64,000 nucleotides of DNA, taken from Streptomyces catenulae (GTDB taxonomy: Bacteria > Actinomycetota > Actinomycetes > Streptomycetales > Streptomycetaceae). Below, piece by piece: positions 1-64,000 of this stretch (positions are counted from its first letter, which is position 1; each line of letters begins with the position of its first letter). Location of the stretch: the NCBI RefSeq assembly GCF_000718015.1, contig NZ_JODY01000007.1, positions 1-64,000 of the forward strand, given 5' to 3'. Made by a program: the position numbers and the translations under genes. The notes under the pieces were generated by a model. The model saw nothing but the letters and a program-made list of their open reading frames with translations. It did no database searches and had not been told where the DNA came from.

Positions 1-41
1 GGCGGGGGGAGGGGGACGCCCCCGGGAAGCGCCCCCACCCC
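1..41. other. Window edge, downstream of coaE
   Basis: Non-coding remnant downstream of the coaE stop. It is very GC-rich with short repeats of CACCCCT and only a 5-bp GC hairpin, which is too short to call a terminator. The neighbouring gene lies outside the window. Confidence 0.4.
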
Positions 42-632
42 TCACCCCTCACCCAACCTCTCCCAAACCCCCCGGACCTGCCGCTCCAAAGCGTCCAGCG
101 GCCCGTCGTTGTCGATCACGACATCGGCGACGGCGAGCCGTTGTTCGCGGGTGGCCTGGGCGGACATTCGGGCCTTCGCCTCGTCCTCGGACATGCCCCG
201 CAGGCGTACCAGCCGGTCCAACTGGGTTGCGGGGGTCGCGTCGACGACGACGACCAGGTCGTAGAGGGGGGCCAGGCCGTTCTCGGTGAGCAGCGGTACG
301 TCGTGGATGACGACGGCGTCGGGCCCGGCCGAGGCTTCCAGTTCGGCGGAGCGGGCTCCGACGAGGGGGTGAACGATGGCGTTGAGGGCTTGCAGTTTTG
401 CGGGGTCGGAGAAGACGATGCCGCCGAGCTTGGGGCGGTCGAGGGACCCGTCCGCCGCGAGTACGCCGTCGCCGAACTCCGCCACGACCGCCGCCAGTCC
501 GGGCGTGCCCGGTGCGACGACTTCTCGCGCGATCTTGTCGGCGTCCACGATCACCGCACCGTAGGAGGCCAGCAGCCGCGAGACTTCGCTTTTGCCGGCG
601 CCGATTCCGCCTGTCAGTCCGACCTTCACCAT
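42..632 (-). CDS. coaE: Dephospho-CoA kinase
   Basis: Catalyses the last step of coenzyme A synthesis: ATP-dependent phosphorylation of the ribose 3'-OH of dephospho-CoA, in the cytoplasm. The 196-residue protein opens with [17 protein letters not shown]; the P-loop GGIGAGKS is at residues 8-15. The segment [11 protein letters not shown] near residue 30 and the lid-like region [17 protein letters not shown] near residue 145 fit the CoaE family. Some actinobacterial CoaE proteins carry a C-terminal GrpB-like domain; this one is a single-domain protein. The ATG at 632 directly precedes the conserved N-terminus. A TATAGC box (646-641) lies 8 nt upstream, so a very short leader is possible but unproven. 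Next upstream is the PAC2 gene, same strand. Confidence 0.95.
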
Positions 633-749
633 GGGCCCACGCTATACGCAGGCCCTGCCAACCCGCCCGGGACCACCCAGCTCCTCCAACCCCAGGAGCG
701 GGGCCCGAGGCACGCAGACCAGCGCGCCCCGCCCCGTACACCCGCGGTG

Positions 750-1697
750 TCAGGCAGCCCCGCCGTCCGCCTCGCGTTCCGCCAGGAAGCGTTCGAGTTC
801 GTTGCCGATCTCCTCGGCGGACGGCAGGTCGACCGCTTCCGCCACGAGGTTGCCGCGGGTCTCCGCGCCCGCCACCGCGTCGTACTGGTGCTCCAACCCG
901 CTGACCAGGGCGACCAGTTCCTCGTCTCCCTCGGAGATCTGCCGTTCGATCTCTTCCTGGGTGCGGAGCGCCTCGGTGCGCAGGGAGTGCGCGGCACCGG
1001 GCAGGACCAGGCCGGTGGCGGCGGTCACGGCTTCCAGCGCCGTGAGCGCGGCGTCCGGGTAGGGCGACCGGGCGATGTAGTGCGGTACGTGCGCGGCCAC
1101 ACCGAGCACGTCGTGGCCCGCTTCGGCGAGCCGGAACTCGACCAGGGCTTCGGCGCTGCCGGGGACCTTCGCCTCCTCGAAGACGTCGGCGTGGCCGGGC
1201 ATGAGGTCGGTGCGGTTGCCGTGCGGGGTGATGCCGACGGGGCGGGTGTGCGGGACGCCCATCGGGATGCCGTGGAAGTTGACGGAGAGTCGTACGCCGA
1301 GGCGTTCGACCATCTGCCGGACCGCGGCGGCGAACCGCTCCCATTCGACGTCGGGTTCGGGCCCGGACAGCAGCAGGAACGGCGCGCCGGTGGTGTCCTC
1401 GACGAGCCGCAGTTCGATGCGGGGCGTCTCGTAGTCCGTCCAGCGGTGGCGGTCGAAGGTCAACAGGGGGCGCCGGGCGCGGTAGTCGACGAGCCGGTCG
1501 TGGTCGAAGCGGGCGACGACGCGGTGCGGCAGGTCGTCCAGCAGCCGTTCGACGATCTGGTCGCCGGTTTCACCTGCATCGATGTAGCCGTCGAAGTGGT
1601 ACAGCAGCACCAGTCCGGCGGAGTCGTCGGCGACGATGCCCTCCACCTCGGCGAGCCCGCTCGGCTCCCATTCGTACAACCCCTGGGGATCCAACAC
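750..1697 (-). CDS. PAC2 family protein
   Basis: A 315-residue protein beginning [12 protein letters not shown], with the PAC2-family core ([19 protein letters not shown] near residue 35, then an alpha/beta segment with [13 protein letters not shown] in the middle). The family is named after eukaryotic proteasome assembly chaperone 2. Actinobacterial members are cytosolic and of unknown biochemical function, though a link to the actinobacterial proteasome is often suggested. No signal peptide or membrane segment is seen. The gene precedes coaE on the same strand with a 117-bp gap. The family call is confident; the role is not. Confidence 0.85.
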
Positions 1698-2137
1698 AGT
1701 GTCCGCTCCTTCGTGTGTCCGTCCGGGACAACATCCGGCCGGGGTGCCACATTCCCGGTTGTGATCGCGGGCCCGACGGCATCCGGCCAGGATTGCCCCT
1801 CCGGCTCGCCACGGCGGGCCCGCCCTTCGGAACCATCGGGCCGCAGCGCTCCGGTGCGCGGGCTTCCGGGCCCCCGGCCAGGGAAGCTACACGGTCGGCC
1901 GTGTCATGGGCGGCCCTGAGTCTCCCCTCCCCCGCGGAGACGGCGCGCCGCTCGGCCATGAGGGGCGGCGGGATGCGGCGTGTGCACCCGCACATCACCG
2001 GCTGTTCACTCTTCTGAACCGTGTCCTCGTTTATGCCCGGCAGGACCCTTGACGCTCGAACTGCGGCGCCCCTAGCTTCTCGACCACCCTCGCGATTCAC
2101 ATTTCCGCCCCACGTTCATATACGGAAAGGCAGATGA
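1698..2137. other. Divergent intergenic region
   Basis: 440 bp between the PAC2 gene (minus) and the beta-helix gene (plus). Open frames here look like shadows. It holds a promoter-like pair for the plus-strand gene (2049-2078) and, upstream of it, an inverted repeat GTTCA-N6-TGAAC (2004-2019) that could bind a regulator. Nothing else stands out. Confidence 0.6.
2049..2078 (+). promoter_or_regulatory. Candidate promoter of the beta-helix gene
   Basis: TTGACG (2049-2054), an 18-nt spacer and TAGCTT (2073-2078) resemble the -35/-10 boxes of the main streptomycete sigma factor HrdB. Transcription would start near 2085, about 50 nt before the ATG. The inverted repeat at 2004-2019 lies just upstream. 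Confidence 0.55.
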
Positions 2138-3127
2138 ATGCGCACCGGACCTCTTCTCGCCGCTTCGGCCGCTCTCGCGCTGGCCGTCGGCACAGCCCTG
2201 ACCGGCACCGCGGACGCCTCCCCCGCGGGTCCGCCCACCGCCTCCCCCACCCGCACGATCGACGTCTCGAACGCCTCGCAGCTCAAGTCCGCCCTGACCG
2301 AAGCGAAGCCCGGCGACACCATCCAGCTCGCCGACGGTACGTACAAAGGCAACTTCAAGACGTCGGCTGCGGGCAGTTCGGGTGCACGGATCACGCTCAC
2401 CGGTTCGTCCAAGGCGATCCTCACCGCCGGTGGCGGCTACGGCCTGCATCTGAACGGGGCCTCGTACTGGACGATCAAGGGCATCACGGTCACCGGCGGG
2501 CAGAAGGGCATCATGATGGACGGCGCGGACGGCGTCGTGATCGACTCGGTGACCGTGCACGATCTGGACATGGAGGGCGTCCACTTCCGCAAGTCCAGCA
2601 AGAACGGGGTCATCAAGAACTCGACGATCCGCGACACCGGCAAGGGCGGCAGCGGAATGGGCGAGGGTGTGTACGTCGGCAGCGCGGGCGGCACGGACGA
2701 CCACAGCGACCATGTGCAGATCCTCGACAACACCATCGGTCCGGGCGTCGGCGGCGAGAACGTCGACGTGAAGGAAGGTACGACGGGGACGAAGATCGTC
2801 GGCAACACCTTCGACGGCAGCGGGCTGACCGGCGCGAACTACGACGACTCCTGGGTCGACGTGAAGGGCAACGACGTCCTGGTCGAGAAGAACACCGGTC
2901 GGCACACCAGCAACAACGGCTACGAGACGCATTCGCAGGAGTCCGGCTGGGGGTGCGGCACGGTCTTCAAGGGCAACAAGTCCGACCTGAGCGGCGCCTC
3001 CGGGGAGGGCCGCTACGGCTTCAACATCACCAACTACGACGCGAAGAAGTGCCCGGTGACGATCGCGGGCGACAACACCGTGACCGGTGGGCGCGGCATC
3101 GCCAATCCGGGCATCCCGGTGGGCTGA
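2138..3127 (+). CDS. Secreted right-handed beta-helix protein, pectate-lyase-like
   Basis: 329 residues. Residues 1-27 form a Sec signal peptide (MRTGPLLAAS, then an Ala/Leu core, cleavage near TADA-SPAG). The mature part has the pattern of a right-handed parallel beta-helix: repeated short strands with Asn and Gly turns such as YWTIKGITVTGG, NGVIKNSTIRDTG, HVQILDNTIG and TKIVGNTFDGSG. This fits extracellular polysaccharide lyases and related glycan-active enzymes; the lyase class and substrate cannot be read from sequence. Two cysteine positions near the C-terminus (WGCG and KKCPV) may form a disulfide. The ATG at 2138 has GGAAAGG 7 nt upstream; an out-of-frame ATG lies at 2134. The gene stands alone between PAC2 and rpsA and looks accessory. 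Confidence 0.82.
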   Translation: MRTGPLLAASAALALAVGTALTGTADASPAGPPTASPTRTIDVSNASQLKSALTEAKPGDTIQLADGTYKGNFKTSAAGSSGARITLTGSSKAILTAGGGYGLHLNGASYWTIKGITVTGGQKGIMMDGADGVVIDSVTVHDLDMEGVHFRKSSKNGVIKNSTIRDTGKGGSGMGEGVYVGSAGGTDDHSDHVQILDNTIGPGVGGENVDVKEGTTGTKIVGNTFDGSGLTGANYDDSWVDVKGNDVLVEKNTGRHTSNNGYETHSQESGWGCGTVFKGNKSDLSGASGEGRYGFNITNYDAKKCPVTIAGDNTVTGGRGIANPGIPVG

Positions 3128-3223
3128 CCTGCTAGAACGATCCGCTGGCCACGGCGGCCGACCCTGACCACGACGGGGGCGGCGCAAGGCCCGGGCAACA
3201 CCACCGGCCGGTCCCGGGAACGA

Positions 3224-3257
3224 CGAAGGCCCGCCCCCGAGTGGGGGCGGGCCTTCG
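3224..3257. terminator. Bidirectional hairpin terminator
   Basis: Perfect 15-bp inverted repeat CGAAGGCCCGCCCCC / GGGGGCGGGCCTTCG with loop GAGT, midway between two convergent genes (beta-helix plus, rpsA minus). No T-tract is present, which is common for streptomycete terminators. Confidence 0.85.
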
Positions 3258-3287
3258 CCTATCGGCTAGTGCCTAGCGGGGAGCTTT

Positions 3288-4802
3288 TCAGCTCTGGCCG
3301 CCGGCCAGCTTCTCGCGGAGCGCGGCCAGGGCCTCGTCCGACGCCAGGGCGCCGGAGTTGTCCGCCGACTCCGAGGAGTACGAGCCGCCGCCGGCGTTGC
3401 CGCCACCGGTGTTGCCGCCACCGGCCGCCGGGGCCGCAGCGCCCTCGGCCGCAGCCTGCTCGTCGGCCTCGCGGGACTTGACGACCTGCGCCTGGTGCTG
3501 CTCGAAGCGCTGCTGGGCCTCGGCGTACTGGTTCTCCCAGGCCTCGCGCTGGGCCTCGTAGCCCTCCAGCCAGTCGTTGGTCTCGGGGTCGAAGCCCTCG
3601 GGGTAGATGTAGTTGCCCTGGTCGTCGTAGGACGCGGCCATGCCGTACAGGGTCGGGTCGAACTCGACCGCCATCGGGTCGGCGCCGAAGGACTCGTTGG
3701 CCTGCTTCAGCGACAGCGAGATCCGGCGACGCTCCAGGTCGATGTCGATGACCTTGACGAAGATCTCGTCGTTGACCTGGACGACCTGCTCCGGGATCTC
3801 CACGTGGCGCTCGGCCAGCTCGGAGATGTGGACCAGGCCCTCGATGCCCTCGTCGACGCGGACGAACGCACCGAACGGAACGAGCTTGGTGACCTTACCC
3901 GGGACGACCTGACCGATCTGGTGGGTCCGGGCGAACTGCTGCCACGGGTCTTCCTGGGTCGCCTTGAGCGACAGGGAGACGCGCTCGCGGTCCATGTCGA
4001 CGTCGAGGACCTCGACCGTGACCTCCTGGCCGACCTCGACGACCTCGGAGGGGTGGTCGATGTGCTTCCAGGACAGCTCGGAGACGTGGACGAGACCGTC
4101 GACGCCGCCCAGGTCCACGAAGGCACCGAAGTTGACGATGGAGGAGACGACGCCGGAGCGCACCTGACCCTTCTGGAGGGTGGTGAGGAAGGTCTGGCGG
4201 ACCTCGCTCTGGGTCTGCTCCAGCCAGGCACGGCGGGACAGGACCACGTTGTTGCGGTTCTTGTCCAGCTCGATGATCTTGGCCTCGAGCTCCTTGCCCA
4301 CGTAGGGCTGGAGGTCGCGGACGCGGCGCATCTCGACCAGGGAGGCCGGGAGGAAGCCACGGAGGCCGATGTCGAGGATGAGACCACCCTTGACGACCTC
4401 GATGACGGTACCGGTGACGATCCCGTCCTCTTCCTTGATCTTCTCGATCGTGCCCCAGGCACGCTCGTACTGAGCGCGCTTCTTGGACAGGATGAGGCGG
4501 CCTTCCTTGTCCTCCTTCTGGAGAACCAGGGCCTCGATCTCGTCACCGACGGCGACGACCTCGTTGGGGTCGACGTCGTGCTTGATCGACAGCTCGCGGC
4601 TGGGGATCACGCCTTCGGTCTTGTAACCGATGTCGAGCAGGACCTCGTCCCGGTCGACCTTCACGATGACGCCGTCGACGATGTCGCCGTCGTTGAAGTA
4701 CTTGATCGTCTCGTCGATCGCGGCGAGGAAGGCTTCCTCGTTACCGATGTCGTTGACCGCAACCTGCGGGGTGGTGGCGGTGGTCTCGGTGCTGCTCGTC
4801 AT
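3288..4802 (-). CDS. rpsA: 30S ribosomal protein S1
   Basis: 504-residue ribosomal protein S1, which binds mRNA and helps deliver it to the 30S subunit. Four S1 (OB-fold) repeats are visible: GDIVDGVIVKVDRDEVLLDIGYKTEG, GIVTGTVIEVVKGGLILDIG, GQVRSGVVSSIVNFGAFVDLG and GQVVPGKVTKLVPFGAFVRV. The C-terminus is acidic and then Gly/Ser-rich. Four repeats and about 500 residues are typical of actinobacteria; E. coli S1 has six. The start MTSSTETTATTPQVAVND is chosen because conserved S1 sequence begins soon after; the open frame continues upstream without similarity. The Shine-Dalgarno sequence is weak (GGAG 12 nt away). It is transcribed alone from the promoter at 5021-5049 with a long leader. Confidence 0.97.
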   Translation of the reverse strand: MTSSTETTATTPQVAVNDIGNEEAFLAAIDETIKYFNDGDIVDGVIVKVDRDEVLLDIGYKTEGVIPSRELSIKHDVDPNEVVAVGDEIEALVLQKEDKEGRLILSKKRAQYERAWGTIEKIKEEDGIVTGTVIEVVKGGLILDIGLRGFLPASLVEMRRVRDLQPYVGKELEAKIIELDKNRNNVVLSRRAWLEQTQSEVRQTFLTTLQKGQVRSGVVSSIVNFGAFVDLGGVDGLVHVSELSWKHIDHPSEVVEVGQEVTVEVLDVDMDRERVSLSLKATQEDPWQQFARTHQIGQVVPGKVTKLVPFGAFVRVDEGIEGLVHISELAERHVEIPEQVVQVNDEIFVKVIDIDLERRRISLSLKQANESFGADPMAVEFDPTLYGMAASYDDQGNYIYPEGFDPETNDWLEGYEAQREAWENQYAEAQQRFEQHQAQVVKSREADEQAAAEGAAAPAAGGGNTGGGNAGGGSYSSESADNSGALASDEALAALREKLAGGQS

Positions 4803-5020
4803 GTGGGAAAGGGCTCCGGTACGGACATTGAAGTCGTAGGTACTGCTACGCCGAGAGCCGTTATCGCTTCTGCACAAGCCGGACAGCGTCAAAGGCATTT
4901 CCCTGGAAGCCCCGCACAGACCGGAGCCAACCGAAACGCCTCGAAAACCGAGGGGACATACATACAGATGCGAGCGCGACCTGCTCCGTCTGAGGCGCAC
5001 AAGCCCGCAGCGCAACTTGT
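4803..5020 (-). promoter_or_regulatory. rpsA 5' leader
   Basis: About 210 nt of untranslated leader between the predicted start of transcription and the rpsA ATG. It has a small CCTCG/CGAGG hairpin with loop AAAAC (4939-4953). A 77-residue open frame at 4861-5094 begins upstream of the promoter and is probably chance. Long leaders at rpsA fit autoregulation by S1, known in E. coli; nothing here proves it. Confidence 0.45.
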
Positions 5021-5049
5021 AGCATACGGGGGCAGCCGGGCAGGGTCAA
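5021..5049 (-). promoter_or_regulatory. rpsA promoter
   Basis: On the minus strand TTGACC (5049-5044), a 17-nt spacer and TATGCT (5026-5021) are an excellent match to the HrdB consensus TTGACN-N17-TANNNT. Strength and position fit a ribosomal protein gene. Confidence 0.8.
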
Positions 5050-5173
5050 TGCGCGAAGCCGCACACCCAGGGCAGAACGCCCGATTACCGGCACGCGTGA
5101 TGTTCCGCGGGGCCCGGAGGGCCTCGCCGTCCCTACTGCTGCAAGTTCAGCGAAGACTACGACGACGGGCGCG

Positions 5174-6001
5174 ATGAACCAAGAGTACGAGCCGGAGGCG
5201 ACCCGACGTCATGCCTCGGCAACGGAAAGCAGCCAGGCCAGCCGCGGCTGGTGGGACCGGAACGCCGACGAGTACCAGAGCGAGCACGGCGCGTTCCTCG
5301 GGGACGACCGGTTCGTCTGGGGACCGGAGGGGCTGGACGAGGAGCGGGCCGGGCTGCTCGGTCCGGCCGAGGGGCTGAAGGGCCGGCGGATCCTGGAGAT
5401 CGGGGCGGGCGCGGCGCAGTGTGCGCGCTGGCTGGCGGCGCAGGGTGCGCACCCGGTCGCCCTGGATCTCTCGCACCGGCAGTTGCAGCACGCGCTGCGC
5501 ATCGGGGACGCGGCGGACGGTACGGCCGCGGGCGGTGTGGAGCTGGTGGAGGCGGACGCGGGGGCGTTGCCGTTCCGGGACGGCGCGTTCGACATGGCGT
5601 GTTCCGCGTATGGCGCGATTCCGTTCGTCGCCGATCCGGTGCGGGTGTTGCGCGAGGTGCGGCGGGTGCTGCGGCCGGGCGGGCGGTTCGTCTTCTCGGT
5701 GACGCATCCGATCCGCTGGGCGTTCCCGGACGAGCCGGGGCCCGAGGGGTTGTCGGTGGCGGCGTCGTACTTCGACCGGACGCCGTACGTGGAGCAGGAC
5801 GAGAGCGGGCGCGCGGTCTACGTCGAGCACCACCGGACGGTGGGTGACCGGGTGCGGGACGTGGTCGCGGCCGGGTTCCGGCTGGTGGATCTGGTGGAGC
5901 CGGAGTGGCCGGACGAGAACACGCAGGAGTGGGGCGGCTGGTCGCCGTTGCGGGGGTACCTGATCCCGGGGACGGCGATCTTCGTGTGTGTCGCGGAGTG
6001 A
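5174..6001 (+). CDS. Class I SAM-dependent methyltransferase
   Basis: 275 residues with a class I (Rossmann-fold) methyltransferase core: motif I RRILEIGAGAAQCARWLA at about residues 71-88, acidic loop VALDLSHRQL near residue 95, post-motif VEADAGALPFRDGAFDMAC near residue 122, and motif FVFSVTHPIRWAF near residue 172. This is the Methyltransf_11/UbiE-like type; the substrate is unknown. No signal peptide. It is divergent from rpsA and is followed after 33 bp by hrpB on the same strand, so the two may be co-transcribed. The ribosome-binding site before the ATG at 5174 is poor. Confidence 0.85.
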   Translation: MNQEYEPEATRRHASATESSQASRGWWDRNADEYQSEHGAFLGDDRFVWGPEGLDEERAGLLGPAEGLKGRRILEIGAGAAQCARWLAAQGAHPVALDLSHRQLQHALRIGDAADGTAAGGVELVEADAGALPFRDGAFDMACSAYGAIPFVADPVRVLREVRRVLRPGGRFVFSVTHPIRWAFPDEPGPEGLSVAASYFDRTPYVEQDESGRAVYVEHHRTVGDRVRDVVAAGFRLVDLVEPEWPDENTQEWGGWSPLRGYLIPGTAIFVCVAE

Positions 6002-6034
6002 GTCCGCGGCGCTGACGGGGGCGGGCCCGTCCGG

Positions 6035-8623
6035 GTGGCGGGGCGGCAGACTGGGCGGGTGATCCGCGATGACGTACTGAGTCTGCTGCCCGCCCGTTCC
6101 GCGCTGCCCGCGCTGCGTGAGGCCCTGGACGGGCCGGGGAGCGCGGTGCTGTGCGCGCCGCCCGGTACGGGCAAGACGACGCTGGTGCCGTTGGAGCTGG
6201 CGGGGCTCGTGGGGCATGGCCCGGAGCGGCGGGTGCTGGTGGCGGAGCCGCGGCGGATCGCGGCGCGGGCGGCGGCGCGGCGGATGGCGTGGCTGCTGGG
6301 GGAACGCGTCGGCGAGCGGGTGGGGTTCACGGTGCGCGGGGAGCGGCGGGTGGGGCCGCGTACGGCCGTGGAGGTGGTGACGACCGGGGTGCTGTTGCAG
6401 CGGTTGCAGCGGGATCCGGAGTTGGCGGGCGTCGATGTGGTGATGCTCGACGAGTGCCATGAGCGGCATCTGGACGCGGACACGGCGGCGGCGTTCCTGC
6501 TGGATGTGCGGGCGGCGCTGCGGCCGGAGCTGCGGTTGGTGGCGGCGTCGGCGACGACGGACGCGGCGGGGTGGGCGGCGCTGCTGGGTGGTGCGGAAGG
6601 GCCCGCTCCGGTGGTGACGGCGGAGGGCACCTCCCACGGGGTGGAGGTCGTGTGGGCGCCCCCGGAGCGTCCGGTGCGGCCCGCGCACGGGATGCGGGTG
6701 GATCCGGCGCTGCTGACGCATGTGGCGGGGGTGGTGCGGCGGGCGCTGCGGGAGCGGTCCGGCGATGTGCTGTGTTTTCTGCCGGGTGCCGGGGAGATCG
6801 GGCGGGTCGCGGGGCTGCTGGCCGGGGTGGACGCGGAGGTGTTGCAGGTCCACGGGCGGGCTCCGGCGGAGGTACAGGACGCGGTGCTGGCCGGTGGGGA
6901 CGGGGTGCGCCGGGTGGTGCTGGCGACGTCGGTGGCGGAGTCCAGTCTGACGGTGCCGGGGGTCCGGGTGGTGGTGGACTGCGGGCTGGCGCGGGTGCCG
7001 CGGACGGATCATGCGCGGGGGCTCGGGGCGCTGGCGACGGTGCGGGCGTCGCGGGCGGCGGCCCGGCAGCGGGCCGGGCGGGCCGGGCGTGAGGCGCCGG
7101 GGGCGGTGTACCGCTGCTGGTCGGAGGGGGAGGACGGGCGGTTGCCGCGGTTCCCCGACCCGGAGATCAAGGTGGCGGAGCTGTCGGCGTTCGCGTTGCA
7201 GGTGGCGTGCTGGGGTGATCCGTCGGCGGCGGGGCTGGCGTTGCTGGACGCGCCGCCCGCGGGGGCGATGGCGGCGGCGCGGGAGGTGCTGGGCGCGGTC
7301 GGTGCGGTGGATGCGGACGGCCGGGTGACGGAGCGGGGGCGGCGGCTGGCGCGGCTGGGGGTGCCTCCGCGGTTGGCGCGGGCGTTGCTGGACGGTGCGC
7401 GGGAGGTGGGGGTGCGACCGGCGGCCGAGGTGGTGGCGTTGTTGAGCGAGGAGCCGCCGCGGTCGTACGGGGACGATCTGGCGGCCGCGTGGCGGCAGGC
7501 GCGGCGGGGCGGTGACGCGTATGCGGGGCGGTGGCGGCAGGAGGCCCGGCGGCTGGCGTCGGCGGTGACGGGGCTCGAGCCGGAGGGCGCCGGGAAGGCG
7601 GGGGCTTCCGGGCGTTCCGGTGGTGGCGGGGACGACGATGCGGTGGCCGGGTTGGTGGCGGCGTTGGCGTTTCCGGAGCGGGTGGCGCGGGCGCGGGGTG
7701 CGGGGAGTTTTCTGATGGCGTCGGGGACGCGCGCGGAGACGGCGGAGGCCGGTTCGCGGTTGCGGGAGGCGCGGTGGTTGGCGGTCGCGGTGGCGGACCG
7801 TCCGGTGGCGGCGGCGTCCGCGCGGGTGCGGTTGGCGGCGGTGATCGACGAGGCGACGGCGGTCGCGGCGGCGGGGGCGCTGTCCTCACGGGGTGAGGAG
7901 GTCCGGTGGGCGGACGGCGATGTCGTGGCGCGGGAGGTGGCGCGGCTGGGGGCGATCGAGTTGGTGGCGCGGCCGCTCAAGGCGCCGGACGCGGGGGCGG
8001 TGCGCGCGGCGGTGGCGGAGGGGCTGCGGCAGGAGGGCGTCGGGCTGTTGCGCTGGTCGGCGGGGGCGGTGGCGCTGCGGCAGCGGATGGCTTTTCTCCA
8101 CGGGGAGTTGGGGGAGCAGTGGCCGGATGTGTCGGATGCGGCGTTGCTGGAGCGGGCCGGGGAGTGGCTGGGGGTGGAGCTGGGCCGGGCGCGGCGGCGG
8201 GCGGATCTGGAGCGGGTCGATGCGGGGGCGGCGCTGGGGCGGCTGCTGCCGTGGGCCTCCGGTGCCGCGGTGCGTTTCGACGAGTTGGCGCCGGAGCGGA
8301 TCGAGGTGCCGAGCGGTTCGCGGGTGCGGGTCGACTACAGCGGTGCGCAGCCGGTGTTGGCGGTGAAGGTGCAGGAGATGTTCGGGCAGCAGGAGTCGCC
8401 GCGGGTGGCGGACGGGCGGGTGCCGGTCCTGGTCCATCTGCTCTCCCCCGCCGGGCGTCCGGCGGCGGTGACGGCGGATCTGGCCTCCTTCTGGCGGGAC
8501 GGGTACCGGTCGGTGCGGGCGGAGCTGCGGGGCCGTTATCCGAAGCATCCGTGGCCCGAGGATCCTTCGGCGGCCGAGGCGACGCGGTACACGACGGCGC
8601 GGCTGAAGAGGGAACGGGGCTGA
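6035..8623 (+). CDS. hrpB: ATP-dependent helicase HrpB
   Basis: 862 residues from the GTG at 6035. DEAH/RHA-type superfamily 2 helicase of the bacterial HrpB family. Walker A APPGTGKTTL is at residues 41-50, the DECH box in VVMLDECHERHLD at 139-142, SAT motif VAASATTDAA follows, and motif VI ARQRAGRAGREAPG lies near residue 350. The C-terminal part carries the HrpB-specific region with PSGSRVRVDYSGAQPVLAVKVQEMFG and ends near HPWPEDPSAAEATR, all characteristic. Length fits the family. A second GTG at 6059 (start IRDDVLSLLPA) is an equally possible start. The cellular role of HrpB in actinobacteria is not well defined. Confidence 0.92.
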   Translation: MAGRQTGRVIRDDVLSLLPARSALPALREALDGPGSAVLCAPPGTGKTTLVPLELAGLVGHGPERRVLVAEPRRIAARAAARRMAWLLGERVGERVGFTVRGERRVGPRTAVEVVTTGVLLQRLQRDPELAGVDVVMLDECHERHLDADTAAAFLLDVRAALRPELRLVAASATTDAAGWAALLGGAEGPAPVVTAEGTSHGVEVVWAPPERPVRPAHGMRVDPALLTHVAGVVRRALRERSGDVLCFLPGAGEIGRVAGLLAGVDAEVLQVHGRAPAEVQDAVLAGGDGVRRVVLATSVAESSLTVPGVRVVVDCGLARVPRTDHARGLGALATVRASRAAARQRAGRAGREAPGAVYRCWSEGEDGRLPRFPDPEIKVAELSAFALQVACWGDPSAAGLALLDAPPAGAMAAAREVLGAVGAVDADGRVTERGRRLARLGVPPRLARALLDGAREVGVRPAAEVVALLSEEPPRSYGDDLAAAWRQARRGGDAYAGRWRQEARRLASAVTGLEPEGAGKAGASGRSGGGGDDDAVAGLVAALAFPERVARARGAGSFLMASGTRAETAEAGSRLREARWLAVAVADRPVAAASARVRLAAVIDEATAVAAAGALSSRGEEVRWADGDVVAREVARLGAIELVARPLKAPDAGAVRAAVAEGLRQEGVGLLRWSAGAVALRQRMAFLHGELGEQWPDVSDAALLERAGEWLGVELGRARRRADLERVDAGAALGRLLPWASGAAVRFDELAPERIEVPSGSRVRVDYSGAQPVLAVKVQEMFGQQESPRVADGRVPVLVHLLSPAGRPAAVTADLASFWRDGYRSVRAELRGRYPKHPWPEDPSAAEATRYTTARLKRERG

Positions 8624-8752
8624 GGGCCAGGGGTTGTCGGAGCGGAGACGTGTGGTGGGGCGGGGCCGGGTGGTCGGTCCCGAGGTGGCACGGGTCGTCG
8701 CGGTCGGGGTCAATGCGTAGGAACTGGCGGTTCGTTCAGCTCTGTTGTCACC

Positions 8753-9748
8753 TTACGGTCCGCCACTGACAACGGGCCGTGCCGCGGGCGCCGGGTCGGT
8801 CGGGCGGGGGCGGCGGGCGCGGGCCTCCAGGGTGAGGCTGAGGGCGAGGAGTACGGCGCCGAGGGTGAGGAAGCCCCAGGGGAGATAGCTGGTGAGGAGC
8901 AGGACCAGGGTGCGCTGGGAGGAGACGAGGGCGACGACGGCGTCGACGTAGTCGGGGCGCATCTTGACGTGTCCGGCGAAGGCGGTGACCTTGCCGCCGC
9001 CGGGGAGGAGGTCGCCGCCGCGCAGTTCCTCCTTGTGGATCTCCTCGCCGTTGACGGGGGCGCCGGTGACGGGGTCGACCCAGAACATGCGCTTGGTGGT
9101 GTACCAGCGGGTGGTGCCCATCTTGCGGACGGAGTCCGCGGTGATGCCCTTGACCGGCAGTTTCTTGGGCAGCGGGACCTTGGTCCAGGGGATGGTCTGC
9201 TCGAAGTAGTAGACCTCCAGACCGTGGAAGGTGCGGGTGCCCCGGTAGTGGATGGGGGCGGCGGTGCGGGTCTGCGGGTCGTAGTAGGAGTAGTCGCGCT
9301 TCTCGACGAGGAACGGCCACTTGTACTCGATGCCGTCGCGGCGCACGGCGTCGCCGTCGACGCTCTCGCCGGTGGCGTGGACCGGTTCCTGGCTGTGGGC
9401 GTCGAAGATGTAGCGCTCGGGGATCTGGGAGACCATTTTGCCGTCGGGTCCGGCGACGTAGGTGAGCGCGTCCCAGACGACGACGTCGCGGTCCGCGGTC
9501 CGTTCGATGCGGTCGGCGGCGGCGACATCGCCCTTGAGGGTCTGGACGACGGTGAGCCGGGGGACCTTCTTGGCCTTCATGGTGCCGTAGTCGACGAGGG
9601 TGGCGGGCTCGGCGACGAGGACGGTGTCCTGGTACTGGCTGGGCGGGACCTTCGCGAGGCGCGGGAAGGCGTACCAGCGCAGCAGCGGGGAGAGTGCGGT
9701 GCAGAAGACCGCGGCGGCGAGGAGTATCAGGCTGGCTTTGCGGCGCAT
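8753..9748 (-). CDS. DUF3068 family membrane protein
   Basis: 331 residues: an N-terminal membrane segment or signal anchor (MRRKASLILLAAAVFCTALSPLL), a large extracytoplasmic domain with YSYYDPQTRTAAPIHYRGTRTFHGLEVYYFEQ, and a second hydrophobic segment near residues 283-305 (TLVLLLTSYLPWGFLTLGAVL). This layout and the motif KRMFWVDPVTGAPVNGEE match the DUF3068 (PorA-related) family of actinobacteria. The molecular function is unknown. It shares orientation with the small membrane peptide gene just upstream. Confidence 0.85.
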   Translation of the reverse strand: MRRKASLILLAAAVFCTALSPLLRWYAFPRLAKVPPSQYQDTVLVAEPATLVDYGTMKAKKVPRLTVVQTLKGDVAAADRIERTADRDVVVWDALTYVAGPDGKMVSQIPERYIFDAHSQEPVHATGESVDGDAVRRDGIEYKWPFLVEKRDYSYYDPQTRTAAPIHYRGTRTFHGLEVYYFEQTIPWTKVPLPKKLPVKGITADSVRKMGTTRWYTTKRMFWVDPVTGAPVNGEEIHKEELRGGDLLPGGGKVTAFAGHVKMRPDYVDAVVALVSSQRTLVLLLTSYLPWGFLTLGAVLLALSLTLEARARRPRPTDPAPAARPVVSGGP

Positions 9749-9792
9749 GGCGGTGCGTCCCTTCCCTTGCGGGGTGTGCGGCGTCCTCGCCG

Positions 9793-9927
9793 TCAGGGGT
9801 GCGCGGGGACGGTGGTCCGCAGCGGCTTGGGCGAGGTGGTGCCGTCGGGGGCGCCGATCGCCGTGACGGTGAGGACGAGGAGGAGCGCGGCGGCGAGACC
9901 GGCGGCGGCTGCGGTGAGGGCGCGCAT
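9793..9927 (-). CDS. 44-residue membrane peptide, SPW_0924-like
   Basis: Translated from the ATG at 9927 (GGGAG 9 nt upstream) this gives 44 residues starting MRALTAAAAGLAAALLLVLT and ending KPLRTTVPAHP: one hydrophobic helix with a short Pro-rich exposed tail. It resembles, from memory, the small streptomycete proteins named SPW_0924 family, which have no known function. It lies 44 bp upstream of the DUF3068 gene on the same strand, so the two may be one transcript and act together at the membrane. The longer frame to 9978 lacks a ribosome-binding site. Confidence 0.65.
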   Translation of the reverse strand: MRALTAAAAGLAAALLLVLTVTAIGAPDGTTSPKPLRTTVPAHP

Positions 9928-10056
9928 GGGCGGCTCCCGGAGAGCTGATGCTTCGTCAGGGAGGGGGCACCGTAGCAACGGGCGGCCGAGATGAGAACAC
10001 GTGGCACCGCCGCCCTGCCCGGGGCGGGCGGGACGGCGGTGGTGGCGCGGTGACGG

Positions 10057-11964
10057 TCAGGCGGCGGGCGCGGTGACCTTCAGTTCCAGGGTGAGGGCGG
10101 CGCCGTCGGCGGTGGTGAGGCGGAGCCGGTAGGTGCCGGGGTGGTCGGCGTCGGTGAAGATCTCCGGCAGTTTCAGCAGACCGTCGGCGTCGGTGGTGAG
10201 GTCGGTGAGGGTGCGCTCCGGGGTGTCGGTGGCCGCGCCGGTGGCCCGGGGGTCGGTGAAGGAGGGGCCGACGGTGTTCGGGACCGGGTGGTCGGCGTCG
10301 TCGGTGACCATGGTGGCGGTGACCGGGACGCCCGCGGCGGCCTTGCCCCGGAAGCCCGCCTTGATCTCGATGCGGTCGGCGGCGTAGCTGTCGCCCGCGG
10401 TGACGGTCAGTTCCTCGTCCGAGGTGCGGGTGAGGGTGTCCGCCTTGGGGGCGGGCGGCGCCTGGACGGTGGTGGTGAGGTCGACGGGCGGGACGGTGCG
10501 GCCGACGGCGGTGGCGCGGACGGTGAAGGTGCCGGTGGTCTTGCCCGCGCGCAGCGCCGGGGCGGTGGCCAGGCCGTTCTTGTCGGTGGTGACGGTGACG
10601 GTGGTGGCGTCGTCCGGGAAGCGCGTGTCGGTGGTGCCGGTGATCGCGAAGCGTACGGGGGCACCGGCGACGGGCTTGCCCGCGCCGTCCTTGGCGCGCA
10701 CCTGGGGCGGGGTGGTGAAGGTGGTGCCCGTGGTGGCGGTGAGGTCCTTGTCGCCGGTCCGTTCGAGGGCGGTGAGGGGCGCGGGAGTGGTGGGCTCGGT
10801 GGGTTCGGTCGGGTCGGTGGGGGGCGGGGTGCCGCCGCCTCCGGTGCCGGTGTCGCCCTTGCCTCCGGTGCCGCCGGTGGAGCCTGTGCCACCGGTTCCG
10901 CCGGTTCCGCCGGTCGAGCCCGAGCCGCCGGTGCCGCCCGCCGTGCCGCCCGAGGAGGAGCCGCCGGTGTCCGCTCCCCCGCCCGGGCGGGTCTCCTCGT
11001 GTTCCTTGCCGGTGTTCTTGCCGGGGCTCTTCGCGCCGTCCTTCGCGGCGTCGTCCGGTGTGCGGCCGGGCTTCGCCGGTGCGCTCCCGCCGCGGGTGAC
11101 GGTGCCGCCGGAGGTGCCGCCGCGGCGCTGGACGGGCAGGACGCCCGTACCGTCCGGGACCTCGTGGGTGCCCTTGCGGTAGAAGGCGTACCAGGACAGG
11201 ACGGTGCGCAGATAGTCCTCGGAGTGGTTGTAGCTGAGGACGGCGCGGTCCAGATCGCGGGCGAGGGAGAGGTCGCGGTCGGCGCCGCAGAGGTAGTGAC
11301 CGGCGGCGAGCGCGGCGTCGAAGATGTTGTGCGGGTCCTTCTTGCCGTCGCCGTTGCCGTCGGCGCCCCAACCGGTACCGTCCGGGCCGCCCCGGGACCA
11401 GGTCGAGGGGATGAACTGCATCGGGCCCACGGCGCGGTCGTGGGTGCGGTCGCCGTCGTAACGCCCCTGGTCCGTGTCGGTGATGAGGGCGAAGCCCTTG
11501 CCGTTGAGCTGGGGACCGAGGATGGGCCGCAGGGTGGTGCCCTCGGCGTCGACGGCGCCGCCGCGCGCCTGGCCGGATTCGACCTTGCCGATCGCGGCGA
11601 GCAGTTGCCACGGCAACCGGCAGCCGGGGTCGTCGGCGGCGACGCTCGCCTCCGCCTTCCGGTATGCGGCGAGCACGGTGGCCGGGATTCCGGCCTCGGC
11701 GGGCCCGACGGCGACCGGGGCGCCGGGCTTCTTCCGCGAACCGGCGGGCGGTACGGGGCTGTTGAGGGGCGGCAGGTCCGTGTAGTAGGGCGAGTCGCCG
11801 TCGACGGTGGAGTCGGCGGGCGGCTGCGGGGCGCGGTGTGGTGCCGCCTGTGCGCGGTCGACGGCGCCCGGCGCCTGAGAGGCCGTCAGGGCGGCCACCA
11901 CCAGGGCTGCGACAGCGGCCGACCCGGCCCCTCGGCGGAGCCGTCGCCCGAACGTGGCTGCCAT
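10057..11964 (-). CDS. Secreted lytic transglycosylase with Ig-like tail
   Basis: 635 residues from the ATG at 11964, which has an ideal GGAGGAGG upstream. Order: signal peptide (1-40), an MltB/SLT-type lytic transglycosylase domain with catalytic Glu in AAIGKVESGQARGG (about residue 129) and the motif DRAVGPMQFIPSTW, a long Gly/Thr/Ser linker (about residues 300-400), then two to three Ig-like beta domains with repeats such as DLTATTGTTFTTPPQVRAKDG and ELTVTAGDSYAADRIEIKAG. It would cleave peptidoglycan outside the membrane; the tail may anchor or space the enzyme in the wall. The frame extends 24 codons further upstream without support. It is a single gene downstream of the polA terminator. 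Confidence 0.88.
   Translation of the reverse strand: MAATFGRRLRRGAGSAAVAALVVAALTASQAPGAVDRAQAAPHRAPQPPADSTVDGDSPYYTDLPPLNSPVPPAGSRKKPGAPVAVGPAEAGIPATVLAAYRKAEASVAADDPGCRLPWQLLAAIGKVESGQARGGAVDAEGTTLRPILGPQLNGKGFALITDTDQGRYDGDRTHDRAVGPMQFIPSTWSRGGPDGTGWGADGNGDGKKDPHNIFDAALAAGHYLCGADRDLSLARDLDRAVLSYNHSEDYLRTVLSWYAFYRKGTHEVPDGTGVLPVQRRGGTSGGTVTRGGSAPAKPGRTPDDAAKDGAKSPGKNTGKEHEETRPGGGADTGGSSSGGTAGGTGGSGSTGGTGGTGGTGSTGGTGGKGDTGTGGGGTPPPTDPTEPTEPTTPAPLTALERTGDKDLTATTGTTFTTPPQVRAKDGAGKPVAGAPVRFAITGTTDTRFPDDATTVTVTTDKNGLATAPALRAGKTTGTFTVRATAVGRTVPPVDLTTTVQAPPAPKADTLTRTSDEELTVTAGDSYAADRIEIKAGFRGKAAAGVPVTATMVTDDADHPVPNTVGPSFTDPRATGAATDTPERTLTDLTTDADGLLKLPEIFTDADHPGTYRLRLTTADGAALTLELKVTAPAA
10815..10975. 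repeat. Low-complexity repeat coding the Gly-Thr linker
   Basis: Imperfect tandem copies of GGTGCCGCCGGT-like units within the transglycosylase gene, encoding a Gly/Thr/Ser-rich flexible linker (GGTGGTGG patterns). Such units can vary in number between strains and are prone to assembly error. Confidence 0.7.
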
Positions 11965-12516
11965 GCGTGCCTCCTCCTCCGCGGTGAACCGCCGCGCCGG
12001 AGCCGCCGTTGCATGCTCCGCTGCGCGCCGACGCACGCGACACTACGACACCTGGAGACGCACATCTACCGCCATCATCGGCCGAGATGGTGAACCGTAT
12101 CGGTCGGGAAAGAGCACTTGTCGTTCACTTTCGGGCATGCCGCAGGCGGCCCCACCGATGCCCGAACGGGCCGGTGGCCATGCCCTGTGCCCCTCCGCGC
12201 GGTCCGGATGAATCCCCCTGCTGACACCGCGCTTAGGTGTCGCGCCTATAGAACACGACGGCGTTCACGGGCGGAGGTTCCAGATGTTCTCCGACCGTCG
12301 CCTATTTCCGCGAGAATTCACGGCTTGTCCATCGGAGTGCCCGGCAGGAGTGGACAGCGGTCGGGCGGCGGTGAACTGCCCACGGCGGAAGGGCAGATGC
12401 CACCGCGTACGGGGTCCGGCACTCTCAGGGGGGAGGCGGAACCCGAGGGGCGACGCCGCCCCGGAGGCTTCACGGAGCCGTCGGCCGCGGGAACGGTGCC
12501 CGCGGCCGACGGGCCG
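11965..12516. other. Intergenic region between polA and the transglycosylase
   Basis: 552 bp. Contains the polA terminator (12478-12512) and the untranslated leader of the transglycosylase gene. I searched for the conserved core of the c-di-AMP (ydaO-type) riboswitch that precedes some streptomycete wall-lytic genes and did not find it. On the plus strand GGAGG (12273-12277) is spaced 6 nt from an ATG at 12284 with TATAGA further up (see findings). Confidence 0.5.
12478..12512 (-). terminator. polA terminator
   Basis: Perfect 14-bp inverted repeat CCGTCGGCCGCGGG / CCCGCGGCCGACGG with loop AACGGTG, beginning 5 bp after the polA stop codon. Confidence 0.85.
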
Positions 12517-15255
12517 TCAGTGTGCGGCCGACTCCCAGTCCGCGCCGACGCCGATGGAGACGTCCAGCGGGGCGCGGAGGTCGACCGCGGCGGCCATCTC
12601 GCGGCGGAGCAGCTCCTCGACCTGCTTGCGCTCGCCGGGGGCCAACTCGACGACGATTTCGTCGTGCACCTGGAGCAGCATCCGGGACGTCAGCCCGGCC
12701 GCCCGCATCGCCTCGTCGACCTTCAGCATCGCGATCTTGACGATGTCGGCGGCGGTGCCCTGGATCGGGGCGTTGAGCGCCATCCGCTCGGCCATCTCGC
12801 GGCGCTGGCGGTTGTCGCTGTTGAGGTCGGGGAGGTAGCGGCGGCGGCCGAGGATCGTCTCGGTGTAGCCCGTGGCGCGGGCCTCCTCCACCACGCGCTG
12901 GAGGTAGTCCCGCACGCCGCCGAAGCGCTCGAAGAAGTTGTCCATCAGCTTGCGCGCCTCGTCCGGCTGGATGCCCAGCTGCTGCGAGAGGCCGAAGGCC
13001 GACAGACCGTACGCCAGCCCGTAGGACATCGCCTTGATCTTGCGGCGCATCTCCGGGTCGACCTCGCTCTTGGCGACGGAGAAGACGTGCGAGGCGACCG
13101 TGGTGTGCAGGTCCTCGCCGGAGGTGAACGCCTCGATCAGGCCCTCGTCCTCGGAGAGGTGGGCCATCACCCGCAGCTCGATCTGGCTGTAGTCGGCGGT
13201 CAGCAGGGTGTCGTACCCCTCGCCGACGACGAAGCTGCGGCGGATGGCGCGGCCCTCGTCGGTACGGACCGGGATGTTCTGGAGGTTGGGGTCGGTCGAG
13301 GAGAGACGGCCGGTGGCCGCGACGGTCTGGTTGAAGGTGGTGTGGATGCGGCCGTCCGCGGCGATGGTCTTGATCAGGCCCTCGACCGTGGCGCGCAGCT
13401 TGGACTGCTCACGGTGGCGCAGCATGATCACCGGGAGCTCGTTCTCGGTCTGGGCGGCCAGCCAGGCGAGGGCGTCGGCGTCGGTGGTGTAGCCGGTCTT
13501 GGTCTTCTTCGTCTTCGGCAGGCCCAGCTCACCGAAGAGGACCTCCTGGAGCTGCTTGGGCGAGCCGAGGTTGAACTCGTGGCCCGCCGCGGCGTGCGCC
13601 TCCTGGACGGCCTGCTGCACCGCCCCGGCGAACTGCTGCTCCATCCGCTCCAGCCAGCCGCGGTCGGCGGCGATGCCGTCGCGCTCCATACGGGCCAGCA
13701 GGGCGCTGGTGGGCAGTTCGACGTCGCGCAGCAGCTCGGCGGCGCCGACCTCCGCGAGCCGGGTCTCGAAGGCGGCGCCGAGATCCAGCACCGTACGGGC
13801 CTTGGCCATCAGCGCATCGGCCTCGGCCTCCTCGTCGGCGCCGAAGGCCAGCTGGCCGCCCGCCTCGGCGGCGGGGGCGAGATCGCGGCCGAGGTATTCG
13901 ACCGAGAGGGCGTCGAGGGCGAAGGAGCGGCGGCCGGGCTTGACGAGATAGGCGGCGAGCGCGGTGTCCATGGTGACGCCGTCGATCTGCCAGCCGTGCT
14001 CGCCGAAGACCCGCATCAGGCCCTTGGCGTTGTGCATGACCTTGGGGCGGTCGGCGTCCGCGCTCCAGGCGGCGAAGGCCCGCTCGTCGGCCTCGTCGAG
14101 CTGCGTCGGGTCGAACCAGATCGCCGGGCCCTCGGCCGTGGCCAGCGCGATCTCGGCGACGCTGCCGCTGCCCAGGGACCAGACGTCGACGGTGGAGACG
14201 CCCAGCGGGCCGGTGCCGTGCTCGGCGAGCCAGGGGGCCAGCTCACCGGCGGCGGCGACGGTGCCGTCGACCTCGACACCGGCTGCCGCGGCGGCCTCCT
14301 CGACGCCCTGGTCGGCGCCAGGGTCGACGGCGTGCAGCCGGTCGCGCAGGCCCTGGTTACGGATCTCCAGGCCGTTGAGGAACACGGTCAGCTTCTCGCG
14401 GTCGTACGCCTCGCGGGCCAGCGCGCCGGGGCCGCAGGGCAGCTCCACGTCGCGGACCATCTCCGTCAGCCGACGGTTGAGCTTGACGGACTCCAGGTGG
14501 TCGCGGAAATTCTGCCCCGCCTTGCCCTTGACCTCCTCGGCCCGCTCCACCAACTCGGCGAAGGAGCCGAACTGGTTGATCCACTTCGCGGCGGTCTTCT
14601 CGCCGACGCCGGGGATGCCGGGGAGGTTGTCCGACGGGTCGCCGCGCAACGCCGCGAAGTCCGGGTACTGGGCCGGGGTGAGGCCGTACTTCTCGAACAC
14701 CTTCTCCGGGGTGAAGCGCGTCAGCTCGGAGACGCCCTTGGTCGGGTAGAGGACCGTGACGTCGTCGGAGACGAGCTGGAAGGCGTCGCGGTCGCCGGTG
14801 ACGATGGAGACGGCGAAGCCCTCGGCGGTGGCCTGCCGGGTGAGCGTGGCGATGACGTCGTCGGCCTCGAAGCCCTCGACGGCGAAGCGCTTGACGTGCA
14901 TCGCGTCCAGCAGCTCGCCGATCAGCTCGACCTGGCCCTTGAACTCGTCGGGCGTCTTGGAGCGGTTCGCCTTGTAGTCGGGGAACTCCTCGGAGCGCCA
15001 GGTCTTGCGGGAGACGTCGAAGGCCACCGCGAAATGGGTGGGCGCCTCGTCACGCAGGGTGTTCGCGAGCATGGACGCGAAGCCGTAGATCGCGTTGGTC
15101 GGTTGCCCCGTGGCGGTGGTGAAATTCTCCACGGGCAGGGCGAAGAACGCCCGGTAGGCCATGGAGTGCCCGTCCATCAGGAGCAGGCGGGGGCGGTCGT
15201 CCCCCGCCGCTGCGGTGCCGGTCTTTTCGCTCTTCTTCGCTGCCTTTGCTGCCAC
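12517..15255 (-). CDS. polA: DNA polymerase I
   Basis: 912 residues. The N-terminal 5'-nuclease domain starts at RLLLMDGHSMAYRAFFALP and includes SIVTGDRDAFQLV and LPGIPGVGEKTAAKW. The polymerase domain shows motif A LLTADYSQIELRVMAH, motif B RRKIKAMSYGLAYG and motif C LLQVHDEIVVE. The middle domain has lost the 3'-5' exonuclease acidic residues: where E. coli has DTE this protein reads VSTVDVWS, and HNAKGLMRVF replaces the Asp-containing exo II motif. Loss of proofreading is usual in actinobacterial PolA. The start is a GTG at 15255 (VAAKAAKKSEKTG), chosen because conserved sequence begins there; the open frame runs far upstream. Used in repair and Okazaki fragment processing. Confidence 0.96.
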   Translation of the reverse strand: MAAKAAKKSEKTGTAAAGDDRPRLLLMDGHSMAYRAFFALPVENFTTATGQPTNAIYGFASMLANTLRDEAPTHFAVAFDVSRKTWRSEEFPDYKANRSKTPDEFKGQVELIGELLDAMHVKRFAVEGFEADDVIATLTRQATAEGFAVSIVTGDRDAFQLVSDDVTVLYPTKGVSELTRFTPEKVFEKYGLTPAQYPDFAALRGDPSDNLPGIPGVGEKTAAKWINQFGSFAELVERAEEVKGKAGQNFRDHLESVKLNRRLTEMVRDVELPCGPGALAREAYDREKLTVFLNGLEIRNQGLRDRLHAVDPGADQGVEEAAAAAGVEVDGTVAAAGELAPWLAEHGTGPLGVSTVDVWSLGSGSVAEIALATAEGPAIWFDPTQLDEADERAFAAWSADADRPKVMHNAKGLMRVFGEHGWQIDGVTMDTALAAYLVKPGRRSFALDALSVEYLGRDLAPAAEAGGQLAFGADEEAEADALMAKARTVLDLGAAFETRLAEVGAAELLRDVELPTSALLARMERDGIAADRGWLERMEQQFAGAVQQAVQEAHAAAGHEFNLGSPKQLQEVLFGELGLPKTKKTKTGYTTDADALAWLAAQTENELPVIMLRHREQSKLRATVEGLIKTIAADGRIHTTFNQTVAATGRLSSTDPNLQNIPVRTDEGRAIRRSFVVGEGYDTLLTADYSQIELRVMAHLSEDEGLIEAFTSGEDLHTTVASHVFSVAKSEVDPEMRRKIKAMSYGLAYGLSAFGLSQQLGIQPDEARKLMDNFFERFGGVRDYLQRVVEEARATGYTETILGRRRYLPDLNSDNRQRREMAERMALNAPIQGTAADIVKIAMLKVDEAMRAAGLTSRMLLQVHDEIVVELAPGERKQVEELLRREMAAAVDLRAPLDVSIGVGADWESAAH

Positions 15256-15549
15256 GCCCCCGATCCTGCCACGCCCCACCGACAATCCCCGCCGCGACGG
15301 GTGGCGGCGGGCCGGGACCGGGCTCGCGCACGCCGTCGCGGCGCCGGGCCGGGGTGCGGCCGACGGCGACCGTCCGTAGCAGGTGACGGCCGCGGCGCGG
15401 GAGTTTTCCACAGGGCCGGGCCCCGCTCCCGCGGCCCCCGTCCACAGGCCCCTGCCCGCCCGCCGCGGTCCATGACAGGATCGGATGTGCACGGCAACGA
15501 TCCGGCCCGGCCCGTGCGCCGGGTGGCACACGGCTCAAGGGAGAGCGCC
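15256..15549. other. Divergent region polA / FdhF-like gene
   Basis: 294 bp of GC-rich sequence between the polA GTG and the oxidoreductase ATG. It should hold both promoters, but I see no convincing -35/-10 pair. Confidence 0.35.
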
Positions 15550-17865
15550 ATGGCAGGCAAGCCGCCCGCATCCGATCCGGTACAGGACGCGCCCGAGGTC
15601 GGCGCGCCGGAGCACTCCGCCGTCGGCATCCCGGCGATCACCAACGCGCTGCGCATCTCGCAGCAGCAGATGGGGGTGCGCCGGACGGCGCTGACGCTGC
15701 TGCGCGTCAACCAGAAGAGCGGCTTCGACTGTCCCGGCTGCGCCTGGCCCGAGGGCGAGAAGCGGCACACCGCGGAGTTCTGCGAGAACGGCGCCAAGGC
15801 GGTCGCGGAGGAGGCGACGCTGCGCCGCGTCACCCCGGAGTTCTTCGCCGCGCACCCCGTCGCGGACCTCGCCGACCGCAGCGGCTACTGGCTCGGCCAG
15901 CAGGGTCGGCTGACCCACCCCATGTATCTCGCCGAGGGCGCCGAGCACTACGAGCCGGTCTCCTGGGAGCGCGCCTTCGACATCCTGGGCGAGGAGCTGA
16001 CGGCCCTCGAATCGCCCGACGAGGCGGTCTTCTACACCTCCGGCCGCACCAGCAACGAAGCCGCCTTCCTCTTCCAGCTGTTCGCCCGCGAGTTCGGCAC
16101 GAACAACCTCCCCGACTGCTCCAACATGTGCCACGAGTCGTCCGGGTCGGCGCTGACCGAGACGCTGGGCGTCGGCAAGGGCAGCGTGCTGCTGGAGGAC
16201 CTCTACAAGGCCGATCTGATCATCGTCGCCGGGCAGAACCCGGGGACCAACCACCCGCGGATGCTGACCGCGCTGGAGAAGGCGAAGGCCGAGGGCGCGC
16301 GGATCATCTCCGTCAACCCGCTGCCCGAGGCCGGTCTGGAGCGGTTCAAGAACCCGCAGACGCCGCGCGGTCTGGCGGGCGGCGGCACCGCGCTGACCGA
16401 CCTCTTCCTCCAGGTGCGCATCGGCGGCGACCAGGCACTCTTCCGCGCCCTGTGCCGCGGCGTCCTGGAGGCCGAGGGCGCGCTGGACCAGGAGTTCATC
16501 GACGCGCACACCCACGGCTTCGAGGAGTTCGCCGCCGCCGCGCGCGCATGCGACCCGGAGGAGACGCTGCGCGCCACCGGTCTGCGCCAGGAGGAGATCG
16601 ACGCGGCGCTGGAGATGGTGCTCGCCTCGCGGCGCACCATCGTGTGCTGGGCGATGGGCCTGACGCAGCACAAGCACTCGGTGCCCACCATCCGTGAGGT
16701 CGTCAACCTCCTGCTGCTCCAGGGCAACGTCGGTCGCCCCGGCGCCGGGGTGTGCCCGGTGCGCGGGCACAGCAACGTCCAGGGCGACCGCACCATGGGC
16801 ATCTTCGAGCGGCCCGCGCCCGAGTTCCTCGACGCCCTGGAGAAGGAGTTCGGGTTCGCCCCGCCCCGGGAGCACGGCTACGACGTCGTCCGGGCGATCC
16901 GGGCGCTGCGCGACGGCGACGCCAAGGTGTTCTTCGCGATGGGCGGCAACTTCGTCTCCGCCACCCCCGACACCGACGTCACCGAGGCGGCGGTGCGCCG
17001 CGCCCGGCTGACGGTGCACGTCTCCACCAAGCTCAACCGCTCGCACGCGGTGACCGGCGCGCGGGCGCTGATCCTGCCGACGCTGGGCCGTACGGAGCGC
17101 GATGTGCAGGGCGGCGCCGAGCAGTTCGTGACGGTCGAGGACTCCATGGGGATGGTGCACGCCTCCCGCGGGCGGCTGGCGCCGGCCGGTCCGGAGCTGC
17201 TGTCGGAGACCGCGATCGTGGCCCGGATGGCCCGCCGGGTCCTGGGCGGGCGGAGCGGTACGCCGTGGGAGGAGTTCGCCCGCGACTACGGGACGATCCG
17301 GGACCGCATCGCCCGGGTCATCCCCGGCTTCGAGGACTTCAACGCCAAGGTCGCCCGCCCCGGCGGCTTCACGCTGCCGCACGCCCCCCGGGACAGCCGC
17401 ACCTTCCCCACCACCACCGGGAAGGCCAACTTCACCGCGGCGCCCGTGGAGTATCCGCACGTCCCCGAGGGCCGGTTGCTGCTCCAGACGCTGCGCTCGC
17501 ACGACCAGTACAACACCACGATCTACGGCCTCGACGACCGCTACCGCGGCATCAAGAACGGCCGCCGGGTCGTGCTGCTCCACCCCGACGACGCCCGGGA
17601 ACACGGCTTCGCCGACGGCTCGTACACCGATCTGGTCGGGGAGTGGACGGACGGCACGGAGCGGCGCGCGCCCGGGTTCCGGGTGGTGTACTACCCGACC
17701 GCGCGGGGCTGCGCCGCCGCGTACTACCCCGAGACCAATGTGCTCGTCCCGCTCGACCACACCGCCGACACCAGCAACACCCCGGCGTCGAAGTCCGTGG
17801 TGATCCGGCTGGAGCGGCCGCAGGAGGGCGAGGGCGACAGCGTCGACGGGGTCGACCAGGGGTGA
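15550..17865 (+). CDS. FdhF/YdeP family molybdopterin oxidoreductase
   Basis: 771 residues starting MAGKPPASDPVQDAPE at the ATG at 15550 with AAGGGAGAG upstream. The N-terminal metal-binding region contains GFDCPGCAWPEGEKRHTAEFCENG (CxxC plus a distal Cys). Molybdopterin-binding segments follow: VFYTSGRTSNEAAFLFQLFAR, NLPDCSNMCHESSGSAL, IIVAGQNPGTNHPRM, and a C-terminal guanine-dinucleotide domain with TIYGLDDRYRGIKNGRRVV. Length and motifs fit the YdeP/FdhF-like subgroup related to formate dehydrogenase alpha subunits. The electron donor and acceptor are unknown for this subgroup, and no partner subunits are adjacent. The open frame continues upstream antisense to polA; that part is spurious. 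Confidence 0.88.
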   Translation: MAGKPPASDPVQDAPEVGAPEHSAVGIPAITNALRISQQQMGVRRTALTLLRVNQKSGFDCPGCAWPEGEKRHTAEFCENGAKAVAEEATLRRVTPEFFAAHPVADLADRSGYWLGQQGRLTHPMYLAEGAEHYEPVSWERAFDILGEELTALESPDEAVFYTSGRTSNEAAFLFQLFAREFGTNNLPDCSNMCHESSGSALTETLGVGKGSVLLEDLYKADLIIVAGQNPGTNHPRMLTALEKAKAEGARIISVNPLPEAGLERFKNPQTPRGLAGGGTALTDLFLQVRIGGDQALFRALCRGVLEAEGALDQEFIDAHTHGFEEFAAAARACDPEETLRATGLRQEEIDAALEMVLASRRTIVCWAMGLTQHKHSVPTIREVVNLLLLQGNVGRPGAGVCPVRGHSNVQGDRTMGIFERPAPEFLDALEKEFGFAPPREHGYDVVRAIRALRDGDAKVFFAMGGNFVSATPDTDVTEAAVRRARLTVHVSTKLNRSHAVTGARALILPTLGRTERDVQGGAEQFVTVEDSMGMVHASRGRLAPAGPELLSETAIVARMARRVLGGRSGTPWEEFARDYGTIRDRIARVIPGFEDFNAKVARPGGFTLPHAPRDSRTFPTTTGKANFTAAPVEYPHVPEGRLLLQTLRSHDQYNTTIYGLDDRYRGIKNGRRVVLLHPDDAREHGFADGSYTDLVGEWTDGTERRAPGFRVVYYPTARGCAAAYYPETNVLVPLDHTADTSNTPASKSVVIRLERPQEGEGDSVDGVDQG

Positions 17866-17948
17866 CCCCGTGCCCGGCGGCGCCGGGGGGGGCGGGCCGG
17901 GCGGGAACATCCGGATCACCGACGAGCACGAACGAACGGAGCGAACAC

Positions 17949-18422
17949 TTGGGCACGGAGCAGACCACCACGTTTCCGCAGGAGGTCCTCGACCGGTGGG
18001 CGGGGCTCGGCCTCGACCTCCCGGCGCTCTTCTCCGCCGGGCACCTCGGCAGCCGGATGGGCGTGCAGGTCCTGGAGGCGGGTCCGGAGCGGGTCGTCGG
18101 CACCATGCCGGTCGAGGGCAACACCCAGCCGTACGGGCTGCTGCACGGCGGCGCGTCCGCGGTGCTGACGGAGACGCTGGGCTCGGTCGGGGCGATGCTG
18201 CACGGCGGCCCGTCGAAGCTGGCCGTCGGCGTGGACCTGAACTGCACCCACCACCGCGGTGTCCGCGCGGGGCTGGTCACCGGCGTCGCCACCCCGGTGC
18301 ACCGGGGCCGCTCCACCGCCACGTACGAGGTCGTGATCAGCGACGAGGCGGGCAAGCGGGTCTGCACCGCGCGGCTGACCTGCATGCTCCGGGACGCGCC
18401 CGCGGACGCCTACCGCGGCTGA
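17949..18422 (+). CDS. PaaI-type hotdog-fold thioesterase
   Basis: 157 residues from a TTG at 17949 preceded by GGAG. Contains the hotdog hallmark YGLLHGGASAVLTETLGSVG (HGG and a catalytic-type Glu about 10 residues on), then VGVDLNCTHHRGVRAGLVTGVATPVHRGRSTATYEV. This is the PaaI/4HBT thioesterase group, which hydrolyses acyl- or aroyl-CoA. The specific substrate cannot be told. An upstream ATG in frame is absent, and homologues I recall begin at this point, so a TTG start is the best reading. It follows the molybdopterin enzyme by 83 bp and may share its transcript. Confidence 0.85.
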   Translation: MGTEQTTTFPQEVLDRWAGLGLDLPALFSAGHLGSRMGVQVLEAGPERVVGTMPVEGNTQPYGLLHGGASAVLTETLGSVGAMLHGGPSKLAVGVDLNCTHHRGVRAGLVTGVATPVHRGRSTATYEVVISDEAGKRVCTARLTCMLRDAPADAYRG

Positions 18423-18471
18423 GCCCGCGGGCGGCGCCGGTCCGCCGTCCGCGCCCCGGCGCCGGATACGC

Positions 18472-18508
18472 GGGTGGCCCCGTACCGGCGCGCGGTACGG
18501 GGCCACCC
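18472..18508. terminator. Bidirectional terminator
   Basis: Perfect 15-bp inverted repeat GGGTGGCCCCGTACC / GGTACGGGGCCACCC with loop GGCGCGC, lying between the convergent thioesterase (plus) and response regulator (minus) genes. Confidence 0.88.
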
Positions 18509-18525
18509 GGGGCGGACCGGCCGGG

Positions 18526-19194
18526 CTACTGCCCCGGCTGGTCCTTCTGGTCCTTCTGCTTCTTCTCCTCGGCGTCCTCGATGACCGCCTCGGCGACCTG
18601 CTGCATCGAGAGCCTGCGATCCATCGACGTCTTCTGGATCCAGCGGAACGCGGCCGGTTCGGTCAGCCCGTACTGCGTCTGCAGGATGCTCTTCGCGCGG
18701 TCGACCAGCTTGCGGGTCTCCAGCCGCTGGGTGAGGTCGGCGACCTCCTTCTCCAGCGTCTTCAGCTCGGTGAAGCGGCTGACGGCCATCTCGATGGCCG
18801 GGACGACGTCGCTCTTGGAGAACGGCTTGACGAGGTACGCCATCGCGCCCGCGTCCCGGGCGCGCTCCACCAGCTCGCGCTGGGAGAAGGCGGTCAGCAT
18901 CAGGACGGGGGCGATGCTCTCCCCGGCGATGCGCTCGGCGGCGGAGATACCGTCCAGGATCGGCATCTTCACATCGAGGATGACCAGATCGGGGCGGTGC
19001 TCACGGGCCAGTTCGACGGCTTTCTGCCCGTCACCGGCCTCGCCGACGACGGTGTAGCCCTCCTCCTCCAGCATCTCTTTGAGGTCGAGACGGATGAGGG
19101 CCTCGTCCTCGGCGATCACGACGCGCGTGGTCAGCGGGGGGACGTGCGACCGGTCGTCATCGGCGGCGGGCTGCTCGGGCTCGGCGGCGCTCAC
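18526..19194 (-). CDS. pdtaR: ANTAR-domain response regulator, PdtaR-like
   Basis: 222 residues from the GTG at 19194 (GAGGAG upstream). The receiver domain (about 22-140) has the acidic pair E29-D30 in VVIAEDEALIRLD, phospho-acceptor D74 in VILDVKMP, and Lys in AMAYLVKPFSK. The C-terminal ANTAR RNA-binding domain follows (LETRKLVDRAKSILQTQYGLTEPAAFRWIQKTSMDRRLSM). PdtaR of Mycobacterium is phosphorylated by the sensor PdtaS and acts on nascent RNA as an antiterminator. No sensor kinase is adjacent, as usual for this orphan-type regulator. The tail is Lys/Gln-rich. Confidence 0.92.
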   Translation of the reverse strand: MSAAEPEQPAADDDRSHVPPLTTRVVIAEDEALIRLDLKEMLEEEGYTVVGEAGDGQKAVELAREHRPDLVILDVKMPILDGISAAERIAGESIAPVLMLTAFSQRELVERARDAGAMAYLVKPFSKSDVVPAIEMAVSRFTELKTLEKEVADLTQRLETRKLVDRAKSILQTQYGLTEPAAFRWIQKTSMDRRLSMQQVAEAVIEDAEEKKQKDQKDQPGQ

Positions 19195-19289
19195 GGGTCT
19201 CCTCGTTCAGGCAGGTGGTGCCCCTTTAGCCTACCCAGCTCCTGTATGGTGGGAGCACGACGGGGGCTCCTCAGCCTTCGATTCCCAAG

Positions 19290-19364
19290 GCCCTGGTACC
19301 CCAACCGGTTAGAGGGACGGTGCTCAAACCACCGACAGTGTGGGTTCGAATCCCACCCAGGGCA
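19290..19364 (+). tRNA. Class-I-shaped tRNA, anticodon CAA (Leu codon UUG)
   Basis: A full cloverleaf can be folded by hand. Acceptor GCCCTGG/CCAGGGC is perfect. The D-arm starts CCCC with loop AACCGGTTAG. The anticodon stem CGGTG/CACCG is perfect, with loop CTCAAAC, so positions 34-36 read CAA. The variable loop is only 5 nt (ACAGT). The T-arm is GTGGG TTCGAAT CCCAC, and the discriminator base is A; 3' CCA is not encoded. CAA reads the leucine codon UUG, but bacterial tRNA-Leu normally has a long variable arm, which is missing here. So the gene is real-looking but its amino-acid identity is uncertain. It lies between the ANTAR regulator and pyk. Confidence 0.85.
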
Positions 19365-19619
19365 CTTCGCCTCATTTTCGAAGGCCGGACCTCGCTCGGC
19401 CGATCGGTGATCTTCACCCGTCATGGTGATCGCACCCTCTCGCCCTCTTCTCCGGGCCCCGGCGCTCCCCGCTCCGTATGACCTCCGCGTACGGGCCCCG
19501 TCGCGCGTGACGGCACGCAGAGGGCCGAAGCGCTGACAGGAACGGCAGTCAGAACCTCGGCCCGGCATCAACGCCCGCGCACGGGCGGCTCTTTCCTCCG
19601 GTGGAACTGCGGACTCCCC
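19365..19619. other. Gap between tRNA and pyk
   Basis: 255 bp with no supported gene; the open frames here have no recognisable product. No strong hairpin was seen. Confidence 0.4.
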
Positions 19620-21056
19620 CTATTTCCCGCCGTCGTCCTCGCCGATGCGGTGGACGCGGACGAGGTTGGTGGAGCCGGGGACCCCGGGCGGTGAACCGGC
19701 GGTGATGATCACCAGGTCACCCCGCTCACAGCGGCCGATCTTCAGCAGCTGCTCGTCGACCTGCGCGACCATCTCGTCGGTGGAGTCGACCGTCGGACCG
19801 AGGAAGGTCTCCACGCCCCAGGTGAGGTTGAGCTGCGAGCGGGTCGCCGGGTCGGGGGTGAAGGCGAGCAGCGGGATGGGCGAGCGGTAGCGGGAGAGAC
19901 GGCGGACGGTGTCGCCGGACTGTGTGAAGGCGACGAGGAACTTCGCGCCGAGGAAGTCACCCATCTCGGCGGCGGCGCGGGCGACGGCGCCGCCCTGGGT
20001 GCGGGGCTTGCTGCGGTCGGTCAGCGGCGGCAGGCCCTTGGCGAGGATGTCCTCCTCGGCCGCCTCCACGATGCGGCTCATGGTGCGGACCGTCTCGGTC
20101 GGGTACTTCCCCACGCTCGTCTCGCCGGAGAGCATCACCGCGTCCGTGCCGTCGATGACGGCGTTGGCGACGTCGGACGCCTCGGCGCGGGTGGGCCGGG
20201 AGTTGTCGATCATCGAGTCGAGCATCTGGGTGGCGACGATGACCGGCTTGGCGTTGCGCCGGGCCAGCTTGACGGCGCGCTTCTGGACCACCGGCACCGC
20301 CTCCAGCGGCATCTCGACGCCGAGGTCGCCGCGCGCCACCATGATGCCGTCGAAGGCGGCGACGATGTCGTCGATGCTCTCGACCGCCTGCGGCTTCTCG
20401 ACCTTGGCGATGACGGGGAGGAAGCGGCCCTCCTCGCGCATGATGCGGTGGACGTCCTCGATGTCGCGACCGCTGCGGACGAAGGAGAGGGCGATGAGGT
20501 CGGCGCCGGTGCGCAGCGCCCAGCGGAGATCCTCCTCGTCCTTGTCGGAGAGGGCGGGGACGGAGACGGCGACACCGGGGAGGTTGAGGCCCTTGTGGTC
20601 GGAGACCATGCCGCCCTCGACGACCCGGGTGTGGACGCGGGGTCCGTCGACGCCGGTGACCTCCAGGGTGACCTTGCCGTCGTCGACGAGGATGCGTTCG
20701 CCGGTGGTGACGTCGGCGGCGAGCCCGTCGTAGGTGGTGGAGCAGAGGTGGCGGTCGCCCTCCACGGAGGGGTCGACGGTGATGGTGAACGCGTCGCCGC
20801 GTTCGAGAAGTACGGGCCCTTCGCGGAAGCGGCCCAGGCGGATCTTCGGGCCTTGAAGGTCGGCGAGGACGCCGACGCTGCGGTGGGTCGCCTCGGATGC
20901 CTCGCGGACCCGTGTGTAGCGCGCCTCGTGATCGGCGTAGGTGCCGTGGCTGAGGTTGAGGCGTGCGATGTCCATGCCGGCGTCGACGAGGGCTTTGATC
21001 TGCTCGTACGTGTCGGTGGCCGGTCCCAGTGTGCAAACGATTTTCGCTCGGCGCAT
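19620..21056 (-). CDS. pyk: Pyruvate kinase
   Basis: 478 residues. Converts phosphoenolpyruvate and ADP to pyruvate and ATP, the last step of glycolysis. Starts MRRAKIVCTLGPATDTYEQIKALVDAGMDIARLNLSHG. The active-site signature is VIAKVEKPQAVESIDDIV, the metal-binding region is IMVARGDLGVEMPLEAV, and the segment AVMLSGETSVGKYPTETV precedes a C-terminal allosteric domain (KFLVAFTQSGDTVRRLSRYRSPIPLLAF). Length is typical. Streptomycetes usually have two pyruvate kinases; gene order suggests the copy beside the ANTAR regulator. Single gene, minus strand. Confidence 0.97.
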   Translation of the reverse strand: MRRAKIVCTLGPATDTYEQIKALVDAGMDIARLNLSHGTYADHEARYTRVREASEATHRSVGVLADLQGPKIRLGRFREGPVLLERGDAFTITVDPSVEGDRHLCSTTYDGLAADVTTGERILVDDGKVTLEVTGVDGPRVHTRVVEGGMVSDHKGLNLPGVAVSVPALSDKDEEDLRWALRTGADLIALSFVRSGRDIEDVHRIMREEGRFLPVIAKVEKPQAVESIDDIVAAFDGIMVARGDLGVEMPLEAVPVVQKRAVKLARRNAKPVIVATQMLDSMIDNSRPTRAEASDVANAVIDGTDAVMLSGETSVGKYPTETVRTMSRIVEAAEEDILAKGLPPLTDRSKPRTQGGAVARAAAEMGDFLGAKFLVAFTQSGDTVRRLSRYRSPIPLLAFTPDPATRSQLNLTWGVETFLGPTVDSTDEMVAQVDEQLLKIGRCERGDLVIITAGSPPGVPGSTNLVRVHRIGEDDGGK

Positions 21057-21154
21057 GGGGCGACCCTATGCCGTACCCACTGGTAGAGAAGGGTGGTGCG
21101 ATGGCTGCTCAACGACCGCTGGTTTAAAGGTTGTTGACGAGTACGGAAATGGGC

Positions 21155-21182
21155 GGCCCGCCGCTCCGATGAGCGGCGGGCC
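21155..21182 (-). terminator. Terminator of the monooxygenase/decarboxylase operon
   Basis: Perfect 12-bp inverted repeat GGCCCGCCGCTC / GAGCGGCGGGCC with loop CGAT, 28 bp after the stop of the N-monooxygenase gene; it also separates that operon from pyk. Confidence 0.85.
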
Positions 21183-21210
21183 GGGTGTTCGGGCTCTGCA
21201 GGACGGGCCG

Positions 21211-22623
21211 TCAGCCCTGCTGGGCGGGGGCCGCGTGGGGCGCGGTGGCCGCCGCGGGGGCGGTGGGGTGCGGGAGGCCGAAGGTGGTGAAGGCGGTGCG
21301 GTCGGGGAGCGGGTACGGGGTGGTGCCGGTCAGGGAGTTGAGGATGGTGGCGCTGCGCCAGGCGGCGAGACCGAGGTCGGGGGTGCCGACGCCGTGGCTG
21401 TGGCGTTCGGCGTTCTGGACGTGGACGGAGCCGGTGACCGCGGGGTCGAGGACGAGCCGGTGCTCGGCGTCGACGCGGGGGCGACCGGCGTCGTCACGGC
21501 ACAGGTACGGGTCGAGGGCGGCGAGGAGGGTGTCGAGACGGCGTTCGCGGTAGCCGGTGGCGAGGACGACGGCGTCGGTGGTCAGCCGGGTGCGGGTGTG
21601 CTGCTCGGCGTGGGCGAGATGGAGCGTGACGCCGCCGCCGGGGGCGCGGTCGGCGGCCTCCACCCGGACGCCGGGGGTGAGGACCGCGTCCGGCCAACCG
21701 CCGTGCAGGGTACGGCGGTACAGCTCGTCGTGGACGGCGGCGAGGGTGTCGTGGTCGATGCCCTTGTAGAGCTGCCACTGGCCGGGGACGAGGGCGTCGC
21801 GGACCGGTTCGGCCAGGGCGTGGAAGTAGCGGGTGTAGTCCGGGGTGAAGTGTTCGAGGCCGAGCTTGCTGTACTCCATGGGCGCGAAGGCGGGGGTACG
21901 GGCGAGCCAGTGGAGGCGTTCGCGGCCCTCGGGGCGGGCGCGCAGCAGATCGAGGAAGATCTCCGCGCCGGACTGGCCCGCGCCGACGACGGTGACATGG
22001 TCGGCGGCGAGCAGCCGCTCCCGGTGGTCGAGGTAGTCGGACGAGTGCAGGACGGGCGCGGCGGGCGTCTCGGCGAGGGGACGCAGGGCCTCGGGGACGT
22101 GCGGGGCGGTGCCGATGCCGAGGACGAGGTTACGGGCGTAGCTGCGGCCGAGCGCCTCGGCTTCGCCGTCGGCGTCGAGGTGGGTGGAGTCGATCTCGAA
22201 GACGGCGTGGGAGCTGTTCCAGCGGACGGCGTCGATCTGGTGGCCGAAGTGGAGGGCGGGGAGGTTCTCGCTGACCCAGCGGCAGTACGCGTCGTACTCG
22301 GCGCGGTGGATGTGGAACCGCTCGGCGAAGTAGAAGGGGTAGAGGCGGTCGCGGCTGCGGAGGTAGCTGAGGAAGCTCCAGGGGTTGGTGGGGTCGGCGA
22401 GGGTGACGAGGTCGGCGAGGAACGGGACCTGGAGGGTGGCGCCGTCGATGAGGAGACCGGGGTGCCAGTGGAAGGCCGGGCGCTGGTCGTAGAAGGCGGT
22501 GCGCAGACCGGTCAGCGGCTGGGCGAGCGCGGCGAGGGAGAGGTTGAAGGGGCCGATGCCGATGCCCGCCAGGTCGAGGGGGTCGGTGGGGGCGGCGGTG
22601 CCGGTGGGGTGCTCGGTGCTCAT
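21211..22623 (-). CDS. IucD/DesB-type amine N-monooxygenase
   Basis: 470 residues, FAD- and NADPH-dependent N-hydroxylase of the IucD/SidA/DesB group, which hydroxylates the side-chain amine of lysine, ornithine or cadaverine during siderophore synthesis. FAD site LAGIGIGPFNLSLAAL near residue 20; substrate-side sequence HWHPGLLIDGATLQVPFLADLVTLADPTNPWSFL; NADPH site VTVVGAGQSGAEIFLDLL; C-terminal ATGY motif VVLATGYRERRLDTLL. The C-terminus is Ala/Pro-rich. The ATG at 22623 shares one base with the decarboxylase stop (TGATG), so the two are translationally coupled. The DesB-like family is certain; whether cadaverine, lysine or another diamine is used is inferred from the neighbour. Confidence 0.9.
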   Translation of the reverse strand: MSTEHPTGTAAPTDPLDLAGIGIGPFNLSLAALAQPLTGLRTAFYDQRPAFHWHPGLLIDGATLQVPFLADLVTLADPTNPWSFLSYLRSRDRLYPFYFAERFHIHRAEYDAYCRWVSENLPALHFGHQIDAVRWNSSHAVFEIDSTHLDADGEAEALGRSYARNLVLGIGTAPHVPEALRPLAETPAAPVLHSSDYLDHRERLLAADHVTVVGAGQSGAEIFLDLLRARPEGRERLHWLARTPAFAPMEYSKLGLEHFTPDYTRYFHALAEPVRDALVPGQWQLYKGIDHDTLAAVHDELYRRTLHGGWPDAVLTPGVRVEAADRAPGGGVTLHLAHAEQHTRTRLTTDAVVLATGYRERRLDTLLAALDPYLCRDDAGRPRVDAEHRLVLDPAVTGSVHVQNAERHSHGVGTPDLGLAAWRSATILNSLTGTTPYPLPDRTAFTTFGLPHPTAPAAATAPHAAPAQQG

Positions 22624-24233
22624 CAGGGGATGTGGCCTTCCACGAGTTTCAGGAGGTGGGCGAGGTCACCGGCGTCGGCGTGCGGGTTGAGGAGGGTGGC
22701 CTTGAGCCAGAGTCCGGTGGGGGTGGCGGCGCGGCCCAGGACGGCGTGGCCGTCGGCGAGGAGGGTGCGGCGGATCGCGGCGACGGTGGCGTCGTCCACG
22801 CCGGTGGGGCGGAAGAGGACGGTGGTGAGGGTGGGGCGGGAGTGGAGTTCGAGGTGGGGGTGGTCCTCGACGAGGTCGGCGAGGGTGGCGGCGGCGGCCA
22901 GGGTGCGGTCGACGAGATCACCGATGCCGCGGCGGCCGAGGGCCTTGAGGGTGACGGCCGCCTTGAGGATGTCGGGGCGGCGGGTGGTGCGCAGCGAGCG
23001 GCCGAGGAGGTCGGGCAGTCCGGCTTCGGTGTCGTCGTCGGCGTTGAGGTAGTCGGCGCGGTGGTCGAGCGGGGCGAGGTCGGCGGTGCCGGGGACGGCG
23101 AGCAGTCCGGCGGCGACCGGCTGCCAGCCGAGTTTGTGCAGGTCGAGGGTGACGGTGTGGGCGCGGTCCAGGCCCGCGAGGAGGGCGCGGTGGGCGTCGC
23201 TGAAGAGGAGCGCGCCGCCGTACGCCGCGTCGACGTGGAAGCGCGCGCCGTGCCGGGCGGCGAGGTCGGCGAGGGCCGGGAGCGGGTCGAGGGCGCCGGA
23301 GTCGGTGGTCCCGGCGGTGGCGGTGAGCAGGACGGGGCCGTGGAGGCGGGTGAGGGCGGCGTCGACGGCGGCGGGGTCGAGCACCCCGCCGGGTGTGGGC
23401 ACGGTGACCGGCGCGGGGAGTCCGAGGAGCCAGGCGGCGCGGTGGATGCTGTGGTGGGCGTTGGCGCCGCAGACGATCCGCAGCGCGGGCGCCTCCGGCG
23501 CGGGGGCGGGCGGCGGTTCGTCGACGGGGCCGCGCGGGGCGCCGATGAGCGGCGCGAGGGTGGCGACCGGTGCGGCGCCCGCGCCACCGGCGACCCGTCC
23601 GGCGCGGGCCCGGGCGGCCGCCGCCGGGCGCGCTCCCCCGGCGTACCGCTCCCCCGTGGTGTGCCGGGCGGTGCGGGCGGCCTCGCGGGCGAGGAGGACG
23701 GCGAGCTGGTTGGACTCGGTGCCGCCGGTGGTGAGCAGGGCGTCCGGGCCGTCGGCGGGGGCGTAGGTGTCGTCCGGGGTCCGGGCGCGCCGGGGGGCGT
23801 GCGGGAAGACGAGGGCGGCGAGTTCGCGGGTGGCGAGGGCTTCGAGGGCGGAGGCGGCGGGGGCCTGGTCCCAGGAGTCCATGGAGGGGTTGAGGGCGGA
23901 GGCGGCGAGGTCGGCCGCGGCGGCGACGGCCAGCGGGGGGCAGTGCAGATGGGCGGCGCAGTGCGGGTCGGCCGGGTCGGCGGCACCGGCGGCCAGGGTG
24001 CGGACGAGGGTGGCGAGCGCCGCGTGCGCACCGTCGCCGTCGTCGGGGAGGAGGGGGGCGCAGGTGGCGCGGACGGTGCGGGCGACGGCGTCCGGGCCAC
24101 CGGCGGGGAGGGGGCCCGCGCGGTCCTCGGCGCCGGTGGTGAGGGCGTCGAGGACGGTGGAGAGGAGGGGGCGGAGCGCGCGGGGGCCTTCGATACCGCC
24201 CGCGAGGGCGGCGTCGGCGGCGGGCACAGGCAT
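22623..24233 (-). CDS. DesA-like PLP-dependent group II decarboxylase
   Basis: 536 residues from the ATG at 24233 (GGAAGGG 8 nt upstream; the longer frame to 24287 has no ribosome-binding site). Group II pyridoxal-phosphate decarboxylase, like DesA and diaminobutyrate decarboxylases. Visible: AHLHCPPLAVAAAADLAAS, NPSMDSWDQAP, LLTTGGTESNQLAVLLAREA, RFHVDAAYGGALLFS with the PLP-stacking Asp, and the Schiff-base Lys in VTLDLHKLGWQ. An extra Ala/Pro-rich stretch of about 50 residues (ARPAAAARARAGRVAGGAG to APAPEAPAL) interrupts the large domain and makes it longer than DesA (about 480). Together with the downstream N-hydroxylase it could make an N-hydroxy diamine such as N-hydroxycadaverine. No acyltransferase or NIS synthetase is nearby. 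Confidence 0.87.
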   Translation of the reverse strand: MPVPAADAALAGGIEGPRALRPLLSTVLDALTTGAEDRAGPLPAGGPDAVARTVRATCAPLLPDDGDGAHAALATLVRTLAAGAADPADPHCAAHLHCPPLAVAAAADLAASALNPSMDSWDQAPAASALEALATRELAALVFPHAPRRARTPDDTYAPADGPDALLTTGGTESNQLAVLLAREAARTARHTTGERYAGGARPAAAARARAGRVAGGAGAAPVATLAPLIGAPRGPVDEPPPAPAPEAPALRIVCGANAHHSIHRAAWLLGLPAPVTVPTPGGVLDPAAVDAALTRLHGPVLLTATAGTTDSGALDPLPALADLAARHGARFHVDAAYGGALLFSDAHRALLAGLDRAHTVTLDLHKLGWQPVAAGLLAVPGTADLAPLDHRADYLNADDDTEAGLPDLLGRSLRTTRRPDILKAAVTLKALGRRGIGDLVDRTLAAAATLADLVEDHPHLELHSRPTLTTVLFRPTGVDDATVAAIRRTLLADGHAVLGRAATPTGLWLKATLLNPHADAGDLAHLLKLVEGHIP

Positions 24234-24299
24234 GAACGTGCCCTTCCATGTGGAGAGTTGGGGAGGGGGCGGCTGTTCCGTTGCCATGACGGGCAGCCA

Positions 24300-24314
24300 T
24301 GAGGCGGCCCTAAG
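24300..24314 (-). promoter_or_regulatory. Possible iron box upstream of the DesA-like gene
   Basis: On the minus strand CTTAGGGCCGCCTCA matches 10 of 15 positions of a DmdR/IdeR-type iron box (GTTAGGCTCACCTAA, from memory). It directly follows a TAACTT that could be a -10 box and lies about 70 bp before the start codon. The match is partial, so this is a lead only. Confidence 0.3.
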
Positions 24315-24437
24315 TTACTTTCCCCGTACGGTGCGTAGCCACCGGGGGCGAACGTTCCACCCATTCGTGGGAGGCGGCAGCCGCAGGTGTGTTCGGGCGG
24401 GCGGGGCGGGAGCCGCCCGGCGGTCCCCGGAAAGGCC

Positions 24438-24471
24438 GGGGCGGGCCGCCGGGTGCCCGGCGGCCCGCCCC
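24438..24471 (-). terminator. pepN terminator
   Basis: Perfect 16-bp inverted repeat GGGGCGGGCCGCCGGG / CCCGGCGGCCCGCCCC separated by TG, 33 bp after the aminopeptidase stop. It isolates pepN from the DesA-like operon. Confidence 0.85.
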
Positions 24472-24503
24472 TGACGTACCGATCATGCGTCGGACGTCAT
24501 CTG

Positions 24504-27089
24504 TCAGGCGTCACCCGCCTTGCCGCCGGTGGCGGCCGTTCCCTTGCCGGAGCGGATGCGCAACGCGCGGGCGAGGTCGTCGAGTTGATCGGTGAGGCCG
24601 CGGCGGAGGGCGGGGGTCGGGGCGTCCGTGGCGAGGCAGGCGTGGCCCAGGCGGAGGGTCTCCTCGTCGACGAAGGCGGCGGGGAAGGCGTACCGGGCGG
24701 CGGCCTCGGCCAGCGCGGGGCCGCGGTGGGTGGCGAGGGGGACCACGTCGGTGAAGAAGCGGGCGACGTAGGGGCGGAGGAGGTCGTGCTGCTCGGGGGC
24801 CCAGAAGCCGGTGGCGGCGGCGGTGAAGAGGTAGTTGGAGGGGGCGGCCTCGGGGTCGGTGGTGAACAGCGACCGCCAGGCGGCCTCCTTGGCGGCCGGG
24901 TCGGGCAGGGCGGCGCGGCAGCGGGCGGCGCCCTGGGCGCCGGTGGCGCTGGGGTCGCGGGAGAGTTCGTCGTCGATGCGCGCGGGGGTGAGGGCGCCGA
25001 GGGCGGCGAGGCGGGCGAGGATGCGCCAGCGCAGCTCGGGGTCGAGGGCGGGGCCGCCGGGGACGCTGCCGTCGTCGAGCCAGTCCTGGATGCCCTCGGG
25101 TGAGGTGGCGCTGTCGATGAAGGCGCGGACCGCGGTCAGCCGCAGGCTCGCGGCGGTGGGGTCGGTGGCGCCCTCGGTGTGGCGGAGGATGTCGCGGCTG
25201 AGGGCGGTGAGCGTGCCCAGGGCGGTGTGGCGCTCCGCGGCGGGGAGGAAGTGGTCGGCGACGGGCGTCCGGGCGAACCGCAGCACCCCGGCGACGACGG
25301 CCGGATCCGCCTCGGCGGGCAGATGGCGCCGGACGAGGTCGAGGTAGGCGGCGGGCGGGAGGTCGCCGTCGCGGACCATGTCGCGGGCGGCGTTCCACAG
25401 CACGGCCCGGGTGAGCGCGCCGCCGTCGGCGGCGGGGATGCCGGAGAGGGAGCGGGCGACGGTCTCCCAGGAGTCCGGATCCAGACGGACCTTGGTGTAG
25501 CTGAGGTCGCCGTCGTTGAGGACGACGAGGGCGGGGACCGGTCCGGGCAGGGGGTGGCGGGTGGTGCCCGCCTCCTGGGGGATGTCGGTCTCGAAGCGGC
25601 GGCGGAGGGTGAGGCGGGCCGGGTCGGTGGCGTCCTCGTCGTAGAGACCGACGGCGATGCGGTGCGGGCGGCTGCCGTGGTGGCCGACGGCGAGCTGCCA
25701 GGTGTCGCCCTGCGGTTCGACGGTGGCGGTGAGGGTGTCGGGGCCGCTGGTGCGCAGCCAGCGGGCGGCCCAGCCGGGGACGTCACGGTCGGTGTGGCGG
25801 GCGAGGGAGTCGAGGAAGTCGGCGAGGGTGGCGTTGCCGAAGCGGTGGCGGGTGAGGTGGTCGTTGATGCCCGCGAGGAAGTCCTTCTCGCCGATCCAGG
25901 CGACGAGTTGGCGCAGTGCGGAGGCGCCCTTGGCGTAGGAGATGCCGTCGAAGTTGAGGAGGGCGGAGGCGGTGTCCGGGACGTCCTCGGGGGTGGGGGC
26001 CACCGGGTGGCTGGAGGGGCGCTGGTCGGCCTCGTAGCCCCAGCTCTTGCGGACGGTGCCGAAGTCGACCCAGGTGTCGGTGAAGCGGGTGGCCTCGGAG
26101 AGGACCTGGTAGCCCATGTACTCGGCGAAGGACTCGTTGAGCCAGATGTCGTCCCACCAGCGGAGGGTGACGAGGTCGCCGAACCACATGTGGGCCATCT
26201 CGTGGGCGATGACCATGCCGCGGGTCTGGCGCTCGGTGTCGGTGACGGCGGAGCGGTAGACGAATTCGTCGCGGAAGGTGACCAGGCCCGGATTCTCCAT
26301 CGCACCGGCGTTGAACTCGGGGACGAACGCCTGGTCGTAGGAGTCGAAGGGGTACGGCTCGTCGAAGAGGTCGCGGTAGCGGTCGTAACAGCGGCGGGTG
26401 AGGTCGAGGATCTCCTCGGCGTCGGCGTCGAGGTACGGCGCGAGGGAGCGGCGGCAGTGGATGCCGAAGGGCAACCCGGCGTGCTCGGTGCGGACGGAGT
26501 GCCAGGGACCGGCGGCGACGGCGACGAGGTAGGTGGAGATCGGCGGCGTCGAGGCGGCGCGCCAGACGCCGCCGCCCTCGTGGGTGGTGACACCGTTGGC
26601 GAGGACGGACCACTCCTCGGGGGCGGTGACGGTGAGGGCGAAGACCGACTTGAGGTCCGGCTGGTCGAAGGTGGCGAAGACGCGCTGGACGTCCTCCATG
26701 AACAGCTGGGTGTAGACGTACGCCTCGCCGTCGGCGGGGTCGGTGAAGCGGTGCATGCCCTCGCCGGTGCGGGAGTAGGCCATGCGCGCCTCGACCTGGA
26801 GCTCGTGGTCGCCGGGGGCGAGGTCGGTGAGCGGGAAGCGGTTGTCGTCGAGGAGGGCGGGGTCGAGCGGGGTGCCGTCGAGGGTGACGGCGAGCAGCGC
26901 GGCGGGCTTGACCTCGAAGAAGGTGGTGACGGGGGCTCCGTCGGCGACGCCGTCGCGGACGGTGAAGCGGATGTCGGCGTGGGAGCCGAAGTGCTTCTCG
27001 CCCTGGGTGAGGTCGAGGTGGATGGTGTGGTGGCGGACGTCGAGGAGTCCGGCTCGGGTCTGCGCCTCGTCGCGCTGGAGTGCGGGCAT
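24504..27089 (-). CDS. pepN: Aminopeptidase N (M1 family)
   Basis: 861 residues from MPALQRDEAQTRAGLLDVRHHTIHLDL. Zinc metallopeptidase of the M1 family that removes N-terminal residues from peptides in the cytoplasm. The exopeptidase motif GAMEN is in EFNAGAMENPGLVTF; the zinc motif HExxH-x18-E is present in VIAHEMAHMWFGDL with the distal Glu in NESFAEYMGYQ. The C-terminal helical domain (ERAP1-like) is complete. Length agrees with the roughly 857-residue Streptomyces aminopeptidase N. The open frame continues 89 codons upstream into the divergent marR region; the chosen ATG at 27089 starts the conserved sequence. Followed by its own terminator. Confidence 0.95.
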   Translation of the reverse strand: MPALQRDEAQTRAGLLDVRHHTIHLDLTQGEKHFGSHADIRFTVRDGVADGAPVTTFFEVKPAALLAVTLDGTPLDPALLDDNRFPLTDLAPGDHELQVEARMAYSRTGEGMHRFTDPADGEAYVYTQLFMEDVQRVFATFDQPDLKSVFALTVTAPEEWSVLANGVTTHEGGGVWRAASTPPISTYLVAVAAGPWHSVRTEHAGLPFGIHCRRSLAPYLDADAEEILDLTRRCYDRYRDLFDEPYPFDSYDQAFVPEFNAGAMENPGLVTFRDEFVYRSAVTDTERQTRGMVIAHEMAHMWFGDLVTLRWWDDIWLNESFAEYMGYQVLSEATRFTDTWVDFGTVRKSWGYEADQRPSSHPVAPTPEDVPDTASALLNFDGISYAKGASALRQLVAWIGEKDFLAGINDHLTRHRFGNATLADFLDSLARHTDRDVPGWAARWLRTSGPDTLTATVEPQGDTWQLAVGHHGSRPHRIAVGLYDEDATDPARLTLRRRFETDIPQEAGTTRHPLPGPVPALVVLNDGDLSYTKVRLDPDSWETVARSLSGIPAADGGALTRAVLWNAARDMVRDGDLPPAAYLDLVRRHLPAEADPAVVAGVLRFARTPVADHFLPAAERHTALGTLTALSRDILRHTEGATDPTAASLRLTAVRAFIDSATSPEGIQDWLDDGSVPGGPALDPELRWRILARLAALGALTPARIDDELSRDPSATGAQGAARCRAALPDPAAKEAAWRSLFTTDPEAAPSNYLFTAAATGFWAPEQHDLLRPYVARFFTDVVPLATHRGPALAEAAARYAFPAAFVDEETLRLGHACLATDAPTPALRRGLTDQLDDLARALRIRSGKGTAATGGKAGDA

Positions 27090-27221
27090 GGGGTCATGCT
27101 GCCGTACCGGCCGGTTTCCCCGCACGGGGTTTCGCCGGGAGGGTTCCGGGTGCCGTGCGGGGCGCGGCTCCCGGGGGCTCGCGGGGTGTCCCGGGGAAGC
27201 TTCAGCGGTGCGGATTCTCAG

Positions 27222-27231
27222 TACTAAAGTA
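27222..27231. promoter_or_regulatory. Possible MarR operator
   Basis: Short inverted repeat TACT-AA-AGTA in an A/T-richer patch 43 bp before the marR start, between the divergent pepN and marR genes. MarR proteins often bind such palindromes in their own promoter. No other support. Confidence 0.4.
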
Positions 27232-27273
27232 ATCCCGGTGAGCAGGGCGGATCGGGGCCCGGGAGGGGCGGAG

Positions 27274-27822
27274 ATGGCGCGCAGGTCGGCGGAGCGGTCG
27301 GACGCGGTGGCGGGGATCGTGGAGGACTGGCGGCGGGAGCGGCCGGAGCTGGACACCTCGCCGCTGGAGGTGCTGGCACGGCTGCACCGGACCTTTCTGC
27401 GCTACAGCGCGCGGCTGACGGCGTCGGTGGAGTCGCACGGGCTGTCGGTGGCCGGGTTCGACGTGCTGACCGCGCTGCGGCGGGCGGGCCGTCCCTACCG
27501 GCGGACGGCCGGGCAGTTGGCGGACTCCGGGCTGATCTCGTCGGCGGGGGTGACGCTCCGCATCGACCGGCTGGAGAAGGACGGGCTGATCGTCCGGGAG
27601 CGGGACGCCGAGGACCGGCGGGTGGTGCGGTCGCGGCTGACGGAGGAGGGGCTGGCGCGGATCGACACGCTCTTCGCCGAGCATCTGGAGAACGAGCGGC
27701 GGATGCTGGCCGGGCTCTCCCCCGCCGAGTGCCGTCAGCTGGCGCGGTTGCTGTCGAAGCTGGAGCGGTCGATCACGGAGGCGGACGGGCCCGGGGGCGC
27801 GGAGCGGGGCCCGTCCGCCTGA
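27274..27822 (+). CDS. MarR family transcriptional regulator
   Basis: 182 residues from the ATG at 27274 (GGGAGGGGCGGAG upstream). Winged-helix MarR fold: dimerisation helix LEVLARLHRTFLRYSARLTASVE, then GLSVAGFDVLTALRRAGRPYRRTAGQLADSGLISSAGVTLRIDRLEKDGLIVRERDAEDRRVVRSRLTEEG in pieces typical of the recognition helix and the DxRxxR wing. The N-terminal IVEDWRRERPELDTSPLEVLARL type is common in streptomycetes. A GTG at 27238 is a possible alternative start. It could control pepN, itself, or the aromatic island whose operon ends 1.4 kb away; the sequence does not decide. Confidence 0.9.
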   Translation: MARRSAERSDAVAGIVEDWRRERPELDTSPLEVLARLHRTFLRYSARLTASVESHGLSVAGFDVLTALRRAGRPYRRTAGQLADSGLISSAGVTLRIDRLEKDGLIVRERDAEDRRVVRSRLTEEGLARIDTLFAEHLENERRMLAGLSPAECRQLARLLSKLERSITEADGPGGAERGPSA

Positions 27823-27845
27823 ACCGCCGGGCGGGCCACGGCCGT

Positions 27846-27879
27846 CAGGGGCGGCTGCCGCGGAGGCGGGCCGCCCCTG
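27846..27879. terminator. Possible bidirectional terminator
   Basis: Inverted repeat CAGGGGCGGC / GCCGCCCCTG (10 bp) with a 14-nt loop, between the convergent marR (plus) and serine hydrolase (minus) genes. Confidence 0.6.
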
Positions 27880-27898
27880 GGGGTGCCGGGGAGCGTGG

Positions 27899-29086
27899 TC
27901 AGCCGGGGCGGTGGGCGGGCGGGACCTTGCCGCAGAACTCCGCCTCGATGACGTCGGTGTAGCGGGAGCTGTCCCGGAGCCAGTCGCCGTTGACGTTGAA
28001 CGTCAGTCGGTGGCGTCCGTCCCGGGTGGCGAGCATCCCGGAGAGGGAGCCGTTGGTGCTGCCGGACTTGCCGACGACCTGCACCCCGCAGGAGAGCCGC
28101 GCGAACTCGACGCCGAGACCGTAGCCGATGCCGCCTCCCGCCGGGACCTCGTCGAGCATCTCCGTCAGCTGCGCCCGGGGCAGCAGCCGGCCCGTCAGCA
28201 GGGCGTGCTGGAAGCGGTTGAGGTCACCGGCGGTGGAGATGAGGTCGCCGGACGCGCCGAGCCAGGTCATGTTCTGTTCGGTGGCGTCGTGGCTCTCCGC
28301 GTCGGGGCCCTCCTGGTCGAGGCGGGAGTAGCCGACGGGGTGCGGGTCCGGCATCCGGGGCGAGGTGCCGGGGAACGACGTCCCGGTCAGCTTCAGGGGC
28401 CGCAGGACGCGGCGGGTGACCTCCTCGGCGTACGGGCGGCCGGTCGCCTTCTCGATGACCATCCCGGCGATCACATAGGCGGTGTTCGAGTAGTACGGGT
28501 GCTTCGCCGGGTCGGGCCGGGGCGGGTACTTCAGCGCCGTCGCCACCAACTCCTCGGGGGTGTGGGTGTCGTAGCGGTGCTCGGGGAAGCCGGGGCCGGT
28601 GGTGTCGTGGGCGAAGGCGGGGTCCTCGGTGTGGTTGGCGAGGCCGCTGGTGTGGTTGAGGAGGCTGCGGAGGGTGATGGTGGCGCCGTCGTAGCCGTTG
28701 CCCCGCACCAGCCCGGGCAGCCAGGTCTCGACGGAGTCGTCCAGGCTCAGCTTCCCCTCCGCCTCCAGTTGCAGCAGGACGGTGGCGATGAACGTCTTGG
28801 TGATGCTGGCGCCACGGAAGTGCTCACTGCCGGGGGCGCGTTCCCGGCCGGTCGCGGTGTCGGCGTACCCCGCCGCGGCCGACCAGTCCTGTGTGCCGTC
28901 GCGGACGGTGGCGGCCGCCCCGGGGAGCCCGCTCCGCTCGACGAGGGCGCGCAGGGCGGCGCGGGTCGCGCCGTGGTCGCCGGACGCGGCCGGGGCGGCG
29001 CTCGCCGCCGGGGCGAACGCCACCGCCCCGGCGGCGAGTGCCCAGGCCAGGGCGGCGGAGACGGTGCGGGCGGTCGGTCTCTTCAT
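27899..29086 (-). CDS. Secreted serine hydrolase, class C beta-lactamase/DD-peptidase fold
   Basis: 395 residues. An N-terminal Sec signal peptide (MKRPTARTVSAALAWALAAGAVAFAPAASAAP) is followed by a beta-lactamase-related domain: catalytic SxxK in GASITKTFIATVLLQLE, LLNHTSGLANHT, and the YxN motif in YYSNTAYVIAGMVIEKATG. Such proteins include D-alanyl-D-alanine carboxypeptidases (S. R61 type), esterases and proteins without known substrate. Resistance to beta-lactams cannot be inferred. The C-terminus (EFCGKVPPAHRPG) contains a Cys that could pair with the LSCGVQ Cys. It stands alone, transcribed toward marR. Confidence 0.87.
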   Translation of the reverse strand: MKRPTARTVSAALAWALAAGAVAFAPAASAAPAASGDHGATRAALRALVERSGLPGAAATVRDGTQDWSAAAGYADTATGRERAPGSEHFRGASITKTFIATVLLQLEAEGKLSLDDSVETWLPGLVRGNGYDGATITLRSLLNHTSGLANHTEDPAFAHDTTGPGFPEHRYDTHTPEELVATALKYPPRPDPAKHPYYSNTAYVIAGMVIEKATGRPYAEEVTRRVLRPLKLTGTSFPGTSPRMPDPHPVGYSRLDQEGPDAESHDATEQNMTWLGASGDLISTAGDLNRFQHALLTGRLLPRAQLTEMLDEVPAGGGIGYGLGVEFARLSCGVQVVGKSGSTNGSLSGMLATRDGRHRLTFNVNGDWLRDSSRYTDVIEAEFCGKVPPAHRPG

Positions 29087-29197
29087 GGGTGGGCCTCCCC
29101 GGTCGCCGAGGGGCGGAGCTGCCCCTCGGTGATCAGGACGCCGAACGGAGGCCGCACGGTTGAGGGTTGGGGTCGGCGCGCCCGGTCCTCGGGCGCG

Positions 29198-30241
29198 TCA
29201 GGCGTGCCCGGCGGCGGTCAGCGCGGCCGCCTGCTTCTCGGCCTCGGCGCGGTAGAGGCGGCGGAGCCGGACGACGCCGAGGTCGTGCTGGTAGAGGTTC
29301 TCGGCGGTGTCGGCGTCGTACGGCATCGCCTCCAGCATCACGCGGTCCTGTTCGAGGACGTGCCAGTGGCGTTCCTCGATGAGGGTGCGGTAGAGGAAGC
29401 GCCAGCTGTCGCGCCGCCAGTCGGTGACGTGGCGGTAGCGCCAGAAGAAGACGCCGGTGCGCCGTTCGTCGACGGGGCAGACCATGCCGACGATGCCGAA
29501 GGGGCCGCCGGGACCGGCGGACGGCGGGTAGGGGATGGAGAGGTCGACCCAGTCGACGCCGGTGCGGCACAGTTCGACCCAGTCGAAGTTGACGCCGCGC
29601 TGGTCGGTCTTCTCGAAGAAGTAGCCGCGGTCGGTCTCCCGGATGCGGAACTTCGCGGTGGTGTCGCCCTCCCCCATCGTGTGCGACTCGTGGTGCAGGA
29701 ACTGGCCGTGCATCGGGTCGAGGAGGTTCTCCACCGCGTAGCGCCAGGGGGTCTCCCACTCGGCGTAGCAGAGGAACGCGTCGGTGCCGGGGTCGGTGAG
29801 CGGCTCGGGCAGGGTCAGTTCGCAGGGTTCGGGGTGGAGCGCGTCGCCGAAGTAGGCGAGGACGGCGCCGCCCACCTCGCGGACCGGGGGGCTGGTGACG
29901 AGCTGTTTGCCTTCGAGGGCGCAGCCGGGCAGCCCGGGGACGGAGGTGACGGTGCCGGTGCCGTCGACCTCGACGCCGTGGTACCAGCAGGCGACGCGGT
30001 CGCCGAGGTGGCGGCCGAGGGAGAGCCGGGCGCCGCGGTGCGGGCAGCGGTCGGCGAGCATGTGGAGGCGGCCGTCGGCGCGGCGGAAGAGGAGCCAGTC
30101 CTCGCCGAGGGCCCGGACCCGGCGCATCCCGCCGGGGGCGACGAAGTGGGACGGGACGACGGGGTGCCACTGGTTGCGCAGCCCGGTGGCGTAGAACCGG
30201 TCGGCGAGGGTGCCGGTGGTCGGGGTGGTCGCTGCGGTCAC
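29198..30241 (-). CDS. Rieske non-heme iron oxygenase, alpha subunit
   Basis: 347 residues from the GTG at 30241. The Rieske [2Fe-2S] ligands are C66 and H68 (CPHRGARL) and C85 and H88 (CWYHGVEV). The mononuclear iron ligands are D175, H178 and H183 in ENLLDPMHGQFLHHESH. Length and layout resemble the single-component VanA-type aromatic hydroxylases and O-demethylases rather than the larger alpha subunits that need a beta partner, and no beta subunit is present. The reductase two genes upstream would supply electrons. Last gene of the eleven-gene operon; 3 nt separate it from the small HTH-like gene. The substrate is unknown. Confidence 0.9.
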   Translation of the reverse strand: MTAATTPTTGTLADRFYATGLRNQWHPVVPSHFVAPGGMRRVRALGEDWLLFRRADGRLHMLADRCPHRGARLSLGRHLGDRVACWYHGVEVDGTGTVTSVPGLPGCALEGKQLVTSPPVREVGGAVLAYFGDALHPEPCELTLPEPLTDPGTDAFLCYAEWETPWRYAVENLLDPMHGQFLHHESHTMGEGDTTAKFRIRETDRGYFFEKTDQRGVNFDWVELCRTGVDWVDLSIPYPPSAGPGGPFGIVGMVCPVDERRTGVFFWRYRHVTDWRRDSWRFLYRTLIEERHWHVLEQDRVMLEAMPYDADTAENLYQHDLGVVRLRRLYRAEAEKQAAALTAAGHA

Positions 30242-30244
30242 GGG

Positions 30245-30466
30245 TCACGCTCCCAGTCGGTGCATCTCGGCGCGGAAGGACCGCTCGGTCCAGGGTTCGC
30301 CGTCGGGGGTGTGGACCTGGCGGTCGTTCAGCCCGGCGACGACGTCGGTCAGTTCGTGGCCGACCTCGGTGAAGATCTCTTCGAGGGTGCGGGCGAGCTT
30401 GATCTCGTAGGGGGTCGGTTCGTGGGTACGGGACTGGTGGATGTCCAGGTACGGGCCGGGGTTCAC
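30245..30466 (-). CDS. Small Rieske-associated protein, recombinase-like HTH type
   Basis: 73 residues from the GTG at 30466 with GGAGG just upstream. Sequence features: PYLDIHQSRTHEPTPYEIKL, then ELTDVVAGLNDRQVHTPDGEPW and TERSFRAEMHRLGA. It resembles small proteins annotated as recombinase-like helix-turn-helix that I recall being encoded beside Rieske oxygenases. The helix pattern resembles the DNA-binding end of serine recombinases, but its position inside the operon between oxygenase and reductase suggests a partner or assembly role. Function unknown. It is too short to have been found by length alone. Confidence 0.7.
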   Translation of the reverse strand: MNPGPYLDIHQSRTHEPTPYEIKLARTLEEIFTEVGHELTDVVAGLNDRQVHTPDGEPWTERSFRAEMHRLGA

Positions 30467-30489
30467 GGTGCCTCCGGGGGTTCGGGGTG

Positions 30490-31461
30490 TCACAGGTCGA
30501 GGACGAGGCGGTCGCCCGCGCAGCGCGAGACGCAGATCATCAGGGAGGTCCCGGCGGCCCGTTCGGCGTCGCTGAGCAGGAAGTCGCGGTGGTCGGGGGT
30601 GCCGTCCAGGACGCGGGTCTCGCAGGTGCCGCAGATGCCGTCGCGGCAGGAGCTGGGGACGTCGATGCCCGCGCCCTCGACGGCGTCGAGGATGGAGGTG
30701 CCGTCCGCGACCCGGACGGTGCGGCCGCTGCGGCGGCACTCGACGTCGAAGCCGTGGCCGTCGGCGGGTGCCGGGGCGCCGTCGGGCGGGGCGGGGGCGG
30801 CGAACCGTTCGGTGTGCAGCCGGTCGGTGAGGCCGAGGGCGGCGCAGCGTTCCTCGACGGCGGCGAGGAGCGGTTCGGGGCCGCAGCAGTAGACGAGGGT
30901 GCCGTCCGGCAGTCCGGTCAGGGCGGCGTCGAGGTCGAGGTGGCCGTGGACGTCCTGGGGGCGCAGGTCGCAGTGGCCGGTGACGCCGTCGGCGAGGGCG
31001 GTGAGCGCGTCGGTGAAGGCGAGGCTGGTGCGGCGGCGCCCGCCGTAGAGCAGCTGCCAGGGGGTGCCGGTGCGGTGGGCGTGGCGGACCATCGGGAGCA
31101 GCGGGGTGATGCCGATGCCACCGGCGACGAAGAGGTAGCGGGCGGCCGGTTCGAGGGCGAAGTGGTTGCGGGGGCCCTGGACGCGGACGGCTGAGCCGGG
31201 GCGCAGCACGGTGTGGACGTGGGCGGAGCCGCCGCGGGAGTCGGGGGTGTGCAGGACGGCGACGCGGTAGCGGGTGGTGTCGTCCGGGTCGCCGCAGAGC
31301 GAGTACTGGCGGATCCGGCCGCCGGTGTGCAGATCGAGGTGGGCGCCGGGCTCCCAGGGCGGCAGCGGCTTGCCGTCGGGGTGGACGAGGTCCAGCGAGA
31401 GGACGTCGTCGGCCTCCCGGGTCATCCGGTGGACGAGCAGGTCGAAGGGGGTGTCGGACAC
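30490..31461 (-). CDS. PDR/VanB-type ferredoxin reductase
   Basis: 323 residues from the GTG at 31461 (GGAGG 6 nt upstream). Phthalate dioxygenase reductase family: flavin-binding RQYSLCG near residue 51, NAD(P)H-binding FVAGGIGITPLLPM near residue 111, CCGPEPLL near 192, and a C-terminal plant-type [2Fe-2S] domain with C272, C277, C280 and C310 (SCRDGICGTC and MICVSRC). It would pass electrons from NAD(P)H to the Rieske oxygenase encoded two genes downstream. The VanA/VanB-like pairing suggests O-demethylation or ring hydroxylation of an aromatic acid. Confidence 0.92.
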   Translation of the reverse strand: MSDTPFDLLVHRMTREADDVLSLDLVHPDGKPLPPWEPGAHLDLHTGGRIRQYSLCGDPDDTTRYRVAVLHTPDSRGGSAHVHTVLRPGSAVRVQGPRNHFALEPAARYLFVAGGIGITPLLPMVRHAHRTGTPWQLLYGGRRRTSLAFTDALTALADGVTGHCDLRPQDVHGHLDLDAALTGLPDGTLVYCCGPEPLLAAVEERCAALGLTDRLHTERFAAPAPPDGAPAPADGHGFDVECRRSGRTVRVADGTSILDAVEGAGIDVPSSCRDGICGTCETRVLDGTPDHRDFLLSDAERAAGTSLMICVSRCAGDRLVLDL

Positions 31462-31472
31462 GGTCGTCCTCC

Positions 31473-33119
31473 TTACCGGGCGGGCAGTGCGACGGGCGGG
31501 GTGAACGGGGTCTTCATCGGGCCGAGTGCGGTGAGATCGACCTCGACGAGGGTGGGGCCGTCGCTCGCGGTGGCGGCGGTCAGGACGGGCGCGGCGTCGT
31601 CCTCGGCGGCTATCCGGGCGTAGGGCAGGCCGGTGGCGTGGGCGAGGGCGGCGAAGTCGGGGGTGGCGAGGTCGACGCCGGAGCGGCGGTCGAAGTAGCG
31701 GTCCTGCATGTTGCGGAGCACGCCGTAGCCGCCGTCGTTGAAGACGACGAGGGTCAGGCGGGGGCGTTCCTGGGCGAGGGTGAGGAGTTCGCCGAGGTGG
31801 ACGGCGAGGCCGCCGTCGCCCGCCATGACGAGGGTGGGGGTGTCGGGGGTGGCGAGGGCGGCGCCGATGCCCATGCCGAGGCCCTGGCCGATGCCGCCGC
31901 CGCGCGGGAAGACGTTGGTGTGCGGGTGGTGGATCGTAAGGAGGCGGTTGCCCCAGCTGCTGGCGGGGACGGTGACGTCGCGGGCGAGGACGGCTTCGGG
32001 CGGCAGGGCGGCGCGGATCGCGTCGCAGAGCGCGGCCTGCGGGCCGATGCGGTCGCGGAGTTCGGCGCGGACGGCCTCGCGGGCCTCGCGGATGCGGGCG
32101 GCCCAGGCGGGGTCGGGGCCTGCGGCGGGCCGGGCGGTGAGGCGGTCGTGGAGGGCGGTGAGGGCGGTGGCGGCGTCGCCGTGCAGCGGGTGGGTGGCCG
32201 GGTAGGAGCGGCCGAGGGCGGCCGGGTCGTGGTCGATCTGGAGATGGACGGCGGGGAGTTCCAGGCTCCAATCGGCGGTCTCGTTGGAGCGGAAGTGGCT
32301 GCCGACGGTGAGCAGCAGATCGGCTTCGGCGAGGAGGGCGCGGCCGGTGGGGGTGGTGGCGAAGTTGCCGACGCAGCGGTCGTCGGTCTCGGGGACGGCG
32401 CCGCGGCCGGAGTTGGAGGTGAGCAGTCCGGCGCCGGTCTTGTCGAGGAGGGCGGTGAGTTCCGGTCCGGCGGTGGTGGCGCCGCCGCCCGCCCAGACGA
32501 GGGGGCGGCGGGCGGCGGCCAGGGCGCCTGCGGCGGCGTCGAGCGCGTCGGCGGCGGGCCGGACGGGCTCCGGTGCCGGGCGGGCGGCGGGCAGGTCGGC
32601 CGGGTCCTGGGGCGCGTACTGGAGGTCGATGGGCCACTCGACGCTGGCGGGGCCGCCGGTCGGGCCGCAGAGGTGGTCGGCGGCGTCGCGCAGGACCCGA
32701 CCGGCGCCCGCGGCGTCGGGGACGGTCGCGGCATGGGCGCTGACGGCGCGGAGCATGCCGAGTTGGTCGCGGGTCTCGTGGATGTAGCCGCGTCCGGCGC
32801 CGAGGTGGTGGCTGTCGATCTGGCCGGTGACGTGGAGCACGCGGCTGCCGGTGGCCAGCGATTCGATCAGGGAACCCGCGGCGTTGCCCGCGCCGGTGCC
32901 CGTGCTGGTGAGGGCGCAGCCGACGCCGCCGCGGGCGCGGCCGTGGCCGTCGGCGGCGTTGACGGCGGTGGCCTCGTGGCGGACGGGCACGAAGCGCAGA
33001 TCGCGGTCGACGGCCTCGACGAGCGGCAGGTTGTGCACGCTGACGACGCCGAAGACGGTGTCGACGCCGAGGTCGCGCAGGAGGGCGACGAGCAGATCGC
33101 CGCCGTGGGGCTGGGACAT
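31473..33119 (-). CDS. Thiamine-diphosphate enzyme, acetolactate synthase/decarboxylase type
   Basis: 548 residues from MSQPHGGDLLVALLRDLGVDTVFG. Three-domain ThDP fold: the PYR domain with catalytic-type Glu E49 in FVPVRHEATAVNAADG, central domain GGATTAGPELTALLDKTGAGLL, and the PP domain with the ThDP-binding motif GDGG...NDGGYG (LVMAGDGGLAVHLGE, VVFNDGGYGVLRNM). The sequence is acetolactate-synthase-like, but the genomic context suggests a 2-oxoacid decarboxylase or carboligase acting on a ring-cleavage product. The regulatory subunit ilvH is not nearby, which argues against amino-acid synthesis. ATG at 33119 with GGGAG upstream. Confidence 0.88.
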   Translation of the reverse strand: MSQPHGGDLLVALLRDLGVDTVFGVVSVHNLPLVEAVDRDLRFVPVRHEATAVNAADGHGRARGGVGCALTSTGTGAGNAAGSLIESLATGSRVLHVTGQIDSHHLGAGRGYIHETRDQLGMLRAVSAHAATVPDAAGAGRVLRDAADHLCGPTGGPASVEWPIDLQYAPQDPADLPAARPAPEPVRPAADALDAAAGALAAARRPLVWAGGGATTAGPELTALLDKTGAGLLTSNSGRGAVPETDDRCVGNFATTPTGRALLAEADLLLTVGSHFRSNETADWSLELPAVHLQIDHDPAALGRSYPATHPLHGDAATALTALHDRLTARPAAGPDPAWAARIREAREAVRAELRDRIGPQAALCDAIRAALPPEAVLARDVTVPASSWGNRLLTIHHPHTNVFPRGGGIGQGLGMGIGAALATPDTPTLVMAGDGGLAVHLGELLTLAQERPRLTLVVFNDGGYGVLRNMQDRYFDRRSGVDLATPDFAALAHATGLPYARIAAEDDAAPVLTAATASDGPTLVEVDLTALGPMKTPFTPPVALPAR

Positions 33120-33145
33120 GGTGCGGTCTCCCGGAGGGGTGCGGG

Positions 33146-33934
33146 TCAGGCGGCGGAGCGGGCGACGCCGCCGCAGACGTCGAGGGCGGTGCCGGTGATG
33201 TACGAGGCGCGGGGCGCGAGGAGGGTGAGGACGGCGTAGGCGACCTCGTCGGCGCGGCCGAGGCGGCCGAGGGCGACGCCGCGGTCGGCGGCCAGTTCGG
33301 CCTGCCAGGTGTCGTAGCTCTGCGGGGTGCCGGAGGCGGCGTGGCGGCGGGTCCACTGGCCGGTGTCGATGAGACCGAGGCAGACGGAGTTGACGCGGAT
33401 GCCGTCGGGGGCCAGTTCGCGGGCGAGGGAGGCGGAGAGGTTGAGGATTCCGGCGCGGGCGGCGCTGGTGGTGATCAGCCGGGGTGAGGGTTCCTTGGCG
33501 AGGACGGCGTTGACGTTGACGACGGCCGCGGCGTCGGAGGCGCAAAGGTGCGGGAGGGCGGGGCGCAGGGTGTGCAGCACGCCCGCGAACTTCAGCTCCA
33601 GCTCGTCGCGCCAGTCCTCGGCGGTGGTCTCGGCGAAGCGCTTCATCCGGGACTGTCCGGCGTTGTTGACGAGGCCGTCGAGGCCGCCGAAGTGGTCGGC
33701 GGCGCGGTGGACGAAGGCGGCGGTGGCGTCGGCGTCGCGGATGTCGGCGGCGCCGGTGAGCAGCCGGTCCGGTCCGGCGCCGAGGGCGTCGGCGAGGGCG
33801 GTCAGCGGTTCCGGGGTGCGGGCGCAGGTGGCGACGCGGGCGCCCTCGTCGAGCAGGGCGCGGACCGTGGCCAGGCCGACGCCGGAGGTGCCGCCGGTGA
33901 CGAGTACGGTGCGGTCGGCGAGGCCGAGGTCCAT
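33146..33934 (-). CDS. Short-chain dehydrogenase with altered catalytic triad
   Basis: 262 residues of the SDR fold: nucleotide motif TVLVTGGTSGVGLATV (TGxxxGxG) and LVNNAGQSRMKRF are intact. In place of the catalytic Ser-Tyr-x-x-x-Lys it reads VNVNAVLAKEPS then LITTSAARAGILNL: Thr156 sits at the Tyr position, Arg160 at the Lys position and Ala143 at the Ser position. I recall a family of aromatic-cluster SDR proteins (the PRK07062 type) with the same ATSAARAG motif, so this is probably a subfamily trait and not decay. It may use another residue or not act as a classical dehydrogenase. Inside the aromatic operon. Confidence 0.87.
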   Translation of the reverse strand: MDLGLADRTVLVTGGTSGVGLATVRALLDEGARVATCARTPEPLTALADALGAGPDRLLTGAADIRDADATAAFVHRAADHFGGLDGLVNNAGQSRMKRFAETTAEDWRDELELKFAGVLHTLRPALPHLCASDAAAVVNVNAVLAKEPSPRLITTSAARAGILNLSASLARELAPDGIRVNSVCLGLIDTGQWTRRHAASGTPQSYDTWQAELAADRGVALGRLGRADEVAYAVLTLLAPRASYITGTALDVCGGVARSAA

Positions 33935-33962
33935 GGGGGTCCTTTCGGGGTCACGGATACCG

Positions 33963-33989
33963 CAACCCCCTTGTTACGCAAGGGAGTTG
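33963..33989 (-). promoter_or_regulatory. Hairpin between the two SDR genes
   Basis: Inverted repeat CAACCCCCTTG / CAAGGGAGTTG (one mismatch) with loop TTACG, in a 65-bp gap that is less GC-rich than the surroundings. It could be an internal attenuator, an RNA-processing site or a partial terminator within the operon. Confidence 0.5.
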
Positions 33990-33999
33990 GACGGGTTCG

Positions 34000-34752
34000 T
34001 CAGTGCATGGTGAAGCCGCCGTTGACGGCGATGACCTGGCCGGTGAGGTAGCGGGACTCCTCGCCGAGGAGGAAGGCCACCAGGCCGATGAGGTCGTCGG
34101 GGCGTTGCGGGCGGGAGACGGCGCGGCCCAGCCGGTAGAGCTCATGGCGTTCGGCGGGGACGTTCTCGGTCGCCTCGCAGGCGGTGAGGCCGGGGGCGAC
34201 GGCGTTCACGGTGACGCCCCGGTCGCCCAGTTCGCGGGCCATCGCCCGGGTGAGGGCGATGACGGCGCCCTTGGAGGCGATGTAGTGGGCGAGGCGCGGG
34301 GAGCCGTAGAGGGCGGCGTCGGAGGCGAGGTTGACGATGCGTCCGGTGCCGTGCGCCAGGAGCTGCGGGAGCAGCGCGCGGGCGACGAGCCAGGGGCCGC
34401 GGGCGTTGACCGTCATCAGCCGGTCCCACTCCTCGACGGTGAGCTCCCAGAACTCCTTGCCGCCGACGCCGTTGGCCAGCCCGGCGTTGTTGACCAGGCC
34501 GTACAGCGGGCCGAGGGCGGCGGTGGCGGCGGCGAGGGCGGCGACCGAGGCGGGGTCGGCGACGTCGCAGCGGACGAAGTGGGCGTCGAGACCGTCGGCG
34601 CGGAGGGCGGCGGCGGTGGCGGTGCCGCGCTCGGCGTCGAGTTCGGCGACGACGACGCGGTGGCCGTCCTCGGCCGCCCGGCGGGCCATGGCCTCCCCCA
34701 GGCCACGGCCGGCGCCGGTGACGACGACGGTGCCGGTTGCGGGGGCGGCCAT
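34000..34752 (-). CDS. Short-chain dehydrogenase/reductase
   Basis: 250 residues, classical SDR: TVVVTGAGRGLGEAMARR (TGxxxGxG), GLVNNAGLANG, catalytic Ser in RIVNLASDAALYG and Tyr-Lys in LAHYIASKGAVIALTRAMA, C-terminal YLTGQVIAVNGGF. It would oxidise or reduce a hydroxy or keto intermediate with NAD(P)H. Its start codon shares one base with the cupin stop (TGATG). Unlike its downstream neighbour it keeps the full catalytic set, so the operon has one normal and one altered SDR. Confidence 0.9.
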   Translation of the reverse strand: MAAPATGTVVVTGAGRGLGEAMARRAAEDGHRVVVAELDAERGTATAAALRADGLDAHFVRCDVADPASVAALAAATAALGPLYGLVNNAGLANGVGGKEFWELTVEEWDRLMTVNARGPWLVARALLPQLLAHGTGRIVNLASDAALYGSPRLAHYIASKGAVIALTRAMARELGDRGVTVNAVAPGLTACEATENVPAERHELYRLGRAVSRPQRPDDLIGLVAFLLGEESRYLTGQVIAVNGGFTMH

Positions 34753-35273
34753 CAGTCGCGGGTGACGCCGTGCATCGGCGAGTGCGCGGGGTAGGTGGGG
34801 ACCTGCGGCTTCCGCGTGCCGATGACGACGCAGAACAGTGCGTCGGTGGCGCCCTCGTTCTTGAGGCTGCGGGCCACCCCGGCGGGCACGACGATCATGT
34901 CGCGGTAGCCGAGGGTGCGGTACTCGGCCTCGCCGTCGCCGCGGTGGATGCCGACGCGGACCTCGCCCTCCAGGACGAAGAACGCCTCCTCGACGTCGTG
35001 GTGGGTGTGCTCGGGGCCCTCGGCGCCGGGCGGCAGCAGCATGTTGGAGAAGGTGAAGCCGCCGGACGGCAGGATGCGGTTGTCGCCGTCGTGGTCGCCG
35101 GTGGCGCCGGAGCCGACGTAGCGGATCTGGGCGCGGCGGTACTGGTCACCGGCCTTGGTCTGGAAGGCGAGGGTGTCCCAGTCGGGCTCGCGGGAGTCCT
35201 TGGTGGCGATCAGGGAGTCGGTGTACGCGGCGAGGTCGCCGCCGTTGTCGTAGGCGTCGGTGGTGAGGGGCAT
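34752..35273 (-). CDS. Cupin-domain protein
   Basis: 173 residues with one cupin barrel. Motif 1 is PPGAEGPEHTHHDVEEAFFVLEG split over residues 81-102, with likely metal ligands H89, H91 and E95; motif 2 is YRDMIVVPAGVARSLKNEG. The cupin may bind iron, zinc or manganese and could be a small dioxygenase, isomerase or hydrolase-like enzyme of the pathway, or a sensor. The N-terminal 60 residues (AYDNGGDLAAYTDSLIATKD) are specific to this group. Encoded immediately upstream of, and coupled to, the classical SDR. Confidence 0.87.
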   Translation of the reverse strand: MPLTTDAYDNGGDLAAYTDSLIATKDSREPDWDTLAFQTKAGDQYRRAQIRYVGSGATGDHDGDNRILPSGGFTFSNMLLPPGAEGPEHTHHDVEEAFFVLEGEVRVGIHRGDGEAEYRTLGYRDMIVVPAGVARSLKNEGATDALFCVVIGTRKPQVPTYPAHSPMHGVTRD

Positions 35274-35307
35274 GGTGCAACTGCCTTCCGTGGTGCGGGT
35301 GGGGTGA

Positions 35308-36102
35308 TCAGTCGCCGAGACCGGCGGTGATACGGAGGTGGGAGAGGAGCCAGGCGTCGAACGCCTCGGGCCGCTCCTGGTTGGCGAGGTGACCGGCGTC
35401 CTTGACGATCACGTACGCGGACCGGGGCAGCGCACCGGCCAGGAGCTGGCTCGCCCCGGGGCCGGTGACGCGGTCGAGGTCGCCGCTCAGGACGAGGGCG
35501 GGCGCGGTGATGCCGGGCAGTTCGCCGCGCAGGTCGGTGGCGGCCATCGCCTCGGCGGCGTATCCGTAGCCCGGCAGCCGGACGGCGCGGGCCATGGTGT
35601 CGGTGACCCGGCGGACGAGGGCCTCGGGCGCCGCGTCGGAGACCAGGCGGGGGCCGCGGCGGGCGGCGAAGGCGCGCGGGCCGAGGTCGGCGAGTTCGGC
35701 GGCGCGGGCGCGCATCCCGGCGGCCTTCGCCGGGTCGGTGCCGGAGCCCGCGCTGGACGAGGCGACGATCAGCGAGGCGACGAGGGCGGGGTGGCGGGCG
35801 GCGAGGCGGAGGGCGATGACGCCGCCCCAGGAGACGCCGAGGACGTGGACCGGGCCGCCGTGCTCCCGGATCAGGGCGGCGGCGGTGTCGGCGTAGCCGT
35901 CCAGGTCGAGCGGGGCTTCGGGGTCGGTGGAGGCGCCGTAGCCGGGGGCGTCCCAGGCGAGCAGGTGGAGCCGGTCGCCGAGGGTCGCGAACTGCGGGGC
36001 GAAGGCGGCGGAGGAGGAGCCGATGCCGTGCAGGCAGAGCACCGTCGGCCCGGTGCCGCCGCTCTCCGTCACCTGGAGTCCGGCGAGGTCGTGGGCGGTC
36101 AC
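35308..36102 (-). CDS. Alpha/beta hydrolase, ring-cleavage product hydrolase-like
   Basis: 264 residues from the GTG at 36102, which overlaps the preceding stop by 4 nt (GTGA). The alpha/beta hydrolase triad is visible: nucleophile S91 in LGVSWGGV, Asp in LVLSGDLDRVTG and His in VKDAGHLANQE; oxyanion region LCLHGIGSSS. In an operon with an extradiol dioxygenase it is a natural candidate for C-C hydrolysis of a meta-cleavage product (BphD/MhpC type), though an ester- or lactone-hydrolase is possible. Confidence 0.88.
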   Translation of the reverse strand: MTAHDLAGLQVTESGGTGPTVLCLHGIGSSSAAFAPQFATLGDRLHLLAWDAPGYGASTDPEAPLDLDGYADTAAALIREHGGPVHVLGVSWGGVIALRLAARHPALVASLIVASSSAGSGTDPAKAAGMRARAAELADLGPRAFAARRGPRLVSDAAPEALVRRVTDTMARAVRLPGYGYAAEAMAATDLRGELPGITAPALVLSGDLDRVTGPGASQLLAGALPRSAYVIVKDAGHLANQERPEAFDAWLLSHLRITAGLGD

Positions 36103-36935
36103 AGGATCATTCCGGGGCGTCCGGCGAGGGCGGCGAGGGAGCGCAGTACCGCGTAGGGCACGACCTGGCTGGTGGCCGGGGTGTCCGCGTCGGGCAGATG
36201 GCGGACCTCGAAGCGGTAGCTGCCGTGACCGCCGGACGCCTCGACGACATGGCGGGTGTGGCGGGCCGCGGGGTCGGCGACGACGCTGACCCGTACCGCG
36301 TCCGGGTCGCCGACGGCGAGGGCGACGGAGGCGGCGACGTTGGTGGAGCGGGGGAACTTCGCGGGGATCTCGCGGGCGGAGCCGCGCAGCACCTCGACGG
36401 GCCCGGTGGCGGTCCGCATCCGGTGCAGCAACTCCTCGTCCATCCAGGGCTGTTCGAGGGTGGCGGGGAGCTTGGTGGTGGTGAGGGTGACCTCGGTGAG
36501 CGGGCCGAGGGCGCGGGCCGCCTGGAGGAGGTCGAGGCCGCCGACGGCGCCGCCGGTGAAGTAGACGCGGCCGGGTCCGGCGGCGCGCAGCCGGGCGGTG
36601 AGGGCGTCGTCGGTGAGCGCGCCGGTGGAGGCGATCAGCAGGTCGGCCCCGGCGGTGAGGATCTCCTCGCCGTGGGCGCGGACCACGCCCTGGCCCGCGG
36701 CCTCGACGATCAGATCGCAGGAGGTCAGCGCGGATTCCAGGGGGAGTTGCGGGGCGGGGGCGGCGTCGCCGAGCGGACGGTTGTCGACGACGCAGGTCAG
36801 CTCGGCGCCGGGGACCTCACCGGCGGCCAGCGCGGTGCCGACGACGCGTCCGATGGCGCCCCAGCCGATGAGGCCGACCCGGCGCGGGGCGCGGGTGGCG
36901 GGCGGCGTGGCGGGGGCGGCGGATACGGCGGTCAT
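36099..36935 (-). CDS. L-aspartate dehydrogenase-like protein (NadX/DUF108)
   Basis: 278 residues from the ATG at 36935. N-terminal Rossmann motif GLIGWGAIGRVVG at 21-33; mid-region AREIPAKFPRSTNVAASVALAVG corresponds to the conserved FPxNxNVAA stretch of aspartate dehydrogenases; ARHTRHVVEASGGHGSYRF follows. The family deaminates L-aspartate to oxaloacetate or iminoaspartate with NAD(P). NAD synthesis genes are not adjacent, so in this operon it more likely handles an amino or imino intermediate, or recycles oxaloacetate; that is inference. It overlaps both neighbours by 4 nt, showing tight translational coupling. Confidence 0.87.
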   Translation of the reverse strand: MTAVSAAPATPPATRAPRRVGLIGWGAIGRVVGTALAAGEVPGAELTCVVDNRPLGDAAPAPQLPLESALTSCDLIVEAAGQGVVRAHGEEILTAGADLLIASTGALTDDALTARLRAAGPGRVYFTGGAVGGLDLLQAARALGPLTEVTLTTTKLPATLEQPWMDEELLHRMRTATGPVEVLRGSAREIPAKFPRSTNVAASVALAVGDPDAVRVSVVADPAARHTRHVVEASGGHGSYRFEVRHLPDADTPATSQVVPYAVLRSLAALAGRPGMIL

Positions 36936-37858
36936 GCGGTTCCTTCCGGGGCGGCGAGCGGGCCGGGGTCGGGGGTACCGGCCATGTGGCGGCGGATGGC
37001 GGGGGACGGCGGCCCGGCGGTGCCCCACAGGTCGGAGAGTTCGGGGGTGCGGCGCCAGACCCGGGCGATCCAGGCGTCCTCGACGATCTGCGCGACCTCG
37101 GAGGTGTACTCGCAGACCAGTCCGGACGGGTCGGTGAAGTAGGCGAAGGTGTTGTCGCCCGGCCCGTGCCGCCCGGGTCCCCACTGCGGGGTGATGCCGT
37201 GGTGGCGCAGCCGTCCGAGGCCGCGCATGAAGTGGTCGACCGAGGTCATCTCGTACGCGACGTGGTTGAGGGAGGCCCAGTCGGCCTGGTTGAAGGCGAG
37301 GCAGTGGTGGTCGGCGTTGCAGCGCAGGAAGGCCATCTGGTGCTCGGACCAGTCGGAGACCCGCAGGCCGAGGACGTCGGTGTAGAAGGCGACGGCGGCG
37401 TCGATGTCGGTGGTGTTGAGGACGGTGTGGGTGACGCCGACGGGGACGGCGGCGTCCCGTCCGCGCGGGGCGACGGCCTCGACGTGGGCGCTCAGCTCCA
37501 GCAGCCGCCCCTCGGGGTCGGTGAAGCGCAGACCGTAGCCGCCGCCGAACTGGTCGAGCGGGCCGGGTCCGTGGACGGGGACGATGCCGCGGGCGGCGAG
37601 GCGGCGGGCGGCGGTGTCGACCTCGGCGGGGCCGGCGAGGGCGAAGCTGATCTTTCCGAGGGCGGGCCGGTCGGCGTGGGTGAGGGAGAGGACGTGGTGC
37701 TCGGGGCCGGTGCCGCGCAGCCAGGCGGCGCCGGTCTCGGCCCCGACGGTCTCCAGGCCCCACACCTCGCGGTAGAAGTCGGTGGCCTCGGTGACGGCGG
37801 GGGTGCGGAGTTCGACGGCGCGCAGGGCGCGGAGCCGGGCTACGGGCTCGTGGGGCAT
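36932..37858 (-). CDS. Extradiol ring-cleavage dioxygenase (VOC, type I)
   Basis: 308 residues with two vicinal-oxygen-chelate domains, each with paired beta-alpha-beta-beta-beta units. Fe(II) ligands typical of type I extradiol dioxygenases are in the second domain: H144 (GVTHTVLN), H199 (LNHVAYEM) and E250 (LVCEYTSEV); the second-shell His is in NADHHCLAF. Size and C-terminal tail fit the homoprotocatechuate / catechol 2,3-dioxygenase group. It would cleave a catechol next to its hydroxyls (meta cleavage). Start ATG at 37858; its stop overlaps the NadX-like start (ATGA). Confidence 0.92.
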   Translation of the reverse strand: MPHEPVARLRALRAVELRTPAVTEATDFYREVWGLETVGAETGAAWLRGTGPEHHVLSLTHADRPALGKISFALAGPAEVDTAARRLAARGIVPVHGPGPLDQFGGGYGLRFTDPEGRLLELSAHVEAVAPRGRDAAVPVGVTHTVLNTTDIDAAVAFYTDVLGLRVSDWSEHQMAFLRCNADHHCLAFNQADWASLNHVAYEMTSVDHFMRGLGRLRHHGITPQWGPGRHGPGDNTFAYFTDPSGLVCEYTSEVAQIVEDAWIARVWRRTPELSDLWGTAGPPSPAIRRHMAGTPDPGPLAAPEGTA

Positions 37859-37920
37859 CGGTTCGGCATCCTTCGGACGGGGGCGGGGGGACGGACGGCG
37901 CGCGGCGGGTACGGCGGGGG

Positions 37921-39444
37921 TCAGGAGGCGGCCCAGGGCAGCGGGCCGCCGGTGCCCCAGTAGAGGCTCTGCTGCCGCTGGTAGGCGCGGATGCCGTCGC
38001 GGCCCTTCTCCCGGCCCAGCCCGCTCTCCTTCATCCCGCCGAACGGGGTGGCCGCGCTGAACTGCTTGTAGGTGTTGATCCACACGGTGGCGGCGTCGAT
38101 CCGGTCGGCGACCCGCCAGGCGGTGGCCGCGTCGCGGGTCCACAGTCCGCAGGCGAGGCCGTAGACCGTGTCGTTGGCCTGGGCGACGAGGTCGTCCTCG
38201 TCGTCGAAGGGCAGCGCGACGAGGACCGGTCCGAAGATCTCCTCCCGGCAGACCCGGGCGGTGGGCGGCAGCCCGTCGAGGATCGTGGGGAGGTAGTAGG
38301 CGCCGTCGCGGAAGCGCGCGCCCTCGGGTGCGGCGCCGCCGCAGCGGACCCGGGCGCCCTCCTCGCGAGCCAGATCGACGTAGGCGGCGACGTGGTCGCG
38401 GTGGCGGTGGTGGACGAGCGGGCCGACCTGGGTCGCGGGGTCGGTGCCGGGGCCGACGCGCAGGGCGCGGGTCCGGGCGGTCAGTTCGTCGAGGAAGGCG
38501 TCGTAGCGGGCGCGGTGGACGAAGAGGCGGGATCCGGCGATGCAGCTCTGGCCGCTGGAGGAGAAGATCCCGAACAAGACCCCGGCCAGGGCGGTTTCGG
38601 TGTCCGCGTCGTCGAGGACGACCGTCGGTGACTTGCCGCCCAGTTCCAGCGAGACCGGCATGATCTTGTCGGCGGCGATCCGGCCGATGGCGCGTCCGGT
38701 GTGGGTGCCGCCGGTGAACGCGACCTTCCCGACGGCCGGGTGGCGCACGAGCGCGTCGCCGGTGACGGTGCCGGGCCCGGGCAGCACCGCGAGCAGCGCG
38801 GGCGGCAGCCCCTCCGCGGCCAGGGCGTGGTGCACGATCCGGCCGAGGGCCAGGGCGACGAGCGGGGTCCACTCGGCGGGCTTGAGCAGCACGGCGTTCC
38901 CGGCGGCGAGGGCGGGCGCGAGTTTCTGGGCGTCGCTGGCTATCGGGGAGTTCCAGGGGGTGATGGCGGCGACGACGCCGATCGGGGTGTGGCGGCTGAG
39001 GGTGACGTAGTCGCCGCGGGAGGGGGTGACGGCGTCCTCGGCGGTCTCCACGGCGGCGGCGACGTACCGGAAGGTGGCGGCGGCGCTGCGTACCAGGGCG
39101 AGGGTCTCGGCGCGGGTCTTGCCGGTGTCGGCGGTCTGGAGTGCGGAGAGCGCGTCGGCGTGGGTGTCGACGAGCGCGGCGACGCGGTGCAGCAGCCGGG
39201 CGCGCAGATGCGGCGGCAGGCGGCGCCAGGCCGGGTCGGCGGCGGCGCGGGCGGCGGCGGTGGCCGCGGCGTCGACGTCGGCGGTGCCCGCGCCGGTCAC
39301 GGTGGTCAGGGTGCGGCCGGTCGCCGGGTCGACGGTGGTGATCGGGGCGCCGGTGCCGCGCCGCCACTCCCCCGCGACCAGGATCTCGTCGGGGGTGGCG
39401 CCCGGCGCGGGCACCAGGTCGTCCACCGGTGCGTCGACGGTCAT
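37921..39444 (-). CDS. Aldehyde dehydrogenase
   Basis: 507 residues from the ATG at 39444 (AGGAGG 7 nt upstream). Class III/IX-type aldehyde dehydrogenase: N165 in ITPWNSP, K188 in LLKPAEW, GGTHTGRAIG nucleotide loop, E267 in PVSLELGGKSP and catalytic C301 in SSSGQSCIAGSR. Oxidises an aldehyde to an acid with NAD(P). First gene of the aromatic operon; in meta-cleavage pathways such enzymes oxidise semialdehyde ring-fission products. The frame extends upstream over the promoter, so the shorter start is preferred. Confidence 0.92.
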   Translation of the reverse strand: MTVDAPVDDLVPAPGATPDEILVAGEWRRGTGAPITTVDPATGRTLTTVTGAGTADVDAAATAAARAAADPAWRRLPPHLRARLLHRVAALVDTHADALSALQTADTGKTRAETLALVRSAAATFRYVAAAVETAEDAVTPSRGDYVTLSRHTPIGVVAAITPWNSPIASDAQKLAPALAAGNAVLLKPAEWTPLVALALGRIVHHALAAEGLPPALLAVLPGPGTVTGDALVRHPAVGKVAFTGGTHTGRAIGRIAADKIMPVSLELGGKSPTVVLDDADTETALAGVLFGIFSSSGQSCIAGSRLFVHRARYDAFLDELTARTRALRVGPGTDPATQVGPLVHHRHRDHVAAYVDLAREEGARVRCGGAAPEGARFRDGAYYLPTILDGLPPTARVCREEIFGPVLVALPFDDEDDLVAQANDTVYGLACGLWTRDAATAWRVADRIDAATVWINTYKQFSAATPFGGMKESGLGREKGRDGIRAYQRQQSLYWGTGGPLPWAAS

Positions 39445-39505
39445 CCGGGGCCTCCTGGGCGGGAGTTGGGCGGGGGTGTGCCGAGCGGATTGCTTCAGCG
39501 CCAGA

Positions 39506-39534
39506 AATCTAAGCACTTAACTATTTCCTGGCAA
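39506..39534 (-). promoter_or_regulatory. Promoter of the aromatic catabolic operon
   Basis: Minus strand TTGCCA (39534-39529), a 17-nt spacer and TAGATT (39511-39506). Spacing is optimal for HrdB. The palindrome TAAGTGCTTA (same strand reading) runs into the -10 box, so a bound protein would block RNA polymerase. Confidence 0.7.
39510..39519. promoter_or_regulatory. Operator copy 1, TAAGCACTTA
   Basis: Near-perfect palindrome (only the central two bases break symmetry) overlapping the -10 box of the catabolic operon; matches operator copy 2 in 9 of 10 positions. Likely bound by a MarR-, IclR- or GntR-type repressor. Confidence 0.65.
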
Positions 39535-39570
39535 CCCCCGTCGGCCGGAAAACTTTCCCGGTCCAACCCC

Positions 39571-39601
39571 TTGACGACCCCGCCCCTGCGGTCGGTAGAA
39601 C
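39571..39601 (+). promoter_or_regulatory. Promoter of the MFS transporter
   Basis: TTGACG (39571-39576), a 19-nt spacer and TAGAAC (39596-39601). The spacer is slightly long; operator copy 2 begins 1 bp after the -10 box, over the expected transcription start. Confidence 0.55.
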
Positions 39602-39602
39602 T

Positions 39603-39612
39603 TAAGCGCTTA
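39603..39612. promoter_or_regulatory. Operator copy 2, TAAGCGCTTA
   Basis: Perfect 10-bp palindrome at the predicted transcription start of the MFS gene, nearly identical to operator copy 1 located 93 bp away. A half-site GCGCTTA follows at 39621-39627. Confidence 0.65.
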
Positions 39613-39733
39613 GAAGCTTTGCGCTTACGGACGGGACATCTCGCGGACTCCCCAACCGCCGCCCCGCCGCGCCTCGCCCTCCCCCCTGCCCTGCCCCTCT
39701 CCCGCCCCGCCGCGGGCCTGGAGGAATCCCCGG

Positions 39734-41152
39734 ATGAGCCTTGCCGCCTCCCCGGACCGCGAGACCGGCGCCGCCCGCGCCGCGCTCGCCGCCCGGTTCG
39801 AACGACTCCCGCTGTCCCGCTGGCACGTCACCGTCCGCGTCGTCATCGGCGTCGTGACCTTCTTCGAAGCCTTCGACCAACTGCTGATCGCCTACGCGAT
39901 GCCCGAACTCCGCCAGGAATGGGCGCTGTCCACCGGCGGCGCCACCCTGGTGATGACCGTCGGCTCGGTCGGCATGCTCCTCGGCGCGCTGCTCTCCGGC
40001 CGCCTCGCCGACCGGCACGGCCGGGTCACCGTCATCGCCGCCTGCATCGGCCTGTCGGGACTGGCCTCCGCCGCCCTCGCGGCCACGAACGGCCCCGGCT
40101 CCTTCATGGCGCTCCGCTTCGTCCAGGGCCTGGCCATCGGCGGGGAGGTGCCGGTCGCCGCCACCTTCATCAGCGAGATCACCCGCAGCCTGGGCCGCGG
40201 CCGCTTCGTCCTCCTCTACGAACTGGTCTTCCCCGCCGGGCTCACCGTCGGCGCGCTGGCCGCCGCCTGGATCGTCCCGGCTCTCGGCTGGCGCTGGATG
40301 TATCTGCTCGCCGCGCTCCCCGGACTGCTGGCGCTGCTGGTGCGCCGCACCGTCCCCGAGTCCCCGCGCTGGCTCGCCGACCGCGGGCGGCTGCCGGAGG
40401 CGGAGGCGACCATGGCGCTGATCGAGCGGAAGGTCGAGGCGGCGACGGGCCGCCCGCTGCCCCCGGTCACCGGCCCCGCCCCGGCGCCCGCGGGCGACGG
40501 CCCGGTCGTGCCCGCCACCCCCGCCGAACGCGCCGCCACCGGCGTCCGGGGCCTGTTCACCGGCCGCTACCGCCGCCGCACCCTCGTCCTCGCCGCCCTC
40601 TGGTTCACCGGGTACTTCGTCAACTACGGCATCACGTCCTGGCTGCCGAGCATCTACGGCAGCCGCTTCCACCTCTCGCTCGGCGACGCGCTGCTCGCCT
40701 CGACAGTCACCTCCGTCGCCGGACTGATCGGCTGTCTGGTCGCCGCGCTCACCGTGGACCGGATCGGCCGCCGCCGGATCTTCCCGCTCTTCCTCGGCGG
40801 CACCGCGGCCACCCTGCTCGTCCTCGCCCTGACCGGCGCCGGATCCACCGGCGGCGTCCTGCTGTGGACCTCACTCGCCGCGGTCTGCTTCTTCGGCTCC
40901 AACATCTGCCTGTACCTCTACACCCCGGAGCTGTACCCGACCCGGATGCGGGCGCTGGGCTGCGCCGCGGGCGGTGCGGTCAACCGGCTGGGGGTGATCG
41001 GCGGGCCCGTCGTCGTCGGCGCGGTGTACGCCGCGTCCGGACTGCCCGCGGTGTTCGCGGTGCTCGCCGCGGTCGCCGCCGCCGGTGCGCTGGCCGCCGC
41101 CCTCTTCGCCGAGGAGACCCGCGACCGGCCGCTGGAGGAGGTCTCCCCCTGA
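39734..41152 (+). CDS. MFS transporter, aromatic acid:H+ symporter-like
   Basis: 472 residues with about 12 membrane helices. Motif A of the major facilitator superfamily is seen between helices 2 and 3 (SGRLADRHGRVTVIA); the R/E-rich motif LRFVQGLAIGGEVPVAATFISEI and the central loop with RRTVPESPRWLADRGR place it in the sugar/aromatic-acid symporter group (PcaK/BenK-like). It is divergent from the catabolic operon and shares its operators, so it probably imports the substrate. ATG at 39734 with GGAGGAATCC upstream. Its 3' end is overlapped in antisense by the AraC gene frame. Confidence 0.9.
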   Translation: MSLAASPDRETGAARAALAARFERLPLSRWHVTVRVVIGVVTFFEAFDQLLIAYAMPELRQEWALSTGGATLVMTVGSVGMLLGALLSGRLADRHGRVTVIAACIGLSGLASAALAATNGPGSFMALRFVQGLAIGGEVPVAATFISEITRSLGRGRFVLLYELVFPAGLTVGALAAAWIVPALGWRWMYLLAALPGLLALLVRRTVPESPRWLADRGRLPEAEATMALIERKVEAATGRPLPPVTGPAPAPAGDGPVVPATPAERAATGVRGLFTGRYRRRTLVLAALWFTGYFVNYGITSWLPSIYGSRFHLSLGDALLASTVTSVAGLIGCLVAALTVDRIGRRRIFPLFLGGTAATLLVLALTGAGSTGGVLLWTSLAAVCFFGSNICLYLYTPELYPTRMRALGCAAGGAVNRLGVIGGPVVVGAVYAASGLPAVFAVLAAVAAAGALAAALFAEETRDRPLEEVSP

Positions 41153-42025
41153 CCGCAGCACCGGCGGATCGTCCGGGTCGGGCACCGTGTCGGACCAGCC
41201 GCCCGGCACACTGCGCCCCTGCCGTTCGCGGAAGCGGACCGGGGGCGTGCCGACCCGGCGGGTGAACAGGCGGCTGAAGTACGCCGGATCGTCGTAGCCG
41301 ACCCGGCGGGCCACGGCGGCGACGGGCAGCTCCGTCGCCGCCAGCAGCTCCTTGGCCCGGCCCAGCCGGATGCCGAGCAGATAGTCCTTGGGGGTGCACC
41401 CGGCGGCCCGGCGCACCGCGGCGCGCAGCGCGGCGGGCGTCATACCGTTCCGCGCCGCGTGCCCGGCCACCGTCAGCGGGGCGAACGCGTCCCGGGCCAG
41501 CGCCCGCAGCACCGGGTCGCCGTCCGCCCCGGTCCCGGCGCGGGCCCGGCGCAGCGCGACGAGGAGTTCGTGGACGGCGGCGGAGGTCTCCACCTCCAGG
41601 AGCGGGTTGTCGCGGCGCGCGGCGCGGGCGATCCGGCCGACGGCGGCGCGCGGCGCGACGGTGTCGGTGAGCGGCACCGGGCAGCGGTCCGCCTCGATGT
41701 ACCCCAGCTCCCGGTAGGTGGCGGTGGCCGGTCCGGTGAAGTCGACGAAGCTCTCGTCCCAGCCGCTGTCCGGGTCCGCGCCGTAGTGGTGGACGACGCC
41801 CGGCAGCAGCCACAGCAGCGCGGGCGCAGTGATCTCCCGGATCCGGCCGTCGGTCCCCGCGTACCAGCCGCGCCCGGCGCTGATCACCAGCGCGACATGG
41901 TGGTCGAGGGTGCGCGGCCCGACCGGCGGCAGCCTGCCGTGCTGGAGACCGACGCCCAGACAGACCAGTCCCAGGCGGTGGTGGACCGGTGTGGGCGTGA
42001 AGTAGCGCATCCAGGTGTGGTACAT
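40871..42025 (-). CDS. AraC family transcriptional regulator with antisense-overlapping tail
   Basis: 384 residues from the ATG at 42025 (GGGGAGG upstream). N-terminal cupin-like sensor (FTPTPVHHRLGLVCLGVGLQ, ISAGRGWYAGTDGRIREITAPALLWLLPGVVHHYG) and a C-terminal pair of helix-turn-helix motifs ending TELPVAAVARRVGYDDPAYFSRLFTRRVGTPPVRFRERQG near residue 275. The sensor type is the sugar-responsive one. After the DNA-binding domain the frame stays open for another 110 residues of low-quality Gly/Arg-rich sequence and overlaps the last 282 bp of the MFS gene. The functional protein may effectively end near 41200. Divergent from the GH35 gene, hence probably its regulator. Confidence 0.82.
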   Translation of the reverse strand: MYHTWMRYFTPTPVHHRLGLVCLGVGLQHGRLPPVGPRTLDHHVALVISAGRGWYAGTDGRIREITAPALLWLLPGVVHHYGADPDSGWDESFVDFTGPATATYRELGYIEADRCPVPLTDTVAPRAAVGRIARAARRDNPLLEVETSAAVHELLVALRRARAGTGADGDPVLRALARDAFAPLTVAGHAARNGMTPAALRAAVRRAAGCTPKDYLLGIRLGRAKELLAATELPVAAVARRVGYDDPAYFSRLFTRRVGTPPVRFRERQGRSVPGGWSDTVPDPDDPPVLRSGGDLLQRPVAGLLGEEGGGQRTGGGDRGEHREHRGQSGRGVHRADDDGPADHPQPVDRTARGAAQRPHPGRVQLRGVEVQADVGAEEADRGE

Positions 42026-42055
42026 CGCCGCCTCCCCGCCGCCGTCCGCCGCTCC

Positions 42056-42082
42056 GTCCAATCAGCGCCGATCTTTGTCCAT
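42056..42082 (+). promoter_or_regulatory. Shared direct-repeat motif upstream of GH35
   Basis: GTCCAA (42056-42061) and TTTGTCCAT (42074-42082): two GTCCA units 21 bp apart on one face of the helix, as AraC proteins prefer. The same two-part motif occurs upstream of the GH101 gene. It lies between the divergent araC-type and GH35 genes. GTCCATGGAC (42077-42086) is also a 10-bp palindrome. Confidence 0.55.
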
Positions 42083-42149
42083 GGACCGCCGCCCCGCCAG
42101 GGGGCGAGGGTGGGCGGCACGACGGCGGCGACGGAGGGCGGGCTCCACG

Positions 42150-43916
42150 GTGACAGGCGAGGCGGCCGCGTTCGCGGTGGGTGAGCGGGAGTTCCTCCAA
42201 GGCGGGCGGCCGGTGCGGCTGCTCTCCGGGGCGCTGCACCACTTCCGCGTCCACGAGGAACAGTGGGACCACCGGCTGGCGCTGCTGCGCGCCCTGGGCC
42301 TCAACTGCGTGGAGACATACGTCCCGTGGAACCTCCACGAACCCCGCCCCGGCGAGCCGCGGGACGTCGCCGCGGTGGGCCGGTTCCTGGACGCGGTCGG
42401 GCGCGCCGGGCTGCGGGCGATCGTCCGGCCCGGCCCGTACATCTGCGCCGAGTGGGAGAACGGCGGGCTGCCGCACTGGCTGACCGGGCCGCTCGGCCGC
42501 CGGGTGCGCACCACCGATCCGGCGTATCTGGCGGCGGTGGAGCGGTGGTTCACGGCGCTGCTGCCGCAGATCACCGCCCGCCAGTGCACCACCGGCGGCC
42601 CGGTGGTCCTCGTCCAGGTGGAGAACGAGTACGGCTCCTACGGATCGGACACCGCCTATCTGGCGTGGCTGGCGGAGCTGCTGCGCGACCGGGGTGTGAC
42701 GGTGCCGCTGTTCACCTCCGACGGGCCCGAGGACCACATGCTGACCGGCGGCTCGCTGCCGGGTGTGCTCGCCGCGGTGAACTTCGGCTCGGGCGCCCCG
42801 GAGGCGTTCGCCGCGCTCCGCCGCCACCGGCCGTCCGGCCCGCTGTTCTGCGCGGAGCTGTGGTGCGGCTGGTTCGCGCACTGGGGCGAGGAGCCCGCGC
42901 CGGACGGTGCGGAGCGGGCGGCACGGGAGCTGCGCGCGGCCCTGGAGTGCGGGGCGTCCGTCAACCTCTACATGGCGCACGGCGGCACCAGCTTCGGCGG
43001 CCACGCGGGCGCCAACCGCGCGGGGGAGCTGCACGACGGCCCGCTCCGGCCGACCGTCACCTCCTACGACTACGCCGCCCCGATCGACGAACGCGGCCGC
43101 CCCACCGCCAAGTTCACCCTCTTCCGCGAGGCGCTCGCCCCGTACACCGACGCCCCGCCGCCCCCGCCGCCCGCGCCCTGGCCGGTGCTGGCCGCGCCGG
43201 TGGACGTCCGCCTCGACCGGTGGGCGGCGCCCGACACGGTCCTGGAGACACTGGGCGGCCCGGAGGTGACCACGCCCGTCCCCGCCACCTTCGAGGAGGT
43301 GGACGTGGACCGCGGTCTGGTCCGCTACCGGCTGCGGATCCCGGGCCCCCGGCAGCCGTACCCGCTGCGGCTGCGGGGGCTGCGGGACCGCGCGGTGACG
43401 TTCGTGGACGGCGTGCCGGGCCCGGAGCTGGCGGCCGAGGACGCACTGCTCGGCGACGTGGCGGGCCCGGCGGAGGTGGAGCTGTGGGTGGAGTCCCTGG
43501 GCCGGGTCAACTACGGTCCCCGCCTCGGCGAGTCCAAGGGCCTCACGGGCGGGGTACTGCACGAGCGCCAGTATCTGCACGGCGTACGGGCGCGGGGCCT
43601 GCGGCTGGACGCGCTGGAGGACGCCGCGGCGGTGGCCCGGCTGCCGTTCGGCCCGCCCCGCCCCGGGGCGCGCGGGCTGCACCGCGGCACGGTCACCGTC
43701 CCGCCCGGCGCCACCGGCGACGCCCGCCTCGAACTCCCCGGCTGGACCAGGGGCTTCGCCTGGCTCAACGGCTTCCCCCTCGGCCGCTACTGGTCACAGG
43801 GTCCCCAACTCGACCTGTACACTCCGGGCCCGGTACTGCACGAGGGCCCCAACGAACTGCTGCTGCTGGAACTGGCCGGAGCGGCGGAGGCGGGCGTACC
43901 GCGGCTGGTGCCGTGA
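42150..43916 (+). CDS. GH35 beta-galactosidase
   Basis: 588 residues from a GTG at 42150 (start VTGEAAAFAVGEREF; GGAGGG upstream). Glycoside hydrolase family 35: the N-terminal TIM barrel shows LLSGALHHFRVHEEQW, RPGPYICAEWENGGLPHWL, the acid/base Glu in LVQVENEYGSYGSD and the nucleophile Glu in LFCAELWCGWFAHWG. The C-terminal beta-sandwich ends with GWTRGFAWLNGFPLGRYWSQGPQ, typical of the family. Length is normal. No signal peptide is evident, so it probably acts inside the cell on imported galactosides, or an unrecognised N-terminus exists: the ATG at 42081 would add an Arg-rich extension. Divergent from the AraC gene. Confidence 0.9.
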   Translation: MTGEAAAFAVGEREFLQGGRPVRLLSGALHHFRVHEEQWDHRLALLRALGLNCVETYVPWNLHEPRPGEPRDVAAVGRFLDAVGRAGLRAIVRPGPYICAEWENGGLPHWLTGPLGRRVRTTDPAYLAAVERWFTALLPQITARQCTTGGPVVLVQVENEYGSYGSDTAYLAWLAELLRDRGVTVPLFTSDGPEDHMLTGGSLPGVLAAVNFGSGAPEAFAALRRHRPSGPLFCAELWCGWFAHWGEEPAPDGAERAARELRAALECGASVNLYMAHGGTSFGGHAGANRAGELHDGPLRPTVTSYDYAAPIDERGRPTAKFTLFREALAPYTDAPPPPPPAPWPVLAAPVDVRLDRWAAPDTVLETLGGPEVTTPVPATFEEVDVDRGLVRYRLRIPGPRQPYPLRLRGLRDRAVTFVDGVPGPELAAEDALLGDVAGPAEVELWVESLGRVNYGPRLGESKGLTGGVLHERQYLHGVRARGLRLDALEDAAAVARLPFGPPRPGARGLHRGTVTVPPGATGDARLELPGWTRGFAWLNGFPLGRYWSQGPQLDLYTPGPVLHEGPNELLLLELAGAAEAGVPRLVP

Positions 43917-43971
43917 GGGGCGGACGGGACCCCGGCGAGACCGTCCGGTCGGCCGTGCCGCGCCACCACGG

Positions 43972-44706
43972 TCACCCGGCGCTCACCACCGGCCGGACGA
44001 CGATCTCGTTGACGTCGACGTGCGGGGGCTGGGCGAGGGCGTAGGAAATGGCCTCCGCGACGGCGGTGGCGGGGAGGGCCACGGCGCGGTAGCTCTTCAT
44101 GGCCTCGCGGGCGGTGGGGTCGCAGATGCCGTCGGCGAGTTCGGACTCGGTCACGCCCGGGGAGACGAGGGTGACCCGGACGGTTCCGGCGGACTCCTGG
44201 CGCAACCCCTCGGAGATCGCGCGGACGGCGAACTTGGTGGCGCAGTAGACGGCGGCGGTGGGCGAGACCTCGTACGCGCCGACGGAGGCGAGGGTGACGA
44301 GGTGTCCGCCGCCCTGGGCGCGCATCAGGGGCAGGGCGGCGGCGATACCGTGCAGGACACCGCGCACATTGACGTCGATCATGCGGTCCCACTCGTCGGT
44401 CCGCAGCGCGTCCAGCGGCGAGAGCGGCATCACCCCGGCGTTGTTGACCAGCACGTCCACCCGGCCGTGACGCTCGTGGGCGGCGGACACGAAGGCGCGG
44501 ACGTCGTCGGCGTCCGTGACGTCCAGCCGCCGGTACGCCGCGGTGCCGCCCGCGGCGGTGATCTCCTCGGTCAGCGTGGCGAGCCGGTCGGTGCGCCGGG
44601 CTCCGAGGAACAGCCGGTGGCCGTCGGCGGCGAGGCGGCGGGCGGTCGCCGCACCGATCCCGCTGCTCGCCCCGGTGACCGCCACGACCTTCGCTGTGTC
44701 CGTCAT
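43972..44706 (-). CDS. Short-chain dehydrogenase (YdfG-like)
   Basis: 244 residues from the ATG at 44706 (GAGGAAGAG upstream). Classical SDR: VVAVTGASSGIGAATARRL, VLVNNAGVMPLSPLD, catalytic Ser in LVTLASVGAYEVSP and Tyr-Lys in AAVYCATKFAVRAISEGLRQE. Similar to NADP-dependent oxidoreductases of the YdfG group (serine/3-hydroxy acid type). It is divergent from an MmyB-type regulator, an arrangement common in streptomycetes where the regulator controls the enzyme. Substrate unknown. Confidence 0.9.
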   Translation of the reverse strand: MTDTAKVVAVTGASSGIGAATARRLAADGHRLFLGARRTDRLATLTEEITAAGGTAAYRRLDVTDADDVRAFVSAAHERHGRVDVLVNNAGVMPLSPLDALRTDEWDRMIDVNVRGVLHGIAAALPLMRAQGGGHLVTLASVGAYEVSPTAAVYCATKFAVRAISEGLRQESAGTVRVTLVSPGVTESELADGICDPTAREAMKSYRAVALPATAVAEAISYALAQPPHVDVNEIVVRPVVSAG

Positions 44707-44856
44707 CTCTGCTCTTCCTCTCGGCGGGGCCCGGGGTGCTCGCGGTGGGGCGCGCCCCGCGGGGCCGCCCGTCGGCACCGACCCCGTCGCCCCGGGTGCG
44801 GGTCCGTCCTGCCCGGCCGAGTCTGGGCGGACCTGCGGCCACCGGCCAGGACGGGT

Positions 44857-44885
44857 GCCGCCTGGGTGCAGCACACCCAGGCGGC
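44857..44885. promoter_or_regulatory. 12-bp-arm operator between SDR and MmyB-type regulator
   Basis: Perfect inverted repeat GCCGCCTGGGTG - CAGCA - CACCCAGGCGGC. A further copy of GCCTGGGT follows at 44905-44912, directly before the regulator's ATG. This is a strong candidate binding site of the regulator encoded at 44915, controlling itself and the SDR gene. Confidence 0.65.
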
Positions 44886-44902
44886 GCCCCCGCCCCGCGC
44901 CC

Positions 44903-44914
44903 TAGCCTGGGTCC
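44903..44914 (+). promoter_or_regulatory. -10 box of a leaderless transcript
   Basis: TAGCCT (44903-44908) ends 6 nt before the A of the ATG at 44915, the spacing expected when transcription starts at the start codon. There is no Shine-Dalgarno sequence. No -35 box is seen; the operator palindrome occupies that region. Confidence 0.55.
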
Positions 44915-45748
44915 ATGACCGCCAATCACCTGGGAGAGTTCCTCCGCGCGCGCCGGGCGGGCCTGCGGCCGCAGGACGTCGGCGCGGTGGGCCACGGCGT
45001 GCGCCGGGTCGCCGGACTGCGCCGGGAGGAGGTCGCGGTCCTGGCCGGGGTGAGCATGGACTACTACACCCGCCTGGAACAGGGTCGCGAACGCCGCCCG
45101 TCGGCCCAGGTGCTCGACGCGCTCGGCCGCGCCCTGCGCCTGGCCCCCGACGCCCGCGCCCACCTGTACCGGCTGGCCGGGACCGCGCCGGACGGCCCGC
45201 CCGCCGCCACCACGGACCGCGTCTCCCCGGCGCTGCGCCGGTTGCTGGACGGCTACCCGGACGCCCCGGCGTTCGTCCTCAACCCGACCCTGGACCTCCT
45301 GGCGGGCAACGCCCTGGCCGAGGCCCTGCACTCGCCCTTCGCGCGGGCGGACAACCTGGCCCGGATGGTCTTCCTCGACCCGGTGGGCCGGGAGTTCTAC
45401 ACCCGGTGGAACCGCACCGCGGAGGCCACCGTGGGCCATCTGCGCCAGGCGTCCGGCCTCGCCCCCGGCCACCCCCGGCTGCGGGAGCTGGTCCGTGAAC
45501 TCACCGCCCACAGCCCGGACTTCACCCGCCTGTGGGACGCCCACACCGTGTGGGGCAAGACCCGGGACGCCAAGCAGCTGCGCCACCCGGACGTCGGGCC
45601 CCTGACGCTCGGCTACCAGTCCTTCGACGTGCGCGACGCCCCGGGCCAGCACCTGGTGGTCTACCAGGCCGAACCCGGCAGCCCGAGCGCCCGGGCCCTG
45701 GCACTGCTCGGCTCGCTCCACGCCTCCGCGGAGCGGGCCACCCGGTAG
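44915..45748 (+). CDS. XRE-type regulator with MmyB ligand-binding domain
   Basis: 277 residues. N-terminal helix-turn-helix: LGEFLRARRAGLRPQDVG, VRRVAGLRREEVAVLAGVSMDYYTRLEQGRERRPSAQVLDALGRAL. The C-terminal PAS-like MmyB domain (about 100-270) includes AFVLNPTLDLLAGNALAEAL and LVYQAEPGSPSARALALLGSL. MmyB-type regulators typically sit divergent to a short-chain dehydrogenase or similar enzyme and respond to a small ligand, as here. The transcript appears leaderless. Confidence 0.92.
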   Translation: MTANHLGEFLRARRAGLRPQDVGAVGHGVRRVAGLRREEVAVLAGVSMDYYTRLEQGRERRPSAQVLDALGRALRLAPDARAHLYRLAGTAPDGPPAATTDRVSPALRRLLDGYPDAPAFVLNPTLDLLAGNALAEALHSPFARADNLARMVFLDPVGREFYTRWNRTAEATVGHLRQASGLAPGHPRLRELVRELTAHSPDFTRLWDAHTVWGKTRDAKQLRHPDVGPLTLGYQSFDVRDAPGQHLVVYQAEPGSPSARALALLGSLHASAERATR

Positions 45749-45787
45749 CCGGGGGCGGGCCGCCCGGTGGCCGGGCCCGGGGCCGTC

Positions 45788-48700
45788 TCACACCTCCCGC
45801 ACCTCGAACCGGTCCAGCACGCACTCCGCCCTGTCGTCGTCACCGGTCTTCCGCAGCCCCACCCAGGTCTCACCGCCGTCGGGCGCGGTGAACTCGTGGG
45901 TGAAGGTGGCCGGTGCGGTCGCCACCGGCAGCGGGTGGCGGTCGAGTTCGCGGGGCGCGGGCTCGTCGACGGCGGTGAGCCAGGCGTACTGCCCGGCCTT
46001 CTCGTTGACGTAGGAGAAGGAGACCCGGTAGCGGCGTCCGGGGCGGAAGCGGACGGTGTGCGCCACGGTGCGGTACACCACGCCCGGGTTCTCGCCGCGG
46101 GACTTCAGCGAGGCGGCGCCGTCGAGGACGTCGTCGACCGCCTTCCCGTTCCAGCCGCGGCGGGTGTACGGCGCATGGCGTGCGCTGAGGTGGGTGCGCG
46201 GGTCGGTGGCGCCGCCCGCGTCGCCCTTGACGAAGACGCCCCAGCCCTGCGGGACGTGCGCGAAGTCCTCGTACACCAGCGTCCCGGGCCGGACGCTGTG
46301 TCCGGCGCGCACCACCCGGACGTTGTCGAACCGCACCCGCGGCGTCCCGGCCACCGCGGTGAGCGCGAGGGTGACCGGGCCGCCGCCCTCCGGCACGGTG
46401 AAGCGGGTGGTCAGCCGCTGGAAGCGGGTGCCGTGCTTCCGGTCGGCGGCGACGTGGTTGACGGCGGTGGAGGTGTCGGTCCAGTTGGCGGCGCGGGTGC
46501 CGTCGGCGGTCCGTACCTCCAGCGCGGCGCGGCGCCGCTGCCCGGCCCGCTCCCCCACCTCGATCTGCACGGACGCCGCGTAGTCGCCGGGCGGCAGCCG
46601 GTCCAGGCGCTGGGAGACGGTGGCCGCCGCGCCCGCCGCGACGACGAGTTCCGGGTCGCCGAGCGCGCTGGTGACCACGGAGACCGGGCCCTCGGTGCGC
46701 CAGTGGGCGGTGCCGCCGTGGAAGCCGGGGTCGGCGACGGCGGTGCCCTCGCCCCAGTGCGGCTCACGGAGGGCGGGCGCCCTGCGCCGGTACACCACGT
46801 ACGCGGTCCCCGGCTCCGCGTCGAGGGTGATCCGGCCGCCGCGCACCGGCAGCCGCCGCTCCGCCGCGCGGCCCCGGTCGGTGAGGCGGTAGACGTACAC
46901 CGCGGTGGCGTCCGCCCAGCCGCGCGGCAGCTGCCAGCTGGAGGCGCCGCCGTCCGGGTTGTAGTGGTAGAGCTTCGCCGGGTCGGTGGCGCGGCGCGGC
47001 TCCCAGGGCAGCAGATAGCGGTCGCCGTCGAGGACCGTCCGCCCGTCGGTGGTGATCCGGCGGACGCCGTCCGCGTCGGAGACGGCGGTGCGGCCCGGCC
47101 CCTCGAAGGTGATCTCGTGCGCGCCCCAGGTGCGGATCGGATACGCCTGGAGGTACTTGGCGGGCAGCGCGTCGCGCCAGACGATCGCGAGGAACGCGTA
47201 CCAGTCGGTCTTGCCGGTCCAGCCCGCGAAGTTGCCCATCCGGGGCGCGCCCAGCAGCGTCGGCCACTTGTCGGCGAAGACGTCCTTGTGGTGGTTGCGG
47301 ACGAAGCGGATCAGCCGGGAGTTGATACCGCGGGAGGTGTCGGGCCCGTAGTCGGTCTCGTTGGCCCAGTGCGACCAGAGCGAGGAGCGCTCCAGACCGT
47401 GGCCCCATTCGGAGGCGACCTGCCAGCCCTGGTCGCGCAGATGGCGCTGGAGGCGGTCGGAGTTCCAGCCCGATTCGCGGAAGACGTCGAAGTAGAGGGT
47501 GGTCAGGCCCGGGTCGGTCTCGGCGCGCAGCCGCGCCAGCCGGGCGGCGATGTTCCCGGAGAGCAGATCGCGGCGGGCGTCGATCCGGTACGACTGGTCG
47601 AGCCAGTCCCACTGCTCGTCGGCGGTGTCCACCAGCTCCTCGGAGAAGGCGTGCGCCTCCGGGTACGACTCGGTGGCGTTGACGTGCACCGCGAAGTCGC
47701 TGCCCCAGGTCTTCCCGGCGCGCAGCAGCGCGTTGAGGTCGCCGAGGCCACCGGCGCGGACGTTGTAGTTCCCGGCGTAGTCGGGGTGCGCGGAGTCGTG
47801 GCCCTCGGACTGGTACCCCTTGAGCAGGGTGAACTGCCGCAGCCCGTCGGTGGCCAGCGCGATCCGCTTGACGTCGTCGAGGGTGGCGAGGAACGGGTTG
47901 GTGGCCTGGCTGGCGAAGTTGAACGGGATGTGCGGGACGACCCGCAGATGCTGGGTGTCGGCCCCGGCAGGGGTGACCGCGATGTCGCGGAGCGCGGCGG
48001 CCCCGTCCTGCCAGTCGGCGACGCCGTCGCCGTTGCGGTCGCCGGTGACGACGACGGTCGCGTACGGCAGCGGCTCGGTGGCGTCGCGGGGCGCGCCCTT
48101 CGCCCGGTGGGTCCACTGACCGGGGCCCACCCACGCCGCGAGGTGGCCGTCGGCGCGGACGGTCTGCCGCCACAGCCGCCCGTTCTCCCAGCTCGTCGCG
48201 GCCGTCGGGGTGTCCTGGACGGTGTTGGTCTCGACGGCGGCGGCCAACTGCCCGGTGGCGACGACCGCGTAGGCGCAGCCGGTCGGCTCCGCCTCCGGCA
48301 CGCCGTCCGGCCGGGGGGTGACCAGGGTGTCGCCGCTGCGGGACTTGTCGAGGTCGATCCGGGCGGCGAGCAGCTGCGCGCCCGGCTGGTCGCTGCGCAC
48401 GCCCAGCAGCGCGAGACCCGGTATCTCCAGCGTGCCGACGGGCAGCGCCGCGGACTCCTCGATGCCGGTGACCCGCCAGGTGACGGTCGGTCCGGTCACC
48501 GCGATCTCCACCCCGATCCGGGTGCCGGAGCCGAGGTCGAGGGTGTAGGTGGCGCGGTCGGCGGCGAGGCGGTGGGTGACCTCGGGGGTGTGCGCCCGCC
48601 CGTCGATCAGCACCTCGCGCACCGGGTCCCGCCGCCCGTGCAGCACGGCGCCACCCGCCCGGTCGGTGTACGCGACGATCTGCGGGAACCCGGTGGCGAC

Positions 48701-48871
48701 CCGGACCTCCAGCGCCGCCGAACGCAGCACCGCCTCGCCGCCGCGGGCGCCGGGCGCGGCCAGGGCGGTGCCCGCGCCGAGGGGCAGCGCGGCGGCTGCC
48801 GAGGCGAGGGCGGTGGCGGCGACCACCGTCCGCCTGCTGGGGCCGCCCGGATCCGTTCTCTCTTCGTTCAC
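45788..48871 (-). CDS. GH101 endo-alpha-N-acetylgalactosaminidase
   Basis: 1027 residues from the GTG at 48871 (GGGAGG upstream). A twin-arginine-type signal (PSRRTVVAATALASAAAALPLG, then ALAAPG) indicates folded export. The central barrel carries the GH101 signatures: catalytic Asp in LTTLYFDVFRESGWNSD and acid/base Glu in GWQVASEWGHGLE, plus LLKGYQSEGHDSAHPDY. The C-terminal part (about 640-1027) has galactose-binding-like beta-sandwich domains. The family releases the core-1 disaccharide Gal-beta-1,3-GalNAc from Ser/Thr of mucin-type glycoproteins. The GH35 gene 2 kb away could then split that disaccharide. Accessory gene, secreted. Confidence 0.9.
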   Translation of the reverse strand: MNEERTDPGGPSRRTVVAATALASAAAALPLGAGTALAAPGARGGEAVLRSAALEVRVATGFPQIVAYTDRAGGAVLHGRRDPVREVLIDGRAHTPEVTHRLAADRATYTLDLGSGTRIGVEIAVTGPTVTWRVTGIEESAALPVGTLEIPGLALLGVRSDQPGAQLLAARIDLDKSRSGDTLVTPRPDGVPEAEPTGCAYAVVATGQLAAAVETNTVQDTPTAATSWENGRLWRQTVRADGHLAAWVGPGQWTHRAKGAPRDATEPLPYATVVVTGDRNGDGVADWQDGAAALRDIAVTPAGADTQHLRVVPHIPFNFASQATNPFLATLDDVKRIALATDGLRQFTLLKGYQSEGHDSAHPDYAGNYNVRAGGLGDLNALLRAGKTWGSDFAVHVNATESYPEAHAFSEELVDTADEQWDWLDQSYRIDARRDLLSGNIAARLARLRAETDPGLTTLYFDVFRESGWNSDRLQRHLRDQGWQVASEWGHGLERSSLWSHWANETDYGPDTSRGINSRLIRFVRNHHKDVFADKWPTLLGAPRMGNFAGWTGKTDWYAFLAIVWRDALPAKYLQAYPIRTWGAHEITFEGPGRTAVSDADGVRRITTDGRTVLDGDRYLLPWEPRRATDPAKLYHYNPDGGASSWQLPRGWADATAVYVYRLTDRGRAAERRLPVRGGRITLDAEPGTAYVVYRRRAPALREPHWGEGTAVADPGFHGGTAHWRTEGPVSVVTSALGDPELVVAAGAAATVSQRLDRLPPGDYAASVQIEVGERAGQRRRAALEVRTADGTRAANWTDTSTAVNHVAADRKHGTRFQRLTTRFTVPEGGGPVTLALTAVAGTPRVRFDNVRVVRAGHSVRPGTLVYEDFAHVPQGWGVFVKGDAGGATDPRTHLSARHAPYTRRGWNGKAVDDVLDGAASLKSRGENPGVVYRTVAHTVRFRPGRRYRVSFSYVNEKAGQYAWLTAVDEPAPRELDRHPLPVATAPATFTHEFTAPDGGETWVGLRKTGDDDRAECVLDRFEVREV

Positions 48872-48944
48872 GCGCGCTGTCCTCCCTGATCGCGGCCGCG
48901 GGGCTGTCGCCGGACAGCGTGCGGCCGGTGGGGCGGACGCGCCT

Positions 48945-48972
48945 ATGGACAAAGGAGGGAGAGCAGTTGGAC
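48945..48972 (-). promoter_or_regulatory. Shared direct-repeat motif upstream of GH101
   Basis: Minus strand GTCCAA (48972-48967) and TTTGTCCAT (48953-48945), GTCCA units 22 bp apart. The same two elements precede the GH35 gene with a 21-bp period, at almost the same distance from the start codon (about 70 bp). Confidence 0.55.
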
Positions 48973-49041
48973 TAACGCGGGCGGGGCGTACGCGGGCGGG
49001 CCGACCGCCACGCGGCCCGTCCCCGCGGGCACCCACGCGCA

Positions 49042-49080
49042 CCGCCCCGGTACCGGCGGGGCGGGCCGGTACCGGGGCGG
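49042..49080 (-). terminator. Trypsin gene terminator
   Basis: Perfect 16-bp inverted repeat CCGCCCCGGTACCGGC / GCCGGTACCGGGGCGG with loop GGGGCGG, 66 bp after the stop of the trypsin gene. Confidence 0.85.
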
Positions 49081-49145
49081 TCGGGGTGCGGCGGCGGACC
49101 CGGGGGAAGTCCGCCGCCGCGCTGTGGGGAGCGCGTCCCCGCGGG

Positions 49146-50812
<1,667 letters not shown>

Positions 50813-50890
50813 GGCCACCCCGAACCGTCCGCACGGCGGCGCGCCACTCCCCGCGGCGCCGCGGCGGACGCCGGGCCGGGGCGGGGCGGA

Positions 50891-50927
50891 AGAGGCACCG
50901 CGGCGTGTGGGGCGCCGCGGTACCTCT
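50891..50927 (+). terminator. Terminator after the lipoprotein gene
   Basis: Stem of 15 bp with one mismatch, AGAGGCACCGCGGCG / CGCCGCGGTACCTCT, loop TGTGGGG, 79 bp after the lipoprotein stop. Confidence 0.75.
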
Positions 50928-51052
50928 CCCTCCCCGCCCCGGTCCGCTTCTCCGTGACGACGGGCCCCGGCCACGGGGCGCGCCGGACGGCGCCGCTCCC
51001 CCACCACCCGGGCGCCGCGCCCGCCACGGGCCCGGGAGCGCACGCCACCCCC

Positions 51053-51064
51053 TAGGCTCACGCC
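51053..51064 (+). promoter_or_regulatory. -10 box of a leaderless transcript
   Basis: TAGGCT (51053-51058) ends 6 nt before the ATG at 51065 and no Shine-Dalgarno sequence is present, so the mRNA probably starts at the A of the ATG. Confidence 0.55.
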
Positions 51065-51550
51065 ATGAGCCCCTCCATCGCCCGTAACACCCGAGTCGAG
51101 CTGCCCGAGCTGCTGGAGTTCGTCCGCCCCCGGCACCGCGCGATCCTGCTGACCCGCCGCTCCGACGGCACCCCGCAGGGCTCGCCGCTGACCTGCGGGG
51201 TGGACGACGACGGACGGCTGGTCATGTCGACGTACCCCGAACGCGCCAAGGTCCGCAACGCCCGCCGGGCGCCGTCGGTCAGCGTGATCGTGCTGTCCGA
51301 CGAGTGGAACGGCCCGTGGGTGCAGATCGACGGCGAGGCCGAGGTGCTCGACGTACCGGAGTCCATCGAGCCGCTGGTCGAGTACTACCGCAACATCGCC
51401 GGTACCCACCCGGACTGGGACGAGTACCGGCAGGCCATGCGGGACCAGGGGAAATCCCTGATCCGGGTGATCCCGCGGCGCTGGGGCCCGATCGCCACCG
51501 GCGGCTTCCCCGCCCGGTTGGCGGCCGAGGACGGCGGTTCCGGGGAGTGA
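51065..51550 (+). CDS. PPOX-class F420-dependent oxidoreductase
   Basis: 161 residues. Split beta-barrel flavin-fold: FVRPRHRAILLTRRSDGTPQGSPLTCGVDDDGRLVMSTYPERAKVRNARRAPSVSVIV in pieces, then PWVQIDGEAEVLD. The pattern (TxxxDGxPxxSPL, then KxRNxRRxPxVxV) is that of actinobacterial PPOX-class proteins that use deazaflavin F420 (or FMN) to reduce small molecules. No signal peptide. Substrate unknown. Apparently leaderless. Confidence 0.9.
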   Translation: MSPSIARNTRVELPELLEFVRPRHRAILLTRRSDGTPQGSPLTCGVDDDGRLVMSTYPERAKVRNARRAPSVSVIVLSDEWNGPWVQIDGEAEVLDVPESIEPLVEYYRNIAGTHPDWDEYRQAMRDQGKSLIRVIPRRWGPIATGGFPARLAAEDGGSGE

Positions 51551-51553
51551 GGA

Positions 51554-51641
51554 CGGGCCGCCCCGCCCCGGCGTGGGGCGGGTGGCCCGCCAAGAGACGC
51601 GCGACGCCCGCCTGCCGGTCGGGGAATCAGGCAGGCGTCGC
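51554..51641. terminator. Paired hairpins between convergent genes
   Basis: Two stems lie between the F420 enzyme (plus) and gltD (minus). The first is CGGGCC..CCCGCCCC with GGGGCGGG..GGCCCG (51554-51588), with a small internal loop. The second is GCGAC..GCCTGCC with GGCAGGC..GTCGC (51601-51641), with a 4-nt bulge. Probably a bidirectional terminator region. Confidence 0.6.
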
Positions 51642-51715
51642 GGTATGGGCCCCGGTATCGCTCCCGGGACCCATGCCGCCGTACGCCGTTGTACGGGACA
51701 GCGGGGGACGTACCG

Positions 51716-53176
51716 TCACACGGCGAGTGCGCGGTCCGTCGGCTTGATCGGCGCCGGCAGGGCGCTGGCACCGGTGAGGAAGCGGTCCACCCCGCGGGCG
51801 GCGGAGCGCCCCTCGGCGATGGCCCACACGATGAGCGACTGGCCGCGCCCCGCGTCACCGGCGACGAACACGCCGGGGACGTTGGTGGCGAACTCCGCGT
51901 CACGGGCGATGTTCCCCCGGGCGTCCAGCTCCAGGCCGAACTGCTCGACCAGCCCGTTCTCCCGGTCGGTGCCGGTGAAGCCCATCGCGAGGGTGACCAG
52001 CTGCGCGGGGATCTTCCGCTCGGTGCCGGGCTTCTGCACCAACTTACCGTCCGTGAACTCCACCTCCGTCAGGTGCAGCCACTGGACGTTGCCGTCCTCG
52101 TCGCCCTCGAAGTGGGTGGTGGAGACGGAGTAGATCCGCTCGCCGCCCTCCTCGTGCGCGGAGGTGACCTTGTAGAGCATCGGGAAGGTCGGCCACGGCT
52201 GGCCCGCGGTGCGCTCCTCGCCCGGCCGCGGCATGATCTCCAGCTGGGTGACGGACGCCGCGCCCTGCCGGTGGGCGGTGCCGACACAGTCCGCGCCGGT
52301 GTCACCGCCGCCGATGACGACGACGTGCTTACCCTCGGCGGTGATCGGGGCGACGGTCAGATCGCCCTCCTGCACCTTGTTGGCGAGCGGCAGGTACTCC
52401 ATCGCGAAGTGGATGCCGTTCAGCTCCCGGCCGGGCACCGGCAGATCCCGGGAGGTGGTGGCGCCCGCCGCGATGACGACGGCGTCGTACCGCTTGCGCA
52501 GCTTCTTCGCGTCGATGTCGCGGCCGATCTCCGTCTCGGTCCGGAACTTGGTGCCCTCCGCCCGCATCTGCTCGATCCGGCGGTTGATGTGCCGCTTCTC
52601 CATCTTGAACTCGGGGATGCCGTACCGCAGCAACCCGCCGATCCGGTCGGCCCGCTCGTAGACCGCGACGGTGTGCCCGGCGCGGGTCAGCTGCTGGGCG
52701 GCGGCGAGCCCCGCCGGTCCGGAGCCGATGACGGCGACGGTCTTGCCGGAGAGCCGCTCGGGCGGCTGCGGGGTGACGTCGCCGCTGTCCCACGCCTTGT
52801 CGATGATGGTGACCTCGACGTTCTTGATGGTCACCGGCTGCTGGTTGATGCCGAGGACGCACGCCGCCTCACAGGGCGCCGGGCACAGCCGCCCGGTGAA
52901 CTCCGGGAAGTTGTTGGTGGCGTGCAGCCGCTCGGACGCGGCGCTCCAGTCGTCGCGCCAGGCGTAGTCGTTCCACTCGGGGATGAGGTTCCCCAGCGGG
53001 CAGCCGTTGTGGCAGAACGGGATGCCGCAGTCCATACAGCGCGACGCCTGCTCGCTGATGATCGGCAGCAGGGCGCCGGGCCGGTAGACCTCGTTCCAGT
53101 CCTGGACGCGCTCGGGCACGGGACGGGCCGTGGCGACCTCACGGTCGTGGTTGAGGAAGCCCTTCGGGTCAGCCAT
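51716..53176 (-). CDS. gltD: Glutamate synthase small subunit
   Basis: 486 residues. Beta subunit of NADPH-dependent glutamate synthase; oxidises NADPH and feeds electrons to GltB. N-terminal Cys clusters for [4Fe-4S] centres: [17 protein letters not shown] and [17 protein letters not shown] site [17 protein letters not shown] and NADPH site [16 protein letters not shown]-terminal [28 protein letters not shown]. The ATG at 53176 overlaps the gltB stop by 8 nt (ATGGCTGA), so synthesis of the two subunits is coupled. Confidence 0.97.
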
Positions 53177-56100
53177 GGGTCGCCGCCTCCATCATCTTCT
53201 CGTGGGTCTCGGACTCGGAGAGCCCGGCCTGCTCGGCGGCTTCCTTGGCGGCGAGCACTGCCTGGTAGGTGGGCGGGACGACCTTGCTGAAGCGGGCAGC
53301 GGCGGCGTCCCAGTCGGCGAGGAGCTTGGCGGCGACGGTCGAGCCGGTCTCCTCCTGATGGCGGCGCACCACCGTGCGCAGCCACTCCTTGTCGGTGTCG
53401 TCCAGCGGACGCACCGCCCCGGCCAGCTCCTTGTTGACGTGCGCGGGGTCGAGGTCGACGACGTACGCGGAGCCGCCCGACATCCCGGCGGCGAAGTTGC
53501 GGCCGGTCTCGCCGAGGACGACGGCGCTGCCGCCGGTCATGTACTCGCAGCCGTGGTCGCCGACGCCCTCGGAGACCACCGTGGCGCCGGAGTTACGGAC
53601 GCAGAACCGCTCCCCGACCCGGCCCCGCAGGTACAGCTCGCCGCCGGTGGCGCCGTAGGCGAGGGTGTTGCCCGCGATGGTGGAGTACTCCGCGAGATGG
53701 TCGGCGCCGCGGTCCGGGCGGACCACGATGCGGCCGCCGGAGAGCCCCTTGCCGACGTAGTCGTTGGCGTCGCCCTCCAGGCGCAGCGTGACGCCGCGCG
53801 GCAGGAACGCGCCGAAGGACTGTCCGGCGGAGCCGGTGAAGGTGAGGTCGACGGTGTCGTCGGGGAGCCCGGCGCCGCCGAACTTCTTGGTGACCTCGTG
53901 GCCGAGCATGGTGCCGACGGTGCGGTTGATGTTGCGGATCGCGAGCTGGGCCCGGACCGGCTGCGCCTCCTCGGCGGTCTCCGCGGACAGCGCGTCGGCG
54001 GCGAGCCGGATCAGCTCGTTGTCCAGCGCCTTCGCCAGCCCGTGGTCCTGGCCGGTGGCCTGGTGGCGGACGGCGCCCTCGGGCAGCTCGGGGACGTGCA
54101 GCAGCGGCGCGAGGTCGAGGCCCTGGGCCTTCCAGTGGTCCACCGCCCGTGTGGTGTCGAGGAGTTCGGCGTGGCCGATCGCCTCGTCGAGGGTGTAAAA
54201 GCCCAGCTCGGCGAGGAGTTCGCGGACCTCCTCGGCGATGAACTCGAAGAAGTTGACGACGTACTCGGCCTTGCCGCTGAACCGCTCGCGCAGCACCGGG
54301 TTCTGGGTGGCGATACCGACCGGGCAGGTGTCGAGGTGGCAGACGCGCATCATCACGCAGCCGGAGACGACCAGCGGCGCGGTCGCGAAACCGAACTCCT
54401 CGGCGCCCAGCAGCGCCGCGATGACCACGTCCCGGCCGGTCTTCAGCTGACCGTCGGTCTGCACCACGATCCGGTCGCGCAACCCGTTGAGCAGCAGCGT
54501 CTGCTGTGCCTCGGCCAGCCCCAGCTCCCAGGGGCCGCCCGCGTGCTTGAGGGAGGTGAGCGGGGAGGCGCCCGTACCGCCGTCGTGGCCGGAGATGAGG
54601 ACGACGTCCGCGTGCGCCTTGGAGACACCGGCGGCGACGGTGCCGACGCCGACCTCGGAGACCAGCTTGACGTGGATCCGCGCCGCCGGGTTGGCGTTCT
54701 TCAGGTCGTGGATCAGCTGCGCGAGATCCTCGATGGAGTAGATGTCGTGGTGCGGCGGCGGGGAGATCAGGCCGACGCCGGGCGTCGAGTGCCGGGTCTT
54801 CGCCACCCACGGGTAGACCTTGTGGCCGGGCAGCTGACCGCCCTCGCCGGGCTTGGCGCCCTGGGCCATCTTGATCTGGATGTCGTCGGCGTTGACGAGG
54901 TACTCGCTGGTCACCCCGAAGCGGCCGGAGGCGACCTGCTTGATGGACGAGCGGCGCGCCGGGTCGTACAGCCGCTCCGGGTCCTCGCCGCCCTCACCGG
55001 TGTTGGACTTGCCGCCCAGCCGGTTCATGGCGATCGCCAGCGTCTCGTGCGCCTCCTGCGAGATGGAGCCGTACGACATGGCGCCGGTGGAGAACCGCTT
55101 GACCAGCTCGGAGGCGGGTTCGACCTCGTCGATCGGCACCGCCGGGCGGTCCGCCTTGAGGCCGAAGAGGCCGCGCAGCGTCATCAGCCGCTCGGACTGC
55201 TCGTTCACCCGGTCCGTGTACTGCTTGAAGATGTCGTAGCGGCGGGCGCGGGTGGAGTGCTGGAGCCGGAAGACGGTGTCCGGGTCGAAGAGGTGCGGTT
55301 CGCCCTCGCGGCGCCACTGGTACTCGCCGCCGATCTCCAGCGCGCGGTGGCTGGCGGCGATGCCGGACGCCGGGTACGCCTTGGCGTGCCTCGCCGCGAC
55401 CTCCTCGGCGACGATGTCCAGGCCCGCGCCGCCGATCTTGGTGGCGGTGCCGTGGAAGTAGGTGTCGACGAACGCGTCGTCCAGCCCGACCGCCTCGAAG
55501 ACCTGCGCGCCGCGGTAGGAGGCGACGGTCGAGATGCCCATCTTGGACATGACCTTCAGGACGCCCTTGCCGAGCGCCTTGATGAGGTTGCGGATGGCGG
55601 CCTCGGGGTCGGTGCCCGCGGGCAGGAAGGTCCCGGCGCGGACCAGGTCCTCGACGGACTCCATCGCCAGGTACGGGTTGACCGCGGCGGCGCCGTAGCC
55701 GATCAGCAGCGCGACATGGTGCACCTCGCGGACGTCCCCCGCCTCGACCAGCAGCCCCACCTGGGTGCGCTGCTTGGTACGGATGAGGTGGTGGTGGACG
55801 GCCGAGGTGAGCAGCAGCGACGGGATCGGGGCGTGCTCGGCGTCGGAGTGCCGGTCGGAGAGGACGATCAGCCGGGCACCGGCCTCGATGGCGGTGGCGG
55901 CCTCCGCGCAGATCTCCGCCAGCCGCGCCGCGAGCGCCTCGCCCCCGCCGCCGACCCGGTAGAGACCGGAGAGCGTCACGGCCTTCATCCCGGGCATGTC
56001 GCCGTCGGCGTTGATGTGGATGAGCTTGGCCAGCTCGTCGTTGTCGATCACCGGGAACGGCAGGGTGACACTGCGGCAGGAGTCCGCGGTCGGCTCCAGC

Positions 56101-57776
56101 AGGTTGCCGGACGGACCGAGCGAGGAGATCAGCGAGGTGACCAGCTCCTCCCGGATGGCGTCCAGCGGCGGGTTGGTGACCTGCGCGAACAGCTGGGTGA
56201 AGTAGTCGAAGAGCAGCCGCGGCCGGGCCGAGAGCGCGGCGATCGGCGAGTCGGTGCCCATCGAACCGATCGGCTCGGCGCCGGAGTTCGCCATCGGCGC
56301 GAGCAGGACCCGCAGCTCCTCCTCGGTGTAGCCGAAGGTCTGCTGGCGGCGGGTGACCGAGGCGTGGGTGTGCACGATGTGCTCGCGCTCGGGCAGGTCG
56401 GCGAGGTCGATCAGCCCCTCGTCCAGCCACTCCTGGTACGGGTGGGCACCGGCCAGCTCCGCCTTGATCTCGTCGTCCTCGATGATGCGGTGCTCGGCGG
56501 TGTCGACGAGGAACATCCGGCCCGGCTGGAGGCGGCCCTTGCGGACGACCTTGGCGGGGTCGATGTCGAGGACGCCGACCTCGGAGGAGAGCACGACCAG
56601 CCCGTCGTCGGTGACCCAGTAGCGGCCGGGGCGCAGCCCGTTGCGGTCGAGGACCGCGCCGACCTGCGTACCGTCGGTGAAGGTGACGCACGCCGGGCCG
56701 TCCCAGGGCTCCATCATCGTGGAGTGGTAGCGGTAGAACGCGCGCCGGGCCGGGTCCATCGACGGGGAGTTCTCCCACGCCTCGGGGACCATCATGAGCA
56801 CCGCGTGCGGCAGCGACCGGCCGCCGAGGTGCAGCAGCTCCAGGACCTCGTCGAAGGAGGCGGAGTCGGAGGCGTCCGGCGTACAGACCGGGAAGAGCCG
56901 GTCGACATCCAGATCGCCGAAGAGCCGCGAGGCGAGCTGCGATTCGCGGGCCCGCATCCAGTTGCGGTTCCCCTTGACGGTGTTGATCTCACCGTTGTGC
57001 GCGACGAAGCGGTACGGGTGGGCCAGCGGCCAGCTCGGGAAGGTGTTGGTGGAGAACCGCGAGTGGACCAGGGCGATGGCCGAGGCGAAGCGGCGGTCGG
57101 AGAGGTCCGGGAAGAACGGCTCCAGCTGCCCGGTGGTGAGCATGCCCTTGTAGACCAGGGTGCGGGCGGAGAGCGACGGGAAGTAGACGCCCGTCTCACG
57201 CTCGGCGCGCTTGCGCAGCGCGAACGCCTTGCGGTCCAGCGCCAGCCCGGTGCTCTCCCCATCCGAGACGAACAGCTGGGAGAAGGCCGGCATGGTGGCG
57301 CGGGCGCCGTTGCCGAGGAGCGCCGGGGCGACGGGGACGACGCGCCAGCCGAGGACCGTCAGGCCCTCCTCGGCGGCGATCGTCTCGATCTGCGAGACGG
57401 CGGCAGCCGCCTGCTGGGCCTCGGCGGGCAGGAAGGCGATGCCGACGGCGTATCCGCCGGCCTCGGGGAGGTCGAAGGTGACCTCCTCGCGCAGGAACGC
57501 GTCCGGCACCTGGAGGAGGATGCCCGCGCCGTCGCCCGAATCGGGCTCGGAGCCGGTGGCACCGCGGTGCTCCAGGTTGGTCAGCACCGTGAGCGCCTGC
57601 TCGACCAGCGCGTGACCGGGCTCGCCGGTGAGGGTGGCCACGAAGCCGACACCGCAGGCGTCGTGCTCGTTGCGCGGGTCGTACATCCCCTGCGGGGCGG
57701 GGCGCCCGTCCATGGGCGACCAGGCGGCGCGGGTGGCGCCGGCGGTGGCCGCGGAGTGCGTGGACGCGGAACGCAT
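53169..57776 (-). CDS. gltB: Glutamate synthase large subunit
   Basis: 1535 residues from the ATG at 57776. Makes two glutamates from glutamine and 2-oxoglutarate. A 40-residue propeptide precedes C41 ([13 protein letters not shown]), the N-terminal nucleophile of the class II amidotransferase domain. Then come the central domain, the FMN/2-oxoglutarate synthase domain ([29 protein letters not shown]), the [3Fe-4S] ligands in [15 protein letters not shown], and the C-terminal GXGXG beta-helix ([18 protein letters not shown]). The frame continues upstream to 57965 but this ATG has GGGAG and starts the usual length. The leader carries a GlnR-like site and a hairpin reaching the ribosome-binding site. 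Confidence 0.97.
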
Positions 57777-57784
57777 CGGCTCTC

Positions 57785-57827
57785 CCAACGTCGTCGTGGC
57801 ATAGGCACTGCCGAGGGACGACGTTGG
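57785..57827 (-). promoter_or_regulatory. Leader hairpin touching the gltB ribosome-binding site
   Basis: Perfect 11-bp inverted repeat CCAACGTCGTC / GACGACGTTGG with a 21-nt loop. On the mRNA its 3' arm ends in the first bases of the GGGAG Shine-Dalgarno sequence (57786-57782), so folding could limit translation. Confidence 0.5.
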
Positions 57828-57838
57828 CCCTCCGCGAA

Positions 57839-57854
57839 ATTTCGTGCAGGTTAC
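57839..57854 (-). promoter_or_regulatory. GlnR-like binding site
   Basis: Minus strand GTAAC-CTGCAC-GAAAT agrees with one a/b unit of the streptomycete GlnR box (gTnAC-n6-GaAAc) in all but the last base. A second unit is not seen. It lies 63-78 bp before the gltB start. A role in nitrogen control of glutamate synthase is plausible. Confidence 0.5.
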
Positions 57855-58041
57855 AGGATGGCTCGCTTCTCGGGAAGCGGGATAGAGCCTTCCAACATGC
57901 GGACACCGTGACTGCGGTGCGCGAGGTCGCGGACGGACAACCCGGTCCGGAAACGGGGCGCCCACCGGGCGACATTGCCCGTGTGGCGCCCCGGCCTTAT
58001 GCCCGGCGGTCAGCTACATGAAACCGTCGGGTAACTCAATA

Positions 58042-58071
58042 ATTATGCGAGCCCCCGCATGGGAGCGTCAC
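58042..58071 (-). promoter_or_regulatory. Candidate gltB promoter
   Basis: Minus strand GTGACG (58071-58066), 18-nt spacer, CATAAT (58047-58042), within an A/T-rich patch that is unusual for this DNA. Transcription would start near 58035 and give a leader of about 260 nt. Confidence 0.4.
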
Positions 58072-58808
58072 CCTACGACTGTTCCGAACACCGTTCCCAG
58101 GATGTACGTCACACCCGCGGCGGCGCCACCGAGGAGCAGCTGCCGCACCCCGCTGAACCACCACGAGCGGGCCGTCACCCGCGCCACGACCGCCCCGCAC
58201 GCGAAGAGTCCGATCAGCGCCAGCACCACCGCGGGCCACAGCGCGGAAGCGCCCAACAGGTAAGGAAGTACGGGCAGCAACGCGCCCAGCGCAAAGGATC
58301 CGAAGGAGGACACCGCGGCGACGGTGGGCGACGGAAGGTCGGACGGATCGACGCCCAGCTCCTCGCGGGCGTGGATCTCCAGCGCCTGCTCGGGGTCGCG
58401 GGAGAGCTGTTCGGCGACCTTCCGGGCCAGCTCCGGCTCCACCCCGCGCGAGACGTAGAGGGCGGCGAGTTCGTCCCGCTCGTCCTTCGGGTGCTTCCGC
58501 AGCTCGGCGCGTTCGATGTCCAGCTCGGCGAGGACCAGCTCCCGCTGGGAGGCGACCGAGGTGTACTCACCGGCGGCCATCGAGAAGGCACCGGCGGCGA
58601 GCCCCGCCAGCCCGGTGATGATGAGCGTCTGCTGGGAGACCGCGCCACCGGCGACGCCGGTCATCAGCGCGAGGTTCGAGACCAGCCCGTCCATGGCGCC
58701 GAAGACGGCGGGGCGCAGCCAGCCGCCGTTGACGTCGCGGTGGGTGTGGTTGTCGCGGTGGGCGACGTGGGTCGGCGCCGAGGCATCCATGACATCGGTG
58801 ACGGACAT
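58068..58808 (-). CDS. VIT1/CCC1 family metal transporter
   Basis: 246 residues of the vacuolar iron transporter-like family: N-terminal His-rich stretch (HVAHRDNHTHRDVNGG), then helix 1 with VFGAMDGLVSNLALMTGVAGG and helix 2 GLAAGAFSMAAGEYTSVASQRE, which are the family hallmarks. A charged cytoplasmic segment with many Glu (ELDIERAELRKHPKDERDELAAL) may bind metal, and three C-terminal helices follow. Plant and yeast relatives move Fe(II) or Mn(II) as H+ antiporters. Bacterial function is presumed iron or manganese export. Single gene upstream of the gltB control region. Confidence 0.9.
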   Translation of the reverse strand: MSVTDVMDASAPTHVAHRDNHTHRDVNGGWLRPAVFGAMDGLVSNLALMTGVAGGAVSQQTLIITGLAGLAAGAFSMAAGEYTSVASQRELVLAELDIERAELRKHPKDERDELAALYVSRGVEPELARKVAEQLSRDPEQALEIHAREELGVDPSDLPSPTVAAVSSFGSFALGALLPVLPYLLGASALWPAVVLALIGLFACGAVVARVTARSWWFSGVRQLLLGGAAAGVTYILGTVFGTVVG

Positions 58809-59087
58809 AGGGACCTGCTCCCTTCGACGAGGTGTGGGCCGCTGTTCGGCACTTTCCCCTCCAACACCTCGAAACTAGGCGTGACGCCCCCTCCACCGCT
58901 AGCAAGGAAGGCCGAACTTACCTCTCTGACCTGCGGTTTTGTCCGGGCGTCGGGGGTGAGATCCCGATCACAGGCCGCTGCGGGGCACCGTGACGACGGT
59001 CTGCGCGACGCCGTTCGGGTGAACGGCAGCACCGGTCCGGCCGGGCGCCGGGCGCGGGCGGCGCGCACCGCCGTGGGCGCACACGAC

Positions 59088-59127
59088 ACCGCGCCGGGCG
59101 GAACCCCTGGGTTCCGCCCGGCGCGGT
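59088..59127 (-). terminator. lgt terminator
   Basis: Perfect 19-bp inverted repeat (arms 59088-59106 and 59109-59127, starting ACCGCGCCGG) with a 2-nt centre, 36 bp after the lgt stop. The longest stem in the window. Confidence 0.88.
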
Positions 59128-59162
59128 GGTGGGATACGGCCGCCGCCCGGGGCGACGGCGGC

Positions 59163-60176
59163 TCAGCTCTTCTTGCCGCCGCTCCCGGCGGTCTTCGCCC
59201 CGCCGTCGGCACCGGCGTCGGACGTGGCCTCCTCGGACCCGGCGTCGGCGTCCTCGTCGGTCGCGGGGTCGGGCTCCTTCTCCGCGGACCCGTCCGCCGC
59301 CGCCTTCGCCGCCTCCGGGGCACCGTCCGCGTCCGCACCGGCCAGGGCTTCCTCCTGCGCGCCCGGCTCGACGATCTCCTCGCGGCCCGGCACCCGCCGG
59401 GACGAGATGACCATGTAGAGAACGGCGAGGACCAGGCCGATCAGCGCGGTCCAGACGTTGAGCCGCAGCCCGAGGATGTGGTGCGCCTCGTCGACCCGCA
59501 TCTCCTCGATCCAGGCGCGGCCCGCGCAGTACGCCGCGACATACAGCGCGAAGGCGCGGCCGTGGCCGAGGCGGAAGCGCTTGTCGGCCCAGATCACCAG
59601 CGCGGCGACGCCCAGGCACCACAGGCACTCGTAGAGGAACGTCGGGTGGTAGGTGCCGCCGATCCGGCCGATCGCCGGGTCGTCGCTGATCTTCAGCGCC
59701 CACGGCACATCGGTCGGACGGCCGTACAGCTCCTGGTTGAACCAGTTGCCCCAGCGGCCGATGGCCTGGCCGATGGCGAGACCGGGGGCGAGCGCGTCGC
59801 AGTAGGCGGGGAGCGGGATACCGCGGCGGCGGCAGCCGATCCAGGCGCCGACCGCGCCGAGCGCCACCGCGCCCCAGATCCCGAGACCGCCCTCCCACAC
59901 CTTGAAGGCGTCGAGCGGATGGCCGTCCTTGCCGAAGTACGGCTCGTACGTCGTGATGACGTGGTAGAGCCGCCCACCGACGAGGCCGAAGGGCACCGCC
60001 CAGACGGCGATGTCCGCCACCGTGCCGGACCGGCCGCCGCGCTGCACCCAGCGCTTGTTGCCGAGCCAGACGCCCAGGAAGACACCGATGATGATGCAGA
60101 ACGCGTAGCCCCGGAGCGGGATCGGGCCGAGATGTACGACGCCGACCGACGGGCTGGGAATGAATGCGAGGTCCAT
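59163..60176 (-). CDS. lgt: Prolipoprotein diacylglyceryl transferase
   Basis: 337 residues from MDLAFIPSPSVGVVHLG. Integral membrane enzyme that transfers diacylglycerol from phosphatidylglycerol to the lipobox Cys of prolipoproteins. About seven helices; the signature IGRWGNWFNQELYGRPT and the conserved VGGRLYHVI are present. The C-terminus has an acidic Ala/Glu/Asp-rich extension of about 70 residues, frequent in actinobacteria. The upstream frame to 60503 is not supported. It would process, among others, the lipoprotein encoded at 50294. Confidence 0.96.
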   Translation of the reverse strand: MDLAFIPSPSVGVVHLGPIPLRGYAFCIIIGVFLGVWLGNKRWVQRGGRSGTVADIAVWAVPFGLVGGRLYHVITTYEPYFGKDGHPLDAFKVWEGGLGIWGAVALGAVGAWIGCRRRGIPLPAYCDALAPGLAIGQAIGRWGNWFNQELYGRPTDVPWALKISDDPAIGRIGGTYHPTFLYECLWCLGVAALVIWADKRFRLGHGRAFALYVAAYCAGRAWIEEMRVDEAHHILGLRLNVWTALIGLVLAVLYMVISSRRVPGREEIVEPGAQEEALAGADADGAPEAAKAAADGSAEKEPDPATDEDADAGSEEATSDAGADGGAKTAGSGGKKS

Positions 60177-60289
60177 GGCAGTCACGACGCTACCCCGCCG
60201 GACGGGGTCGGCGGCAACCCGCCCGGCAACGGCTGCGTAACGACCGTCACACCTTGGCGACCGGACCGGGCGGGCCCCGCACCGCGTGG

Positions 60290-61099
60290 TCAGCGCACCG
60301 GCGTGGCGGGCTTCGCGGGCTGCTTGCCCTTGTTGGCGTCGAGCACCATCTTCTTGAAGTCCGCGGGCGTGAACTGCCCGTTCTTCTCCTTTGCCAGATC
60401 CTTGCCGTTGAGCAGCACGGTCGGGGTGCCGCGGAACCCGGTCTTGGTGAACGCGTCGTTGGACCGCCGCACGAAGTCGTTGTACGTACCGGACCGGACG
60501 CACTGCGTGAACGCGTCCCCGGCCAGCCCCGGGACCTTGTCGGCGAGCTGGATCAGCTTCTTCTTGTCGGCGAACGCGTCCTGCTGCTCCGGCGGCTGGT
60601 TGCTGTAGAGGACGTCGTGGTAGGCGCGGAAGTGACCGGCGTGCTGGGCGCAGAGCGCGGCGTTGGCGGCGTTGAGGGAGCCGGTGCCGCCTCCGTTGCC
60701 GTCGATGATCGTGACGAGGTGGTACTCGCTCTTCAGCTGTCCGGCGTCCTCCAGCTCGTGGATGACCGGGCGGAAGCCGGTCTCGAACTGCTGGCAGGCG
60801 GGGCAGCGGAAGTCCTCCCAGACCGTCAGGGTGGAGGGGGCACCGGCCGAGCCGACCGGCACCGCGGGCCGGTCGCCGCCGCGGGCGCCCTTCGGCACCG
60901 CCAGCGGCTTGGCGCTCTCCTCGCCCCCGCCGGAGTGGGTCGCCCAGACGGCGATGCCGCCGGCCACCGCGAGGATCAGGACCACCGCTCCGCCGACGAT
61001 CGCCTGGCGGTTGCGCCGGGCCTTGGCCTTCTCCTTCTCACGCTGTGCCTTCAGCCGCTCGCGGGCGTTGCTCTTACCGTCATCGTTCTTCTGGCTCAC
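60290..61099 (-). CDS. Membrane-anchored DsbA-like thioredoxin-fold protein
   Basis: 269 residues from the GTG at 61099. A Lys/Arg-rich cytoplasmic start (KSNARERLKAQREKEKAKARRNR) precedes a single membrane helix (AIVGGAVVLILAVAGGIAVWA), so the domain faces outside. The DsbA-like domain has the redox motif CPAC in EDFRCPACQQFE and the cis-Pro loop FRGTPTVLLNGK. It would make or shuffle disulfides in exported proteins such as the Cys-containing secreted enzymes here. In the gene order I recall for streptomycetes it sits between trpA and lgt, as here. The ribosome-binding site is weak. Confidence 0.9.
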   Translation of the reverse strand: MSQKNDDGKSNARERLKAQREKEKAKARRNRQAIVGGAVVLILAVAGGIAVWATHSGGGEESAKPLAVPKGARGGDRPAVPVGSAGAPSTLTVWEDFRCPACQQFETGFRPVIHELEDAGQLKSEYHLVTIIDGNGGGTGSLNAANAALCAQHAGHFRAYHDVLYSNQPPEQQDAFADKKKLIQLADKVPGLAGDAFTQCVRSGTYNDFVRRSNDAFTKTGFRGTPTVLLNGKDLAKEKNGQFTPADFKKMVLDANKGKQPAKPATPVR

Positions 61100-61113
61100 C
61101 CCAGGAAAACGAA

Positions 61114-61141
61114 GCGGAGGGGCGCTGCCGCACCCCTCCGC
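61114..61141 (-). terminator. Terminator after trpA
   Basis: Inverted repeat GCGGAGGGG / CCCCTCCGC (9 bp) with a 10-nt loop, 81 bp after the trpA stop and 15 bp before the DsbA-like start. It could end the trp operon or be a leader hairpin of the next gene. Confidence 0.55.
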
Positions 61142-61221
61142 ACCGATGTTCGCCCTATCGGGGGACGGAACCCGCCGCGCCGCACACACGTGCCCGCGGC
61201 CCGCCCCGGCCGACGGCGGCG

Positions 61222-62052
61222 TCAGGACCGCTTGCGCACCCCGGCGGCCAGCTCCCCGGCCAGCGTCCGGACCCCGGCGAGCCCGGCCTCCAGATCGTGC
61301 TCGTCGGCCAGCATCCGCTGCACGAACGCCGAGCCGACGATGACACCGTCGGCGAACTGCGCGACCTCCGCGGCCTGTTCGGGGTTGGAGACGCCGAGGC
61401 CGACGCAGACCGGCAGGTCGGTGGTGGCGCGGGTGCGGCGGACCAGCTCCTGCGCCTCGTGGCCGACCGACTCGCGGGTGCCGGTGACGCCCATCAGCGA
61501 CGCCGCGTAGACGAAGCCGCTGCCCGCCGCGGTGATCTCGGCGAGGCGGGCGTCGCGGGTGCTGGGCGCGACGACGAAGACGGTCGCCAGACCGTGCTTC
61601 TCCGCCGCCGCACACCACTCCGCGGCCTCCTGCACCGGCAGGTCCGGCAGGATGCACCCGGCGCCGCCCGCGGCGGCCATCTCGGCGGCGAACCGCTCGA
61701 CGCCGTAGCGGTAGACCGGGTTCCAGTACGTCATGCAGAGCACCGGCGCACCGGTGGCGGCGTGCGCCTCGCCGACCGTGCGGATCACGTCGGGGATCCG
61801 CACGCCGCCGCGGAGCGCGATGTCGTCCGCGGTCTGGATGACCGGCCCGTCGAGGACCGGGTCGCTGTGCGGCAGCCCGATCTCGACGATGTCGCAGCCG
61901 CCCTCCAGCATCGCCCTCGCCGCCCGGATGCCGCCGTCCACGGTCGGGAACCCGGCGGGAAGGTAGCCGACCAGCGCGGCGCGGTTCTCCTCGCGCGCCG
62001 TCGCCAGCACCGAGTCCAGCAGGGCGATGTTGCCCGTCGTGCCCGTCATCAC
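61222..62052 (-). CDS. trpA: Tryptophan synthase alpha chain
   Basis: 276 residues. Cleaves indole-3-glycerol phosphate to indole and glyceraldehyde 3-phosphate. The TIM barrel carries catalytic Glu in [21 protein letters not shown] and Asp in [12 protein letters not shown]; phosphate-binding loop [13 protein letters not shown] and IVGSAFV. The start is the GTG at 62052 (GTGA overlap with trpB stop) or the adjacent ATG at 62049 (TGATG overlap); both couple the gene to trpB, its partner in the alpha2-beta2 complex. Confidence 0.97.
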
Positions 62053-63311
62053 TTCTCCCCCTCGCCGCTGCCGGCGTGGTCGCCCGCGTTGTCGTACAGC
62101 CCGAAGTAGCGGGCCGCGGTGTCCATGTCCTTGTCGCCCCGGCCCGAGAGGTTCACCAGCAGCAGGCCGTCGGGGCCCAGCTCACGGCCCAGCTCCAGGG
62201 CACCGGCCAGCGCGTGCGCGCTCTCGATGGCCGGGATGATGCCCTCGGTGCGCGACAGCAGCCGCAGCGCCTGCATCGCCGCGTCGTCGGTGACCGCGCG
62301 GTACTCGGCCCGCCCGCTGTCCTTGAGGTACGAGTGCTCCGGGCCGATGCCCGGGTAGTCGAGACCGGCGGAGATCGAGTACGGCTCGGTGATCTGCCCG
62401 TCCTCGTCCTGGAGGACGTACGAGCGCGAACCGTGCAGGATGCCGGGGCTGCCCTCGGTGAGGGTCGCGGCGTGCTCGCCGGTGGCGATGCCGTGGCCGC
62501 CGGGCTCGCAGCCGACCAGCCGCACACTCTCGTCGGGCAGGAAGGCGTGGAAGAGGCCGATGGCGTTGGAGCCGCCGCCGACGCAGGCGACCGCGGCGTC
62601 GGGCAGCCGCCCGGCGCGCTCGACGATCTGCCGCCGCGCCTCGACGCCGATGACGCGGTGGAAGTCGCGGACGAGCGCCGGGAAGGGGTGCGGGCCCGCG
62701 ACCGTGCCGAAGAGGTAGTGGGTGCGGTCGACGTTGGCGACCCAGTCGCGGAACGCCTCGTTGATGGCGTCCTTCAGGGTGCGGCTGCCGGAGGTCACGG
62801 CGATGACCTCGGCGCCGAGCATCCGCATCCGGGCGACGTTCAGCGCCTGCCGCTCGGTGTCGATCTCGCCCATGTAGATGGTGCAGTCGAGGCCGAAGAG
62901 GGCGCAGGCGGTGGCGGTGGCGACGCCGTGCTGACCGGCGCCGGTCTCCGCGATGACGCGGGTCTTGCCCATCCGCTTGGTGAGCAGCGCCTGCCCCAGC
63001 ACGTTGTTGATCTTGTGCGAGCCGGTGTGGTTGAGGTCCTCGCGCTTGAGGAACACCCGGGCGCCACCGGCGTGTTCGGCGAACCGCGACACCTCGGTCA
63101 GGGCGCTGGGACGGCCCGTGTAGTTGACCATCAGCTCGTCCAGCTCGGCGGCGAACGCCGGGTCGGCCTTGGCCTTCTCGTACTCGGCGGCCACCTCGTC
63201 GACCGCGGCGACCAGCGCCTCGGGGATGAACTTGCCGCCGAAGGCACCGAAGTAGCCCGAGGGGCCGGGAACCAGCCCCTCCGGGTCGGGCACGAAGAAA
63301 TCGGAGGACAT
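62049..63311 (-). CDS. trpB: Tryptophan synthase beta chain
   Basis: 420 residues from [16 protein letters not shown]. Condenses indole with serine using pyridoxal phosphate. The PLP Lys is in [20 protein letters not shown], catalytic Glu in [15 protein letters not shown], phosphate loop VGGGSNAIG and SGRGDKD near the C-terminus. It is of the TrpB1 type that works with TrpA. ATG at 63311 with GAGGAG upstream; the open frame upstream to 63497 is rejected because conserved sequence starts at MSSD. Confidence 0.98.
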
Positions 63312-63660
63312 CTGACGCACTCCTCTGCCGGGGCCCTCGCCCCGGACTGGGTCTGTCGGAAAGGTGAGAAAGGGATGGGAAGGGTGTGGAGAAGCAAGGG
63401 GGGCGTGCGCCGCCCGCGCGATCGGTGCGCGGGGCGCGCGGTACGCCGACGGAACCGGCCGCCGGTGACTCCCGGTCGCCGTACGGCCGTTGGACATCCG
63501 CCGGGCCGTGGGAGCGCCGCGCCCTGCCTAACGAGCAACCGGCCCGCGAGGGTACCGGTGCGACGCCGCCGACCTGATGATCGTTACGGCTGCCCGCCGG
63601 AAGGTGTCCCGGCAGCACGGAGCGGCACACCCGCCACACCGTCACCGGGGCGCGCACGCG
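63312..63660. other. Intergenic region trpM-trpB
   Basis: 349 bp of GC-rich sequence. It has a short hairpin CCGGGGC-CCTC-GCCCCGG (63328-63345) directly upstream of the trpB ribosome-binding site and a C/T-rich stretch on the minus strand before it. No Trp-codon-rich leader peptide or T-box features were recognised, and no convincing promoter. Confidence 0.5.
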
Positions 63661-63957
63661 TCAGCGCACGGGCCCCCGGCGCCATCGCATGCCGTTGGTC
63701 TGGCCGGGCTCGGAGCCGATGTGGTACCGGACCCGGCGGCCGTGGACACGGCGGGCGGGGGCCCGGCAGCCGCGGTGCCAGGGCGGCAGCGCGCAGCGGA
63801 CCGCCGCCCGGGGTCGGGCCCGGCGGGCCCGGCGGGTCAGGGCGGGGGAAGGGCCGTGGCCGGGCAGGTCGTCCGGCCCGGCGGGCGCACCGGCGGGCAC
63901 GCCGCACAGGCCCGGGAACGGGTCCCGGGCGGTGCGGTGGCTGCCGGTGGCGGTCAT
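63661..63957 (-). CDS. trpM: Tryptophan biosynthesis modulator TrpM
   Basis: 98 residues if started at the ATG at 63957; the conserved part is the C-terminal half, HRGCRAPARRVHGRRVRYHIG and SEPGQTNGMRWRRGPVR, which I recognise from the small streptomycete TrpM encoded between trpC and trpB. TrpM of S. coelicolor is about 63 residues, so an internal GTG start is likely and the first 20-40 residues are doubtful. The protein is basic and Arg-rich; TrpM is reported to influence tryptophan synthesis and growth rather than catalyse a step. trpC would be just beyond the right edge. Confidence 0.75.
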   Translation of the reverse strand: MTATGSHRTARDPFPGLCGVPAGAPAGPDDLPGHGPSPALTRRARRARPRAAVRCALPPWHRGCRAPARRVHGRRVRYHIGSEPGQTNGMRWRRGPVR

Positions 63958-64000
63958 GGGGTCGGGTCCGCCTTCAGGCCCGGCCGTGCCGGATGGCGGG

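Follow-up and report, generated by a model that had tools for sequence, protein, structure and literature searches.

A widespread eleven-gene operon of Streptomyces catenulae and its possible role in the catabolism of an N-heteroaromatic acid

Eleven genes on the minus strand of a Streptomyces catenulae contig, together with a divergent transporter gene, raise the question of which aromatic compound such a combination of enzymes would degrade. The stretch of DNA analyzed here, referred to as the window, comprises 64,000 nucleotides. The first-pass annotation regarded these genes as an aromatic-degradation operon that covers uptake, ring activation, and meta-cleavage and fits no classical route, and our results support this view. 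The reading we favor, with a probability of roughly 0.45, is that of an inducible operon through which the cell uses a fused N-heteroaromatic acid aerobically; the acid would belong to the quinoline-2-carboxylate class and would most likely be kynurenate. Kynurenate is 4-hydroxyquinoline-2-carboxylate, and kynurenic acid is a breakdown product of tryptophan. The operon is common to Streptomyces and distantly related bacteria, and the literature searched, judged by titles and abstract openings, yielded no description of the gene set or its substrate and no pathway for this enzyme combination. As such, the earlier label of an undescribed-looking island holds for function but not for gene content, which is widespread and not unusual.

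Gene content and distribution

All eleven minus-strand genes and the divergent MFS gene are present in the window, and their Pfam and NCBIfam assignments agree with the families originally named. Overlaps of 1–4 nt had been said to be frequent; they occur at three of the ten junctions (4, 4, and 1 nt), whereas the remaining seven have gaps of 3–65 nt. When the same gene set was sought in other genomes, all eleven families were found in 47 of the 68 homologous loci with enough flank, and ten families in 16 more. A candidate Rieske-type dioxygenase, a candidate diol dehydrogenase, and an extradiol enzyme are encoded together in the window, and 63 of 68 loci have ten or all eleven of the families. 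Most of the operon recurs in Klebsiella, Acinetobacter, Caballeronia, Novosphingobium, and a Roseobacter relative, and the loci of Proteobacteria show a ferredoxin/reductase variant. Among the Streptomyces genomes sampled, 32 of 246 carry the operon, and annotated records place it in Klebsiella and Acinetobacter as well. Chance open reading frames are ruled out because distant genomes conserve these same genes.

Several candidate relatives and neighbors were set aside. A Variovorax locus has the ThDP gene in common but lacks the operon, a Massilia locus is unrelated as judged from its annotation, and two fused proteins (Rieske with SDR, P0156; HTH_62 with Rieske, P0180) look like products of deletion or frameshift. 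A serine hydrolase gene (27899..29086, minus strand; PF00144), located between the Rieske gene and a MarR-family gene, was matched in only three of the loci searched (L001, L014, and L097), two of which (L001 and L097) are the S. catenulae genome itself; it probably lies outside the pathway.

Enzymes and proposed route

The Rieske oxygenase alpha subunit (29198..30241, minus strand; PF00355, 66 bits, and PF19112) shares 46%–51% identity with five proteobacterial relatives. The iron motif of Rieske non-heme oxygenases is DxxHxxxxH, and the protein possesses both this motif, with D175, H178, and H183 invariant in a six-row alignment, and the Rieske domain. No beta subunit gene lies beside it. 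Carbazole dioxygenase is its best PDB match (80 bits), and 2-oxoquinoline 8-monooxygenase is also among the matches. The neighboring genes encode a 73-aa HTH_62 protein (30245..30466, minus strand; PF20552, 106 bits) and a PDR/VanB-type reductase with NAD-binding and [2Fe-2S] domains (30490..31461, minus strand; PF00111 and PF00175). The HTH_62 and Rieske genes are neighbors in most of the homologous loci, and the predicted model of the HTH_62 protein, three helices, matched nothing in the PDB at E<=0.001. The first SDR (34000..34752, minus strand; PF13561/PF00106) is proposed to be a cis-dihydrodiol dehydrogenase; an SDR gene directly follows the Rieske gene in the loci of Klebsiella, Caballeronia NK8 (pNK83), Acinetobacter, and Pseudosulfitobacter.

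Ring cleavage can be assigned to a type I extradiol dioxygenase of the VOC fold (36932..37858, minus strand), which matches PF00903 in two stretches and PDB 3b59 with 210 bits. Its residues H144, H199, and E250, which we take to be the 2-His-1-carboxylate iron ligands, are invariant in a seven-row alignment, as expected of type I extradiol enzymes. The protein falls below the NCBIfam equivalog cut-offs for catechol 2,3-dioxygenase (TIGR03211, 110 vs 320 bits) and HpaD (94.5 vs 321 bits). Similarly, the aldehyde dehydrogenase (ALDH) encoded by the first gene of the operon (37921..39444, minus strand; PF00171, 533 bits) scores 454 bits against BADH, 453 against HpaE, and 398 against OH_muco_semi_DH, each below its own cut-off. 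The second SDR (33146..33934, minus strand; PRK07062, 322 bits vs a cut-off of 266) and the 548-aa ThDP-dependent enzyme (31473..33119, minus strand; PRK07064, 679 bits vs 495) both exceed curated NCBIfam cut-offs, and the two family descriptions name neither substrate nor reaction. We propose that the ThDP enzyme is a 2-oxoacid decarboxylase.

The remaining genes encode a PcaD-like alpha/beta hydrolase (35308..36102, minus strand; PF12697/PF00561; 144.7 bits against PcaDC, under its cut-off of 390), a single-domain cupin (34752..35273, minus strand; PF07883), and an oxidoreductase resembling aspartate dehydrogenase (AspDH-like; 36099..36935, minus strand; PF01958 and PF03447). The cupin carries an HxH...E motif with Arg at the usual third-His position in the alignment, and the fold matches of its predicted model (pLDDT 84) are varied cupins; neither the cupin model nor that of the HTH_62 protein pointed to a function when compared by fold. 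The AspDH-like protein scores about 91 bits against PDB 2dc1 and 1j5p, and stays under the NCBIfam aspartate dehydrogenase cut-offs (141.3 vs 177, 140.9 vs 184, and 139.5 vs 206.55 bits) and likewise under five further models. From its sequence, it is proposed to act on an imine or amino acid intermediate. RidA is encoded in 14 of the 16 loci that lack the AspDH-like gene, such that one or the other is present in 66 of 68, and the split between them tracks phylogeny. The occurrence of RidA in these loci is new here. An FAD monooxygenase was also found in 14 of the 103 loci searched; the best PDB match of the one copy compared is NicC, which itself has benzenoid relatives.

A route for kynurenate can be drawn from these predicted activities. 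The MFS transporter (39734..41152, plus strand), which is nearest to the aromatic-acid/H+ symport family of NCBIfam (TIGR00895, 212 bits, under the cut-off of 418.55), would import the acid, and a MarR repressor would release the promoter palindromes described below. In strains that carry a molybdenum hydroxylase, this enzyme may convert a precursor such as quinaldate to kynurenate. The Rieske oxygenase and its reductase would dihydroxylate the carbocycle to a 7,8-dihydrodiol, the first SDR would rearomatize the dihydrodiol to a catechol, and the extradiol enzyme would open the catechol ring to give a dihydroxypicolinate whose side chain is an unsaturated 2-oxoacid. It is possible that the second SDR, the ThDP enzyme (by decarboxylation), and the ALDH then shorten this side chain to a carboxylate, and that the hydrolase and cupin act on the pyridone ring, opening or trimming it, to yield the enamine or imine of a 2-amino-4-oxoacid. 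Finally, the AspDH-like enzyme may reduce the enamine or imine, or RidA may hydrolyze it in strains without the former, with nitrogen leaving as an amino acid or ammonia.

Promoter palindromes and the molybdenum hydroxylase

The divergent promoter between the ALDH and MFS genes contains a paired palindrome, TTAAGNNCTTAG, which is new here. Its two proposed operators are TTAAGTGCTTAG (39509..39520, minus strand) and TTAAGCGCTTAG (39602..39613, plus strand). All 50 exact copies found in 80 homologous loci lie directly upstream of the ALDH gene, and the reversed control gave none. In 26 whole genomes, 31 of 36 copies lie at the operon; the reversed pattern is equally frequent genome-wide (39 vs 36 copies, 15 of the 39 from one Nocardia, and 3 vs 3 in the S. 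catenulae genome), so isolated copies elsewhere in a genome may be due to chance. This is probably true of one copy (locus L154) with unrelated-looking neighbors. Among the loci searched, the exact palindrome is confined to Streptomyces. A MarR-family regulator gene (27274..27822, plus strand; PF12802) was matched in 57 of the 103 loci searched, and the conserved MarR protein is likely the reader of the palindrome. Neither this gene nor the palindromes appeared in the first-pass annotation. Together they offer a way into the system that requires no knowledge of the substrate, as the inducer is whatever releases the regulator.

The operon also co-occurs with a molybdenum hydroxylase, an association that is new here. 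The FAD subunit of this enzyme was found in 10 of 246 Streptomyces genomes, and the Rieske gene is present in 9 of these 10 compared with 23 of the other 236 (Fisher p 3e-8). In six genomes, the hydroxylase lies on the same contig as the operon, about 14 kb away. Its large subunit finds its best PDB matches in two enzymes that act on pyridine and quinoline rings, 6-hydroxypseudooxynicotine dehydrogenase (468 bits) and quinoline 2-oxidoreductase (449 bits). CO dehydrogenase follows closely at 443 bits, and the solved relatives include enzymes acting on CO and aldehydes. At one locus (L156), the hydroxylase is accompanied by two palindromes 69 bp apart, a transporter, and a MarR protein (52% and 77% identity to those of the window, respectively), and at another (L157) a palindrome precedes the FAD-subunit gene by about 50 bp. 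However, none of the ten copies from the 246-genome survey has a palindrome, even a loose one, in the 1.5 kb on either side of its FAD-subunit gene. A shared operator is weakened by these ten copies and by the reversed-control counts, and we regard it as the weaker part of the argument, with two genomes in its favor. At E<=1e-85, the S. catenulae genome lacks a molybdenum hydroxylase of the operon-associated kind, and Caballeronia pNK84 carries a different one (29% identity) beside a Rieske/ThDP/VOC set.

Candidate substrates and known pathways

The palindrome, molybdenum hydroxylase, and RidA evidence points to an N-heteroaromatic acid that undergoes Rieske dihydroxylation and extradiol cleavage, with kynurenate or quinaldate as the lead candidate. 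The earlier suggestion of an N-containing aromatic thereby gains support from the hydroxylase, RidA in most loci without the AspDH-like gene, and the NicC-like monooxygenase, all of which would also suit another N-heteroaromatic handled by the same logic, such as a pyridine carboxylate or an oxoquinoline, isoquinoline, or indole derivative. We consider this rather unlikely. Carbazole and 2-oxoquinoline enzymes among the Rieske matches favor it, but the transporter argues for a carboxylate and, on chemical grounds, a monocyclic pyridine would leave the dihydrodiol dehydrogenase, catechol cleavage, and subsequent ThDP and ALDH steps superfluous.

A nitrogen-free aromatic acid degraded by meta-cleavage, with the AspDH-like and ThDP enzymes performing unfamiliar chemistry on the cleavage products and the molybdenum hydroxylase as a separate co-travelling module, seems unlikely. 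The extradiol enzyme and ALDH do resemble those for catechol and homoprotocatechuate, and both the CO- and aldehyde-acting relatives of the hydroxylase and its palindrome-free sampled copies agree with this explanation; against it, AspDH or RidA is nearly universal among the loci, and no hydratase or aldolase is found by Pfam or NCBIfam among the twelve window genes. It is very improbable that a VanAB-like pair carries out O- or N-demethylation and that the catechol so formed is then cleaved. The VanA_C domain exceeds its cut-off (37 vs 23.5 bits) and the reductase is of the PDR type, but no vanillate demethylase model is among the NCBIfam matches of the Rieske protein (the best is methylsterol monooxygenase, 51 bits vs a cut-off of 600), and the proteobacterial ferredoxin/reductase variant fits ring dihydroxylation. 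The methoxylated substrate suggested earlier is unsupported, as an SDR beside the oxygenase, together with an extradiol enzyme, would suit dihydroxylation better than O-demethylation.

Two described systems were rejected. According to the part of the source consulted, the lum system for lumichrome/riboflavin catabolism in Nocardioides simplex (PMC12746152) also applies a molybdenum hydroxylase, then a Rieske dioxygenase, then an extradiol enzyme to a fused N-heteroaromatic, and includes a ThDP decarboxylase and the cupin LumY. However, it starts with a P450 and hydrolases, has a single-chain xanthine oxidase, a two-subunit Rieske enzyme, and a two-protein ThDP enzyme (20 and 23 kDa), and that part mentions no AspDH-like or HTH_62 genes; the single Rieske alpha gene and one-chain ThDP enzyme of the operon led to its rejection. 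In Variovorax, auxin is degraded through the iad operon (PMC10374108, PMC12633357), which resembles the S. catenulae operon in having a Rieske system with reductase that acts on an N-heteroaromatic acid. In the portions consulted, iad has a two-protein Rieske system (IadD/IadE), a CoA-bound intermediate, a thiolase, and anthranilate as end product, with no mention of extradiol, ThDP, or AspDH-like genes, whereas the twelve S. catenulae genes include a single Rieske gene and neither a thiolase nor a CoA gene.

The operon matches the quinoline pathway of kynurenate in predicted chemistry only. That pathway, known in pseudomonads from work in the 1960s, proceeds through dihydroxylation, diol dehydrogenation, extradiol cleavage, and decarboxylation and oxidation of the side chain to amino acid products. 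To our knowledge, its enzymes were described biochemically at that time without sequences; no genes tied to the pathway, and nothing relevant on kynurenic acid with Rieske enzymes, were found in the literature searched (the latter judged by titles and abstract openings). Pseudomonads convert kynurenate to glutamate and alanine, according to the part of PMC11354673 consulted, and a 2-amino-4-oxo intermediate would allow these products. A more far-reaching reading, which we consider less likely than not, is that the operon supplies the missing genes of this branch of tryptophan catabolism from Streptomyces to Klebsiella and Acinetobacter. Quinaldate would then enter through the molybdenum hydroxylase and xanthurenate through the NicC-like monooxygenase, both as optional modules. 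If kynurenate is the substrate, orphan enzymes would acquire sequences, and soil, plant, and human-body bacteria would gain a defined genetic route for destroying a neuroactive tryptophan product.

Several results argue against kynurenate: the absence of annotated kynurenine or tryptophan breakdown genes nearby, the lack of such a molybdenum hydroxylase in S. catenulae, the ten copies without a palindrome, the near-equal CO dehydrogenase score, the benzenoid relatives of NicC, the phylogenetic AspDH/RidA split, the genome-wide frequency of the reversed control, and the lack of the exact palindrome in non-Streptomyces loci. More specifically, no tryptophan or kynurenine breakdown genes are named in the annotated neighborhoods of the homologous loci examined, and a sequence search found no tryptophan dioxygenase beside the operon; in S. 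catenulae, the two lie on different contigs (C17 and C7, respectively). Such linkage would be helpful, although a cell that imports the acid could do without it. Tryptophan dioxygenase is encoded in 13 of the 24 cluster genomes searched.

Conservation and content of the operon

The eleven minus-strand genes extending from aldehyde dehydrogenase (ALDH) to the Rieske oxygenase alpha subunit (29198..39444) and the divergent MFS gene (39734-41152, plus strand) were found where the first-pass annotation had placed them. Its claim of frequent gene overlap applies to three of the ten junctions, the other seven being spaced by 3-65 nt. The source genome, assigned to Streptomyces from the naming of proteins closely related to its own, comprises 7.05 Mb in 90 contigs, and the sole tRNA found in the window is a tRNA-Leu (caa) at 19290-19365. 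A PF00144 serine hydrolase gene (27899-29086) lies between the Rieske and MarR genes (the latter at 27274-27822, plus strand); among the loci searched, its only other holder is the near relative L014.

A contig scan with the Rieske alignment confirmed at least 572 relatives, and the best 80 loci were kept, all of which are actinobacterial by title. Comparison of the twelve window proteins with these and the earlier loci by tblastn revealed one recurring block. The family count drew on 93 loci (7 + 80 + 6), with loci L098-L103 left unscored, and 68 loci with at least 7.5 kb before and at least 4 kb after the Rieske gene were scored. The search for the gene set in other genomes bore out its recurrence, with all eleven families in 47 of the 68 loci, ten in 16, nine in three, and four or fewer in two. 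The Rieske gene is present in every locus by construction, because the loci were found through it, and the aspartate-dehydrogenase-like gene (AspDH) is most often absent (16/68). Within Streptomyces the distribution is patchy, as the Rieske gene was detected (E<=1e-120) in 32 of 246 genomes, this one being among the 246. Annotated plasmid-collection records extend most of the set to Klebsiella pneumoniae, Caballeronia, Novosphingobium, Acinetobacter baumannii, and Pseudosulfitobacter; in the version recorded for Vibrio, no Rieske gene is listed. Klebsiella, Caballeronia NK8, and Acinetobacter carry an annotated ferredoxin and FAD-dependent oxidoreductase in place of the Streptomyces PDR reductase gene, and IclR genes lie near this variant.

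In alignments, the putative iron-ligand residues of the extradiol enzyme and the iron motif of the Rieske oxygenase are conserved. In the cupin, HxH and a Glu are retained, and Arg replaces the third His of the usual motif. The ThDP enzyme scores above the cut-off of NCBIfam PRK07064 and the second SDR (33146..33934) above that of PRK07062; neither family description names a reaction. The AspDH-like protein is related to solved L-aspartate dehydrogenases in the PDB, and falls below the cut-off in all eight listed NCBIfam aspartate dehydrogenase models. The 73-aa protein HTH_62 is predicted to form three helices, and its gene adjoins the Rieske gene in most loci. HTH_62 proteins (window 30245-30466 and homologues) are found alongside this Rieske gene across phyla with a recombinase-like HTH annotation, and may be oxygenase accessory proteins instead of DNA binders. 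Two database proteins, P0156 (Rieske and SDR) and P0180 (HTH_62 and Rieske), are fusions, probably produced by deletion or frameshift.

No account of the gene set was found in the open-access literature searched. To the extent compared, the lumichrome pathway is alike in its molybdenum hydroxylase, Rieske, extradiol, ThDP decarboxylase, and cupin components, but its subunit make-up differs, and thus the operon does not appear to be a member of that pathway (PMC12746152). On the passages compared, the iad operon was rejected as a match.

A palindrome at the ALDH/MFS promoter

Two copies of TTAAGNNCTTAG lie at a distance of 93 bp from each other in the ALDH/MFS promoter, and these are the only copies in the window with one mismatch allowed (0.06 expected). 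Across the 80 loci (1.51 Mb, selected for carrying the operon), all 50 exact copies fall from 800 bp upstream to 60 bp downstream of the ALDH match start, compared with zero for the reversed control. The palindrome is present in 37 of 41 loci with ALDH above 66% identity and enough upstream sequence, and 13 loci have two, 92-116 bp apart. The exact palindrome was not found in any non-Streptomyces locus searched.

At whole-genome scale, this genome has three copies versus three control matches, and 26 further cluster genomes have 36 listed copies versus 39 control matches (15 from one Nocardia genome), so that it is the placement and not the number of copies that is remarkable. Two of the 26 have no copy, and 31 of the 36 copies belong to the operon: 27 were placed there by a direct match to ALDH and MFS, and the remaining four, which have no locus, by their distance of 92-115 bp to a copy so placed. 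The five off-operon copies are in L157 (one), L156 (two), L155 (one), and L154 (one). In L157 the palindrome precedes a molybdenum-hydroxylase FAD-subunit gene by about 50 bp. The L156 pair, 69 bp apart, adjoins a transporter gene; the same stretch encodes a molybdenum hydroxylase, XdhC, and CoxG, together with a MarR that shares 77% identity with that of the window. The third copy in this genome (contig C9) precedes a metallo-beta-lactamase-fold gene (L116:7220-8398) by about 50 bp, and the L155 copy is at its orthologue (74% identity) beside a TauD-family gene in another genome; the L154 copy is near unrelated-looking genes. Single off-operon copies may be due to chance; stronger evidence comes from the L156 pair and from the fact that two genomes have a copy at the metallo-beta-lactamase gene. 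From co-occurrence, MarR is the predicted reader of the palindrome. By eye, the start of the metallo-beta-lactamase-fold protein looks secreted, and the protein may act on the substrate outside the cell.

A co-occurring molybdenum hydroxylase

The L157-type FAD subunit (E<=1e-85) occurs in ten of the 246 Streptomyces genomes, and nine of these ten also belong to the 32 that carry the Rieske gene (Fisher p 3e-8, a value that assumes independence between genomes that are in fact not independent). At this threshold the subunit is absent from the genome that contains the window. In six of the nine, the operon and molybdenum hydroxylase lie on a single contig in a common arrangement (operon, one or two palindromes, MFS, MarR-like stretch, FAD, FeS, and Mo subunits, CoxG), and in the other three they are on different contigs. 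MarR-like matches hold the corresponding place in L171-L176, L174 has an 81%-identical MarR after CoxG, and in the L156 stretch the match is part of a fusion. This 431-aa protein (L156:10972-12264), the gene for which lies between those of the transporter and XdhC, is a TetR regulator fused to a MarR domain. No palindrome, even as a loose match, lies within 1.5 kb of any of the ten FAD-subunit genes, and therefore only two genomes point to possible control shared with the operon through the palindrome. The best PDB matches of the large subunit are 6-hydroxypseudooxynicotine dehydrogenase (468 bits), quinoline 2-oxidoreductase (449 bits), and CO dehydrogenase (443 bits). On Caballeronia NK8 plasmid pNK84, a second Rieske/ThDP/VOC set (L100:14116-22563) stands beside a different, 29% identical molybdenum hydroxylase.

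Nitrogen handling and the candidate substrate

RidA proteins hydrolyse imines and enamines, so a single imine could be either reduced by AspDH or hydrolysed by RidA. With thresholds of E<=1e-8 and at least 38% identity, a RidA-type gene is present in 14 of 16 loci without AspDH and in 6 of 52 with it. However, this argument is weakened because the split follows phylogeny, Streptomyces versus other actinobacteria. An FAD monooxygenase was matched in 14 of 103 loci (the L066 copy at only 29-33% identity), and the closest PDB entry to the one copy compared is 6-hydroxynicotinate 3-monooxygenase.

From conservation, regulation, the molybdenum hydroxylase, and the nitrogen evidence, we infer every catalytic step of the following mechanism. 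An N-heteroaromatic acid would be dihydroxylated on its carbocycle, which would then undergo extradiol cleavage; the 2-oxoacid side chain would be decarboxylated by the ThDP enzyme and oxidised by ALDH, and the remaining pyridone would be opened; AspDH or RidA would provide the exit for its nitrogen. The first-pass interpretation, with its hint of a methoxylated or N-containing aromatic, is supported in part and sharpened to an N-heteroaromatic acid, a substrate class to which we assign a probability of about 0.7. The kynurenate route of 1960s biochemistry fits the proposed mechanism. Fused acids of the kynurenate kind are close to an even bet, and kynurenate itself, the lead candidate, is a tentative identification; that other N-heteroaromatics are the substrate is rather improbable. 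The kynurenate route is mentioned in PMC11354673.

A second cluster type (L103 and L077-L093), which has a RidA gene of its own, is distinguished by a conserved protein of 110 aa (L103:6742-7074) with matches in 16 of 103 loci.
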